Shown piece after piece: positions 1-64,000 of a DNA stretch of 64,000 nt. The stretch's first letter is position 1. Every line of letters begins with the position of its first letter. The stretch covers positions 1-64,000 of the forward strand of contig CAJQUW010005710.1 of NCBI GenBank assembly GCA_907163375.1, in the 5' to 3' direction. The stretch is from Prostheceraeus crozeri. Taxonomy: Eukaryota; Platyhelminthes; Polycladida; Euryleptidae. Position numbers and translations under genes: made by a program. The notes beneath the pieces are model-generated. The model worked only from the letters and a program-made list of their open reading frames with translations. It was not told the origin of the DNA and searched no databases.

Positions 1-114
1 AAACGTTTCCAAAGCTTAGCGTAGCAAGTTGGTTGGTGGCAGTACGCAGCAGCTACGTAGCTAATGATACTTATCCTACACTTACAGCATATTTTCAGCG
101 CTTTTGACGTTTTG

Positions 115-400
115 CCTATATGAGCGTTGCTGCTCGGCTGCTTCTACGTAGCAAATGCGTCGTGGATACGTAGCAGTCGGTAGCTGCTCGGTTGCTTCCA
201 CGAAGTAAATATACGTTGCGGATATGTAGCAGTCGGTAGCTGCTCGGTTGCTTCCACGAAGTAAATATACGTTGCGGATATGTAGCAGTCGGTAGCTGCT
301 CGGTTGCCTCTACGTAGCAAATAAACGTTGCGGATACGTAGCAATCGGTAGCTGCTCGGTTGCTTCTACGTAGCACACATGCGTTGTGTTTACGTAGCAG
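115..400. repeat. 56-bp tandem repeat, about five units
   Basis: The word GTAGCAGTCGGTAGCTGCTC recurs starting at 170, 226 and 282, and with one change at 338, so the period is exactly 56 bp. Each unit also carries a TACGTAGCAA or CACGAAGTAAA variant. The outer units are more diverged. Because 56 is not a multiple of three, the ORFs running through it are accidental. I see no function. Confidence 0.9.
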
Positions 401-404
401 TAAA

Positions 405-715
405 AAAATCATAAACCTCCCCTCGATTTCGCTTTTCCTCTTCCTCCTCTCTCCATCCTCTTTCATCCATCTCTCTCTCTCTTCTTTTTCTTCTCTCCAT
501 CCTCTTTCATCCATCTCTCTTCTTCTTCATCAACTTGTTCATTTGCTATTCCACTTCTTTTCCTTTGTATCTCCTCATATCTATTTCATTTTCTCCTTTC
601 CTTTCTCTCCTTCTCTTCTCTGTTATTTTCCACTTTATCTTCTTCATATTTCTTTCTTTCTCTCTCCTTTTCTCCTTGTTCGATCCCGTCGCTCTTCTCA
701 TTCCTATCTATGCAT
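405..715. repeat. Polypyrimidine (CT-rich) tract
   Basis: About 300 bp is almost purely C and T on the + strand, with internal near-duplications such as CTCCATCCTCTTTCATCCAT at about 449 and 496. It lies directly downstream of the 56-bp array. ORFs across it are low-complexity Ser/Leu/Phe strings and are not genes. Confidence 0.85.
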
Positions 716-1065
716 TTAGATATATTTGATGCATCAAAGGCATTATTGCTATAGTCTCTTTCACGCGACAGTATTTTTATGCATAAGAAAAACTGTCACA
801 CCATCTCACAAGATTGAAATCCGCATTTCACAATTGTGTCTTCAAATGAAATGATCTTTTGAGTGCTCGCTAGTTTTTAAGTCTTAAGTTTAAAAAGCTT
901 TTAAAGTTAAAGAAAACTTTTAAGTTTTTTTCTCTCCGCTCTAATTTTGTGACGATGACACCTTGTATGACAACCTAGTAACCAATTATATAGTAAATTC
1001 AGTTTGCTTTTAGCAGCATGCTATGCATCTGAATCTGCAGAAGTGATGTGATTTTGAAAGCTTTA
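716..1065. other. Unannotated AT-rich stretch
   Basis: I see no coding signal, repeat or structured RNA here beyond A/T-rich self-similar words near 880-930. Confidence 0.5.
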
Positions 1066-1131
1066 CCACAGTCATGGAATTCTAGATAATAACACCGGAT
1101 AATGTTATTATCTAGAATTCCATGCCACAGT
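1066..1131. mobile_element. 52-bp perfect palindrome flanked by a 7-bp direct repeat
   Basis: Positions 1073-1094 and 1103-1124 are perfect 22-bp inverted copies (CATGGAATTCTAGATAATAA... against its complement) around an 8-base loop. The sequence CCACAGT sits immediately outside on both sides, at 1066-1072 and 1125-1131. A perfect hairpin between perfect short direct repeats is what a tiny transposon insertion, or a templated double-strand-break repair event, would leave. No coding capacity. Confidence 0.6.
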
Positions 1132-1489
1132 CAAGTTCCGTTGCTCAATCTCCCTGCCCTTCTCGCATTAGCAGACACATTCCATCGCTATCCATCCTTC
1201 GGCCGCATTCGTCTTTGTCCGGTTTCACCTGCCGACAGCTACAGAAATAGGTGGATCGATGATGCGCTGACGCGTCTCGCGTGCAGCCATAGACAAGCGT
1301 GCAGCGGGCATTAAATTCATGGCATCGCGAAGCTGAGTAATGATGATGTTACGTCAAATATAGCAGTGTGGACTTTAACAACGTACGCCATTGCTGCTAT
1401 ATCCTTCATCCGTGTACAGAGATCACTTCTCAGTGTTGTCTTTTTCATCGGGCACAGTATCAGATTGAGTGACACATGGATTAAATAAT
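1132..1489. other. Unannotated stretch before the first inverted-repeat unit
   Basis: Somewhat GC-richer than its surroundings. A 70-codon ORF (1102-1314, +) starts inside the palindrome and matches nothing I recognise. No other signal is seen. Confidence 0.4.
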
Positions 1490-1797
1490 ACAACCTTCGC
1501 CGTGCACGGGTGGCAGGATGATCAAGTGACAAAAAATTTGACGACTTAGGATGAAGCAGCTTTTGGCACTTTTTGATACGCTGATTTCAAAAATCATAGT
1601 GGCGTAAATCATCTATTGGCTCCTTTCGAGATATAGGGCCATGAATATTCTGACAACCAATCAGAATCGAGGATTCCTATAATTCATGGAAAGTCTATTT
1701 TAAAAGCTTTTAAATGCAGTTTTAAACTATAAATGTGACTATTTATACATTTTTAGACATTCTAGAATATTGTAGTGCATCCATTACGGATATATCA

Positions 1798-2388
1798 GAT
1801 GATATAGGCATTCTGACGGCCAATCAGAATCGAGCACTACGGTCCGATACAATGGACGTCATATGTGATTTGAATTAAACCACATTTATTTCAAGTTGTT
1901 GTTTCATGCAAATAAAAAAAGTTTAACAGAAGGACTTTTCCCTACTGTATGCGCTTACAAGCTGAAGGAATTAGTTTTTAAATGGTACCGGTATATTGTT
2001 ATAAATATGACTGACAATTAAGATAACTATCACTAGTTGCTAGATTTCCGAAGACAAAGCCCTACATCCAGCAGTGATCAGCACAAATTCCACAGAAATA
2101 CATATAGGCCTACAATGAATTGTAACTGATGTTTCAATTCTAAGAAAAGCATATTCCTGCATTATACGAATACTCAATTCTGATTGGTTGTTAGACGGTT
2201 ATTAGTTTGCAATCATGTTTACTGTCTGTACATAATCATTGCAGATCAAAAATATCACTATTTCATCACTATCCATCTATAAATAACATAAATAAAGTCC
2301 AAACTTCGTAGGGTTTTGAGTAGGCCTAGCACATTTCAAATTCATAGAATGCTCGATTCTGATTGGCCGTCAGAATGCCTATATCATC
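1798..2388. mobile_element. 591-bp MITE with 38-bp perfect terminal inverted repeats
   Basis: The left end starts GATGATATAGGCATTCTGAC and the right end is its exact complement; identity runs 38 bp and ends ...CAGAATCGAGC. The inverted partner arm at about 7670-7690 lacks the element: there the flanks are joined and only a GATGATATA-like word remains. The right arm therefore serves as a natural empty site. No ORF of note. The superfamily is unknown. Confidence 0.7.
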
Positions 2389-3075
2389 ACGTGTGTGAAG
2401 TTAGCACCGCCATCTTGAAAAATGGAATGTGCCAGTCAAACCAACGGTCAGAATCTATCTAGATGGAGTGTGCCAGCATGTGCCACCCATTATTTTGAAA
2501 GAATTCCCTCTAGTCTAGGAAAAATCGCTGCTCGAAAGTTCGACATGGCGGTGATGTGAAGTTAGCACTGCCACTAAAACTTTTTTTCCAAAATACACAA
2601 TCAAAACATACGAAACACGCACAACAGATAGAAGACCATGAAAAACATTGTGCCAGCAAGTTTCAGCACCTAAATCCCCGTACTTGCTGAGAAATTAGTC
2701 CCCGAAGCCACAAAATGGCGGTGATGTGAAGTTAGCACCGCCACTGAAGTCTTTTTTAAAATACGCAAATAAGACACGCGAGACAAATACAACTGAGAAA
2801 TGACCATCAAAAACATTGTGCCAGCAAGTTTCTTCTCCTAAGACGCCGTACTTGCGGAGAAATTAGCCCCCGAAAGCTCAATGCGCTGGCGGTGATGTGA
2901 AGTTGGCACCGCCATCTTGAAAAATGGAATGTGCCAGTCAAACCAACGGTCAGAATCGATCTAGATGGAGTGTGCCAGCATGTGCCACTCGTTTATTTCA
3001 CGAAAATCCCACCACAGTTGGTGGAAAACCAACCCGAATGCTCAATGGCGGTGATGTGAAGTTGGCACCGCAGAT
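2389..3075 (+). repeat. ~160/170-bp tandem units of foldback unit 1, left arm
   Basis: A box GGCGGTGATGTGAAGTTAGC followed by ACCGCC starts at about 2547, 2717, 2888 and 3047, with a degenerate copy near 2387. Spacing is 160, 170, 171 and 159 bp. Two unit types alternate as X-Y-Y-X. X carries the word GGAATGTGCCAGTCAAACCA; Y carries ACATTGTGCCAGCAAGTTTC. The box is itself a small hairpin, GGCGGTG facing CACCGCC. ORFs here (such as 2924-3277) are read-through of repeats. Confidence 0.8.
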
Positions 3076-3091
3076 TGCGCACTTTGGAAAG

Positions 3092-3127
3092 CATAGAGTA
3101 GGATATCCCATATATCCCTACTCTATG
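3092..3127. mobile_element. 36-bp micro-element with hAT-like ends
   Basis: The segment begins CATAGAGTAGGATAT and ends ATATCCCTACTCTATG, so it is almost entirely terminal inverted repeat. The same ends bound the 820-bp element at 18932-19751. Flanking 8-mers TTGGAAAG and TCCGAAAG match at 6 of 8, which is weak support for a hAT-type 8-bp target duplication. Confidence 0.45.
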
Positions 3128-3673
3128 TCCGAAAGCATCACATACTCAATTGAGCATCATGCTTCTTCGATGAAGCAGTCTGACAACGCTGGAAATATGC
3201 CCTTCGATCTCCTAATATTATTGCTTCAATTGTTCATCAAGATCATCAAATGTGATAAAGATGTACGCACATCATGACACTAATAATGATGATTGTACAT
3301 ATTGCCAACATTGTTCTCTATCAATGTTTCAATTGACTTCAAGAATTTCTGATTCACTGGATGTGCATGCATACTCAAAATTGAAGGTATATTGAGACTC
3401 ATTTACTTCATATGATCTAGCTAGAAGTCACAATATCTAATCTATTCGTAGAGTATTTTCATTATTTCATAAACACATCTATTTAATCATTCTTGTTTTA
3501 AGTTGTACAGGCTGTAATTAATCGCATGCCGTGAATATATTTTCCACGGCAAACAAATGAAAATGTTTATCGATATATTGATCATATGGTAACCGAAAAC
3601 TGACCAATCATAGGACGTCGTTGGTCAAATGAAAAATTCAAACCATTACCAATAGTTTTGCCTTTGTAAGTCG
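3128..3673. other. Unannotated centre of foldback unit 1
   Basis: Non-repetitive AT-rich sequence up to the nested ACGTG element. I see no coding or RNA signal. A small hairpin TGCCGTG...CACGGCA lies near 3527-3551. Confidence 0.4.
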
Positions 3674-5998
3674 CTAACTCCCCAAGCAACCATGAAAGTG
3701 TTCTACACGTGCGTCGCACGTGTCTCATGAACGTGTCTGACACGTCGAAAGTGTCGCGTCAGAGCACGTTCTAAACACGTGGTGGGAAAGTGCATACCAC
3801 GTTCAGTTATCACGTTCAAAAAGTTTTCCCCACGTGCGGATCACGTCAAAAAGCCACGTTAGTCAAATTTAGCACTAGCCCCCTACTGGCTTACATTTTA
3901 TTACTATCTCTTATTTCTACCCCATTCTAGGTCAATTATGAAATTATTCAATGTACTAGTGCCTCTCATTTCTGTCGAAGTTATCAAATGAGTGAATATA
4001 GCCTACTTGTTAAACATTTATCCTCAATCAAAAATGAATTCTACACTTCTCATCAACCTTGTCACTTTCTAATTCGCATTATAAAACTACTAATTACAGT
4101 TTACAATTATAGCTTTATTCACGATCACCAATTATTGGCCCTGCAAACATTTAACATTTACATAAAAAATATAAAAAACATTGTTGTTCTACGTCATACT
4201 GCCACGAAATGTTCCAAGGATTTGCAGCTTATTATAGCATCACTGCAAAACCATAACATTCGGAGACAGTGACAAAAATGTGCAAGAAATCACTCACCTC
4301 TCAGAAACAAGTCCAGGCCTACACAGTGATCAAAAGATTCTCCCTCGTCATATGGACGAACTCGTTGAATTGATTTGGTTAAATCCATTCATACTTTCAG
4401 TATTGATCATCTTGTGGCCGTGGGGCAGCGATTCTTTCTCTGAAATAGACAATAAAGATTTTGTTTTGTAAGCAAAAGAACAAGTTTGCAAAACATCTTT
4501 CGAATGGCACAATTCATTAACATTCATAGTATATTTTTAAAAACAATTCACATCATTAAAACATTTACAGAGAATTTCAGAAAGTCTTTTTCTTAGATAA
4601 AGAAACAGAATTTTAAACAGATGATGGGACAATTCATAGACACATGGATTTGTACTCAATTTGCATGATGACTTACATGGCACAACTAATCCACATACTG
4701 CCGACTGGTTCAAATTACACTCATGTGACAATTTGTAGGAAATGAAAAATAGATTTTCGACAAATAGATGCACACATAATCATAACATACTGCATGCATA
4801 AAAGTCCAAAAATATTAAGAATTATGTACACGCACGAATATATAATAGTAGTCTCAGCACTAATTATTAAATTATTCCCGCGACTGGTGATCAATGTAAT
4901 TTATCACATTCCAAGATTACAAAACATTCGGAGAATGTCAGCTTCTAATTATGATAAATTATCTTAAGCTTGAGGAAGCTATCTTACTCGGATAGAATTC
5001 AAGAGCGAAGAAATTCGCAACAAATTAATTGATATCAGATGACGCTATCGTTTTATTGACAACAAAATCATATTTCTTTTATTTTTGCGATTTCATGAAG
5101 CTTCAAAATTTGAATCAAATGATTTCGTGAAAATATAACTAATATACAGCATAATGCAGTTATTTCAATTCAAATTAGGCAATGAAAGGAGCATAAACAT
5201 ATCTCACCTGCAGCTCTGGCAATTGATGATAGTTAATCATCCAAAAACATTTGGTTGTCAGAATGCATCAAACTATTGTCTTGTCTCTCACGAGATGACA
5301 CTCAAAGCCCTGGTTTTCAGCGACGAATGTAGGAGATAAAGTCAAGTCACTAAATGAGGTGAACCAAATCACAATATATTTTGTAAGATGATAACGACAA
5401 AAGCATCGGTGACTTGAAAAATACAAAATAAATGATCTGTAAATTGATTGTGGAGGTCGAATGTGGTTCGCGGATTTGAGTTCCTCTAAATGTCCAAATA
5501 AAAGACGGTGATCAAGGCGTCGTTCAAGAAAATTTGGTCTAAGTCGTAGACGTTTCACTAAAGCCGTAATGCCAGATATGAATCACGTTCGATGCGCAGA
5601 GTAGCCAGGAATGAAATGAAGACCGTTTGCACGTTTCCTTTCTCGCTGTCATGTGATTATCAATTGTGACGCGTCGATTGAAGGTCAGGCGGGAGTGGGG
5701 AAATAATCTGTGCGCAGTTCTCCTCTATTCGGAAATGAAATGCGATGGGCATGCAATGACCGCTTTATCTTAACGCTGCGTAAACCATCGAAAGACGACT
5801 CAGTCCATGCATCGAATTAGCACAGCCATAAAAAGCCTTATTGTATGATAATATCAAAATGCTGTAATTATAATATATTCCAAATGCAGTCGCAAAATTG
5901 TGATTCTTCAGATGCCAAGAATGAATCCTATAGATGCATGGGTAGAAATTAATGATGAATCTTACTTTCGAAGATAAACATCAATTCAAAAACAAATC

Positions 5999-6400
5999 AT
6001 GAGAGAGAGAGAGAGAGAGAGATGAAGGAAAGCTAGATTCAGAGACGTGAGGCGAGAAAAGAAATGAAGGAAGATAAAGATGAGAATTTAAGAGAATTTA
6101 TCAAGGAATAAGAAATAGAAGTAAAAAAGGAGTGATGAGGAAAGAGAAGAATAAGAGGAAGATAAAGGTGAGAAATAAGGAGACAGAGAAGAGAAGGAAG
6201 AAAATGAGGAGAAATCGAGAGAGAGAGAGAGAGAGAGAGAAAGAAAGAAAAGACGAGAAATACTGAGAGAGAAGAAAAATGAGGAGAAAGATAAGAGGAG
6301 GAAAAAAGAAGAGAAATTATGACAGAGAAAGAGTATCAAGAGAAGCGAGGAGAGAGACAAAGTGATGGAATGAGCGAGATAAAAGAGATTGGAAATGAAA
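5999..6400. repeat. Polypurine (GA-rich) tract
   Basis: About 400 bp is almost pure purine on the + strand, including two GAGAGA runs near 6000 and 6220. The 108-codon ORF on the - strand is a Ser/Leu/Phe low-complexity artefact. Confidence 0.85.
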
Positions 6401-6689
6401 AAAGTTAGTCTCAAAGCTAGTGCAATTAAAGTGGAAATGATTCATCATAGCGGGAATGTCATAATTTCTTAATTCATCGCAATTGTGGCTCGTTGATCAT
6501 GTGTTTGGTCATGCGGATGTACATGGGCGGTCATTCTGACGTCTTTGATGTGAGGTCAGTGACATCCCGCTCTGGTCATATAGACGTCTCATGGTACGTG
6601 ACATCAATATAGGACGACACAATGACGTCATATGTTTGCTGGGCACTTTCTTAAAAAATTGTGTTAATAGCAAGTGCACGACACGTGCG

Positions 6690-6945
6690 AGACGTGTTGC
6701 GAATTCACCAAAAATGATGTGTTTTGACAACGTGTCACACACGTGGCCATCACGTCACGAATTCACTAAAAAATTGCGTCGTTTGACAACGTGTCACACA
6801 CGTGGCCATCACGTCACGAATTCACCAAAAAATTGCGTGTTTTGACAACGTGTCACACATGGGGCCATCACGTCACGAATTCACCAAAAAATTGCGTGTT
6901 TTGACAACGTGTCACACACGTTGTCAACACGTGATGAATCCCCGG
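6690..6945 (+). repeat. 60-bp tandem repeat, four units
   Basis: TTGACAACGTGTCACACACG recurs at about 60-bp steps (near 6724, 6783, 6842 and 6901). Each copy is followed by GGCCATCACGTCACGAATTC and an A-rich CCAAAAAATTGCGTG segment. The array makes up most of the right arm of the ACGTG element. Confidence 0.85.
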
Positions 6946-7005
6946 CCACGTTCGGACACGTTCGGAACGTGGCGGCCACGTTCCCTACACGTTTTGTGTT
7001 GCTTG

Positions 7006-7312
7006 GGTCTCCTCCTTCATGCGGGGAAACAAAAACGAATCGCATGCTATTCATCAAGGGCCTTTAATAAGAAAGTAAGTCTTCCTAGTTACGCCATTGC
7101 ATATACTCGTCAAATGCCTTCACTGTCTTACAGAGTTTTGAACAAAGTAATAGCTTCAGCTTTCTGTTAACAGTTCAGGCACATGACGGTATTCAACTGT
7201 CGAGATATTCGCATTTGCATTGATATCTGTATAGCCAGTAAGCAAACGGTTTAATGTTGAAGTGGAAAATTTTACAATACCTCCATTGAGTAGTCCCAAT
7301 TTTGGAAAAAAC
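7006..7312. other. Right-hand centre of foldback unit 1
   Basis: Unique AT-rich sequence between the nested ACGTG element and the right arm. No gene is seen. Confidence 0.4.
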
Positions 7313-7660
7313 ATTCAGTGGCGGTGCCAACTTCACATCACCGCCATTGAGCATTCCGGTTGGTTTTCCACCGGCTGTGGTGGGATTTTCGTGAAATAAA
7401 CGAGTGGCACATGCTGGCACACTCCATCTAGATCGATTCTGACCGTTGGTTTGACTGGCACATTCCATTTTTCAAGATGGCGGTGCTAACTTCACATCAC
7501 CGCCATGTCGAACTTTCGAGCAGCGATTTTTCCTAGACTAGAGGGAATTCTTTCAAAATAATGGGTGGCACATTCTGGCACACGCCAAATGCATCGATCT
7601 GTTAGGTTCATTTGAGTGGCACATTCCATTTTTCAAGATGGCGGTGCTGAGTGGCGGTGC
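7313..7660 (-). repeat. Tandem units of foldback unit 1, right arm
   Basis: Two X-type units in inverse orientation to those at 2389-3075, recognisable by GCGGTGCTAACTTCACATCA and TGGCACATTCCATTTTTCAA. The 91-codon ORF at 7193-7468 (-) shares its N-terminal half with the ORF at 2924 only because the repeat is shared. Confidence 0.8.
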
Positions 7661-8354
7661 TAACTTCACACACGTTATATCATCTGATATATCCGTAATG
7701 GATGCACTACAATATTCTAGAATGTCTAAAAATAATAAAATAAAATAATATATAATCGCATTTATAGTTTAAAACTGCATTTAAAAGTTTTTAAAATAGA
7801 CTTTACATGAATTATAGGAATCCTCGATTCTGATTGGTTGTCAGAATATTCATGGCCCTATATCTCGAAAGGAGCCGATAGATGATTTACGCCACTATGA
7901 TTTTTGAAATCAGCGTATCAAAAAGTGCCAAAAGCTGCTTCATCCTAAGTCGTCAAATTTTTGTCACTTGATCATGCTTCCTGCCACCCGTGCGTGGTGA
8001 AGAATTCCTCGAAAGCAACTTTTCATCCGCGATAGATTTACATGTACGAAAATTGATATATTTATCCAGTGAAAATCGAAATCAGCGGAGCAGAACTTAT
8101 TGTGAATGAAGCAATCAAAACATATTTGATCTCCATAGACAATATGACTTGTCGCTATTTTCCAACTGCGTGTTTCGATCTCAATGCTTGTCATATTTCT
8201 ATGTCGATTACTTTCGTCGCAACATGTAAGTATCAGCATGAAAATTCCTATTTTAATATGTAATTAAATGAAATAAGAGTTTAATGTATATAAGTGGTGT
8301 ACAAAAGAATTCATTCAGACGCTAACAATCGAACCACTAGAATTATTGTGGCTA

Positions 8355-8623
8355 TCGGAAAATTCAAGTTGATCTAATTTGAATCAGCTCGATATATTTC
8401 AATGGCTCACTGCTATCCTCTTCAGGAGCAGAAGATATGTATACTATACAAGAATATTTGCTATGATAGTGATTCAAAATACACAAAGAAATCATAAATC
8501 ACGCATTAACACTATCATTTTGAATCACTACCATTCTCGTAATCCTTTGCTCCTGAAGATAATAGCTTTGAACTTTTGAAATATATCTGGCTGATGTAAA
8601 TTAAATCAACTTGACTTTTCCGA
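8355..8623. mobile_element. 269-bp hairpin MITE
   Basis: Left arm TCGGAAAATTCAAGTTGATC is matched by the complemented right arm TCGGAAAAGTCAAGTTGATT. Pairing continues inward with interruptions through the shared GATATATTTCAA and TCTTCAGGAGCA words to a centre near 8490. Arms are about 75-80% similar by eye. No clear target duplication. Noncoding. Confidence 0.6.
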
Positions 8624-9113
8624 AAACTACAGCAGTCTAGGGCCAAACCACATAGAATGATTAATTTAAGTGTAGTATGAATTTCTTCTTTTGTAATTCA
8701 GTTCTGTCATCAAGAATTGGGAAAACGCATTGTCTAGTGCATTACTAATGTGAAAAGTTGTGATGCAGTGGCTTTGCACTATAAACCAAAATCAGTGATA
8801 AAGTGGAATTTTTGAAATGATTAAGTTTCTTTTCATATTGGGATAGGCCTATAAAATACTGATGGTTAAGCCCATTGCATTCTTTACTATATATCGTGGT
8901 ATTGACAAATATACTGACAATTGATATGCTATTTTACATTTGTCAATAGGCTACATGATTGACCTAATATGCCCTAAGTAGTATTATAAGTTTTACATGT
9001 ATTTGCATTCAGGCATAATTATATGCATGCAGTAATGCTCATAATTAATTTTAAAACATAAAAATTAATGTTTTGCATAAGATGTTGAAGGCTAGGAACA
9101 AGAGGCAATTCAA
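8624..9113. other. Unannotated AT-rich stretch
   Basis: No coding signal or repeat that I can support. Confidence 0.4.
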
Positions 9114-9381
9114 TTTTCTTGGCATTGTGCTAAAAACAAACGGGTCACTCCTTCTCTTTATTTGCCTTCATAAAGTACTGTACAATAAAATTTGAGTAGG
9201 TAAAAACCGCGGCGCTTCGTGTCACATACACATCAAAAGGTGGGAGGACCCACTTTTTGATGTGTCTGTGACACGAAGCGCCGTGGTTTTTACCTACTCA
9301 AATTTTATTGTACAGTACTTTATGAAGGCAAATACAAAGAAGGAGTGACCCGCTTGTTTTTAGCACAATGCCAAAAAAAAT
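9114..9381. mobile_element. Long near-perfect hairpin (~130-bp arms)
   Basis: Left arm (about 9114-9244) and right arm (about 9250-9381) are complementary with only a handful of mismatches around a loop of a few bases. Landmarks are GGCATTGTGCTAAAAACAAA, TAAAGTACTGTACAATAAAA and GGCGCTTCGTGTCACA in the left arm, with complements in mirrored order. High arm identity suggests recent origin or gene conversion. If transcribed it would give a long dsRNA. Probably a hairpin MITE. Confidence 0.8.
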
Positions 9382-10234
9382 TGTTTTACATATTTTTACA
9401 TACAATAATGTCGAATAAACGATCATATCACATGTTATGTTGCCATTTCAGGTTGACCAATTCGTGTGAGAATATCTTCGAACCAGCATCTACATGTGCT
9501 TGACCATCGAGTTCGTCAGGCGACTGTTTCCGGACTAGGAAAATATGGAGCTAATAAGTAAGTAAGAAAAGGCTTTCGGCTACCTTGTGTGCCTTAATTT
9601 TCGTAACTTGAATTTCATGTATAATATATAGCCTTTGTTCACCCTTTCTTCTGGATCATTCAATAATTTTACATTATTATTCAATGTTAGGTAGGCATAC
9701 ATAAAGTCGGCTTCAAGTGTGCGAAGGAAGTGATGATGCATGAGACCCGCAATCAACCATATTTTAAATGAAAGTGCTCTACAATTGAATAGTGTTTTCA
9801 TAATGTTGTCTCATTTCTCTTCAATTGCAATCATTGATATTGATTGTTTTCATTGATTGATATGATTGCAATTATGAAGTATTTTGTAGTATTTCTGTCA
9901 TAACATAGTTGCCATTGTGAGATATCTAGAGCACCGGGATATGCAAGTCCTAAATTTTCACGAATAGTCCACACTCTCAAAGACTCAGGACTGATAGATT
10001 TCATTGTTCGATAGCGCAAAGCGCAATTCATTGGCAATTCATTGAGCTGCTGTTCACGGGAAGTTTCATACATGACAGCACAACAGTGTGTGCATACGCA
10101 GTCATATACTGCCTTTGTCCTTCGTCCTCATAGTGATCTGCCGAATCTGCATGCAAATATGTGAGGCAAGCGTCATCTGATTAATCGACGCGTTGCTATA
10201 GCATCAAGTTGGTTAGCTTGTCTCAAAACATATT
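9382..10234. other. Unannotated stretch
   Basis: A possible acceptor (CCATTTCAG near 9450) and donor (GTAAGTAAG near 9558) bound a short segment, but no coherent protein emerges. Two ORFs on the - strand (73 and 80 codons) match nothing I recognise. Confidence 0.35.
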
Positions 10235-10670
10235 ATGCGTGCGCCTAACTGGGAGAGCAGCGCGCCCCGCAGATCAGTCTACGATAATAAACAGCAAGTG
10301 CACAAAAGCACATCAGATAACTCAACGAATGTGCTTATTTCGTTTTTTGCATTTTCTCATGACCAGACTCTTTGCGACAAATGGATAAGACAAAGAGCAA
10401 TTAAACGAGAGGATGTAGATAATTTTGGCCAAAGAAGCGTCTTCCATCCAACCTTGTCTTCACGAATTTGTTCTCTGCAATTCCTCGAAAATGATTTGAT
10501 CAAGACAAGTCAACAATTCAAGATCATCTAAGCGTCCCAGAAAAGTATTGAAACTATTGCAACTCAAATCTTCGACAGTTCCCAGTGTTTTCAACAACTT
10601 TCCATCTTACTATACCTCGGCATCTTCATCAACCAAACCAAACTTTTTGTGGAAAACGCATCAACGGCAA
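10235..10670 (+). pseudogene. THAP-domain remnant
   Basis: THAP domains are C2CH zinc-binding DNA-binding modules found in animal transcription factors and P-element-like transposases. In the frame from 10235 the stretch FFAFSHDQTLCDKWIR fits the F-x-F-x(2)-D...L-x(2)-K-W-I signature. SSRICSLQF fits the vCs-x-HF motif with the His replaced by Gln. LKSSTVPSVF, fitting the closing L-x(3)-VP-x(2)F motif, follows in the +1-shifted frame from about 10548. A stop at 10529-10531 and the frame change between 10505 and 10548 break the domain, and the N-terminal Cys pair is not visible. I take it as a decayed gene or transposon copy. An intron is less likely because no splice signals sit at the break. 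Confidence 0.65.
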
Positions 10671-10849
10671 CGGCTCGCATGGAAGGAGAGAACACAAGAA
10701 TGGAAACTTGATAATTCGAATTCCCAAGGATGATATCACCGATTCCGAGGATCTCTTAGATTGGCTTCCTTCAATAAATCTCCCAACAAATTACACATAT
10801 TACGGCTTCCGAGTGCGCAGTGTTATCTCATTTTTCTTAAGCTGATCTA

Positions 10850-11758
10850 TAAATATTTCTCTCCATCGGCTGTTAGTTATAATTTGTACAGGATTTAGTA
10901 ATTTTATTATTGTACGCATATGTCTATCACTGGCAATATTTGTTCAGAAATAAGGTGTTCCACATTTTAATCGTTAAGCTTATCCTGATGTTATTACAAT
11001 GATATGATAATTTGCATTTTTCATGATGAATTGATGACAGTATATTACACGTCTACTCATTACCTAATGTGCCTCTACAGAAGTAAAACCCATTTCATAA
11101 ATCATAATTTTTAAACATGAAATCGTGTAGATGAAGAGATGAAACCCGCATGAGATGAACAGTCAAATTCAGGCTTTTATTTGACGTATTGTTCATCACG
11201 ATACGTCAACTTTTAGTGAAAATGTGTGATTATGACTCTAAAAATCTGCTTGATTGCTTAATCGAATAACTGCCATTATTAATTTAAGTTAAACTGCTTT
11301 TGGTTGTGAGTCACTCGCGCATTTGTTACAGCTTTCAGTTTGTGAGTGCGATCTTCGATGAGAATCCGTTGACATGTGTATTTATATTTAATAACATCAT
11401 GCCAGGCAATCACAACAAAGTACAAATCAATTTTCGAATTATAGTTGTGATTCGTTGATACTGGCTTTGACAGGGCAATCCAAAGTTAGCAATATACTGA
11501 CGTCAGTTTTGGTTACAGTTCGCGGTACATTTCAAACAGCGATCAGTCAGAGGACTTGCTGCATCTCCATTCTTGATAGGGGCGGGTGGGGCACATTGAA
11601 CATGTTTTTGATTTTTTCTCAGCAGTTTGAATATAATCAAATGAACCAAAATCAAACTCGGATGAAAGGTTGAGGATATCCTTAGTAATCTCAAAGTTGT
11701 TGGACGTTTTTGTGACATTTAATCTCCTCACAATTTTAATTTTGAAATTTCTACCAAA
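10850..11758. other. Unannotated AT-rich stretch
   Basis: No gene recognised. The word GTGGGGCACATTGAACATG at about 11585 is a partial copy of the hairpin arm at 11759. Confidence 0.4.
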
Positions 11759-11798
11759 GTGGTTCAATGTGCCCCATGCTTGGGGCACATTGAACCAC
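11759..11798. repeat. Perfect 18-bp hairpin, GTGGTTCAATGTGCCCCA
   Basis: Perfect 18-bp arms flank a TGCT loop. A related single arm occurs near 11585, so this is probably the end of a small dispersed element. It has no T-run or context that would make it a terminator. Confidence 0.6.
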
Positions 11799-14700
11799 CC
11801 ACTGGGGTGGCTATACACATTGCGATGTTCATCAAATCTCAAACGAAAAGGGCGTGAAGATCATCTATGTAGCTATTAGAACTAAAATGACAAATAAACG
11901 GATAAACAACAAAACTAATATTGCAATTATTATGATTAAGAATTTTCTACAAAGAAAACAATTAGTTAGCGTGTACTATTATTATTCTTGTTTCGAAATA
12001 AGTAACATAATTTTATGTTACTTTTATTTTGCGAATTTGATGTCAAGTTTATATTTACGAATATGATAATTAATTTTGCGAGAAAAACTATCACTAATAA
12101 AATCAATATTTAGAACAACTTTATTTTCATTAAAATAGTTTTTGATTTACGCGAGCGTTTGTTAATAACGAAATCTGTATCAGAGCGACCATTACATTTG
12201 AGACGAGATTTGGTTTTGTTTCCAGCTTCGGATGCCAAGAGAGTTAGAGCTGTACTTCTTTTATCGATGCTGTCAAAGGTGTTGACAGTGAAGTTTCTCT
12301 TTACATAACTGGAGACCTAACTATCTCTAGCAAAGGACGGGTACAACTTGACGAACGATTTCATTTTGATAATGGCAAAAATTAAATTTGCTTAACCCAT
12401 AGTGAAATCTTATAGTTCAAGTATTATAAAACTATAGTTCAAGTAGATATTTTCAGGGATATCGGTCGCAAACTTAGTAACCTTATTTAGTAAGTTTAGC
12501 AGTTTTTAGGTTTCAACTCAGTAAATAAAGATGTAGTTTAATAAAGTTTATAGATATAAATAATAATATACAATAAGAAAAGTTAATCCTTTTTATGAAT
12601 AAATCTATTAATAATATTTTTTCTTCTAATTTAAGTCATTTTTTCTTCTCAAGAATGGGTGATCAATAATCAATGATGTCAATCAATAATCAACCATTAA
12701 AGCGATAGTAAGTATTCGTGTTCAAAATAGGTTGTAAAGCTTCTATGTGAAAGTGAAAATACCGCAGTGATTAGGCCTACACTATCGGCTCTCTTGGCCT
12801 GATGAACCAAGGCTAAACGGCCTCAGCTTCCCGGTTATTTACACGCAACGTGGCGCCCGAATTACCTTCGTCATTTAGTGTCGGATCAAACCAAGCCCTG
12901 AGTTGGTAATTAAAAATAAATTTCATTCTTACTAATTGAATCATGGAGCCGCTCATCTTCTTAAATTGAAAGTGATAACTCATATCAAGCACCTCCTCAG
13001 CTGCCATTACTTTTTCTTTAAAAGGCTTACTCAAAGTGCTCTTAAAGGACGTTCATTATTCAACGTGATAACATGGAAGAGACTTTTCTTATATCATTCA
13101 TCAAGTGGTAAACTGGGTTGAATCACATCATTTGTACGAAATTGATTTTATTTCTCAATTATAATTGACATGCCATAAGTTATTGCACCATATACGCCTA
13201 CAGTCGCTACATCTAGTTTCATTATATGCCAAAAATTTGATCTACAGTGGTGATGCAGTTTATTGTGTCAAAACTTTTTTGTGACTATAACGAGATACTC
13301 AGTGAATTTTCATCGACGATGGTATAAAACAAATTTATCTGATTTTTTGGAAAGTAAATGTTATCAAACTATAATTTTGTCATATTTACTTCTGCAAATA
13401 ATTATATGAATTTATGTATTATATAATTACACATCAATTTATGTAGTCCCTGCTATTTTCCTGAGTTTTCTTTCCTCAATGCGAAAGTCAATTTTCAATG
13501 ATATATGCTCTGACACATTTGAAGTCAAAATATTATAGTTCAGCTGGCAATAGACGGCCGTGCATTGATATAAGAATAGTTGGTATAGAGATTGCGGATT
13601 TCCCTTTTCCTCGCAACAAGGACCAAGAGTGTCTCCAGTTTTTCTGGGATTTTGCAGCTGCTGACGGACAGGAAACAGCGCTCACCGATGCATACACACG
13701 TTACATTGTTTCCATTTTCCGACAGTAAATGTGCAAAGTAAGAAAAACTTAAAGATGTCAAATTTCTGCAGTCAGGTTGATGCTTGACTTCATTCTGTTA
13801 TCATTTAGAGTTTTGAGTTAATTGACAAAACGGACGAAGAGCTGATAAATTAATCAAGTATTTTGAAGAGGAAAATCATCAAATATCATTAATGAGATCA
13901 CTTTTTTCAAGAGAGTTCCTCGAAGTAATTAGAGAAAGGAATTTGATGTGTAGTTAATGCCAAATCTAGTGCATCGGACTGAATCTGACTACTCGTCGAT
14001 TCGCTGACCTCCACATTGAGTCAGATGTCCATCAGATGTTCGGAAGTCAGTTGTATAATTTGTTTCATGACACCGATGGACATTAATTGGATGCCACACC
14101 TGAAGAGGATTATTACACAAAACTGGCTCAACGTGTCATCAAAACGTAGGCGATCTATGATGAAAGAAAAGTATTCGCAACGAAATAGGCTGGATGAATT
14201 TATTCTTTTCCGCAACTAATAGTGTAAGTAGAATGATTTCGTCTCCACTATTTTACATCTAGCATTTGCATAAATGAAGAATTTTTACGTCATGATCTTC
14301 GTTAGAGAATGATGTTATGATTTGCATTCTTCTGCTGTAAGAAAAGAAAGTTATTTCAATACATTTATTAACGTGTTGCACCAATCGTGATGATGAATTT
14401 TATCAGTATTGAACATGAACTATGCGATAGACTGGACGTGTGCAGGTGTCTGACGCTCGCTAAGATCTTCTGGCCCGACAGGTGTGTTTATCGATGGAGA
14501 CACAGTTTTAGGAAAGTCCGCGATCTCCTTTATCATCTATATCAATGCGTCCATCACCATTGGTGATACATCAGTGGGCGCCCGGGGGACATTTTCCTCC
14601 ACACTTTTTCAAACGTTGGCAATTGTCCCCCACAGTTTCTGGGCGCAGGTTATTATCCCATACACCTTTGAACTATACCACGTATTTTTGCAGTACTTTC

Positions 14701-15939
14701 TTTTACTTATTAAAGAAAGATGGCGGGGGCAGCCACAGGCAGAATATTTCATGACTCCTTATTTCTGATTCCCTAGCCTTCTGTTTGTCCATCTTGTTGT
14801 ATCAAATTTACAGCTACAAATGTGCTTAGCAGATTTTTGGAGTGGAACTAGCACAATTTTGATGTTTATACAGCGCCGCAAGCGAAACATCAAGCCTTTT
14901 GGGAAAGTAACTACTCGTAGTAGAATTTAAGCTGTTTAAAGCGCCTGGAATGTATACAGGATTTTCTTGGCAATTACATCAAGCAGGAATTACAGCTTTT
15001 CTAAGCTCTATCTTATTTCAAAATGTCATGATGGGGGAAGACTTTTTCTGAATCGAAATGTCTTGGCTCGTATAATGAGTAATGATATGTCCCGTAAACA
15101 GTAGAACAAATGGAATTGTTTACTTCACAATGTACGGTATAGGAGAGGGGAATTACTTAAGAGCCAAAAAACGTAACAAGGAAATGTAAATCACGTAGCG
15201 GGGTGTATACAACATAAATAATGCATCGTCTAGTCAAAAAAGTCCAACATCCTCAAAAATAGGATCATGTATCGTCAGAGGGGGCCCACTGATCGGTAGA
15301 AGGGGACCTATGGATATTATCAATTGTATTGACTTGTAATCAGAGGGGTCTTAGATGTCATTCCATCTTAGGGCCCTGTACCTCCTATTTTTATTGCATT
15401 TTCTGGCGAATCTCAGAAATGTTCCAGATAGCCGTCAAAAAATGCAGATTCTCTTCCCCGGTAATCTCAGGAAGGATCCATTAACTGTCAAATTTTTGAG
15501 TAGTGACTTCAGCAGAATATAGCCATCCAGGTTCCCCTTAATACTGGGAATGCAGAATCGAACTGCATCTACATGTCATACTAGAAATCACAACTCTAAG
15601 ATTCTGGTATCGTTATCAAGTCTGGATAAGCAACCAATGAAGATAAACATTATAGGAAGGAGAAAGGGCAATCAAAACTCTCAAATAAAACTCAACATAA
15701 TCTACTCCATACGAACGTAGTACAACGTTTTCGTCAAGCCTTCCCACCTAAAATTATTTCATATTTCGGAATCTTGATCACTTGAGTTGAGTCCTGTTTC
15801 TTCATGATTGACGAAGGAATCAGTGACTTGCAATTGTAGAAGGATCTTCTGATCAAGTGTCACGCGGATTTTTAGAAAGTACCTGCTTTGAATTCCATGA
15901 TTGTTTAAAAGTGAAGGGCCCCTTCACGAGCTGAATAGG
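11799..15939. other. Gene-poor AT-rich region
   Basis: Four kilobases in which no ORF exceeds about 95 codons and none resembles a family I know. Short palindromes such as AGTAACATAA/TTATGTTACT near 12000 look incidental. 15240-15540 has several runs of G or C related in style to the array that follows. Confidence 0.4.
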
Positions 15940-16400
15940 CTCCTTGATTATCTAAAAGGGTACCCACAGAATATCAAGAGGGCCCCCACGATGTCAAAAG
16001 GTCACCTTTACAATCTAAAAGAAACCCTCACGATCTCAAGAGGGCCCCTCACAATGTCAAAAGGGATCCTTCACGATCTCAAAAGGCCCCCTCACGATGT
16101 CAAAAGGTCACCTTTACAATCGCAAAAGGGCCCCCTCACAATCTTAATGGCCCTTCACAATCTCAAAAGGGCCCCATCACAATCTAAAAAGGGTCCCCTC
16201 ACGATGTCAAAAGGGCCCCCTCACAATCTTAATGGGCCTCTCACGATGTCAAAAAGGCGCTTCACAGTCTAAAAGGGTCTCATAACGATCTCAGGAGGCC
16301 CCTCACAATCTTGAAGGGCCCCTTCACGATCGCAGAGGGCCCCATCACGATGTCAAAAAGGCCCTTCACAATCTAAAAGGGCCTCATAACGATCTCAAGA
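15940..16400 (+). repeat. Degenerate ~27-31-bp tandem array, GGGCCCCCTCACAATCTCAA type
   Basis: Roughly sixteen imperfect units alternate CACAATCTCAAAAGGG and CACGATGTCAAAAGG themes joined by GGGCCCC stretches. The 123-codon ORF at 15901 is the repeat read in one frame (Gly-Pro-Leu-Thr-Met-Ser-Lys type) and shows no other sign of coding. Confidence 0.85.
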
Positions 16401-16607
16401 AATCTGCTTACAGCAAATTATTTCTTCCTTGGTAGAACATTGGTAGAAAGCCGGAATTCCGGTTAAAACCGGAAGAGTGGCATCCCTGCCACAGAGTCCA
16501 CAGAATCGACTCGAGATCAAGGGCACCTGACAGGAGGAATCGTGAGAAAGCAATACGCTTTTCTTTATTTCTTTATCATTATCTGTGAGTGCCCGGTTAG
16601 TTTTCAG

Positions 16608-16919
16608 TCACAGTTGAACACTGGTTTTAGGAACACCTGTTTTCCGAGAAACCGAACGACAACTGGCAGTTCCAAATTGTGGATTTGACTGTTGCGCTTT
16701 CAGTTCTTCCCTTAGACATTCCTCCCTTTCATCCTCGAGACTGGACCTATCCGATCGAGGCTTATCTGCTACTGATCCAGTATCTCTGAACCGCTGAATC
16801 AAGCGTGAGATGGCAGAAGCGATAAAACGGGTCGCGATGATAACCATGAAATATCTTGTAAGTGCGCAGTGCCGCTGAAGAGGACTTGCCTTTGGTGAAG
16901 AAAAGCTCAACAAATTCAA
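16608..16919 (-). pseudogene. Transposase-type helix-turn-helix fragment
   Basis: The frame includes ISRLIQRFRDTGSVADKPR and SCRSVSRKTGVPKTSVQ. This pattern (W/R-F-x-x-T-G-S-V-x-x-K-x-R followed by a second helix-turn-helix ending in T-S-V) is typical of the N-terminal DNA-binding region of mariner-like transposases and of the related DUF4817 family. The upstream frame is shifted, and no catalytic DDE/DDD region follows on the - strand, so this is a scrap. Superfamily assignment is from memory of the family pattern. Confidence 0.5.
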
Positions 16920-16929
16920 TGCGTGTTTC

Positions 16930-17460
16930 GAGATCTATGCCTAGTGTAAAGATTCATTGAATGTGCAAGGTCTCTATATGACTCGTCGTGTGAATAGAAT
17001 TCACATCCAGACGATAATTGACCGTTCGAAGTACTACGTGCACACAACAATAGCTTGGTGCAAGATAAGTGAATTTCGCCAACTTAACAATGTACTGATA
17101 TCAAGTCAATTGTAAACTTAAGAATCAGGAAATATAGTGTTTCTTTCTATGTGATACAATCGCAAAAATAGAATACAATGAAGAAATCAAGCAGTGGTGC
17201 ATCAAATTTCCCGACCTCAGGTACATTTTTAAGGAAATTGAATGATTGAATTGAAGCAAATGACAGCCCTTTAAAGTTTTGCGCGACTTTTGGGACGCCT
17301 GGTAGGTCTCTCTAACACGCAGAAGTAGCCTGTTTGGATTGAATTCTCACAAATTAGTGACTTCATGTAAAAGTATGCTCCATGTGTGGAGGTCATAGAT
17401 ATCAAAATGCATAGATAGAAATGATCTTATAATGCACTTGACTTACACTATGGTCCTCTA
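16930..17460. other. Unannotated stretch
   Basis: No gene or repeat recognised. Confidence 0.35.
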
Positions 17461-17625
17461 CTACAAGCTAAGATATCTTTCACAACGAAAGCGAATAGAC
17501 TGAACGCCACACTAAATTCAATCAACTGATTTGTGAGACGTGTATTTAGAAAAATTGCTTTAACTAAACAAATACAGAAGATGTTCACAAAATGCAAAAC
17601 TTCATTAGCCTTGCACAATCATCAA
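17461..17625 (+). repeat. Dispersed repeat, copy A
   Basis: CTACAAGCTAAG, then GACTGAACGCCACACTAA, TGATTTGTGAGACGTGTATT and GATGTTCACAAAA recur at 38787-39350 in the same order and orientation. This copy lacks the 405-bp insertion found in copy B. It lies just past the 3' end of the gypsy pol remnant at 17787-20050 and could be part of its LTR or 3' region, but that is unproven. Confidence 0.7.
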
Positions 17626-17786
17626 AAATGAATGAAAAAGTCTTTATATCGATTTGGTCGAAGACGTTCACGCTGTGGTCGAATATTTCTTGAAGCATTT
17701 TCTACGGCACTATCTCAAAGGTTTCACTCAGTTGATTGTCAACATCAGTTTCACTGTCAGAGTCACTGGAATCACTGTCCTCTTCA

Positions 17787-20050
17787 TTAGACATGTCCTT
17801 GATTATGTTCTTGATAGCTCTCTGTACTTCTGATGTCGTTCATGTGCGTGGGTACATTGTCAACTTCGATGTTTGTTGATGAGTGAATTGCCGTCATCCT
17901 ACCAGGTTCCCAAATACTTGTGCATTTAGCATGGGAAGGTTTCACGTAAACCAACTGGCTGATTCTGAAGTCTGATTCGATATAGTCCTCTTTCAGTGTA
18001 GTTGTTCGAGGTTGATTCGGTAATCTCCATAAATGTGCACTTTGCTTGGATGGCACACACTCAGGATCACGCTTCAGCTTAGGAAGAACGTTATACCAGT
18101 ATACTGCCTTTTCGGGGGCTGTTTTTCCTCGGGAGGTCGTTCGCTTCACTGTCCTGTGGTTTCTTTCTATAATGCCATTGTAGTTTGGTCTGTATGCGCA
18201 TCGAAATATCATCCGTACTTGAGCAGTGTTGCAACGATTTTCAACATCAAGATTCTTGAAACATTTGACATTGTCGCATAACAGTTCCTCTGGTAGGCCA
18301 TACTCATAACAATAGTCTTCAATTCTTTTACAATTGCTTTGACACCTTCATGCAAGATCATTTTCCAAATGGCAAACCTACTCGGCCCGTAATCGATCAG
18401 AGATAGAAATTTGTCACTTTTATAATGTGTGATATCGCATGCAACTCTCTTCCAAACAACATCTGCTTCAAGTGTCCGTCTATCATATTTGACAGGTGCA
18501 GGATACATAGTTTGACATCCCTTGCATGATTTGATGACACTTCGTACTTCATCCATTGTTGGGCTCAGTCCCATCGTGTGACACGCAAACATTGTTTTTT
18601 CAACACCAAAATGATGCATGAAATGTATATCTTTCGCAGTAGCTGTCAAAGTAGTGCACCTATTTCATTGTTCTGCTTGTCCTGAACAATTCGACCTGTT
18701 CGCCAATGATTCGGTATCCTTGTCAATGCGTCCGTTTTGTTATCTTATGACTTGACCAATCTAACTTTTAGAATGATACCATATTCATCTCGAAGTTCTT
18801 TAATGAGTTGGGGTCTTCGCTTGACCAGCATTTCGGACAACCCATATACATGTATTCTTGGCTTATGACTGCTAGTGAGCACACTTGTGATCCATCCAAA
18901 TACAGTTGCTGAATCCGTAATTAATTTAACCCATAGAGTAGGGATATATAGGTAGAATATCGACTAAAAAAGTATCTGTATACAGTGAAAATTTTTATAT
19001 CAAAAGATTCAGTTTTTTGCGGAGATTACGTTCCCGTGGTTCAAAAAATTGTTTGACCACTTTTGAAAAAAAGTCAAAATTTGCCAATTTATATACTACC
19101 GAGATGACTCTCCTAAATAAGTAGTATGAAACAAGTTGGATATCAAAAGGAATGAATATTTGCTAATAGCGGAAATTAAGCTAATTTGCAAGGGAATTTC
19201 ATGATCCGCATTATAATGAAAGTCTTCATGAAAAAGTCGTGATATTATTCGTGCTATCTTGGTTGAAATTTTAAGTTTTTAATTCAATTTTCACCGGCAT
19301 GATTTTATGATTCACTAAATTCATGTTTCATTTCTTGAATCTGAATAGTGATGTGTAAGCATTTGCATCTTTCAAGGTTGATTGAAATCATTGTCTTTCA
19401 TTATGTGATTTTGCTCTACCAGTAGGAGGCTGCCTGTGAAGTCACGCTTAAGAAAATACTCTTGAGGTTGAGCATGAAAGTAATAGGAACTCATCGAATT
19501 GCTAATTTAACATTAAATCTCCAAGGCTGTCATGAGAATCTGTGAAATACCATCATTCGTTCTGCATCACAATCATGATCATTCAATTCCGTGGCAATTT
19601 CTGCAAAATTGCAAAAAATTTGCATATCTCACATTTGGTGACAATACCACCTGTATCTCCCTTGAGTTCATTTAATAAAATCGAAAGTGTATACACATTG
19701 GGGATGTAATAAATGCGGAGTTACCACTCTACCTAATATACCTACTCTATGATTCAACCTTTTCAAATTTCCATTTCAATGCCAAATTGACAACTCGTAA
19801 GACTGCATCACCGTCACCATGTGTTAGCCTGTAGACACCTTCCATTTTCCTCTATCACAACACTCATTGTCATACAACTTTCATGACATCACACTTTGCA
19901 ATAGCGCTGATTTAAGTTCAACCACTTTCCTGTAAATGGATCATTCTCCTTTACCCTTGCTAAAATGCGTTGAAGGAATTCCATTGCTACTATACCCACA
20001 CTGTCACTCCAACTTCCGTCATTAAATAACTTCAAAAGTCTTTGTGGCGC
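17787..20050 (-). pseudogene. Ty3/gypsy pol remnant (Gmr1-like), RNase H to integrase
   Basis: Reading the - strand from 20050 down: a pre-RNase-H segment with SDSVGIVAMEFLQRILARVK; RNase H core ending at LALKWKFEKV; then, after an 820-bp insertion, the RNase H motif TDSATVFGWI and its tail KTDALTRIPNHW. Next comes the integrase H2C2 finger (HHFGVEKT...CKGCQ, about 18480-18610), the catalytic start ACDITHY, the late-core motif NYNGIIERNHRTVKR, and a C-terminal beta-barrel piece with VYVKPSHAKCTSIWEPGRM. This order fits the Gmr1-like gypsy lineage. Several stops and frameshifts plus the insertion make it inactive. No LTRs are confidently assigned. Confidence 0.72.
18932..19751. mobile_element. 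820-bp hAT-like non-autonomous element
   Basis: Ends are CATAGAGTAGGGATATATAG and, complemented from the right, CATAGAGTAGGTATATTAGG. The CA-x-x-G start and flanking 8-mers ATTTAACC and ATTCAACC (7 of 8) fit hAT behaviour. The insertion lies inside the RNase H region of the gypsy pol remnant. Removing it together with one duplicate joins the two halves of that domain, which independently supports the boundaries. No transposase ORF. Confidence 0.72.
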
Positions 20051-20181
20051 TGTAAGGATTGTATTGTTCGGGGTCACAGCACACAATGCTCAAGGCCTCT
20101 GAAAAGAGAGACTTGAGCTACTCCACGCGTACGAGTGAGAGCTACAGATGTACAGTATTCATACAAACATATCATGCTACA
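20051..20181 (-). repeat. Possible 131-bp LTR of the second gypsy remnant
   Basis: On the - strand the segment would begin TGTAGCATGATATG and end CAATCCTTACA, giving TG...CA ends. Directly upstream on that strand (about 20183-20195) is a TTAGGGGGGCATAG purine run that looks like a polypurine tract, and then the integrase tail. No second copy is visible because the other side is cut away. Moderate to low confidence. Confidence 0.35.
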
Positions 20182-20248
20182 CTATGCCCCCCTAAGACGT
20201 TGTCCGGGATACAAAGTCTGATACAAAAGTACAAAAGTGAATGTCACA

Positions 20249-21060
20249 CTATTGCAACTTTGAGCGGAGAACACGTGAGTCAGAGGCAGAAAACGATGGT
20301 GAAGGGTGCCCGTCTTTATCTCCAGATCGGTTGTGCGGAAATAGACGAGTCAATGCACGTGGCAAACGTCCACTGTTGCCCGAAATCGATGGGTCGAGTG
20401 ATCTCGCACTTTCCATGGGTAGGCCCTCGGTTTTGTTGTTGGGAATATGATCACTGATTTCTTGGAGAGGATCGTGGTCTGAAGATGGAAGTGGATCAGG
20501 AATAATTTCTTCAGGAGAGGAGGGTTCCCTGCTTGATTTGATTTGCCCCCGTTGATTTGAGGATTGGGATCCGTCATCAGCACTGCAAGCCTTCTCCTTG
20601 GGCAGCCCGGTCGATGGAGAGATGATTGACTGCCGAGGGAATGGTAAGTCACGTTGAACCACTGGTGTAAACTTCCGAAGAAATTTACGGTTGCGGAGAG
20701 TCACACGGCCTGAGCCATCAACGCGCACCACATACTGGTCGAACTGACGCACTTCAATGACGATGCCTGTCATGTCCCATTTCGTAGGGTGGGGTCCTGT
20801 CTGGTTTTGAATGCGAACTTGATCGCCGATGAAGAGGGCTAGAAGGCGACGAGTGTGCTCCTGCAAACGTTCCGCTATCTTCATATGACGATGGCGCAGA
20901 GCATGTTCGCGTTGCGATAGGGTTTCTGTCCACGTGCGGTGGGGTTCGTATCTGCCAGGATGTATGGGGATGAAATCTCGTATGGCGCGACCGAAGATGC
21001 ATTGGGCAGGCGACATTTTGGTTTGATGATCTGGCGTGTTCCGGTACTGGAGCATAACTC
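20249..21060 (-). pseudogene. Second Ty3/gypsy integrase C-terminal remnant
   Basis: The frame enters recognisable integrase at LQYRNTPDHQTKMSPAQ, a standard motif late in gypsy integrases. It continues through the RDFIPIHPGRY region, a basic helix with QEHTRRLL, and a GDQVRIQNQTGPHPTKWD SH3-like barrel. A Ser/Pro-rich tail runs to the stop at 20249. The catalytic DDE core is absent: similarity ends abruptly near 21060, so the element is truncated there. It belongs to a different lineage from the neighbouring Gmr1-like pol. Confidence 0.75.
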
Positions 21061-21328
21061 GCTGGAACACTACAACACACTCTAGCACACACCTCTGCAC
21101 CTTACACAAACACACCCCAACAGCAGCCTCTCCGCCGAAGCTCAAGAGTGCGAACTGCTCCTCGGTGGTTGAGCGATTTCTCAACGGGGAGGAATCTGTG
21201 ACAGCTATCTGCTCAAATCTCCTATCGTTCTATCTGATCACGTTCTACTACATCTGCTGTCTAACGAGCGTGTGGAATCTCCGAGCCCGATGCGCCTTTG
21301 CCGCGATCAAAGCACACTCACCTCAAAG
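21061..21328. other. Short flank between gypsy tail and foldback element 2
   Basis: Unplaced sequence, slightly GC-richer than average. Its last nine bases, ACCTCAAAG at 21320-21328, form the left target duplication of the foldback element. Confidence 0.5.
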
Positions 21329-21360
21329 GGGTGTGGATAAAATCCGAACAACAATATAGA

Positions 21361-22066
21361 AACTGCGAAATTTTAAAACTAGTCTAATAGTTAAACAAAA
21401 AACAATCACGGTCAAATTCACATCAATTTAAAGCAGCTACTTCTTATGAAAAAAAAATATCACCAAATTTTATCAATTTGGTAAAATAATAATTAAGTTT
21501 CTTGTTTGACTACTTAAAAGTACATCAGTTATACAATTTTTCATGGAATATGAATTTAAACTCAGTATATTCCTAGAAATGTTCAATATAGAATTTTTCT
21601 GTGATAAAGCAATGGTCTCAGTTCTTGATCTCAACTACAATGGCCCATTTGACGAACGATAGTCTTTACATTACTTAAAAGAAATAAAATATCTACTATC
21701 CCGGCCATTGACACTGCTCCACGCTATATAATAGGCAATCGCAACAAGAATAGTATTACGCGTTAAAAATATAAATAGGGCATCTTATACAAAATATGAC
21801 TCCGAAAGTATCATTTACTGAATTCCTGCAATATCCAAGTAACATCTGCAAAGAAAATGGACTAAGAGCCGTAATAATAGCTGCAATAATAAAGAGTTAC
21901 ATGATTGTTTTATATCAGAGCGTTATTGTGATTACGTGCTTGTACTCAGCATGTCAAATGTTTCCGATGTCAGTGCACAACTCTTGCTTTATCAAAATAT
22001 TGAGGAACCCGTTCAATGATCCCTCAATAACGCCGGAATGAAGTGATTTCCAGCTGAAATATAGAC
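21361..22066. other. Left subterminal region of foldback element 2
   Basis: AT-rich unique sequence between terminal repeat and array. It does not mirror the right subterminal region, which is shorter and packed with GTTCGG words. No gene seen. Confidence 0.5.
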
Positions 22067-23964
22067 TCAAGTCCATTTATTTGGCTCCGAACAACTCGAA
22101 GATGCAGTCATTCCCCTCCGAACAACTCCTTCAGCCCTGAAAAATGACCCGAACAACACTCTAGTCCACTCAATTGCCTCCGAACAACTCGAAGATGCAA
22201 TCATTCCCCTCCGAACAACTCCTTCATCCCTGAAAAATGACCCGAACAACACTCCAGTCCACTTGTTTGGCTCCGAACAACTCCTTCAACCCTGAAAAAT
22301 GACCCGAACAACACTCTAGTACACTCAATTGGCTCCGAACAACTCCTTCAACCCTGAAAAATGATCCGAACAACACTCTAGTCCACTCAATTGCCTCCGA
22401 ACAACTAGAAGATGCAATCATTCCCCTCCGAACAACTCCTTCTACCCTGAAACGTGACCCGAACAACACTCCAGTCCACTCAATTGCCTCCGAACAACTC
22501 CCTCAACACTGAGAAATGATCCGAACAATACTCTATTCCACTCAATTGCCTCCGGACAATTCGAAGATGCAATCATTCCCCTCCGAACAACTCCTTCATC
22601 CCTGAAAAATGACCCGAACAACACTCCAGTCCACTTGTTTGGCTCCGAACAACTCGAAGATGCAATCATTCCCCTCCGAACAACTCCTTCAACCCTGAAA
22701 AATGACCCGAAGAACACTCTAGTCCACTTGTTTGACTCCGAACAACTCGGAAATACAATCTTTCTCCTCCGAACAACTCCTTCAACCCTGAAAAATGACC
22801 CGAACAATACTCTAGTCCACTCAATTGCCTCCGAACAACTGGAAGATGAAATCATTTCCCTCCGAACAACTCCTTCAACAATGAAAAATGACCCGAACAA
22901 CACTCTAGTCCACTCAATTGCCTCCGAATAACTCGAAGATGAAATCATTCCCCTCCGAACAACTCCTTCAACCCTGAAAAATGACCCGAACAACACTCTA
23001 GTCCACTCAATTGCCTCCGAACAACTCGAAGATGCAATCTTGCTGCTCCGAACAACTCCTTCAACCCTGAAAAATGACCCGAACAATACTCTAGTCCACT
23101 CAATTGCCTCCGGACAACTCGAAGATGCAATCATTCCCCTCCGAACAACTCCTTCAACCCTGAAAAATGACCCGAAGAACACTCTAGTCCACTCAATTGC
23201 CTCCGAACAACTCGGAAATACAATCTTACTCCTCCGAACTCCTTCAACACTGAAAAATGATCCGAACAACACTCCAGTCCACTTTTTTGGCTCCGAACAA
23301 CTCGAAGGTGCAATCATTCCTCTCCGAACAACTCCTTCAACCCTGAAAAATGACCCGAACAACACTCTAGTACACTCAATTGCCTCCGAACAACTCGAAG
23401 ATGCAATCATTCCCCTCCGAACAACTCCTTCAACCCTGAAAAATGACCCGAACAACACTCTAGTCAACTCAATTGCCTCCGAACAACTGGAAGATGCAAT
23501 CATTCCCCTCCGAACAACTCCTTCAACCCTGAAAAATGATCCGAACAACACATTAGTCCACTCAATTGCGTCCGAATAACTCGAAGAAGCAATCTTACTG
23601 CTCCGAACAACTCCTTCAACCCTGAAAAGTGACCCGAACAACACTCCAGTCCACTTGTTTGACTCCGAACAACTCGGAAATACAATCTTTCTCCTCCGAA
23701 CAACTCCTTCGGCCATGAAAAATGATCCGAACAACACTCTGGTCCTATTATTTGACTCCGAACAACTGGAAGATGCAATCATTTCCCTCCGAACAACTCC
23801 TTCAACACTGAAAAATGACCCGAACAACACTCTAGTCCACTCAATTGCCTCCGAACAACTCGAAGATGCAATCATTTCCCTCCGAACAACTCCTTCAACA
23901 CTAAAAAATGACCCGAACAATACTCTAGTCCACTCAATTGCCTCCGGACAACTCGAAGATGCAA
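22067..23964 (+). repeat. Left array of 31-bp modules (93-bp unit)
   Basis: Three module types of 31 bp each open with a CCGAACAAC box. They continue TCGAAGATGCAATCATTCCC (A), TCCTTCAACCCTGAAAAATG (B) and ACTCTAGTCCACTCAATTGC (C). A-B-C gives a 93-bp unit, with some units lacking A. Because 93 is divisible by three, several frames stay open on both strands, including a 492-codon frame on the - strand. Similar openness in multiple frames argues against real coding. Confidence 0.92.
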
Positions 23965-25246
23965 GCTCAAATGCAGCTTATGAATTGCTCCAAGCAATTC
24001 CTGCCGAAGTAATGAATCATAGCTTCAGCACGAAAGCTCTCCATCATATTTCAGAGGTATTTGTCGAAACTGTGAATTAGCAATTTAATCAAAGGCCTGC
24101 TTTATGCTACTTGTCGTTGCTGTTTGCTGTGAAGTCGTTATCGTTGAAATGAGAACAAGTTTTATATTTCGAAATTCATGTCGAGAAATTGATTCCCTTT
24201 CTGCATCGACTCAATTCATGGTAGAGTTGGAGACGCCTCGGTCATTCGCAATGTCCACATAAATAAAGAACACCAAGAAATGAACGCATTTGAGATTGTT
24301 TAGTATTTTGTAGGCCTAAACAATTCTTTTGTCCCGGGTAGTCACTGGTTTCTGCCACTGAGGTCGATAAGACCATCAGCATGCGTATCAAGCATCTCAT
24401 AAAGATTCTTGCCTTGAAATGCATCCAGAGAATGTTTGCCCTATCTGCGAAGATGGAAATTACCGATATTTACCAATTTATTGACTGCTTTTTCTGTTTA
24501 CTGAAATGATCATTCAAATCATCTTTCGTTGCAATCTCACACTGCCTTACGATGTCACTAACCTCTGAGACATCGTTTGAGAGACTTACCTCTGAGACAC
24601 ATAAACTCATCATCGCTTCAAAACTCTGATGAAGCATTTACTTATGGAGGTTTTGTGGCAACATTCATATACCGTGATCGTCGACATTAGGCCTATTGCA
24701 TAATTCAGTAGCTTCTTTATCCATAGTTAGCAACAGCTTGGGTATTGTCTTCAGATAGCTACACAGGTTGATATAATCAAGCTAAGCCTTTATAGATATT
24801 TTAAACCAGTTTGGGCCATCTCGAGCCTCTGGCGTGCCCTTGTAGAGAGAGACCCATCGTCTACAGCCAAAGAAGTTTTGGATTGAAATTGCTCGAGTCG
24901 GAGGACATCTTTGTATTCTATGCCCAGGCGAACTGGCACCCTGCGATGTTTATGATTAAGCTATAAGAGAAAATGCTTGAGATTTGATCTCTCTTTGACT
25001 TGCTTCTGTACATGAACTAACAAGTCTAATATTGAGGAAATTACTGCGGCAATTGACTTCGGTTGATTTTGTGACGAGAAAGCCATAGACTATAAATAGC
25101 AACAGGCATTACAGACTCATAGAATACACTAAGAATGCAATATTCCAATGAAATTGTTCGTTTTCAGTATTCAACAAACATTACTTTTAAAGAAAATTGA
25201 TAGTATTCACCACCATTTACTTCATTTATATTGTTGCTGTATTTAA
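23965..25246. other. Loop of foldback element 2, left part
   Basis: Unique sequence. The frame leaving the array runs to a stop at 24080 with no recognisable product. No gene or RNA supported. Confidence 0.4.
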
Positions 25247-25644
25247 CATTTGTATATCATATTACGCCAGTGTAACTAAAACGTTACGGTTCAAAAAAAT
25301 TACGTGCCATGTCATGAATGAATATCCGAGCAAGTATTGATTGCTATTTTCGGTATTTGATGGATAATGAGATCACACAAATGACATTGACAGTAAATTA
25401 CATGTGGACGTTCATACACTGGGCCTTTCAGTATACTAGCAGATTTTAAGCCCATTTTTGTCTAATTTCGTGATAAAATATAAGCACTAAAAAGTGATAA
25501 ATTTTGAATTGGCGATTGTTTACCTGAAAATATGTGATCAATAATGTGTGGTAATCAAAATATTGTATCATATGTCGCAAGCTGGAGAAGAAAGCAGATT
25601 CCGAAAAGTGATGTAACGAAAACGTTACACTGGCGCTAAATGGG
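25247..25644. mobile_element. Possible piggyBac-like MITE (398 bp)
   Basis: TTAA at 25243-25246 and 25645-25648 flank the segment. Near the ends lie ACGCCAGTGTAACTAAAACG and, complemented from the right, GCGCCAGTGTAACGTTTTCG. The right end has GGG next to TTAA as piggyBac ends do; the left end appears mutated (CAT instead of CCC). Noncoding. Confidence 0.45.
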
Positions 25645-25648
25645 TTAA

Positions 25649-27120
25649 GCCAGCAATCAATAGCAAACATGAATTATCTTTGTACAATCTAACTTCACAG
25701 TTAACAGCCAATCATGCATGCAACACATTTCTTGCTATCATTTACTCTTATATAAACCTTCACAAGGGCTGCATCTGTGCCATTCAAACATCGACCGTTG
25801 AAGGCGCTGGACGCCGAAGGCCTGTCTGCCACACTTTTAACTTTAACTTGATTATAATGGCCTAAACTGAAAAGGGGAGTTTTAATTACTTTGTATAATA
25901 ACTTTTTCAGATGTTAGCTTCTATTACACTAATCTGACTATCGATTTAGAAACATTTGATGGACCTAAAGTTAAAAAATGAACTCAATGAATTCTCCATG
26001 GCCACACTTGTTCTCCGTGTTGTTTACAACAACTTAGTTACAGACCCAAATTTCTTAAAGATGATGACATCGACTTACGGCTTCGATGTAAATATGTTTC
26101 AGAACGACGTATGTGATAGATTCTGAGTGATCATCATTTGTATTTAGGCAGTGAATTTTGTTTGACGTTGTGACTTTTCGATGGGTGATGGTATCCCTTA
26201 GTTTCCGCAATTGTGCGGGTTCCTTTCGCTGTCTAACGTTGAGATATACCTCAGCAGCACGTCAAGGTTCTCCATCTAATGTCTCAAGTTTCTAAGTCGA
26301 GAAATTAAGTTTGAACTTAGAAACTTGTCAAAAACAAAATATGTACTTGTTATTTCCAGGCAAATCGTCATTCATCGTACGAAGTTTGATCTCAAAGCAG
26401 CTTTGGTTATGCGCGGTTCTGACAACAACGGCCACTGTGAGTTATTTACGTGCAAGTGCAGTGACATCAGTGAGAGTAGGATAATTAGCTACACGTAGTG
26501 GGTTGGTTGCAGCTACCAGATACCCAGGTCATACAGCAATCCAAGTGTGTGTTTCGAGGCACACATCATTTCTCTTACACGAGTGCTTCCATACTACACA
26601 CACTGTAGGCTATCTGCATTTTTCGATTGTAGCCTAACCTATGTCAAAATGGAGTATGTGGTGATGTAGGGAGTTTCTCTTTACCTCGATAACCAATTTT
26701 CCCTTTTTCTTATTCTGTTTACTTTCTTTCTGAGATCCCACTTATTACCTAACTCATTTCAATAGTAGTAATGTTCATGTGAATTTCGTTGGGGTATTCA
26801 CTCAAGACTTTGTTCGAAGCAGTGTCATGTGTATGGGACACGTGTGCTCGCTCTACGTACGGTAGACCTCAGCTCAAACCTTGATCGGATCAAACCTGAC
26901 AATTAAAACGTACACATTCTTCATTCCTGCTTAACACTGTGAGGGTGGGGATTGATTTAAAAAAACAAACTCGGTCACAAGGAAAAAAGGCGTTTCGCCC
27001 GATGTACCTCCTATAATAGAAAATTGTCATCCCATTTATTTTGAAGGTTGATGAAACAAAATAGACACTTATGGAGTTGGATTTTTCATCTATATCAGCC
27101 TTCTTTTCCGTTGCGTTAAA
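25649..27120. other. Loop of foldback element 2, middle part
   Basis: Unique sequence without a recognisable gene. Confidence 0.4.
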
Positions 27121-27146
27121 AATTAACTCCTACATTCTTTTCAGAT

Positions 27147-27246
27147 TTGACATATGTCTTCTGCGGAGAAGCGTTGTACCGACTGAATGACACCCGAATC
27201 GGCGCAGTAGATATTAATGACAGTGTGGTGTCCGATGACCTAGGGG
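27147..27246 (+). other. Exon-like segment with good splice signals
   Basis: A pyrimidine-rich stretch ending TTCTTTTCAG (about 27136-27145) precedes an open segment that ends at GGG with donor GTAAGTAT (27247). Read in the frame starting LTYVFCGEALYRLNDTRIG it is open for about 33 codons. I do not recognise the product. It lies in the loop of the foldback element and could be a captured host exon. Confidence 0.3.
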
Positions 27247-27399
27247 TAAGTATCAGTGGCAGTGATGGGGTTTTCCAATATGAAATGTTATGTACACCTT
27301 TTCCAGTACAACTCGATATTGGTGACGTACGCAAAGGCATATCATCGAATACCAAGGGAAGGAAGCGACTGAAGTTTCAACGCCTAGTCACGTGGAAAT

Positions 27400-28110
27400 C
27401 TTACGATGTTGATCTCGATCTCGACACGGAATCGAGCCGCTACATAACTTTTTTTAGTAATCAGCTCAGTTTTTTAATTGTTACCAGCTACGCATAGCGA
27501 GTACATATGCTTTGACTGCTTCAGATCTCAACGACGAATAGGGCAGCTTCTTATCTGTATGTAGTAGCCGGATCAGTATTTTCAGACATCACTAACTACA
27601 CTGACGTTTTGAATGTTTCAAATCTCGACACCGAATGAGACTGCTTCATCTCTGTATATATGTTTTTCAGATTTTTTAGATTGTTGTATTACTCAAACTT
27701 CATTATGCACGCATGACTGCAGATGCCTTGACTGCAACAAATCTCCACGCCGAATAGAACTGTTACATATCTGTATATAGTACTCAGATCACTTTCTTAG
27801 ATTGTTTTTTATCATTCACAGATGACAAGTGCACATGCTTTGACTGTTTCAGATCTCGACGCCGAATAGAACAGCTGTACATATCTGTATATAGTAGCTA
27901 GACACAGACTTTACTAAGTCCGCATGAAGACTATAGATATTTTGACTGACACTGATCACGACACCGAATGTAGCCACTTCATATCTGTAAATAGTTATTT
28001 CATGTTGTTATAATTCACGCCAAATAATTTTTTCACGATTGTTATTATACATAGAGATTAGCATCCAAGCATGAAAACAATTGATGTTTTGACTGTTACA
28101 TACGTCCTGT
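27400..28110 (+). repeat. Degenerate ~100-115-bp tandem repeat
   Basis: A theme of TTTGACTG...ATCTCGACACCGAAT...CATATCTGTATATAGTA recurs near 27405, 27510, 27607, 27725, 27838, 27936 and in truncated form near 28085. Copies are clearly related but heavily diverged, so it is older than the flanking 31-bp arrays. Confidence 0.7.
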
Positions 28111-28837
28111 TAATATAAGCACAGTTTTCGTTGTCCCGGATTGTTTCCACTGATATGAAGGAAATCAAAATACACGGTACAAATCACCATATCGTTTTCA
28201 GTTTTCAGCGCCTTTAAAAACAACTTTTATACGAAAAGTATGACATTAGGAATGACGTCATAGTCAAAATCTAAGATGTGTAAGCAATTGTGAGCCTTTT
28301 CTAACCTATTGCACAGACCTGTGTGCCAAATCTGAGGGCATGATCGACTTTCAAGTGTAAATAGTAGAACTCTGTTAAATAATTGCTGGTTTGAGTTTCA
28401 CTCAGACTTCGGTAACGGAATAGACAACCCCCAAATGTCACAGTCGTGGGCCACAGATTAAGGCGGAGCAGTGGGCGACTTGATGACGTGCGTTGAACCT
28501 GAAGTAAATTCCTATTCGCCAGATAGCGCGTTGCATAGCTATTTGCGATTACGTGAGTGTTGCATAAGAATACATGTATTCAATATTTCAATTTCATCAC
28601 ATGCTACGAGGATAAAGGTTTTTCGCTTTCATGATAGTCATTCACTAAAACGATGAAAACACATCGCCTCACCCGATGTGACTATTTCTTGGTTGTGTGT
28701 GTTGACTTACTATCAGTGGTGCCATACTGTCTCCCCAAAGCACTGGGAGAGGAGAAGTGATCTCCCGATGGAAATATACACTGACAATTAGTCCACATAC
28801 CTACTTCCTTAAAATACGTTGATACACTACACTTCTA
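28111..28837. other. Loop of foldback element 2, right part
   Basis: Unique sequence up to the right array. No gene supported. Confidence 0.4.
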
Positions 28838-31800
28838 GAGTTGTTCGGAGGCAACTGAGTAAACTAGATTATTGCTCGGATCATTTTTTAGGGATGAAGG
28901 AGTTGTTCGGAGGGGAATGATTGCATCTTCGAGTTGTTCGGAGCCAAACAAGTGGACTAGAGTGTTGTTCGGGTCACGTTTCAGGGTTGAAGGAGCTGTT
29001 CGGAGGGGAATGATTGCATCTTCGAGTTGTTCGGAGGCAATTGAGTGGACTAGAGTGTTGTTCGGGTCATTTTTCAGTGTTGAAGGAGTTGTTCGGAGGG
29101 GAATGATTGCATCTTCGAGTTGTTCGGAGGCAATTGAGTGGACTGGAGTGTTGTTCGGGTCACTTTTCAGGGTTGAAGGAGTTGTTCGGAGGGGAATGAT
29201 TGCATCTTCGAGTTGTTCGGAGGCAATTGAGTGGACTGGAGTGTTGTTCGGGTCATTTTTCAGTGTTGAAGGAGTTGTTCGGAGGGGAATGATTGCACCT
29301 TCGAGTTGTTCGGACGCAATTGAGTGGACTAGAGTGTTGTTCGGGTCATTTTTCAGTGTTGAAGGAGTTGTTCGGAGGGGAATGATTGCATCTTCGAGTT
29401 GTTCGGAGGCAATTGAGTGGACTAGAGTGTTGTTCGGGTCATTTTTCAGTGTTGAAGGAGTTGTTCGGAGGGGAATGATTGCATCTTCGAGTTGTTCGGA
29501 GGCAATTGAGTGGACTAGAGTGTTGTTCGGGTCATTTTTCAGTGTTGAAGGAGTTGTTCGGAGGAGTAAGATTGTATTTCCGAGTTGTTCGGAGTCAAAC
29601 AAGTGGACTAGAGTGTTCTTCAGGTCATTTTTCAGTGTTGAAGGAGTTGTTCGGAGGGGAATGATTGCATCTTCGAGTATTTCGGAGGCAATTGAGTGTA
29701 CTAGAGTGTTGTTCGGGTCATTTTTCAGTGTTGAAGGAGTTCTTAGGAGGGAAATGATTGCATCTTCGAGTTGTTCGGAGGCAATTGAGTGGACTAGAGT
29801 GTTGTTCGGATCATTTTTCAGTGTTGAAGGAGTTGTTCGGAGCAGTAAGATTGCATCTTCGAGTTGTTGCGAGGCAATTGAGTGGACTAGAGTGTTGTTC
29901 GGATCATTTTTCAGGGTTGAAGGAGTTGTTCGGAGGCAATTGAGTGTACTAGAGTGTTGTTCGGGTCATTTTTCAGGGTTGAAGGAGTTGTTCGGAGCCA
30001 AACAAGTGGACTGGAGTGTTGTTCGGGTCATTTTTTAGTGTTGAAGGAGTTGTTCGGAGGGGAATGATTGCATCTTCGAGTATTTCGGAGGCAATTGAGT
30101 GGACTAGAGTGTTGTTCGGGTCACGTTTCAGGGTAGAGGGAGTTGTTCGGAGGGGAATGATTGCATCTTCGAGTATTTCGGAGGCAATTGAGTGTACTAG
30201 ATTGTTGTTCGGGTCACTTTTCAGTGTTGAAGGAGTTGTTCGGAGCAGCAAGATTGCATCTTCGAGTTGTTCGGAGGCAATTGAGTGTACTAGAGTGTTG
30301 TTCGGGTCATTTTTCAGGGTTGAAGGAGTTGTTCGGAGCCAAACAAGTGGACTGGAGTGTTGTTCGGGTCATTTTTCAGGGTTGAAGGAGTTGTTCGGAG
30401 GTTAATGATTGCATCTTCGAGTTGTTCGGAGGCAATTGAGTGGACTAGAGTGTTGTTCGAATCATTTTTCAGTGTTGAAGGAGTTGTTCGGAGCAGTAAG
30501 ATTGCATCTTCGAGTTGTTGCGAGGCAATTGAGTGGACTAGAGTGTTGTTCGGATCATTTTTCAGGGTTGAAGGAGTTGTTCGGAGGCAATTGAGTGTAC
30601 TAGAGTGTTGTTCGGGTCATTTTTTAGGGTTGAAGGAGTTGTTCGGAGCCAAACAAGTGGACTGGAGTGTTGTTCGGGTCATTTTTTAGTGTTGAAGGAG
30701 TTGTTCGGAGCAGTAAGATTGCATCTTCGAGTTGTTCGGAGGCAATTGAGTGGACTGGAGTGTTGTTCGGGTCACTTTTCAGGGTTGAAGGAGTTGTTCG
30801 GAGGGGAATGATTGCATCTTCGAGTTGTTCGGAGGCAATTGAGTGGACTGGAGTGTTGTTCGGATCATTTTTCAGTGTTGAAGGAGTTGTTCGGAGCAGT
30901 AAGATTGCATCTTCGAGTTGTTGCGAGGCAATTGAGTGGACTAGAGTGTTGTTCGGATCATTTTTCAGGGTTGAAGGAGTTGTTCGGAGGCAATTGAGTG
31001 TACTAGAGTGTTGTTCGGGTCATTTTTCAGGGTTGAAGGAGTTGTTCGGAGCCAAACAAGTGGACTGGAGTGTTGTTCGGGTCATTTTTTAGTGTTGAAG
31101 GAGTTGTTCGGAGGGGAATGATTGCATCTTCGAGTATTTCGGAGGCAATTGAGTGGACTAGAGTGTTGTTCGGGTCACGTTTCAGGGTAGAGGGAGTTGT
31201 TCGGAGGGGAATGATTGCATCTTCGAGTATTTCGGAGGCAATTGAGTGTACTAGAGTGTTGTTCGGGTCACTTTTCAGGGTTGAAGGAGTTGTTCGGAGC
31301 AGCAAGATTGCATCTTCGAGTTGTTCGGAGGCAATTGAGTGTACTAGAGTGTTGTTCGGGTCATTTTTCAGGGTTGAAGGAGTTGTTCGGAGCCAAACAA
31401 GTGGACTGGAGTGTTGTTCGGGTCATTTTTCAGGGTTGAAGGAGTTGTTCGGAGGTTAATGATTGCATCTTCGAGTTGTTCGGAGGCAATTGAGTGGACT
31501 AGAGTGTTGTTCGAATCATTTTTCAGTGTTGAAGGAGTTGTTCGGAGCAGTAAGATTGCATCTTCGAGTTGTTCGGAGGCAATTGAGTGGACTAGAGTGT
31601 TGTTCGGATCATTTTTCAGGGTTGAAGGAGTTGTTCGGAGGCAATTGAGTGTACTAGAGTGTTGTTCGGGTCATTTTTTAGGGTTGAAGGAGTTGTTCGG
31701 AGCCAAACAAGTGGACTGGAGTGTTGTTCGGGTCATTTTTTAGTGTTGAAGGAGTTGTTCGGAACAGTAAGATTGCATCTTCGAGTTGTTCGGAGGCAAT

Positions 31801-32750
31801 TGAGTGGACTGGAGTGTTGTTCGGGTCACGTTTCAGGGTTGAAGGAGTTGTTCGGAGGGGAATGATTGCATCTTCGAGTTGTTCGGAGGCAATTGAGTGG
31901 ACTGGAGTGTTGTTCGGATCATTTTTCAGTGTTGAAGGAGTTGTTCGGAGCAGTAAGATTGCTTCTTCGAGTTGTTCGGAGGCAATTGAGTGGACTAGAG
32001 TGTTGTTCGGATCATTTTTCAGGGTTGAAGGAGTTGTTCGGAGGCAATTGAGTGTACTAGAGTGTTGTTCGGGTCATTTTTCAGGGTTGAAGGAGTTGTT
32101 CGGAGCCAAACAAGTGGACTGGAGTGTTGTTCGGGTCATTTTTTAGTGTTGAAGGAGTTGTTCGGAGGGGAATGATTGCATCTTCGAGTATTTCGGAGGC
32201 AATTGAGTGGACTAGAGTGTTGTTCGGGTCACGTTTCAGGGTAGAGGGAGTTGTTCGGAGGGGATGATTGCATCTTCGAGTATTTCGGAGGCAATTGAGT
32301 GTACTAGATTGTTGTTCGGGTCACTTTTCAGGGTTGAAGGAGTTGTTCGGAGCAGCAAGATTGCATCTTCGAGTTGTTCGGAGACGATTGAGTGGACTAG
32401 AGTGTTGTTCGGATCATTTTTCAGTGTTGAAGGAGTTGTTCGGAGCAGTAAGATTGCTTCTTCGAGTTGTTCGGAGGCAATTGAGTGGACTAGAGTGTTG
32501 TTCGGATCATTTTTCAGGGTTGAAGGAGTTGTTCGGAGCCAATTGAGTGGACTAGAGTGTTGTTCGGGTCATTTTTCAGGGTTGAAGGAGTTGTTCGGAG
32601 CCAAACAAGTGGACTGGAGTGTTGTTCGGGTCATTTTTCAGGGTTGAAGGAGTTGTTCGAAGGGGAATGATTGCATCTTCGAGTTGTTCGGAGCCAAATA
32701 AGTGGACTAGAGTGTTGTTGGGGTCATTTTTCACGGATGAATTAGTTTTT
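28838..32750 (-). repeat. Right array of 31-bp modules, with 1,054-bp higher-order repeats
   Basis: Same modules as the left array on the opposite strand. From about 29758 the order of variants repeats every 1,054 bp (29758, 30812, 31866), which is 34 x 31 bp, for about 2.7 copies. A rare variant, GAGTTGTTGCGAGG in place of GAGTTGTTCGGAGG, marks the phase in the first copies. Third-copy lengths differ by one base because of a deletion near 32262. Open frames of up to 388 codons follow from the period and appear on both strands. Confidence 0.92.
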
Positions 32751-33115
32751 CGGAGCCAATTTTGATTATACTTTAGGTCATGTTAGTTGTTCGGAGGGGA
32801 AACATAGCAGGAAAGCAGTGCCGATGTGTCGTTATTGCGTAGAATAGCAAACCTCTTGCGTTTGAAACCGCATACTCTTTGTTCGGTAGTATTATAGATG
32901 TTCGGATTTTAACCTTTGGTTGTTCGGGCTCGTTCGGAGGTGTTCGGATTTGTTTGGAATATGATTTTATGACTTTCTTGCTGATTTAAGTTCACGAGCA
33001 GGTAAAACTGACTACTTTCTACTCATATATGAAATGTTCGGCTCAATATTTTTCCATTTTCAATGAGATTTTAATTGTTCGGAATAGATTTGTTGTTCGG
33101 ATTTTATCTACACCC
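32751..33115 (-). repeat. Right subterminal region with scattered GTTCGG boxes
   Basis: About ten copies of TTCGG or TTGTTCGG lie in 365 bp at irregular spacing, for example near 32790, 32880, 32900, 32923, 32936, 33045, 33078 and 33096. They end in the terminal repeat, which itself contains TTGTTCGG. Clustering of one short box towards a transposon end suggests protein-binding sites. Confidence 0.7.
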
Positions 33116-33124
33116 ATCTCAAAG

Positions 33125-33820
33125 CGTGGATATGCAGAATCGAAAGTGAAATTCAAAGTGCGCGCGTTGTGGACATTGCTATTGTTCTGTTAGTTAAAAC
33201 GCATTAATGCTAAATTTTGTTAACTTGGCTCATCCAGAACTATATAAGCTGTCGTTTGACAAATAAACAGCACGGACGTGTGAGAGTATTAAAACTTGTT
33301 TTCAATACTCAGTTGTGAGCTAAAGCAATTTGACTAGCTGAATTTCTCACATATAGTTACATCTTATACTTTAGTCCACTTCTACAAGCTATGTAGTAAA
33401 ATTGCTAAATCACGGACTTGAAAACAAATGGGACGGAAATTATTAGGACGATCGTTCATTTGGGCAATTACTAAACTATATACGATGACATAAAAAAATT
33501 ACTAAACCGTATGCACGGTATACGGTGCCATAGTGCCACGGCATCGTACGTAGATTAGTAATTGCCTTCATTCGTCCACACGAAAATTATGCTCGCCTTG
33601 ATAAGAGCCTCAAGTCACTGCTTTCGAGGCTCCCGCATTAGATGGAGAAGTGACCTTGGTTTTTATGACGCTCATGACATCCCAAAATTGTTTCATTGCA
33701 AACACTAATTTTTTCATTTCCCTGCCTGTTGTAGAAACATTTCTCTTATCTGATTAACTTCATGTTTTATACAGAATTTTGTAAATTCTTCAAACTTGTT
33801 GTTCTTATGAAAAAACAGAA
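33125..33820. other. Flank between foldback element 2 and the gypsy element
   Basis: A TATATAAG at 33241 followed by AATAAA at 33262 and downstream GT-rich sequence resembles the promoter and poly(A) layout of an LTR, but no second copy is visible. No coding sequence recognised. Confidence 0.35.
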
Positions 33821-33825
33821 GAAAG

Positions 33826-34185
33826 TGTTACGTTTTGTATTTAACTGAAGTATGTATTGAAATGAATTGAATTGCCGAATTATGGATTATGAGCGGAATG
33901 CCGAAAGATGAGGTAATGTACTAATTGCTCTGACCTTATATAATAAACTTAAAACTCACCGGAGTAATTCGAAGTAAATTATAATGCTCGAAGTTATAGT
34001 TACAACGACGTAAAGCAAAGATGTTAAGTGCAACGGTTACAAGCAGAAATATTGAAAGTCTGATTTTAAAACCGACTTGTTTAGACGTTGTTAGACGTGT
34101 AGTAGGACAACAATAATTAACGCAGATAAACAAGGAGTAATTGTTTATACTTGTGATCATAGAGTAAAACAGTCAAAGCGTCACA
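33826..34185 (-). repeat. 3' LTR of the gypsy element
   Basis: 360 bp, about 98% identical to 38420-38781. On the - strand it begins TGTGACGCTTTGACTG and ends ACGTAACA. Confidence 0.95.
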
Positions 34186-34186
34186 A

Positions 34187-34200
34187 CACTTCCCCCTTTG
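34187..34200 (-). promoter_or_regulatory. Polypurine tract of the gypsy element
   Basis: On the - strand AAAGGGGGAAGTG lies one or two bases before the 3' LTR. This is the expected place and composition for the plus-strand DNA primer. Confidence 0.8.
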
Positions 34201-34388
34201 AAGAAGGAACGAACGTAGTAAGTTAGTTAAATGTTAACGCAATGAAGTTACGAAATGAGAAGTGGAATGTTTAGTGGATTAGAGCACAGGCTGAGGAGTG
34301 GAATGTTAATTGGATTAGAGCACAGGGAATTTAAAAGGATTTGCGAACTGACGAATTGATCACGGATCGAAGATATCAGAAATCAGAA

Positions 34389-36845
34389 TCACAGATTCAG
34401 TCTGTTCGGCTTCTTCCGTGGACGTCCGTAACGTGACGTTGAGCACCAATCCTCGCTCTTGTCCTGCGGCGTTGCATTGTCATTCATCGGAGGAATCGGA
34501 GACGAAGACGACACTGGAGATGCAAGAGTAGCAGAAACCACTGGTGATGCCGAAGACACAGCAGGAACAGGAAAGCCACGAGACGCAGTAGGAACAGCAG
34601 ATATGGGAGACGGAACAGGAACCGGAGGTGCAGGAGTAGCAGGAGCTGAAGAAGCGTCGGACCAAGGAGATGTAGCAGGTACTTGAGCGGCAGAATCCGA
34701 ATTACTGCCCAGGGTGTCCAGGTCACGAGTTGCCTCGGAGACGAAGCGAAGTTGCTCCACATGTCGATTGTGGATAGATCCGTCCTCGACATCCAGGATT
34801 GAGGCCATCTTCTTCCCCTTTCTCTTCAGAACTATTCCTCGACGGAATCGCATGTCGTTTCCACGCTGGAACATAACTTTTTGCTGTCCGATAACTCTGT
34901 TCTTCAAAACATGCCCTCGAAAAAGTACAGATGGTCGTTGATGAGTAGTGGCATGATCGGCATTTCTGTATTGGAATAGAAAGCTCAAAATGAACCTTTC
35001 CAAGTCGAAAAAGTCATGAAAGTTCTTGGATTCAGAAGACACAGCTTGTTTCAAAGTCTTGATGACATTTTCGGCTAAACCGTTGGATTTCGGATGGCGT
35101 GGGGCACTATACAACTGAATTACGTTCATGGACGCTAGCCATTTGTTGAGCTTTGCTTCGGTGAAATGTGTACCGTTGTCGCTTACTAGTGTCTGAGGAA
35201 TTCCTTCACGGGAGAAATAGGAGCGGAGGCATCGTTCAGTGAAGGCCGCATCCACTGTCTTCGTCAGAAATACTTCTGGCCATTTCGAATATGAGTCAAC
35301 GAAGACGAGACAGTAGTAATTCCTCAAAAATGGTCCAGCGTAATCGATATGCAACCTCTGGTTTACCTCATAGGTGGCAGGCCAGGCACTCCAACTGCAA
35401 GGTGTATTTCTCACCTTTGTGACGCAGTTGTCGCATCGACGAGCAAAATTCATTAAATCGGCATTGATAGTAGGCCACCAACATAGAAGTCTCGCAAGGC
35501 TTCGCATCTTTTCCACGCCGACGTGTCCAATATGTAGATGCTGCATGATCTGTTTTCTCAAACAAGGAGGAATGACTGTCAGCTCTCGGAATGCCAAATT
35601 GCCCTCGATTGTTATGCTCAATTCTTCACGAATATCGTAGAATTCCCTGAATTGACGTTTGACTTTAGATGACCAGCCAGCTCTAACGGCGCGAAGAACC
35701 GGTCCATAGTAACGTTTCGTTTCCTGCGTAATTTCAGTGCAGTCGATCGGCAAGGGCTGAATGAAGAGTGTGTTGGTGGAGCTGTCATCTTCGGATCGGG
35801 CATAACGCGAGAGGTAGTTAGCTTGGGGAATGTTGGCACCTTTCCAAAATTCCACGTCGTAATTGTACGAAGACAGTCGCCAAGACCAGCGTTGCAACAT
35901 ATTCGAGGTCCCCTTCGAGATTGATCCTTGAGGATTGAAAATATGCGTGAGGGAACGGTGATCTGTCACAATGGTGAAACGGAGTCCAAATAGGAACTTG
36001 TGCAAACGCTTGACGCACCAATGAATGGCCAAAGCCTCCTTTTGTGTCTGCGAGTATCCAACTTCGCTAGGACTCAACTTCCTCGAAATACAAATCACCG
36101 GAGAGCCATCTTGTTCCAACATGCCGCCTATCGCCCTTTCTGATACATCGCATACCAGACGCGTTTTAGTTGCATTCATGGAGAATGGCTTGAGATTCTT
36201 GTTAAAAATCTCGTTCTTTAATCGTTTCAGAGCTTTACGGTGCTTCTCTTGCCATTCAAATTCGCACCCCTTCTTGCATAAATCAAATAGGCATGCTGCA
36301 ACGTAAGCGAAATTAGGGCTGAATCGGCTGTAGAACTGTAAACACCCAAGTACGGAATGAAGTTCTTGTTGATTGCTGGGCTCATTGGCTGTCATGATGG
36401 GAACGAACTTTTCAGGGTCCGGCTGAATTCCTTCAGAGGAGACTAGGTACCCGAGGTAGCGTATACTGGAGACGCCGAAAATACTCTTGGACTTGTTTAT
36501 TCGCACGTTGAAATCTATCAGGCGTTGGAGTAATTGCACAAGGACATCGTCATGCTCTTTCTTAGTCTTGGCGTAAATCAAGAGGTCATCTTGGTAAGAA
36601 ATGACATTGGGAAGGCCGCTGATTATCTCATCAATGACAGACTGAAATATTGATGAAGACACGTGCCATCCGAAAGGGAGGAAACGCATGGAGTACAGTC
36701 CGAAAGGAGTTATTAACGGCGTTAATTCTTGAGACGCTTCGTCGAGAGGAATTAGCAGGAACGCATTCTCGAGGTCCACTTTGCTGAAAACTGAAGCTCC
36801 GTTCAAGTTTGAGAATAAGTCCTCTGATTCCAGCGTTGTAGGGGG
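34389..36845 (-). CDS. Gypsy pol: RT (most), RNase H, integrase
   Basis: Reverse-transcribes element RNA and integrates the cDNA. The open frame extends to 36908, but true pol sequence begins at the frame junction near 36840; numbering here is from 36908. RT domain A has VDLENAF and the active site is YQDD (residues 105-108). RNase H acidic residues are near D254, E291 and D316. The integrase has an H2C2 finger (HLHIGH...CDNC, 457-495) and a D522-D577-E613 triad spaced D-x54-D-x35-E. The tail is Ala/Pro/Ser-rich and ends with a basic GRPRKKP motif. All catalytic residues are present. The N-terminal part of RT lies in the preceding ORF in another frame. Confidence 0.93.
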   Translation of the reverse strand, partial: PPTTLESEDLFSNLNGASVFSKVDLENAFLLIPLDEASQELTPLITPFGLYSMRFLPFGWHVSSSIFQSVIDEIISGLPNVISYQDDLLIYAKTKKEHDDVLVQLLQRLIDFNVRINKSKSIFGVSSIRYLGYLVSSEGIQPDPEKFVPIMTANEPSNQQELHSVLGCLQFYSRFSPNFAYVAACLFDLCKKGCEFEWQEKHRKALKRLKNEIFNKNLKPFSMNATKTRLVCDVSERAIGGMLEQDGSPVICISRKLSPSEVGYSQTQKEALAIHWCVKRLHKFLFGLRFTIVTDHRSLTHIFNPQGSISKGTSNMLQRWSWRLSSYNYDVEFWKGANIPQANYLSRYARSEDDSSTNTLFIQPLPIDCTEITQETKRYYGPVLRAVRAGWSSKVKRQFREFYDIREELSITIEGNLAFRELTVIPPCLRKQIMQHLHIGHVGVEKMRSLARLLCWWPTINADLMNFARRCDNCVTKVRNTPCSWSAWPATYEVNQRLHIDYAGPFLRNYYCLVFVDSYSKWPEVFLTKTVDAAFTERCLRSYFSREGIPQTLVSDNGTHFTEAKLNKWLASMNVIQLYSAPRHPKSNGLAENVIKTLKQAVSSESKNFHDFFDLERFILSFLFQYRNADHATTHQRPSVLFRGHVLKNRVIGQQKVMFQRGNDMRFRRGIVLKRKGKKMASILDVEDGSIHNRHVEQLRFVSEATRDLDTLGSNSDSAAQVPATSPWSDASSAPATPAPPVPVPSPISAVPTASRGFPVPAVSSASPVVSATLASPVSSSSPIPPMNDNATPQDKSEDWCSTSRYGRPRKKPNRLNL

Positions 36846-38055
36846 CATGGTGCCGCAGAATTGGATTGATGGTGATCCGATAATCACTGCAAACGCGTGG
36901 TTGGCCATTGGACTTCAACGGTGTAACGATCGGAGTGGCCCAACGAGAACTTGTGACTTTGACAGCGATGCCATCATCAATCCATTTGTCAAAAATCTTC
37001 TTGACTGGCTCCCTAAGACCGAAAGCAATAGGCCTACTCTTGAAAAATCTGGGTTCGCTACTGTCGTGGTCAACGTGGATGGGAGGAATCTTGATGCCGC
37101 CTGAACATGCTGATGCGGATTCGATCAATGTACTTATCCCGACGTTCGTTTCACTCTCTTGCGTACTGGTACTGGGATCAGCAGTTATCATCATCATTGC
37201 ATTTTCGAATGCTTGTTGCACTTCGGGATGTAACCGGAAGACGTCTTTTTTCCCTAAAATGTTGAAGCGGTCGCAAACCAAGAAGAGAACATCGTAACCA
37301 TTAACTTTGAGATTGATTTCGCCGTGAACTTCAAGTTGATGCCCTGTAACACCACGAACGGGAGAACTTCTGGAAACTGGGAGGAACTCAGCATCGAAGG
37401 GTTGGATGGAGTCAGACCTGATGAACGAATGAACTGCGCAACCGGTATCATAAATAAATTCAATCTGTCTTCTGTTGTGGGAGGAATCAGATACATCACA
37501 TATTCGCTTTACATGTTCATCATCGTCTACTGCCAGGCAATATTCCTCGTCTGAAAGGGACTTGGCTTCTTCGACTAAGTGAACAACATCTTCTTTAGAT
37601 AGTCTGCTCATACAGGCTTTGCTAATATGTCCTTGTTTGTGACATGAATTACATGTGGCATTGCGAAATTTACAGTTTTGCCTCAGATGGTCCTTTCCTC
37701 CACAAGAATAACAGTGGCCCTTTGGATTACCGTTATTGGAAGCTTGGAACGGCCTAGATTGACGTTGCCTTGAATGAAAATTGTTGGACTGTGACTTATG
37801 CAAGTTACTGGTAGGCGCGGACTTCGGTCTATACTGCGTGGTCTTCTTATGAAACGTTGCCAGAACTGGTTTCTCAACGTGGTGCGATCTTACGGCTGAG
37901 TCGATGGAAACGTGAGCGTTGGCGATTGCTTTAGCAGATTCGAATGTCAAGCTGGCTTCAGTCAAAAATTTGCGTCGAATGTGATCGTCGTTGATGCCTG
38001 CGACTAACCTATCCCTCAGGTGAGTTTGCAACTGTGATCCGAAATTACAGTTCAT
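36845..38055 (-). CDS. Gypsy gag nucleocapsid, protease and RT start
   Basis: Two CCHC knuckles, CYSCGGKDHLRQNC (residues 115-128) and CNSCHKQGHISKAC (135-148), bind RNA. An aspartic protease with YDTG (202-205) processes the polyprotein, and the RT N-terminus follows with RVCSDYR. The frame then changes at a run of five C (- strand, about 36841-36845) and RT continues one base out of phase in the downstream ORF. One extra base is the simplest cause; a programmed +1 shift is unlikely inside RT. Downstream of the shift this frame (to 36631) is nonsense. Confidence 0.88.
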
Positions 38056-38142
38056 GGACTGTTTTTGTAGTTGAAGAATGAAATCGGCTATAGACTGGTT
38101 TAACCTGCGAACTCGAGTGTTGAAAACTGCCTTTCGTGAATT

Positions 38143-38400
38143 TCATATTTTTAGGACGTAAATGATCAAGCAGGTACTTCTCAACTTCTGCCGGTTTGAG
38201 GTCAGTGGCTTCTTAGGATGGCTCAATTCTTTTAGCAATTTGTAACCTGACTTTCCTAGAAGCGTAAGGAGATTGTCAATTACCTTTTTTGGACAATCAA
38301 TAGTATCATTAGTGATAATGTACTGTTCGAATCTTTCGAACCATTCCTCAATTGAATCAACATCAGTTATGTCAATAGGTTCCAACGCACGTTCGGCCAT
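38143..38400 (-). CDS. Gypsy gag N-terminus
   Basis: The 85-codon frame starts MAERALEPIDITDVDSIEEW and has the helical FERFEQYI style of gypsy-type capsids. Recognisable gag runs to about KKPLTS and then leaves frame; gag resumes in the 36845-38055 ORF, so at least one frameshift lies between about 38056 and 38215. The start codon (38398-38400) is only about 20 bases from the LTR and abuts or overlaps the primer-binding site, so there is essentially no leader. Confidence 0.75.
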   Translation of the reverse strand: MAERALEPIDITDVDSIEEWFERFEQYIITNDTIDCPKKVIDNLLTLLGKSGYKLLKELSHPKKPLTSNRQKLRSTCLIIYVLKI

Positions 38401-38416
38401 TCTGGACGCGACGCCA
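38399..38416 (-). promoter_or_regulatory. Primer-binding site of the gypsy element
   Basis: Three bases after the 5' LTR the - strand reads TGGCGTCGCGTCCAGA. A PBS starting TGG pairs with the CCA end of a tRNA. I do not assign which tRNA. Confidence 0.7.
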
Positions 38417-38419
38417 ATT

Positions 38420-38781
38420 TGTTACGTATTGTATTTAACTGAAGTATGTATTGAAATGAATTGAATTGCCGAATTATGGATTATGAGCGGAATGCCGAAA
38501 GATGAGGTAATGTACTAATTGCTCTGACCTTATATAATAAACTTAAAACTCACCGGAGTAATTCGAAGTAAATTATAATGCTCGAAGTTATAGCTAAAAC
38601 GACGTAAAGCAAAGATGTTAAGTGCAACGGTTACAAGCAGAAATATTGAAAGTCTGATTTTAAAACCGACTTGTTTAGACGTTGTTAGACGTGTAGTAGG
38701 ACAACAATAATCAACGCAGATAAACAAAGAGTATACTTGTTTATACTTGTGATCATAGAGTAAAACAGTCAAAGCGTCACA
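38420..38781 (-). repeat. 5' LTR of the gypsy element
   Basis: 362 bp with TG...CA ends. It contains a TTATATAA word (38531) that could serve as promoter on the - strand. Confidence 0.95.
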
Positions 38782-38801
38782 GAAAGCTACAAGCTAAGTT
38801 A

Positions 38802-39206
38802 GGGTCGGTGTAAAATACGATCTCTGCTGATCGCGCCGATCGGAGAAAAATTTCTCAAAGTGCTTTGAATCGCTAAATAATGCACATATATGATAAGCAT
38901 TGCCTACGTTGCAACTAAAATTCATTGATGATAGCTTGTTTCCAAGAAAAATGACTATCAAGTTTCTATTAATTTTACCATCACTACTGCTATTCAACTG
39001 CTTTTTCGTAGTGTTCCACTACGATCGGCGGCGGTTTCAAGCATTCTCCACACTCGCCAGACCAAATACTACTCAGAGCTGTGGAGAAACCCCCGTCAAT
39101 CTCAATATTTCTATAACCGGTCGCTGACTTTATGACGAAAAGATAGTGATGGTTTCGATCGGCGCGATCGGCAGCGATCGGCAGCGATCGGATTTTGCAC
39201 CGACCT
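38802..39206. mobile_element. 405-bp element with 9-bp target duplication
   Basis: Left end GGGTCGGTGTAAAATACGAT and complemented right end AGGTCGGTGCAAAATCCGAT form terminal inverted repeats. GCTAAGTTA is duplicated exactly at 38793-38801 and 39207-39215. Dispersed-repeat copy A at 17461 has a single GCTAAGATA at the equivalent place and so acts as the empty site. GATCGG words cluster at both ends. Nine-base duplications suit Mutator-like elements. It carries one short ORF. Confidence 0.8.
38951..39127 (+). CDS. Short ORF with membrane anchor, unknown
   Basis: 58 codons starting at ATG 38951, whose context (AAAAATGA) is acceptable. Residues 2-20, TIKFLLILPSLLLFNCFFV, form a hydrophobic segment followed by basic HYDRRR. 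This looks like the signal-anchor start of a type II membrane protein such as a Golgi enzyme. The rest has one N-x-T site and no domain I know. It lies wholly inside the 405-bp element, so it may be a captured gene fragment or chance. Confidence 0.25.
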   Translation: MTIKFLLILPSLLLFNCFFVVFHYDRRRFQAFSTLARPNTTQSCGETPVNLNISITGR

Positions 39207-39215
39207 GCTAAGTTA

Positions 39216-39350
39216 CCTTTTAGCGAATTGACTGAACGCCACACTAATTTCAATCAGCTGATTTGTGAGACGTGTATTTAAAAAAATTGCCGTAACTAAA
39301 CAAATATAAAAGATGTTCACAAAAAGCAAAACTTCATTAACCTTACAGAG
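39216..39350 (+). repeat. Dispersed repeat, copy B (right part)
   Basis: Matches 17489-17620 at roughly 90% by eye. Its left part (38787-38801) is separated by the 405-bp element. Similarity ends near 39350. Confidence 0.7.
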
Positions 39351-40072
39351 AAGAAGGTTCTTTAACAACCAATTAGGATGAAGATCTTGGAACTGCTAAA
39401 GAATAACTCACATAAGTCTCTCAAGTGTCCTTGAGCTGGTATAAATAAAGATTCATGCTGAGCGTGCAAATCATGAACTTGCAAACAGTGGCAATTCAAA
39501 CCCGATATCCTTTCTAAAAAATTCCCCAGAGGAGCTCCTCCAGAAGGCGTTCACGTTCGAATCATGCTTGATGGAGAAGTAGTAAGTACTAAACTTGTCC
39601 CGGACAAATTGTAAACTTCGTTCACAAGCATGACCAAATCCCTGGAAGTGTTGTTTCTGGCACCAGTTATGAATCTGCCTTTATGCTGATTCTTGTGCAA
39701 TTATGGTACTCAGAAAAGTCTAGGTAAAACCATTGACTCATCTTTAATTGTTATGCCAAAGGATTATTAAATTATTATCTTCAAAAAAAAATACTGTGTG
39801 TTTATATAACCAACTGCATGACTCAGTGAACTCTTTGAAAATATGATATATCGATTTTTATTAGACCAAGCGTGTTTTGTATGAAAGTTTTCTCAAGGTA
39901 ATATTTGCGAAGTTTTCCTAGATATCAATATTAAATTTTTGATTCTTATGACAATTATAAGTATCACATAATAATTATCACTTACTTGCAAGTTCTTTGT
40001 ATTTTAGGTTTTGCTAAGAAACGCTTGATCTTAGATAATCTCTTCAGCACAGTTGACTGTCATCTTAAAAGC
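39351..40072. other. Unannotated AT-rich stretch
   Basis: No gene or repeat recognised. Confidence 0.35.
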
Positions 40073-40188
40073 ATGTCTTACTGTGCCGCAGTAAAATGCA
40101 CGAATACATATCGGAGCAAGCCGCGTCAAGAGGAAACTTGAGCTTCGATGAATTCCCAGACATCGAATTTGGCTGTTGGATTCAATAA
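40073..40188 (+). pseudogene. THAP-domain N-terminus, frameshifted
   Basis: From ATG 40073 the frame reads MSYCAAVKCTNTYRSKPR, which fits the start of a THAP domain (C-x4-C shortly after Met). A TGA at 40139 ends it. One frame over, from 40138, the sequence reads LSFDEFPDIEFGCWIQ, fitting the next THAP block (F-x-x-FP...W-I), and stops at about 40186. A single-base shift explains the break. The rest of the domain is not seen, so this is a decayed exon or transposon relic. It is not a copy of the THAP remnant at 10235. Confidence 0.55.
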
Positions 40189-40189
40189 A

Positions 40190-43100
40190 ACTGAATACTT
40201 TTAGGTACCAAGTGTTTATGTATTTTTGTCGATTTGAATGATTCACTTACGAGGAACATGGTTTAGGCTTGCATTTTGACACCACTTCAGCACTGTAGGC
40301 ATTTCTTCTTAAAAATTCTAGTTATGTGTTCACAATTTTATATATGTTGTGTAGTTTTGAATGATTGCAATATGAAGGGTGCTTTTCAAGCCCCATGTCG
40401 GTGTGCTTTGCTTGGGAAACGATTGTCAAATCACGTTTTTATTCCCTATACCACCCGAGGCAGAGGTTGAGGTTAGTATTCAAGTTGTAATGCCTCAACG
40501 GAATGGCGATCTTTTTTAGAATTTCTTATAGTAGATCTACGTACATGCTGTAGGCGCGTTGTCAACCTCGAATCTATCGCGCCTGGTCCTGACTTCGGCC
40601 CTCGTTTTCAGGAATTCTAAATAGAGATGCGCCTGTTGCGCTCGAATTTTGGAAGAATTTGAAAATAAAAAACACTGGAAAGATTCCAGTTGCTGTAGCG
40701 TGATCAATGTGAGGGTTGTCATGCTAGGTCTAGTAGCCTCTCAATATATCAGTGTTCAGCTTGGAATTCATCTGTTGCATGTTGTGTGTGTGTGTTCTAA
40801 CAGCTATTAAGCATGTCTGAACGTTTCCTCCTTATTTTTGGTTGGGATAATATCTCTGACAGATGCTTGATACAGTGACATCAGTAGCGCCAAATGGTCG
40901 TGAAGCTGTAAAAGAAAACCCCGCAAAAATGAGCTTCGAACTGCAATTGAATTTCTTTGATATCGTTTTTTTCAAGAATTAATTATTGAAATATATGCTT
41001 CATTTATGATTACCGGTGGTCTGTGTCATAATCTCTTTATTGGCGTGGCGTTGTCATGACTTCGACATCAAATTAGACGTTTGACACGGTGCAGCATCCT
41101 GCTGATATTTCAGTGCAACGTCACATTGTCCGCTTTGCAGTGTCATTGAGATTTCAATACGAAATCAATTGGTAAAATTGATCGTGGCATATGGTCCGGC
41201 CTACACAACGTTAGCATCATCAATTTTTGAAAATTAGCTTCACATTCGTCTGTTTTATTCACAGACTTGACTCCTCCGTACGTTTGATAGGCATATGCAA
41301 TTGGATACGCTGAGTACAAGTCACCACCCGTTAGAAAATGCTAAAATCATATGTCACAGTGAAATTGCTGTAATACTTAAAATTAGCTACGCTTCTGTCA
41401 GTCGTCATAATGAGACACGATGAGAGACAGGCTAGTTTCATGACCACCGCTGCAACTGCGGATGATTACGGAAATGATCAGAGCGAGATGGTCAAATTCC
41501 GTTTATCGAAATTGATTCCGAGAACATCTTCAGAACTCCAAGTGAAATGTGCGAAGAATGGTGTCACGGATGACTCGCACACTATGGCAAGGAGAATGAG
41601 AGACCTGCAGACAATTTTGTTCGACTGAGTTCTTTTCGGACTCAAAATTGTCACATGACTAGAAGTATGTGGGTATTGCAACTTCAATGCCCAAATATGT
41701 GGTACAGGGAGTAATTCAGATAATTCAGTAAATCAGATCGCCTTTTGATAAGAGTATTTTAATCAGGATATCCACGAGATGTTATCCTTAGAATTCAGAT
41801 GATTCGAACCGAACGATCATATCGATCCACCACAACTTCTATAATGGAATCATACTTTTTTTATTCCTTTTCATGCCCAATAGGGTGGACTATCATTTAC
41901 ACAATTGAAGAAAAGCGGCAATTTGCTGACCTTCTAAGTTGAGAGTTTTCTTCTCACCTTTCATTTGACTTCTAAATGGCACTGTTCTGGAATCAAAGTT
42001 GCGCTTCCGAGTTGGAGTGTCGAATTGTTCGCAAGATGAATTTTAGTGCTTTTTTGCCCATGGATCAAAGATATTTACGTTGAAAGTTTCAGTTTTTAGG
42101 TTGAGTTTTACTAGATGACGGTAGATTTAAGCTCACAAACATGCGGTATACTCTGCATATTCTCGCACACTGAGCTAGCACGATATCTTGTCGTTAATTT
42201 TCAATGTAAATGAATATAAGTCGACTTTTAACAAGAAGTTGTGTTGGTGATGAAGTGAGAACACAAGAAAGCATGGGTCGTTGAGCAGATAAATGCAAAA
42301 TTCAAAGGAATTTGTTCAGAGGGTTAAGGAAATTTCGGATTTCCTGAAATTTGAACACCTCTTATACTAGTAATCCATGGCAATAATTGTATAGTGATGC
42401 AGTGTTTGTTAATTATTCAATAGAAAAAAAGGCCAATAAGCTCCATGCCTGAACCCGTTCATATACGAGCAGGTTGGACATCGTACATAGACAGAGCAGG
42501 TGCATGTAAGTATGCCTTCCTTCTTCATTATAACTCACCTGTGGAATACCAGATTTTCCGTAAATTTCCATATTGCGTGGTCCGTGCTTTGCAGTGACCT
42601 TTTGACCTCTAGGGTCGAAAGAGGGAGTACTTTTGAATATTTGAAAAGTCATTAATATTTCAGACTATTTTGGTATGGTGGAATTTTCATGGACAAAGTC
42701 ATGATGAGAAATGACGACTGTGTCAGAACGCCCGTGCGTTATTTATGGAATTGTCCATCTCTTAATTTGCATGGGTTTATGGAATGATAAAACAAAAAGT
42801 CGAAATGCATTTTGTATTCTATTTAAAGCTGCATGCACATTGTTGTGACGTCCTGTGGTATCGAAAACGATTTAATGAATTGTAGTCTATTGAATTCTTA
42901 GTAACGAATATTCCTATTTCAGTAGCTGTACAAGGTAACTGATAACTTGATTGGAATAAGGAATCTCCGGTTAGGCACTAGTGCGTAAATCCTTCTATGC
43001 ATAGGGGTGATCGAAATGTGCTTCCATGATACGCATTTTTAAAAGGAAGCTAAATTTTGATCAATTTCACAAAACACAAATTGTCGCCCATACTGCTTGG

Positions 43101-44520
43101 ATTATGTATGTACAGTATATATATACTGTATTAAAGAGATGTTGCCTCCAAAACGTAATATCTAACAATGTCTGACTATTTTGCTTCAAGACTTACGAGG
43201 AAGAAGTTGAGCTACCCAAAATAAATTTGTGAATCTCAAACTGTAAATAAAGGTGCTTGTAAGCGTCCATTCGTAATAAGAGTGGAATCCATTAGTCCAA
43301 GCCCTAAAATGCCAAAATTATACAGCCAAAGTCGAGTCCTACCTGCTCCTGCTCTAATGCCTTCCTATCGCCCTGCACTTGTATCTGAAAGGGATGAAAA
43401 CGAAGTGGACCCTTGCTAAGCTTTTTCTGAGCCTGTTGAACTACAGTGTGAAGCAAGTTGCATGGAAGTGAGCATTCGTTGGCGAACTTTGATGAAAATG
43501 AGGCGCAAATCAAGTGCTTGAGATCACAGTTATCGGAGAAGAAAATTATGCAGCAGTTGCGTAGCGTAAGCATGACGAAGCTAGTTGAGCGGTTATCCAA
43601 GTTATCTGTGTTGCGTTATCATCATATGAGTTCAGTGTGCACACGTTGCGAGTTTTTGTCTCACTTATGTGCTTGATTTTTTGCAGGCCAGCTTGTTGAT
43701 ATATAAAAGTAGACTATATTTCAATACTCCTATTTATTGATACCAAGACATCGTATTTTCAATGTACCTGATGTTTTACTTCTTATTTCTAGTAAGGTTT
43801 CAGCACTATGTACTCACTGGCTTTACCACGCGGAGAACGAAATAATACGTCTGTTTTAGATAACGTAGCATTTTGGAAATATAATTACATATGTATTCGA
43901 TTGAAGTTTGTGTCCAGGAATTCTATCTAATTTCTTGTTTCTGGAATCGAGGGATTGAAGATCAAGATATCCGGACTTAGAATTCGTGTGAAAGATCTAC
44001 TAAAGTTGTGTTGTTAAAATATGACGACTTTGTACATAGTTTCCATGTACCGGTATTTGTGGTTTCCTTGATTTACCTAGTTATTGAATTGCAATGTAAT
44101 TAATTGGCTCTGAGGGTTTTTAGCTCGTACTCAATATACGAATAAAGAAAAATACAAGATCAATGTCACAGAGTTGAATTTTAATAGGATTCTATTCAAT
44201 TTTCGAAATGCAGTTAGAGCTGCGATTCCAATGAGCTTCAAGAAGTTAGCGATTTATAGGCCTCGGTTGGATTGTCTGGATAACCAAAAACACGTAGATA
44301 AAAAGGAACCGAGATGCATTTTTTTTAAATATAGCACGTTTCAAATGAAACTCGTTCAAAAATTCAAAGCAAATAAAATCTTCTGCTTATTTTGGTGATG
44401 CTTCATTCCATAATGAAGTGAAAAATGTAGAATATGTTTAGTGTGCTGTCCTCTCAGATTTCCACATATCTTTATTGGTTGACTAGATTATGTACGAATA
44501 CTGTGATTACTGAAGTAGTT
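40190..44520. other. Gene-poor region
   Basis: Only short ORFs, for example 72 codons at 41410-41628 (+) and 98 codons at 43304-43600 (-), none recognisable. No tandem arrays. A 20-bp AT palindrome at 43111-43130 is not informative. Confidence 0.4.
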
Positions 44521-44522
44521 TC

Positions 44523-44894
44523 CTAAGGTTCCACATATTTAGGACTGGTTTGACCTCCAAGGAAGACATTGTTATCGACCTGGATTGTACTATATTCTTG
44601 GTTTTCGATGGCATACATCAGTGTTTCCTGACCTTCTTGCCCATTCAACTCCGTTCGAATTGTCTGCCAGCTCCATTTGTTAGCAGTTCTAAATGCTACG
44701 CTTTGTAAACAGGCGTAAAAAATGGCTGAGTTAGGCAGCTTTGCATTTTTTCCATTACAAGCCTGGAATCGATGCCGGAAGTCATTTTTGAGTGGAAAGA
44801 CATGCTCTGTGATGATCAGACCATGGACGCATGGCATATGATCGGAAGCATGGCAAAATTGGTTCGCAAAAGTGATCGCGAATTCGTATCTCAA
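44523..44894 (-). CDS. Unrecognised open frame of 123 codons
   Basis: Open from 44894 (TTG; no ATG at the start) to a TAG at 44523. It has six Cys and a C-terminal stretch TIQVDNNVFLGGQTSPKYVE that faintly recalls the last strands of laminin-G-type domains. No flanking splice sites are strong enough to call an exon. It could be chance. Confidence 0.2.
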   Translation of the reverse strand: MRYEFAITFANQFCHASDHMPCVHGLIITEHVFPLKNDFRHRFQACNGKNAKLPNSAIFYACLQSVAFRTANKWSWQTIRTELNGQEGQETLMYAIENQEYSTIQVDNNVFLGGQTSPKYVEP

Positions 44895-47120
44895 GAGTTT
44901 CCCATGCCTGAATTCTAACTTATTGACAATGCTGAATACCTTAGTCTTTGAATTAATACGTGACTTTTCGAGCCTTGTAGCTCACAGCTCAGCAAGGTGA
45001 GTGAACAAAGTGAAATGATTATGATAAAAATTATGATTGTTCATGACGTCCGGTCACAGTATACTAAGTGATTAGCAGAAGTATGGTAGGGATGTATTAA
45101 AAAGAGTAGCTTCTGGTGCTCTTGTAAACTCCTGGCATATTTCGTAAAGTTTCGCCCCCCACCCCCCAAAGAAATCATCCCTTGACCTATGTGGACACCC
45201 TGGCGACGTCTCCTCAGTTGGAAAGCACTGCTATGGGACTATAAGAATATCTGTTGTTATACTGTGAAAATTTGTGAGAACTCATATAATCACGTTTCGT
45301 TTATATACGTACATCCGACGTCGTTTTCATACATGGAGCACTACATTGACGGAATTCGCGATATACCGGCATATCATTACGTTATGGTTTATCAATAATG
45401 ATATTACTTTGATAAGACTATATTGCTATTATCCTGTTGTATTACTGCTATGCATTATGTTTTAGGACTGGCTTACATCTACACATATTTCCGTAGAATT
45501 TGTCATAGAACTATGCAATACAAAAATGAAGTTCAGTCAAATGACTAATTAAGTAACATCTTATGCGTGATTTATGAAACATCTTCAATTTTGTTACTCA
45601 TGATTTAATTGATTTTTCAGAAAATAAGCTCTTAAAACGCGAAGTTGAGAAGGAAAACCACGAAGGAAGGTAAAAGAACAAATGTGAGTAGTTCACAACT
45701 GAAGAAGGACTTAATTTCTCATCAATTGAGCGACGGTGACTTTGGTGCCAATGGGAGAAGGTGGTCTCCATTGTTGAAGAACTTTTGTTTATCACTATCA
45801 TTTAAGAGCGCAGCTGCGCATCGTGATCTCAGATCCCACTTCTTCTTGCCATCCCGAATTACACTTATGAAGCCCCTTAAATTCATCTTGCGGAATCTCT
45901 CATCTGCCATGTATTAATCCAGCAGCTGTGAATAAAGCTATCTATCGGGAAGCCACAAGAGAGGTAAGTTCTATAAATGAAAGAGCATTATGAGGTATTG
46001 TGACATATATTGTATGTGTATAAGGTACATTGTGATTGATACTTAGCAATCGACTTCATATAATTGTATAATTTAAATTAGAAAATAATTTTTCGTACTG
46101 CGAGGAATCTTTCATGATTCAGCATCGTCAGCCATCAGCCAATCATTTGAATTTGAATGGTTAACTTTAAAATACGTTCATTCAACCCGAACGAAAAGAG
46201 GGTCCATCCTATGTTACTTAGAAACAAGGTGGGAGGATAGAGCTACGTTCCATTTCATTATTTATTCGTAAGAGTAGAGACTGCAAAACGTAGGCTTACC
46301 GGAAGAGTAGCTTTTGTCTTTGAACAGCTATAAATTACACGTCAGGGAAATCGGTATTGCTAAACTATCATATTCTGTGGTTAAGTCTCGTCTTGAAATC
46401 GTATTTGAAAATTTTACTTTTCGGAATTTTGACTCCGGAATTTTATATGATACAATCTTTGTAAATTTGTAATTCTAAAATGACATCGTGATATCCGCTT
46501 ATTCTTGGATGAGCTCAATATTTTCCGTCTCTTTCGAAATACAAGCTTCACCTTGATTCAATGTGGGAGGGCAGGGCAACCGTTAGATATTCGGTGAAGT
46601 GAAAAGGCAATGACAAGGGGAATTTTTAAGTTTCGGTTCCCTATAATTTGATTTCAAAAATGTCTACTGTTGGCCGCATTTCGAATTGGAATATTATTTT
46701 CATCTCTCACGCTGCGATTTCGAAGTGTTGGAGATAAAGCAAATTGCGACTGGCGTTTTACTTCGTTTGAAGTTTCTAAAAGACTGGAAGTGATTTGCTT
46801 GATGACCATCTAAGGTTTGTGACGTGGGAAAATCCATTCAAAGTATGTTCGAATAGCGCTTCCTATAGCAGGCTTCACACATGACCTTAAAACCTAAAAT
46901 GACCTAAATTTTCATTGTTCTCCTAAATTGGCCTAATTTTATGTATCTTTACATAAAACTAGTTTTCTTTATTATGAGTTTATTTCAATTTTTACTTCAG
47001 GATTTTCATCGCCTCTATCATTCACTTTATAATATTAAAGGTTCGTCGAAACAGAGCTTGGTAATTTTAAATTCAAAGATCTCTGCATAGAATTGGCAGT
47101 TTCATGCACCAATCTAGCAT
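44895..47120. other. Gene-poor region
   Basis: No ORF over about 90 codons and no family recognised. Confidence 0.35.
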
Positions 47121-47336
47121 TTAGAAAAACAAAGCAGTCCATCTCGTAGACAGAGAACCATTTTCTCTTTGTACTGCAATTTTGACCCAGTTGATGAGCT
47201 TTGTCGCAGAGGATTTGGTAAATGATGTATTTGTGTAAGAAATGAGAGAATGATAGCAGATGTCATCTGGACCTCTTGATTGTCCGGATTTATTCATAAC
47301 TTCGTCATTTATTGATATATTTATATATGATGTCAC
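47121..47336 (-). pseudogene. Possible non-LTR reverse transcriptase scrap
   Basis: The frame contains SRGPDDICYHSLISYTN followed by a helix and INWVKIAV. This resembles the K-x-PGPD-x-I ... W-x-x-A-x-V block at the start of RT in CR1-like elements. No further RT motifs follow in any frame I could read. Confidence 0.35.
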
Positions 47337-47568
47337 ATTCCGCGATGAGTTTCTTGAAAATTGTAACTTCAGCGATGTTATTCAACCAGTGTAGCAGTGT
47401 ACTGAAGCCAATACATCAACTGCAGTATAACATGACAACACTCGAAGAGAACTAAAATAGAAGTAAAAGGAACATGTAAGAGTAAATGAAAATCAAAAGT
47501 TTCTGAAAACTTTCACAGAGCTACTCCACTGGACCGCCACATGTAATTCCAAATAGCTTCTAAAGTAA

Positions 47569-48027
47569 TTGCTGATTTGTGGTGACAGGCTCGGACTTTC
47601 GGAGGAATTCTACTCCAAAGTAATGGATAGAATTCTTACCATACTTAACTGTTATAAACTTTGGTTGCTGGAAAACGCTTCTGTGAGATCGTTCAGGAGC
47701 TTGATGGAAATATGCATAGCAGGAATTGGAGCAACAGACGATGATTCCATGCATGTTTTCTTTAGTTCTTTTGTACATAGTCCAAGATTTCTCATAATAT
47801 TTTCATTAATCGGTGCAACGTCATATACCAACTTTCTAGTAAACTGGATGCATTTAAAGATACTTGCAGAGACTCAACAGAGGATGAATGGTCCATCATG
47901 CTATGACACAGGCATCTCTCATACATCGTCTCAAGCTTGCGTCGTGCAGGTTGGGATGCGAACAGCAGAAGGGGTGAAGCATAGTCGAAATGCGGTTTTA
48001 TGTAGGTCTGAATTAAACACCATCTGA
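47569..48027 (+). other. Unrecognised 152-codon open frame
   Basis: Open frame without an ATG at its start, with a hydrophobic stretch near residues 70-90. Composition looks like chance. No motif recognised and no splice signals judged convincing. Confidence 0.15.
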
Positions 48028-48179
48028 CTTTCCTGTCAACAAATCTTTTTAAACGATTAATGCCATTTAACTACCAAACTAGTATACGGGTAATATTTTC
48101 AACTTGATCATCATACGTAAATAATTTGTAGTAATAATAACTCCGTTAGTATCCTAAAATGTACTTCATCAAAGGCCAA

Positions 48180-48465
48180 AGCGCGCCGGGAAGTATGCTA
48201 TTTATAGAAATTCCAGGATCCCGGCTCGCCGGAAGTGCGCTATTTATAGAAATTCCAGGATCCCGGAGCGCCGGGAAGTATGCTATTTATAGAAATTCCA
48301 GGATCCCGGCGCGCCGGGAAGTGCGCTATTTATAGAAATTCTAAGATCCCGGCGCGCGGGAAGTATGCAATTTATAGAAATTCTAAGATCCTGGCGCGCC
48401 AGCGCGCCGGGATATGTTCTATTTTTAGAAAATATCGCTTATCGAGCGCGCCGGCGCGCCGGATT
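48180..48465 (+). repeat. 42-43-bp tandem repeat with GGCGCGCC palindromes
   Basis: TATTTATAGAAATTC recurs at 48199, 48241, 48284 and 48327, with a variant at 48369, so the period is 42-43 bp. Each unit alternates an AT-rich half with a GC-rich palindromic half (GGATCCCGG then CGCGCCGGG). The GC islands stand out sharply from the AT-rich surroundings. Confidence 0.88.
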
Positions 48466-48480
48466 AATCCAGCAAAACAT

Positions 48481-49664
48481 GTAAAGATTTCAGTCGGGAT
48501 TCACAGTGATCATACATACGAAATTTATCCAGAAACTTGAATTACATACAGTAGATCTACCTACAACTGTTGAAAAATAATATCTATAAATGTGATGTTG
48601 TGATATAAACCAATCATGTTACAGCTTGCGAATATCCTCACACGATTATTTCGCACATTTTATACGGATTAACATGGAAGCCTGAATTTCTTTATTCAGA
48701 CAAAAAATTTCGCGGGAATCATAATAATTATGAATAACCTTTATTCAATACACGAAAACTGCAATTGCGTTGAAAAGTGTAGATTGTTGTAAAATGTAGA
48801 GTTTGATGTTCTGTGATATCAGCCAATCAGTGGAGTTTGAGAATATTCACAGATAGTAGTTTCCATACTCGCACGGTTTTAACAAGGAAATAAACCTTGC
48901 CTTCAAAATATCGAATACAATCGTACAGAAACATCATCACTTCATGCTCTTTTCTGAATAGAGGTTGTTGATTTCCAAAAGTTGTCAATTTGTAGGCCCT
49001 GATATTGTAAAAAATGTAGATTTCCGCTCTTACAAGTGCACGTATATTGGCAAGTATCGGAATCCTGATGCTTCAACATTCTCATTTGAAGTTTCCCCAT
49101 TATGTTCATTTCTTCACGCCTGTCGGCACTCTTAGACCATTCTGGACACCCCGGTTGAAAATTTCTAAACTATGTATATCAATTATTGCCTGTTTAGAAA
49201 TACGAGTTGCACATCATCCAAAATGGACCAATCAGGTACATGTGACGAATAGATGCAAAGCATGAATGATAGACTAAGTGGACAAGTTCGAAGATTTAGT
49301 TTACACCTCACTTCACAAGACGTGTAATAACTACGCGGTAATATACTCGTATATTACGTACATTGTACATGTACAACATGCTGAAATACGAATTGCGATC
49401 GTTGCGTGTGGCAGCCCTGTTGTGTATATCAATTACGGCCGTTGTTGTCTACAATGAAGCGCGAAATCGGTGTTGGGATGTCCCATAATCCATGATCAAT
49501 CGATACCTAATACTATTCGGAACATCATCCTCTATGATAGACGATAGCAAAGGTATATCGCTACTGCCCGAATAGACTTGATGTTTAACGATCGATCCTT
49601 GGGAAAAGGAATGGTTTTCCCAGTTTATAGAACGGTCGAAAATCTTCGCTGACTCAGGGTTCCA
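48481..49664. other. Unannotated AT-rich stretch
   Basis: No gene recognised. Confidence 0.35.
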
Positions 49665-51090
49665 ACTTGATCAGTTTTGTCCTGTTATTCGACTTTGTCT
49701 AATTATGTCCTGTTTTGTCCTGTTATTCGACTTTGTCTAATTGTGTCCTGTTTTGTCCTGTTATTCGACTTTGTCTAATTATGTCCTGTTTAGTCGTATT
49801 CTTCGACTTTGTCTAATTATGTCTGTTTTGTCCTGTTATTCGACTTTGTCTAATTGTGTCCTGTTTTGTCCTGTTATTCGACTTTGTCTAATTATATCCT
49901 GTTTTGTCCTGTTATTCGACTTTGTCTAATTATGTCTGTTTTGTCCTGTTATTCGACTTTGTCTAATTGTGTCCTGTTTTGTCCTGTTATTCGACTTTGT
50001 CTAATTATATCCTGTTTTGTCCTGTTATTCGACTTTGTCTAATTATGTCCATTTATTCGACTTTGTCTAATTATGTCCTGTTTTGTCCTGTTATTTGACT
50101 TTGTCTAATTATGTCTGTTTTGTCCTGTTATTCGACTTTGTCTAATTATGTCCTGTTTCGTTGTATTCTTCGACTTTGTCTAATTATGTCTGTTTCGTTG
50201 TATTCTTCGACTTTGTCTAATTATGTCCTGTTTCGTTGTATTCTTCGACTTTGTATAATTGTGTCTTGTTTCGTTGTATTCTTCGACTTTGTCTAATTAT
50301 ATCCTGTTTTGTCCTGTTATTCGACTTTGTCTAATTATGTCTGTTTTGTCCTGTTATTTGACTTTGTCTAATTATGTCCTGTTTAGTCGTATTCTTCGAC
50401 TTTGTCTAATTATGTCCTGTTTTGTCCTGTTATTCGACTTTGTCCAATTATGTCCATTTATTCGACTTTGTCTAATTGTGTCCTGTTTTGTCCTGTTATT
50501 CGACTTTGTCTAATTATGTCCTGTTTAGTCGTATTCTTCGACTTTGTCTAATTGTGTCCTGTTTTGTCCTGTTATTCGACTTTGTCTAATTATGTCCTGT
50601 TTTGTCTTAATATTCGACTTTGTCTAATTATGTCTGTTTTGTCCTGTTATTTGACTTTGTCTAATTAAGTCCTGTTTAGTCGTATTCTTCGACTTTCTCT
50701 AATTATGTCTGTTTTGTCCTGTTATTCGACTTTGTCTAATTATGTCTGTTTAGTCCTGTTATTCGACTTTGTCTAATTATGTCCTGTTTAGTCCTGTTAT
50801 TCGACTTTCTCTAATTATGTCTGTTTAGTCCTGTTATTCGACTTTGTCTAATTATGTCCTGTTTTGTCGTATTCTTCGACTTTGTCTAATTATGTCCTGT
50901 TTTGTCCTGTTATTCGACTTTGTCTAATTATGTCCATTTATTCGACTTTGTCTAATTATGTCCTGTTTTGTCCTGTTATTCTACTTTGTATAATTGTGTC
51001 CTGTTTTGTCTTAATATTCGACTTTGTCTAATTATGTCCTGTTTAGTCCCATTCTTTAACTTTGTCTAATTATGTTCTGTTTAGTCCTAT
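49665..51090 (+). repeat. 38-bp minisatellite, about 35 units
   Basis: The unit is ATTCGACTTTGTCTAATTAT plus GTCCTGTTTTGTCCTGTT. Variants drop one GTCCTGTT subunit or replace it with TAGTCGTATTC or TTCGTTGTATTC. The last unit near 51090 decays. ORFs across it are read-through. Confidence 0.93.
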
Positions 51091-52617
51091 ATCTGCGTCA
51101 ACATCATTCATAAGTCTCAAGTATAGGGCTTAATTTTGCTTTCATCTGTATGGAGTAATGTATCAAAGGTATATATTCTCACATGAAGTTATTTTCGCCA
51201 CGAATCTTCTGTCTTATTTAATTCTCATACCACTCACTGTTCAGCATAGATTTTGACTAAACTTCTTTCACAATAGGAGTAAATTCACAGAAAACAGATG
51301 GATTTAATGTTGAGGTGTTGGTCTCCGACTCACAAACAAGTCTGGGTAACGCGTCATTAATCTTCGAGGATGCCGAAGGCGCAAAAGTTGCCAATACCAT
51401 GTACAGCAAACTGACGCAAGACAACTCCGTGGAAAGTTTGTTTACGCTAGCGAGATTGGTCAAATGTCTGAAATATGAAAATATTCAGAGAAATTGATCA
51501 CCGTTTAAAGATTATTCCACTTTCCCAGGATTCATGGATCTTGGGAGTGGTTTTCTGCACACTGTTCATAAGCCTTAGGTATAGGTGTGGAAGATCTTGT
51601 GATCTTTGGTGAAGGCGGACTCCCACAAATGATAATTGACATGCGGATGGAGGTGATGACTGCAGAGTCTTGCAGGAAGGAAAGGATGTTACTTGTGTTC
51701 CTTTTCTCTATCATAGCAGCGTCCGGTGACTCCGCCCATATCCTGCCATTGAGAAACTTCTCAAACAGTGACAGCCCATTTGTAAGCACATGGAAAAAGA
51801 GAAAAATGATGCCAAAAAGTCTCCACTAAAAAATCAAGTCTTCAAAAAAAGTTGAATACTCAGTTCATCAGAAATCACGAATTGACCGAGTTCTATCATC
51901 ACTTTATGAAATCCGTTGAACTCGGCATTATTCAAACAACATTCGATTGTCATTAAAGAAAATGAACCAATGACTCGTGTGTGTTCTGAACACAGCATGT
52001 TGACTTCAGAAATTAATTGATGCGTCGCTTCGTAAAGCCTTGTTGTTATGAAGAGAAGCAAAGCGGCGAATTGAAAAGTATCAATTGCGGCACGCAGTAC
52101 CAAGGGCACGATATGGAATCGGATCAATAGCCTTAGGGAATTTATAAAAATGTCTTTGGAAAGACAAAATGTGCGCGTGTCTTTCAAATTGTCTACCTTG
52201 TACAGAGCATCCAGACATTCACTTTTTCGAAAATATGCCTGATAAAGACATCAACGTGATACTGATGTGATCAGATATGTACAGCCTATTTTCACGTAGC
52301 CTCTTGAAACTTTCTGAGTTATAGATTGAAGAAGAGATCTAAGAGTAGGCCTAATGCACTATTTTGTAAATAATTCACACCGTTTACATTAATTCAGTCA
52401 TACTGATTTTCATAGCTTCTGTGTGCTGAGCTATGCAGTATCGACCTATCTCATGTGCTTCACGAACTCGTGACTTCTGGCAAATGCGTCAGTAATGAGG
52501 AATGCCCACATAAAATTCAACAAGAGAAAGTGGTGTCAACGATCCAAGACAATGAGAACCTTGCATCGTAAAGCTTGTACTTAGTTTTAGATAGATTATC
52601 TTGGCCATTTGTCATGT
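51091..52617. other. Unannotated stretch
   Basis: Several ORFs of 60-117 codons on both strands, none recognised. The 117-codon frame at 51834-52187 (-) has no motif I know. Confidence 0.35.
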
Positions 52618-52751
52618 TTTGAATTGATTTGCAAAGAGCCAATATTGAAAGATATTGATTTTATTTTCGTTTTCGCTATTTATTACAAAACAACGAAGAC
52701 GAAAAGAAAATCAATGTCTTTCAATATTGGCAATCTCCAATTCAATTCAAA
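52618..52751. other. Pre-miRNA-like hairpin (~55-bp arms, 18-nt loop)
   Basis: Left arm 52618-52675 and right arm 52694-52751 pair with scattered mismatches (about 85% by eye). Landmarks are GCCAATATTGAAAGATATTG against CAATGTCTTTCAATATTGGC. The 18-nt loop and arm length suit an animal miRNA precursor, but a small MITE is equally possible. Strand is undetermined. Confidence 0.5.
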
Positions 52752-52830
52752 GCTTGGACTTGGTTGCATATTTTAGTAGACGTGCATGGAGCATGATCTT
52801 GATAATTTGCCTTTGAAGTAAGCTGTATAG

Positions 52831-53491
52831 CAGGGTTGGAACTATTACACAATTTTTTTCAATTACAATTACAATTACTTCAAAGGTGCAATTAATTACA
52901 CAATTACAATCACATCGGTTTTCCGAACAATGTTGGTCAATTATGAGTTAGCTGGCCAAAGCAATTTCAAGTCTGAATAAATTTGATTTTGAGCACAAGA
53001 TAGAGAAAGAAGTAGGGACTATTGCAATTGCAACGTTGCAACCTTCCAATGATCACTTAAAGGTGGAGCATGCTAAAAACTTCATCCTGATGAGCCATGA
53101 TATGAGTCTTATCTCGACGATGAAGTTACAGCAACCGCTAGAAACAAGATGAGCAATCTGTCTCTGAGGATGCCATCGTTAACGGCAGGCAACTGTTATG
53201 CTATGTTAGGCAGGCCTATTTCTATAATCAGTGTTAACGCCCAAAAATAGGTTGCATCATCTCCTGTAAGGATCGTCCCATACCCATTTCAAAATATAAA
53301 AACAAAAAGTGTGAAAATAACTTTTCTTTCAATCTCCAAACAGCAATCCTTGGATTTTGTGTTTTGTCTAACCGAAAAGATAAAAGTAATTGACGTGTAA
53401 TTGACCGTTATTTTTCTTCAATTACATTACTTCAAAAATTGTGATTTATTACACAATTACAATTTCAATTACTGTAATTGTTCCAACCCTG
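52831..53491. mobile_element. 661-bp hAT-like MITE
   Basis: Ends are CAGGGTTGGAACTATTACAC and, complemented from the right, CAGGGTTGGAACAATTACAG. They are followed by AATTACAATTAC-rich subterminal sequence on both sides. Flanking 8-mers CTGTATAG (52823-52830) and CTGTATGG (53492-53499) match at 7 of 8. The CAGGG start and 8-bp duplication are typical of hAT elements. No transposase frame survives. Confidence 0.85.
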
Positions 53492-53802
53492 CTGTATGGT
53501 GATTGCTTTTTGTGGAATATTTTCAAAGATTTATCGAATATTATCACTTATCGTCGCTTTTCATCAATTTAGATGGAGAATATTGATGTATATTTTCGCT
53601 GCAAAGTTTTGATTGAAAAATTACTAATATGTGTCAGAAGAGGCAGTTTTGATCTCTGTATTAAGCCCATTTATAGTTGAAAACTTGATGGAAATGGTCT
53701 GTGAAGAACCCACTCGAAAGTAAATCATTGGCTACATAATCTGCTGTTTTTCTCTATTTCCGCTTCGATTCTTTTCAAATTTTCGGATACCGTTTTTATT
53801 TC

Positions 53803-54290
53803 TCACATCCATTGTCTTCCATGTACAATTTCTTCCAAATTGTCATCATCATCTGTTTTGCTTTCATCGTCACTTTCATTTCCATGACGTAACATTCTGA
53901 ACTCGCTTTCATGTCTTCTCATTCTTGCACGTATCTCTCTTATTTCTTGGTGCTGTTTTTGTAATTCCATTTCTAGCCAGTTGATCATTGCTTGCAAATT
54001 AGATACTTCTTCTTTTCTCGATGAGTGTGTTTATGTTTGACTGTTTCGTGTTCTTTTTTTGGTATAGTCATGTATGTTTTGTATGTCTGTTGAATGAAGT
54101 TTGAATATACATATTTTACAAATGTACTTTCTTTTACTATGGCGAAAATATTTCACTATTTCATAGTCTGGCAGTTCAATGCATGACACATGAAAGATGG
54201 AATCACACCGATCATATTTCAAATAAATATCGTTCTCCTATACTTGCGTTTTTGCAGATTCCGTTAGTTGCTGTGGGCGAATTGTTAGCT
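53803..54290 (-). pseudogene. PHD-finger and coiled-coil remnant, probably retroelement ORF1
   Basis: On the - strand a Cys pair in a GICKNASIG context (about 54255-54282) leads, after a frame change, into YDRCDSIFHVSCIELPDYE and YICKIC. This is the C4HC3 spacing of a PHD finger. Downstream, in another frame (53803-53997), is a helical charged stretch LEMELQKQHQEIREIRARMR ending in an acidic run. PHD finger plus coiled coil is common in ORF1 of CR1-like non-LTR elements in invertebrates, hence the call. A host PHD gene fragment is the alternative. Frames are broken. Confidence 0.5.
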
Positions 54291-54299
54291 TCGTTGCTA

Positions 54300-55479
54300 T
54301 TCATGTTTCTGCACGATGAATTAGTATCAGCATGAGCCATTTCTGTAATTTAGATGAAATCACGAATTGACTTTCAAGTGTTATTACCAAGTGCGCTCCA
54401 GATCTCTCGGTGCGTTCCGCGGTAAGATAATCATCTGTTCCGCACATGGTTTGATCAGGGGCTCGGCGATATTATGTGGCTTCTTTTGTATTGCTATATG
54501 GCATGTCACTTCGATGCTGGATTGAAGAGTGCGTTTTTCTTCCGGACGGAATCTTAAGTTAGGAAGCGTTGCATCGCGATCAAATCGTGCCCGTTTGACA
54601 GATACAGCAGTAACAGAATCATCCTGTCTTTCTTGGTGCATCTTATCACGGTGATTCGAAAGTTTTGATAGTCGTAGGGATGAATCTGATATAACTACTG
54701 CACAATGAATACATTGAGTGCAATCAAGGCTATTGCGAATCCTTTTGTTGAAGCCAAACTACATAACTGTCATTGTATTTCACTCTCGATGGCTTTGGAG
54801 GTCATACAAATGATTGAAATGCGTTATTGCCCGGCATTGGAGGGTATATAATGCACCATTATATGCCCGCCAATTTCACAAATTGCGACACGGCCTCCTC
54901 GTAGTGTACCACTGAATTAGACCTATTTCAATGCTTCGCTACAAATTTTGTATATTTTTGAGATGTTTGAAATGATGGATTGGCATGTCCCTTCACTGAT
55001 ACTTCGTCAAATGCCTTTGATATCTGCTTTCAGTGAGGTCAAGCGATCAAATTCCTGATGAGTCAACATCTCTATGATGATTCCTCAAACGTTTTCCACA
55101 GGCCAGTAGTCTTTAAACTTTGTGGACTGAATGTTGATAAGAATTCGGTCACCAAACAATCGATCTACTTCATTGATCAGAACTGTCTGACCGTCAGAAC
55201 TGTCTCTTTACGAGTCATGCAGAGACTGATTGAGAGGTCTCAGAGACCGATGTCGCTAATGGCCGAGTGAACCACAGCTTGCATTCCACGGCAGCTGCCC
55301 CATTTTCAGCCTTTTTCGTCGAACCGCGCAGTATGTATTCTATCACAAAGACAGTAGAAAATCTACCAGACTCGTAGTTGCTTCGTTCATCGACTCATGT
55401 TAGAATTCTTTTTAGAGCTCACAAAACATTATTTTCAATAGTGTTGCACACACATTCCACTATTTTGGAGTGTGCACTT
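54300..55479. other. Unannotated stretch
   Basis: A 85-codon frame at 54384-54641 (-) may continue the PHD remnant upstream but has no motif. A small palindrome, GGGTATATAATG/CATTATATGCCC, lies near 54840-54870. Confidence 0.35.
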
Positions 55480-55972
55480 TCAAGTGCATGACTGTCTTAC
55501 AGCAACCCTAATTACCATGAAGTACATCCAACACCTTAATTGACTTCCACGTTGACTTTTCATGTAGAATTAGACAATTGTCCTTAAAGCATAAATTTAC
55601 GAATCAACTGTCCAGAGTACTGTGATACATGATGTATGTAACTATGTAAAACTAGGAAAAGTCTTTATTTTCAAAGTCGTCGAATGTTTGCAAAGGTCAG
55701 CATATCTAGTAACGTCTAAAATCCGCATAATTGTTGACCAATCGGAGATTGGGGGATTAGGGCCAATCGATCAATTTTGTGATTCAGGAGTATAACGAAA
55801 TACAGCATTGTATTCATCGATCCTAAGTGATGAAACCAAATATATTTCTTCAAGTCAGATATCTAAGGATTTTGACAGAATCAGAGTTTCAGTTACATCG
55901 ATGACTGACATCTCCGTTTATTAAGACAATGCTCAATTGGCGTTCAAGCGTTGCATGTTTTCGTCGTTTCAG
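55480..55972 (+). repeat. Duplicated upstream flank of zinc-finger gene 1
   Basis: Blocks such as ATTACCATGAAGTACAT, TTTCATGTAGAATT and CATGTAAAACTAGG-type words recur in order at 61950-62679 upstream of zinc-finger gene 2. The duplication therefore included intron or upstream sequence. It ends at the acceptor TTTCGTCGTTTCAG (55959-55972). Confidence 0.7.
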
Positions 55973-57058
55973 GTCCACACGGGGATGAGCAATATATCAG
56001 AAGTCAAAAATGAAGCCAGAACATTCAAATGTGAGTCGTGTGACAAGTTCTTTACCACTGCTAGTAACTTGATAAACCATCGGCGAATACACACAGGAGC
56101 CAGACCGTTCAATTGTGAAACGTGCGGAAAATCATTTACTCAAGGAGGCAATTTATCACGACATCGGCGTATACACACAGGCGACAGGCCGTTCATTTGT
56201 GAGTCGTGCGGAAAGTCATTTACCGATTCTGGCAATTTGATAGCTCATCGACGGATACACACCGGTGACAGACCGTATATTTGTGAGTTGTGCGGGAAGT
56301 CTTATGCAGCTTCAGCTCATTTGGTGATCCATCGTCGGATGCACACAAACGACAGGCCGTTCATTTGTGAAACATGCGGAAGGTCATTTATCCAAGCAAG
56401 TAGTTTGACAACTCATCGGCGGGTACACGCAGGCGACAGGCCGTTCAATTGTGAAACGTGTGGGAAATCATTTACCGCTTCAAGTAGTTTGAAAATTCAT
56501 CAGCGAATACACACAGGTGACAGGCCGTTCATATGTGAGTCTTGCGGCAAGTCATTTGCCAGTTCAAGTGACTTGATAAAGCATCGTCGAATACACACAG
56601 GTGACAAGCCGTTCATTTGTGATTCATGCGGAAAGTCATTTACCGATTCAAGTACTTTGATAAGGCATCGGCGAATACACACAGGAGTCAGGCCGTTCGT
56701 TTGTGAGACGTGTGGGAAATCATTTAGCGCTTCACATAGTTTGAAAATTCATCAGCGAATACACACAGGTGACAGGCCGTTCATTTGTGAGACGTGTGGG
56801 AAATCATTAAGCGCTTCAAGCAGCTTGATAAGGCATCGGCGGATACACACAGGTGACAGGCCTTTCATTTGTGAGACGTGTGGGAAGTCGTTTCCAGATT
56901 CAAGTAATTTGACAAGGCATCGGCGAATTCACACAATAGTCAGGCCTTTCATTTGTGAGACGTGTGGGAAGTCGTTTCCAGATTCAAGTAATTTGGTAAC
57001 TCATCGGCGAATAGACACAGGCGACAAGTCGTTCCTTTGCGAAACGTGCGGAAAGTGA
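55973..57058 (+). CDS. Poly-C2H2 zinc-finger gene 1, 3' exon
   Basis: Probably a sequence-specific DNA-binding nuclear protein. After the acceptor at 55972 the exon opens VHTGMSNISEVKNE and then has twelve C2H2 fingers of 28 residues with TGDRPF-type linkers, starting at FKCESCDKFF. The frame is open upstream into the intron (ORF from 55937), but the real start is probably in an undetected 5' exon; Met in VHTGMSN is an alternative. No KRAB, BTB or SCAN domain is visible. Finger 12 ends HRRIDTG, so its last zinc-binding His is Asp, and finger 11's linker is HTIVRPF. A TGA at 57056-57058 replaces a Ser codon in finger 13. Orientation and flanks match zinc-finger gene 2. Confidence 0.85.
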   Translation, partial: VHTGMSNISEVKNEARTFKCESCDKFFTTASNLINHRRIHTGARPFNCETCGKSFTQGGNLSRHRRIHTGDRPFICESCGKSFTDSGNLIAHRRIHTGDRPYICELCGKSYAASAHLVIHRRMHTNDRPFICETCGRSFIQASSLTTHRRVHAGDRPFNCETCGKSFTASSSLKIHQRIHTGDRPFICESCGKSFASSSDLIKHRRIHTGDKPFICDSCGKSFTDSSTLIRHRRIHTGVRPFVCETCGKSFSASHSLKIHQRIHTGDRPFICETCGKSLSASSSLIRHRRIHTGDRPFICETCGKSFPDSSNLTRHRRIHTIVRPFICETCGKSFPDSSNLVTHRRIDTGDKSFLCETCGK

Positions 57059-57180
57059 TTCACCGAAGCAGGATTTTTAAGAACTCATCGGCGGATACAC
57101 ACAGGTGACAGATTGTTTATTTGTTTATTTGTGAATTGTGCGGGAAGTCGCTTACAGTTTCAAGAAATTTTTATTCCTCA
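57059..57180 (+). pseudogene. Decayed fingers 13-14 beyond the stop
   Basis: In the same frame, directly after the TGA, FTEAGFLRTHRRIHTGD continues finger 13. A rough further finger follows with an extra Phe-Ile-Cys-like stretch. The array was once longer, and the tail is decaying since the nonsense change. Confidence 0.75.
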
Positions 57181-58658
57181 TCAAAGGGTACACAAGTGAG
57201 ATGAAATGGCGAAGACAAATTATCTCTCTGTTTTGCTTATATCTATAGTGAATCGGTAGACGGTAGTGGACGTATATAAAGAATTTGTGAAAATTGTCTC
57301 GAAAGTGATGAAGAACTCGAGAAAGCGTTTGCAACTCTGTTCGTACTTAGAAGTTTTGAAATTCTAATCGGTTAGTCCAATATAATCATGAGACATAGGT
57401 TTGTAGGGCATGTATATTTTTGTGTGATTTTATGACTTAAGTTGTAGTTTTCTCGGATATTGTGTAAATCATTATTTGGTTTTTAATGAAAACAATTATT
57501 TGAATCTATTGTTTTCACTTTTGTGCATGTATTTGTCTTTCATGCTGACATGGGTATCACATGGTAAAAGTGCTTTAAAAATTTGCTTATAATTGAATCG
57601 TATACCTTCACCGAGATACTGAAACATTTGTGTCGAATTCATTGAACAATTGAATGATTTTGTGTGCATGACTTTTGATGTTTACTATGATAGAAGTTAT
57701 TATTCTATCGATCGTTGAAAAGTCACTATTTTCACGATGAAGTTTACTCAGTGCTTCTGTGAATGGCAGCCAGGAATATCGAACATATGACTGTGCCTCA
57801 TTTACGTTGATATGTGCAATATTGCAATAAAGTTGAAGCCATGCCCGGGTGAATTTTCGATTTGCAAATAGGAAATTAGTGAAATTTCGAAGGACATTCA
57901 TTAAAAATCACTTTAAATACTTCTTGCAAATCGCCTATGTTAGTGCGGCTGAAATGATTGATAAATGCTGCTTTTTGTAAAGACAATATAAATCGAATGG
58001 TGAAATATTGAGTTGCATCCGCAGCTGAAAGATGAAAACAACCCTAAAAAGCTGCTACTATATCCAATATCAGGATAAAATAGGCAGCTATTCAGGTGTG
58101 TTTCGATTTTTCAACTGAGAATTCAACTCAATATCTAATTATTCTCTTACAAACTTAATCATTCATGTCTAAATCGTTCATTTAATGTGACATTATCACA
58201 AGGGATCGACGGGTTTCTTTATATAACCCCTTTATAACACATTCCATGAGTTACACGCATGAACAAGCCACATCACAAACAGAGCCAACGGGGGAGGCGA
58301 GAGTGTGAGATGAAGAACGAGATTCGCGTCACGTCTCAACGATGGCTTCTATGACAATAATTTGGTGTAAAAGTATGCACTGCAGCTTGCAGAGTGGACG
58401 CAATTGTATACCGATAGGATAGATAAGCCTTTTTGCTATTCAATGGATAATTTTTATTCAAATATTTTGTGGGTAGCACCACATCATCATGAAAGTAATC
58501 CTGATAGAGAGTTCCTGCAAACGAGTCTTATCAGTTCTATTAACGTTAAGTTACTAAATCACGACAGTACTTCGGCGTCTTGCGCCTTCAATGGTCGATG
58601 GAATTAGGTGGACAGCGAGATGTCACCGTGTGAAGCTTTATATAAAGAATGAGTTATA
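57181..58658. other. 3' region of zinc-finger gene 1 and unannotated sequence
   Basis: AT-rich, presumably holding the 3' UTR of the preceding gene. A 97-codon frame at 57608-57901 (-) is unrecognised. Confidence 0.35.
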
Positions 58659-59099
58659 TTAAGAGATGTGCTGATTATATGAATGCTTATCAAATTGTGA
58701 AAACAGATCGTTGGGTGGGAGTTCGTGTCTTCTATTGATTGTGGGTTTAGGATGTGTGATTGCTATAGCTTCTGTTATTGTTGTATCTCGTGTGTTGGTC
58801 AGTTTTCTAATGAGACCGACCTGAAAAGTCCCTATATCGCCAGCGCTAGTATGTTTTTCTATTAAGTGTTGATAAAGGGCGCTCGATGTACTTTTGTTTT
58901 TAATACCTCGTTTATGTTCTTGATACCTCGTCTTAAACATTCTCGCTGTTTTGTCGATGTAGAATTCACTACACAATCTACAGGTGTATTTGTACACAAT
59001 AAACTTTTTCCGGCAAATATTACTCTTACATTCAAGGCAAATCTCGTAATTACAAATTTGGTTATTAATCTTGTGCTTAAAAAATGATGCCGATTTCAT
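58659..59099 (-). pseudogene. Penelope-like element GIY-YIG endonuclease fragment
   Basis: Penelope-like retroelements end in a GIY-YIG nuclease that nicks the target. Here IVYKYTCRLCSEFYIDKT (residues 34-51) carries the first strand, the CxxC metal motif and a YID in place of YIG. TRYQEHKRG (57-65) supplies the conserved Arg and the E-H pair. A later segment, ITEAIAITHPKPTINRR, has the catalytic-type Glu and terminal Asn. The stop at 58659 follows soon after, as expected for the element's end. The RT that should precede it is not seen, so this is a 5'-truncated copy. Confidence 0.75.
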
Positions 59100-59249
59100 G
59101 CCATATTCCTTTGTGACTTACTTGCGCCCGTTAATCAATGCTCTCCAAAAGTTGTTCGAGGGCCTTGTTGATGCCACAGAATGCAGGACAAGCGTATGAC
59201 ATTATTGAACGGACATCAGATTCATAGATCATATGGAATTCGTTGACTG

Positions 59250-60480
59250 TCATGTTAGGTTGAAGCATGCAAGGGTCATGACATCTTGATGTTGATTCTT
59301 TGATCTGAGTGATTGAACAGGGCGTGAGAACCCCAAGTTTGCATCCAAGGTGACTCCAAGAATCTTCATGTAATTGACTACTTGAATGTCATCCGAAGTC
59401 GGTAATGTGTTAAATCGCCCGCAAAACATTTGTTGTTTTTTGAGGTGTTCAAGTTTAGCTCTTTCTTGTGGCACCATTTCTCAATATTAATCAATTCAGA
59501 TCGGATCTCATCACTAGCAAAGAACATTGATATTCATGATGAGATCCGATCTGAATTGATTAATGTTGAGAAATGGTGCCGCAAGAGAGAGGTAGACTTG
59601 AACATCTGAAAATCGAAAATAATGTTTTGCGGGCGACTTAATGCAATACCGGTTTTGTATGATATTCAAGTAGTCAATTACATGAAGACTACTGCAATGA
59701 TAGCTTGATGAACGGATATCAAATCATGTTTACCGCCAATGAATCTCGCAGCCACCGTGTAATATGCTGTACTGCGAGAGATTCTTCAAAGCGGTTTTCA
59801 CTTGCATCTCTCAACTACGAGTTGTTGTGATAGTAAGACCAGTACGGAAGATGCCTACTCCTTCAAAATCAATTGAAATAAGGAGCAGAATGCAAAATTG
59901 AACAAGGCATAATCATTTCTTTACATTAATGTATGTTCGCAGGAAGCTCTGCTCTCAAGAATACCCCTTCAATATCTGACATGCGCAACAAAGTTTGAGT
60001 AGTGCGTTTTATAGTTTCGACAATCGTTGCATCGTCAGCATATATAACACATTCTAGAGGTGAATTGATCCCATGAGGCAGCAAATAAATCAGGCCCAAC
60101 GCTTATCACTCAGGAACGCCTGACAGGGCGACGATCGATGGGCCGCAACTCCCATTAAGTTTTACACAGTATGTTGGACAAGCAAGATAAGACAGCTTCC
60201 ACTTGAGAAATCCATGATAAAGTCCCGTAGAATTCAAGAAATTGCTCAATCGGATGTGCTATTGGTAATGAAACCTTTTGATATGTCCAAATATAATACA
60301 CGAACTGCAAGAGCACTTCCACAATCCAAAGACGATGATATATGGTCCTGAATGGTCACGAAAGCGCTGGTAGTTGATCATTGAGGTCCGTAAGCGTTTT
60401 TGTACGCAAATGGTGTGCGACTATGAACCCGGGAAATGAATTACGGAGAATTAATTCAGCAGTCGACAGTGATGCGAATG
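59250..60480 (-). pseudogene. Degenerate non-LTR reverse transcriptase
   Basis: On the - strand from 60480 downward, pieces of RT appear in order: a D-x-SKGF-like motif A near 60280; a GPDLF-type block after a degenerate GVPQG near 60100; the catalytic VIYADDATI at about 60022-60048; then, past an inverted segment, a WCHKKELNLN-like thumb motif and YMKILGVTLDANLGFS near 59340-59375. This order is typical of CR1-like elements. Many stops and frameshifts. The 5' part is missing. Confidence 0.65.
59345..59705. repeat. Inverted duplication inside the RT remnant
   Basis: The segment at about 59535-59705 is an inverted, diverged copy of 59345-59515. For example GATCCGATCTGAATTGATTA is followed by GAAATGGTGCC, and GTTTTGCGGGCGA and CAAGTAGTCAATTACATGAAG also recur in mirrored order. 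The centre is near 59525. Confidence 0.8.
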
Positions 60481-61949
60481 AGTTGATGTAGTAAAGTAGT
60501 GGGTTGTGTTGATATTTGTAGATAAATCACAGATCATGAAGGACGTTCAACGGAGTGCACTGACCGACAGCTAGTGAATAGATTGCTACGATATTCCGGC
60601 CTCCCAGCGCCCTCGTTTTTCCTACTTCCTATTCCTTCGATGAAATTCCTTTTTTTGCTATTTTTTGTGACTGATGTAAATACTAGTTTAACTCAATGTT
60701 TGATATGTACATCTCTTATCTACTCTTAAATGTGATCATTTTTCATTGAGTGATCAATTGAGAACTTTTGTCATGGGCCTCGTAAATCGTGATGATTTTT
60801 CAGAGAAGACAGTCCGTGCAATCGCACAGTCAAAACTGTAGTTGTCGTGTCATCTATTGCTTGGTAATGACTGTCCAAACGCAAGCAAACCAGTCTGGGG
60901 GGGGGAAAGTGAGTGATGAAGCGGCAGATGCCTGCGATTACGGTCAGCTAGATGCTGATACTAGTGCCTTGCACACATTTCATAATGGAATTTCAAAAGG
61001 ACCGGAGGCATGTGATCGGTTGAAATGCTGTCGAATTGAACAGAGAAATTCTTTAGTGTCTCTGGCTCTCCGCTGCAAAGCTTCAGGATCTGCATGATTT
61101 TCAGGTGAAGCTTGGAGGCACAAGACCAGAGACGATGAAATGTTTTGAATGGAGATGGCGGTTTTTTGGGCAAGATCAATCCACATTCCCAAGGACGATA
61201 TGAAGGGAAGAAAGATATAATGAAGATATGGACAGGAAGGAAGCAGTCGACGTTGCTAACAAAATTGAAATCTCTCTTTGTTGTGAACTCCTTTGATGAT
61301 GTCCTGTTGCCCTTTCAGTCTCTTCAAACAAGTATCCATGATCTCTTCGATCGAATTCCGTCCGGAATTCGTTCTCATGGGAACAAGCCCGAAGTACTTC
61401 CATCACAAAGGACATTTATACTTCTTGTGACACAAGCTAATCGGAAATGCATATTGTGTTTGGAAGAGGAACAGAGACTTATGAAGTGTGAGAAGAAGAA
61501 GTGAGAAATAGAGGGAAAAGAGAAGGAATGCGACAAAATGCCATGTTTGGAAGGCCTTGGATTCAAATAAATATCGAAGAAACGGTAGAAATTGAAAGAC
61601 AGGGATGCGAGATTGGAGAAAGAAGAGGATAGCACCCAAATGATTTTGTCTTAAAATACGTTGCTCCTTGAGGCTGCGAAGAAGTTGAAGAAAGCAGTCA
61701 AGTAGAATGTTGCAACTGAAAGGAGTAGACCATGTCTGAGACCACGACGAGCAATTTGAAAGCAGTAGATGTTGAATTTCAAAGACGAGGGCGATGCACA
61801 ACATGAAATGGAGAAAAATAAACTGACAGGTAATGCCTGAAGCATTCATCCAGAAGAAGAATGGATTTTGTAATTCACAGTAGTTCCAGGATATTGCTCT
61901 TTCGTTCATTTTACTTGTTACAATATTTCACCACTATTTTGTGGTGGTC
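60481..61949. other. Unannotated stretch
   Basis: ORFs of 70-168 codons on both strands, none recognised. The 168-codon frame on - (61403-61909) is Phe/Leu/Ser-rich and looks like chance over purine-rich + strand sequence. Confidence 0.35.
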
Positions 61950-62679
61950 ACTTTCGAATTCTTGGCTATCTTATAGCCACCCCATTACCATGAAGTACAT
62001 TCAACACCTCAATTGACTTGACATTGACCTTTCATGTAGAATTCGAGAACTCTCCTTCAAGGAAATATGTTGAAATCGCTGTCCAAATTATTGTGATAAA
62101 TTATGTATGTAATTCATGCACCATGTAAAACTAGGGAACATCTTTAAATTCAAAGTCGTCCAATATTGCAAAAGTTCACATAACCACGAACTTAGAAATT
62201 GTTGGCCACACTGATGTTTGAAGAGATACATTGCATTAAACATTGTTGTTGGATTTTCACTGATCTACAGCAGTTAATTATACAGGTACAAATTATTTGA
62301 CTAAATCTCTAGTAGACTGTCTAACTTCATTGGATCGTTGACTTGCTTCAATTTGATAACTGAACCTAAAGTGTGGAAAATGGCATTTAACCCAATCCCT
62401 TGCAACGTGTAATTCCGTTGGACGAGTGTTTGCAAAATGTACCCCCACATGCATCGATGAGTGCTAATCGGTCGTCTTTATGAGTCAGGAGTATTACATT
62501 GTATTCAACAATCATCAGTGATGAAACCAAATATACTTCTTCTGGTTAGGTAAAATAAATATCAAAAAGATTCTGACAGAATCAGAATTTCAGTTATCAA
62601 TGACTTATGACTGACATTCGTTTCGTGTATTAAGACAATACTTAATTTGTGTTAAAATGTTATGTTTTTGTCGTTTCAG
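61950..62679 (+). repeat. Duplicated upstream flank of zinc-finger gene 2
   Basis: Counterpart of 55480-55972, longer by insertions. It ends at the acceptor TTTTTGTCGTTTCAG (62665-62679). Confidence 0.7.
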
Positions 62680-63654
62680 GTCCACACGGGCATGAGCAAT
62701 ATACCAGAGGTCAAAAGTGAAGTTAAAACATTCAAATGTGAGTTCTGCGAGAAGTCCGTTAGCAGTTCAAACAGCTTGATAAGGCATCGACGAATACACA
62801 CAGGCGACAGGCCGTTCCTCTGCGAAGCGTGCGGAAAGTCATTTACCCAAAAAGGTAATTTGGAATCTCATCGGCGGATGCACACAGGTGACAGACCGTT
62901 TATCTGTGAGATATGCGGGAAGTCATTTACCGATCCAAGTAGTTTGGCGAGGCATCGGCGAAGTCACACAGGAGACAGGCCGTTCATTTGTAAGATATGC
63001 GGGAAGTCATTCACTGATTCAAGTAGTTTGGCGAAGCATCGGCGAAGTCACACAGGTGACAAGCCGTTCATTTGTGAGATATGTGAGAAGTCGTTTTCGG
63101 ATTCGAGTAGTTTGGTGACGCATCGGCGAATACACACAGGCGACAAGCCGTTCCTCTGCGAAGCGTGCGGAAAGTCATTTACCCAAGGAGGTCATCTAAA
63201 ATCTCATCGGCGGATGCACACAGGTGACAGACCGTTTATCTGTGAGTTTTGCGGGAAGTCGTTTTCGTATTCGAGTAGTTTGGCGAAGCATCGGCGAAGT
63301 CACACAGGAGACAGGCCGTTCATTTGTAAGATATGCGGGAAGTCATTCACTGATTCAAGTAGTTTGGCGAGGCATCGGCGAAGTCACACAGGAGACAGGC
63401 CGTTCATTTGTGAGATATGTGAGAAGTCGTTTTCGGATTCGAGTAGTTTGGCGAAGCATCGACGAATACACCCAGGCGACAAGCCGTTCCTCTGCGAAGT
63501 GTGCGGGAAGTCATTTACCGAAAGACGTTATTTGGAATCTCACCTGGGGATGCACACAGGTGAGAGACCGTTTATTTATATTCCTCTTCGTGGCGCTTCT
63601 TCTGTACTTCTCATCCACATTTTCCACCTGTTTTTTCTCCGCGTGAGCCCCTGA
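62680..63654 (+). CDS. Poly-C2H2 zinc-finger gene 2, 3' exon, truncated
   Basis: Likely DNA-binding nuclear protein, paralogous to zinc-finger gene 1 (same acceptor, same VHTGMSNI opening). Ten C2H2 fingers of 28 residues follow; finger 1 starts FKCEFCEKSV. Fingers 2-5 and 6-9 form a duplicated four-finger block 336 bp apart (62815 and 63151). Fingers 3 and 8 both carry Asp, Ser, Ser, Arg at helix positions -1, 2, 3 and 6. Finger 9 has an HPG linker. After finger 10 a linker HTGERPFI runs straight into unrelated sequence at about 63578; the remaining 25 codons to the TGA at 63652 are not zinc finger. The array was cut by a retroelement junction. The 5' exon is not identified. Confidence 0.82.
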   Translation, partial: VHTGMSNIPEVKSEVKTFKCEFCEKSVSSSNSLIRHRRIHTGDRPFLCEACGKSFTQKGNLESHRRMHTGDRPFICEICGKSFTDPSSLARHRRSHTGDRPFICKICGKSFTDSSSLAKHRRSHTGDKPFICEICEKSFSDSSSLVTHRRIHTGDKPFLCEACGKSFTQGGHLKSHRRMHTGDRPFICEFCGKSFSYSSSLAKHRRSHTGDRPFICKICGKSFTDSSSLARHRRSHTGDRPFICEICEKSFSDSSSLAKHRRIHPGDKPFLCEVCGKSFTERRYLESHLGMHTGERPFIYIPLRGASSVLLIHIFHLFFLRVSP

Positions 63655-63848
63655 TCTCCTGCCCTACCTCCCCCTGTGGTCCCCTCCTCTGTTGTCCGTT
63701 TCCCTAGCCCTGTCCCACCTGCTCCCGTTCCGACCCAGTCCCTCTTCGCACCGCTTTGGTCCGAGACCACCTTTCCTCCCTCCTCGTTGCTGACTTGACC
63801 ATCTGGACTGACGGCTCCGTTAGTAGAGGGCTCGGACCACAAAATTAA
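63585..63848 (+). pseudogene. Non-LTR retroelement RNase H fragment
   Basis: A Pro/Cys-rich stretch followed by VRDHLSSLLVADLTIWTDGS is the linker and first RNase H strand (I-W-T-D-G-S, with its catalytic Asp) found after RT in some non-LTR elements. It ends at a stop at about 63848 shortly after GS. One in-frame stop lies upstream near 63705. It explains the abrupt end of zinc-finger gene 2. Confidence 0.6.
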
Positions 63849-64000
63849 CCAAAGTCTCTCTGAAACTGTTATTAAATCCGCTTATAAAACCTCCAAGCTA
63901 AGAGATTTTTAATAATGAACGGAATGGGTCGTTTTCACTATCACTTAGATTGTGACGTATTGCGTCCATGACATTGGTTGACGTGTGACGAATGACGCAA
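63849..64000. other. Unannotated end of window
   Basis: AT-rich. GTGACG words near the edge are not interpretable here. Confidence 0.3.

Follow-up and report, generated by a model that had tools for sequence, protein, structure and literature searches.

A 64-kb window of Prostheceraeus crozeri DNA (the whole stretch analysed, 64,000 nucleotides) holds two long tandem arrays facing each other across a loop, which raises the question of whether they form a single mobile element and, if so, what moved it. The structure occupies 21329–33115, bounded by a 9-bp target duplication (Table 1). Our proposed explanation, which we hold with considerable confidence, is a non-autonomous FB-type DNA transposon with some dozens of large copies, mobilized in trans by an enzyme, most likely a Mutator-like one, whose insertions leave 9-bp duplications.

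Ends, copies and empty sites

The two 26-bp termini are identical at 25 of 26 bases, and the terminal 25-mer has no further match in the 64-kb window at ≤7 mismatches. Across the family the ends are written as GGGTGTRGATAAAATCC, also given as GGGTGTRGATAAAATCCGAACAACA, and the left end is supported by genome matches, 27 of 40 of which start at 21328/21329. The flanking duplications, ACCTCAAAG and ATCTCAAAG, agree at 8 of 9 bases; agreement at this level or better (≥8/9) has a computed chance of ~1e-4 at fixed register. Because the right-hand duplication reads ACCTCAAAG on contig C596, where the right flank is shared with the window element, the mismatch in the window's right duplication probably arose later. 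Behind the 26-bp ends lie subterminal stretches of ~710 bp (left) and ~330 bp (right). These look unrelated when compared via a miniature element with the same ends, which the left region matches within the terminus only.

Table 1 Features of the foldback element and its flanks in the window
Feature	Position	Strand	Basis or remark
Target-site duplication, left, 9 bp, ACCTCAAAG	21320..21328	.	Comparison of flanks
Terminal inverted repeat, left, 26 bp	21329..21354	+	Terminus match and genome matches
Left subterminal stretch, retained across family copies	21355..22064	+	Copy comparison; relation to the right stretch not detected
Left array, 31-bp units in 93-bp triplets A/B/C, core CCGAACAAC on + strand	22065..23964	-	Repeat finding
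Loop (middle domain), 4.87 kb	23965..28837	+	Lies between arrays
Short remnant, C-terminal end of the reverse-transcriptase/GIY-YIG-like ORF of several sisters	25645..25690	+	Sister comparison
Exon A of putative captured deubiquitinase-like gene fragment, 77 nt, preceded by AG and followed by GTGAGT	26360..26436	+	
Exon B of the same putative fragment, 101 nt, preceded by AG and followed by GTAAGT	27145..27245	+	
Degenerate tandem repeats in loop, units of roughly 110–120 bp	27418..28002	+	
Right array, 31-bp units, core GTTGTTCGG	28838..32759 (right edge approximate)	+	Repeat finding
Right subterminal region, homologous to one miniature-element arm	32760..33089	+	Sequence comparison
Terminal inverted repeat, right, 26 bp	33090..33115	-	Terminus match and genome matches
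Target-site duplication, right, 9 bp, ATCTCAAAG	33116..33124	.	Comparison of flanks

The terminal 25-mer occurs at 242 places in the 2.05-Gb genome at ≤2 mismatches (reversed control, 0), and by count of ends the large copies would number some dozens. Among 14 large two-ended copies (C596, whose contig begins inside the element, is excluded from the duplication counts), ten have exact 9/9 duplications, the length of FB-type elements (~9 bp), and 11 do so at ≤1 mismatch; none has an exact duplication at 6, 7, 8, 10, 11 or 12 bp. The three without a good duplication are C4029 (7/9) and C10560 and C5713 (none). Miniature elements of ~500 bp carry the same ends. Of 100 terminal loci listed among the 242, 37 were retrieved, 14 chosen as already paired and 23 as single and not known large-copy ends, so that the 32 of 37 found to be two-ended are not a random sample. 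These 32 short loci have the features of MITEs (small size, inverted ends and target duplications): 17 carry exact 9-bp duplications and 23 do so at ≤1 mismatch, with 0 exact at 8 bp and 1 at 10 bp.

When the flanks of the window element are joined and matched to the genome, 31 of 35 places read straight through (identity up to 98%), and for copy C13661b all 40 of 40 scored rows (56 candidates) read through its join. The loop differs from those of 11 other copies by 1.1–3.0% mismatch (C596, C5713 and C313 left out). Given both sister copies and untouched target sites, the element moved as a unit, and it belongs to a mobile, multicopy foldback family. The original prediction of a complete ~11.8-kb element with recognizable ends and a near-perfect 9-bp duplication is thus borne out by the window and its sister copies, and the inverted pairs of termini elsewhere and the joined flanks without the element, for which it had proposed a search, both exist.

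The class of foldback transposons to which this element belongs is already known; the family itself is new. C2H2 zinc-finger arrays and the named sources of gypsy matches point to an animal genome. To our knowledge, foldback elements are recorded from rather few animals, often as a handful of complete copies. Here, a single genome holds a young family in which giant copies are numerous, miniature relatives end in the same termini, empty sites are clean and arrays span tens to hundreds of units, and therefore two old questions become testable, namely whether arm repeats bind the transposase and how arrays grow.

Drosophila FB elements also have inverted arms of tandem units (27–31 bp, in variable and unequal block numbers) and a 9-bp duplication, but the ends described for them are 467–479-bp inverted sequences (PMC7642927), whereas the inverted sequence beyond the arrays is only 26 bp long here. 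One array here reaches ~11 kb (C5043), and the likeness to FB is one of structure. Tetris of Drosophila virilis is likewise a foldback with tandem-repeat arms, with 8–10-bp duplications and with ends common to a miniature relative, DAIBAM; its units, thought to derive from a flanking part of the arm, measure ~220 bp versus 31 bp here. Three structurally complete copies of Tetris are described, against at least 10 with perfect duplications here, and no autonomous copy of Tetris was found (PMC4079207). Sea-urchin TU also takes the foldback form in a marine invertebrate, a likeness by description (PMC4079207).

Arms built on a core of the terminus

The arrays are inverted to each other, with stretches of up to 814 nt that are ~90% complementary, and enclose the middle domain as long tandem-repeat arms. 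Of the giant inverted arms that had been predicted, the arrays, their inversion and the 4.9-kb loop stand; the arms are however unequal (left 1.9 kb, right 3.9 kb) and do not make up a single continuous inverted repeat, differing subterminal stretches intervening. Three 31-bp unit types share a 9-bp core, GTTGTTCGG, which is part of the terminus, and have little else in common: 9 of 9 core positions agree versus 3 of 22 others (Fisher p ~1e-5), a comparison biased towards the core by the gathering of units by core and the taking of unit types from the repeat-finder consensus. One non-core position is as conserved as the core. Over 14 copies (C5713 left out, C596 kept), 1459 intervals between cores are exactly 31 bp, which is about three helical turns. 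Compared with the right subterminal region, unit C agrees at 22 of 31 bases, one more than the best of 200 shuffles (21); units A and B, at 19 and 17, do not exceed that shuffle maximum, and unit C matches the miniature element at 22, the same as the shuffle maximum there.

The arrays would have grown as part of the terminal arm was amplified in tandem and, because the 31-bp units repeat the 9-bp core of the end, may serve as extra transposase binding sites. A comparable role has been proposed for Galileo, which also has long ends with internal repeats, its tandem units being candidate secondary transposase sites; it differs in belonging to the P superfamily and in its 7-bp duplications (PMC3573991). 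The main alternative is that the arrays arose passively, through unequal exchange or slippage in a repeat-prone arm, and play no part in transposition, the core being common by descent from one arm stretch. This is quite possible, if short of probable: core counts (≤1 mismatch) differ widely between copies (10–78 on the left-arm strand, 29–351 on the right-arm strand), and miniature elements without long arrays have also moved, whereas passive growth sits less easily with a core that equals part of the terminus and is retained by unit types so different elsewhere.

In 11 of 13 copies (C5713 and C596 left out), the left array is nearer to its partner on the right than to other right arrays on average, but only in 6 of 13 is the partner also nearer than the best other right array; arm-to-arm correction within an element is not established. 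Translated in one frame, the array gave no protein match at E ≤ 0.001 (7995 candidates scored); a pattern scan of viral contigs and an Rfam search over 21300–33200 at E ≤ 1 each gave 0 matches.

A candidate mobilizing enzyme

No transposase was recognized among the loop ORFs tested, as had been noted for the window element, and no copy encoding its own was found among the copies read. The partner would lie elsewhere in the genome, and movement would be by cut-and-paste, with a trans-acting transposase recognizing the 26-bp end. From the 9-bp duplication and the precedent of Tm1, Tetris and FB4, we infer that this putative enzyme is most likely of Mutator type (MULE/Phantom-type); the duplication lies within the 8–10 bp of Mutator-like elements. 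Tm1 of root-knot nematodes resembles the present family in its foldback-like composite ends, mostly 9-bp duplications and miniature forms, and differs in having copies with a putative Phantom/Mutator transposase, of which none was found here (PMC3169594).

A genome search with PF10551 showed MULE domains to be abundant (150 scored of 559 candidates). Of the 150 scored matches, five lie on a contig that also bears one of 128 listed ends (taken from the 242 in the genome and from left and right ends), and the nearest of them is 64 kb away from such an end. Four MULE loci (L036–L039) have no terminus within 1.5 kb at ≤8 mismatches in 25, and L038 has one terminus-like stretch at 9 mismatches. Three single ends traced 7–8 kb inward led to no second terminus at ≤8 mismatches and, by eye, to no MULE-like frame; contig C6459 has a frame of what we take to be Tc1/mariner-like appearance.

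An enzyme of another superfamily, for example P-type as for Galileo, hAT or Merlin, would accord with the rise of foldback forms in different superfamilies, with the lack of a transposase linked to the ends in a search that covered PF10551 only, and with one paper that calls Drosophila FB P-element-related (PMC7642927). We nevertheless consider it unlikely, as the duplications are 9 bp rather than the 7 bp of Galileo, and not 8 bp either, MULE domains abound in this genome, and the closest structural parallels have been placed in MULE: Tm1 by its transposase (PMC3169594), Tetris by 8–10-bp duplications and long ends (PMC4079207), and FB4 by 9–10-bp duplications and long ends (PMC8277862).

Probable cargo of the loop

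In the explanation proposed here, the loop would be cargo, comprising a captured deubiquitinase-like piece and, in sister copies, the remains of a dead retroelement. Two exons in the loop, with a sub-cut-off domain match, look as if they were copied from a deubiquitinase-like gene and recur in locus L087 with the same lengths (77 and 101 nt), phase and intron position. Because only 27 of 59 peptide residues are identical (46%), L087, which may be a host gene or part of another mobile element, is, judged by sequence, a paralogue of the putatively captured piece and not its parent; base differences by codon position number 27/17/40. Pfam UCH (PF00443) matches L087 at E = 0.00029 (21.0 bits) and the loop at E = 0.0061 (16.6 bits), both below the curated cut-off of 23.9 bits, with only 59–60 residues present, and weak structure-chain matches are to yeast Ubp8 (E 0.012–0.014) and CheX (E 0.38). 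The piece occurs at 29 places of the assembly, some of which may represent two haplotypes of one locus, and its splice sites and open frame are intact in many copies read.

A foldback carrying captured gene material has a parallel in Ssk-FB4 of flies, an FB4 with a captured host gene (PMC8277862), beside which the present family adds one with apparently captured gene exons. Pack-TIR and Pack-MULE elements carry parts of non-TE genes flanked by the ends of a transposon (PMC8277862); the putative gene piece here would differ in being an exon–intron–exon unit in a giant foldback loop, and the locus compared is a 46%-identical paralogue. It is conceivable, though improbable, that the family is a dispersal vehicle for this spliceable exon pair, with some copies transcribed and spliced into neighbouring genes to give chimeric proteins, and with the arrays as helically phased transposase-binding ladders favouring large cargo.

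Some sisters carry an apparently broken reverse-transcriptase/GIY-YIG-like ORF. ORFs with YIDD, which we take as a reverse-transcriptase mark, are present in C171, C13840 and C11223, all three of which also have a GIY-YIG-like stretch, as do C4029 and C10560; a reverse transcriptase with a GIY-YIG endonuclease behind it would be the layout of a Penelope-like element. In a Pfam search of C11223 alone, GIY-YIG scored E 0.009 (16.7 bits, under the cut-off of 22.6) and the RT-like ORF matched no family; the GIY-YIG-like ORF of this copy has 1 homologous protein. That these ORFs make the loop autonomous is very improbable: a single stop parts the two in-frame halves in C171, C11223 and C4029, the window copy retains the ORF tail only, and a 9-bp duplication around inverted ends is the signature of a transposase.

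Assembly and further ends

Although tandem arrays are error-prone, and C596 has irregular unit spacing and C5713 contains 7500 N, it is scarcely credible that the assembler made the structure by collapsing or inverting one satellite array, because a comparable array–loop–array design recurs in most of 13 copies on other contigs, with target duplications of their own, and empty sites exist; the misassembly that might have undone the original prediction is contradicted. Further pairs of ends, 21–46 kb, are present on C13906, C7232, C6932, C10140 and C584, their contents lying outside the copies read. On C11391 (L086), inspected by eye, a diverged left end enters other repeats after ~110 bp.

An element inserted with exact ends and a 9-bp duplication

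The 26-bp ends of the element, GGGTGT(G/A)GATAAAATCCGAACAACAA, agree at 25/26 bases and the 9-bp flanks outside them, ACCTCAAAG and ATCTCAAAG, at 8/9, in keeping with the near-matching terminal repeats and near-perfect duplication of the original prediction. The terminal 25-mer, a probe taken from these ends, had no further match in the 64-kb window with up to seven mismatches allowed. Inverted tandem-repeat arms with a loop of 4.87 kb separating the two arrays are likewise present as described, but the arms are unequal, and the subterminal stretches between ends and arrays (~710 bp left, ~330 bp right) look unrelated to each other.

Features of the window (strand in parentheses)
Feature	Position	Length	Remarks
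Element	21329-33115		9-bp target duplications outside
Left array	22065-23964		tandem, inverted relative to right array
Right array	28838-about 32759		tandem, inverted relative to left array
Right part of loop	25645-28808	3.2 kb	
Exon A	26360-26436	77 nt	splice sites present
Exon B	27145-27245	101 nt	splice sites present
Gypsy-type retrotransposon coding region	34389-38142 (-)		RT, RNase H and integrase within 34389-36914; overlapping upstream frame
Second integrase piece	20249-21229 (-)		next to element
Two tandem C2H2 zinc-finger ORFs	55925-57058 and 62656-63654 (+)		12 and 9 zf-C2H2 stretches
Other tandem arrays	129-401, 6700-6939, 15914-16398, 48181-48400, 49674-51088		one of ~38 copies of a 38-bp unit

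The termini also recur elsewhere: in the 2.05 Gb assembly (14165 contigs) the 25-mer occurs 242 times at ≤2 mismatches, against 0 for the reversed control. Among the best 40 of 44 candidate matches to the left end, 27 start on the element's first base or one earlier (query base 9 or 10); for the right end, the best 40 of 168 candidates yielded 42 rows. A diverged left-end relative (L086, C11391:275193) is visible by eye for ~110 bp, followed by other repeats.

Besides the window's, 14 more large copies, named here by contig, were read. That on C596 is truncated by the contig end and has the window's right flank; the 13 others are two-ended, the shortest being 3.66 kb (C313) and the longest 18.95 kb (C5043); nested elements enlarge some of them (C10560, C13661a, C450). 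From their look, we take the nested 1015-aa frame in C10560 to be gypsy-like, ORFs nested in or near copies to be hAT-like (C13661a), mariner-like (C5043) and CACTA-like (C450), and an ORF on C6459 (L081) to be Tc1/mariner-like. C171 (L018) carries a 0.95-kb insert at element positions 110-1058, just inward of the left terminus, whose ORF is presumably reverse-transcriptase-like. C596 displays irregular unit spacing and small indels relative to other copies, and the stretch read in C5713 contains 7500 N; both contigs are probably unpolished.

Across the 14 two-ended large copies (window included, C596 excluded), the 9-bp flanks are identical in ten and differ by at most one base in 11; those of C4029 agree at 7/9, and those of C10560 and C5713 do not match. 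None of the 14 has flanks matching exactly at 6, 7, 8, 10, 11 or 12 bp. In 32 short two-ended loci, 17 duplications are exact at 9 bp and 23 have ≤1 mismatch, with 0 exact at 8 bp and one at 10 bp. Because the right flank of C596 reads ACCTCAAAG, the window's duplication would originally have been perfect, one base having altered later.

Joined flanks without the element, a check named in the original prediction, were found with a 200-base query spanning a single duplication copy: 31 of 35 rows cross the join uninterrupted (best, 98% identity over all 200 bases), the other four consisting of the window itself (two pieces), C596 and a single partial match. The joined flanks of C13661b, a copy on another contig, are run through by all 40 scored rows (best 40 of 56 candidates). 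These related empty sites show that the element inserted as a unit. Several of the window's empty sites form pairs spaced by 4.4-4.8 kb (2.7 kb in one case), suggesting a long terminal repeat as the insertion target. On C13661 (112365-142549; L034, L035, L021), two large copies lie in one orientation in two copies, ~4.3 kb apart, of one target repeat, one base apart in register (duplications AGCAACAGC and GCAACAGCG), with loops no closer to each other than either is to the window loop; this may reflect a target hot spot, or the two LTRs of a pair may each have been hit.

Arrays and miniature relatives

Unit statistics refer to 14 copies, C5713 being left out. Neighbouring 9-bp cores are spaced exactly 31 bp apart in 1459 intervals, the next commonest spacing, 62 bp, occurring 72 times. 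The three unit types forming the 93-bp triplet (A, B and C, as repeat-finder consensus) are identical at 9/9 core positions and 3/22 others (Fisher p ~1e-5). Over 1382 units picked solely by their neighbours' cores, information is 1.36-1.91 bits per core position and 0.17-1.72 elsewhere; conservation at one non-core position thus equals that in the core. The core, GTTGTTCGG, recurs as the inner portion of the terminus. Arrays differ greatly in size, with right-arm-strand core counts from 29 (C450) to 351 (C5043).

The 32 short elements are 386-639 bp long, with most close to 500-530 bp, except for one of 821 bp, which has non-matching flanks. In L056, the one miniature compared, the two arms share 90% identity across 185 bp. 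Such an arm is homologous to the large element's right subterminal region (73% over 344 bp, 78% over 210 bp), and similarity of the left region to L056 is confined to the terminus. Unit C matches the right subterminal region at 22/31 bases, compared with ≤21 in 200 shuffles of its 22 non-core bases; units A and B match that region no better than shuffles, and unit C against the miniature equals the shuffle maximum. There is thus modest support for the arrays having arisen from a stretch of arm, an origin also proposed in a Tetris report (PMC4079207).

In 11/13 copies the left array is nearer to the right array of its own element than to the average over other right arrays; since it is nearer than to the best other right array in 6/13, arm-to-arm correction within elements is not established in these 13 copies. 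A 31-bp spacing approximates three helical turns, so cores would face one side of the DNA and might serve as transposase-binding sites, by analogy with the proposal for Galileo tandem units (PMC3573991).

A probably captured exon pair in the loop

The right part of the loop is present in 11 other copies compared, with 1.1-3.0% mismatches where aligned, which indicates a young family. No transposase was recognised in the loop (Pfam for one window ORF and five C11223 ORFs, other ORFs by eye). It contains an exon pair. Of the 15 copies surveyed (the window's is one), nine have a full-length exon A with its AG and GT sites, and 11 such an exon B, a base short in one case; both are missing in C313 and C5713 (N at that place), and exon A in C619. 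The exon-B ORF has close copies at 29 places (window and C596 among them), read as family members from those fetched, and 11 further weak places (44-55%).

At one of these weak places, a gene on C13691 (L087) has exons of the same two lengths and intron position, with 27/59 residues identical without gaps. Of the 84 base differences, 27, 17 and 40 are at codon positions 1, 2 and 3, a pattern that indicates constraint on the protein during divergence; the pair was therefore probably captured from a diverged paralogue of that gene. The L087 gene itself may belong to the host or to another mobile element. The joined exons match the C-terminal part of the UCH domain (E 0.00029 for L087, 0.0061 for the loop, both below the curated cut-off) and yeast Ubp8 chains (E 0.012), CheX being weaker (E 0.38). 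We take the UCH-matching stretch to contain the catalytic histidine box.

Five sisters (C171, C11223, C4029, C13840, C10560) carry a GIY-YIG-like ORF upstream of the exon pair, preceded by a YIDD-bearing ORF in C171, C13840 and C11223; a single stop separates the two halves in C171, C11223 and C4029, and in the window copy only the last GIY-YIG-like codons are left. These ORFs look like a dead Penelope-like passenger, with Pfam support below cut-off. Inverted repeats of ~140-160 bp (89-95% identity) flank this reverse-transcriptase/GIY-YIG-like segment in C11223 (loop positions 1712-1851 and 2912-3051), C4029 and C171.

Comparison with known foldback elements

Known foldback elements already provide precedents for the overall design, for the lengths of duplication and unit, and for gene capture: Drosophila FB, with 27-31-bp units and a 9-bp duplication (PMC7642927), resembles the present 31-bp units and 9-bp duplication; Ssk-FB4 carries a captured gene (PMC8277862), as here an exon pair; Tetris shares its ends with the miniature DAIBAM (PMC4079207), and miniatures occur here too; and Tm1 is a precedent for the design (PMC3169594). 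A literature search with four terminus and unit strings returned an unrelated match only. The family is well supported and useful, and three features merit attention: near-identical termini backed by apparently unrelated subterminal regions, an array of ~11 kb, and cargo in the form of a deubiquitinase-like exon pair.

Candidate mobilising enzyme

An element with no recognised transposase has thus repeatedly inserted whole, its ends exact and its target duplicated over 9 bp, and a transposase supplied in trans would recognise the ends. The 9-bp duplication and the Tm1, Tetris and FB4 precedents make a Mutator-type enzyme our best guess; Drosophila FB elements have been called P-element-related (PMC7642927). 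Domains of Mutator-like elements (MULEs) are common in the genome (best 150 of 559 candidates scored). Measured against the 128 ends listed, the nearest scored match is 64 kb away, and none of these termini was seen at ≤8 mismatches in the four MULE loci read. As the ends listed or read are part of the total, an autonomous copy may be present elsewhere in the genome. Separately, 21 MULE matches in the genome share an identical score and a 482-aa open frame, and probably stem from a recent burst of MULEs there.
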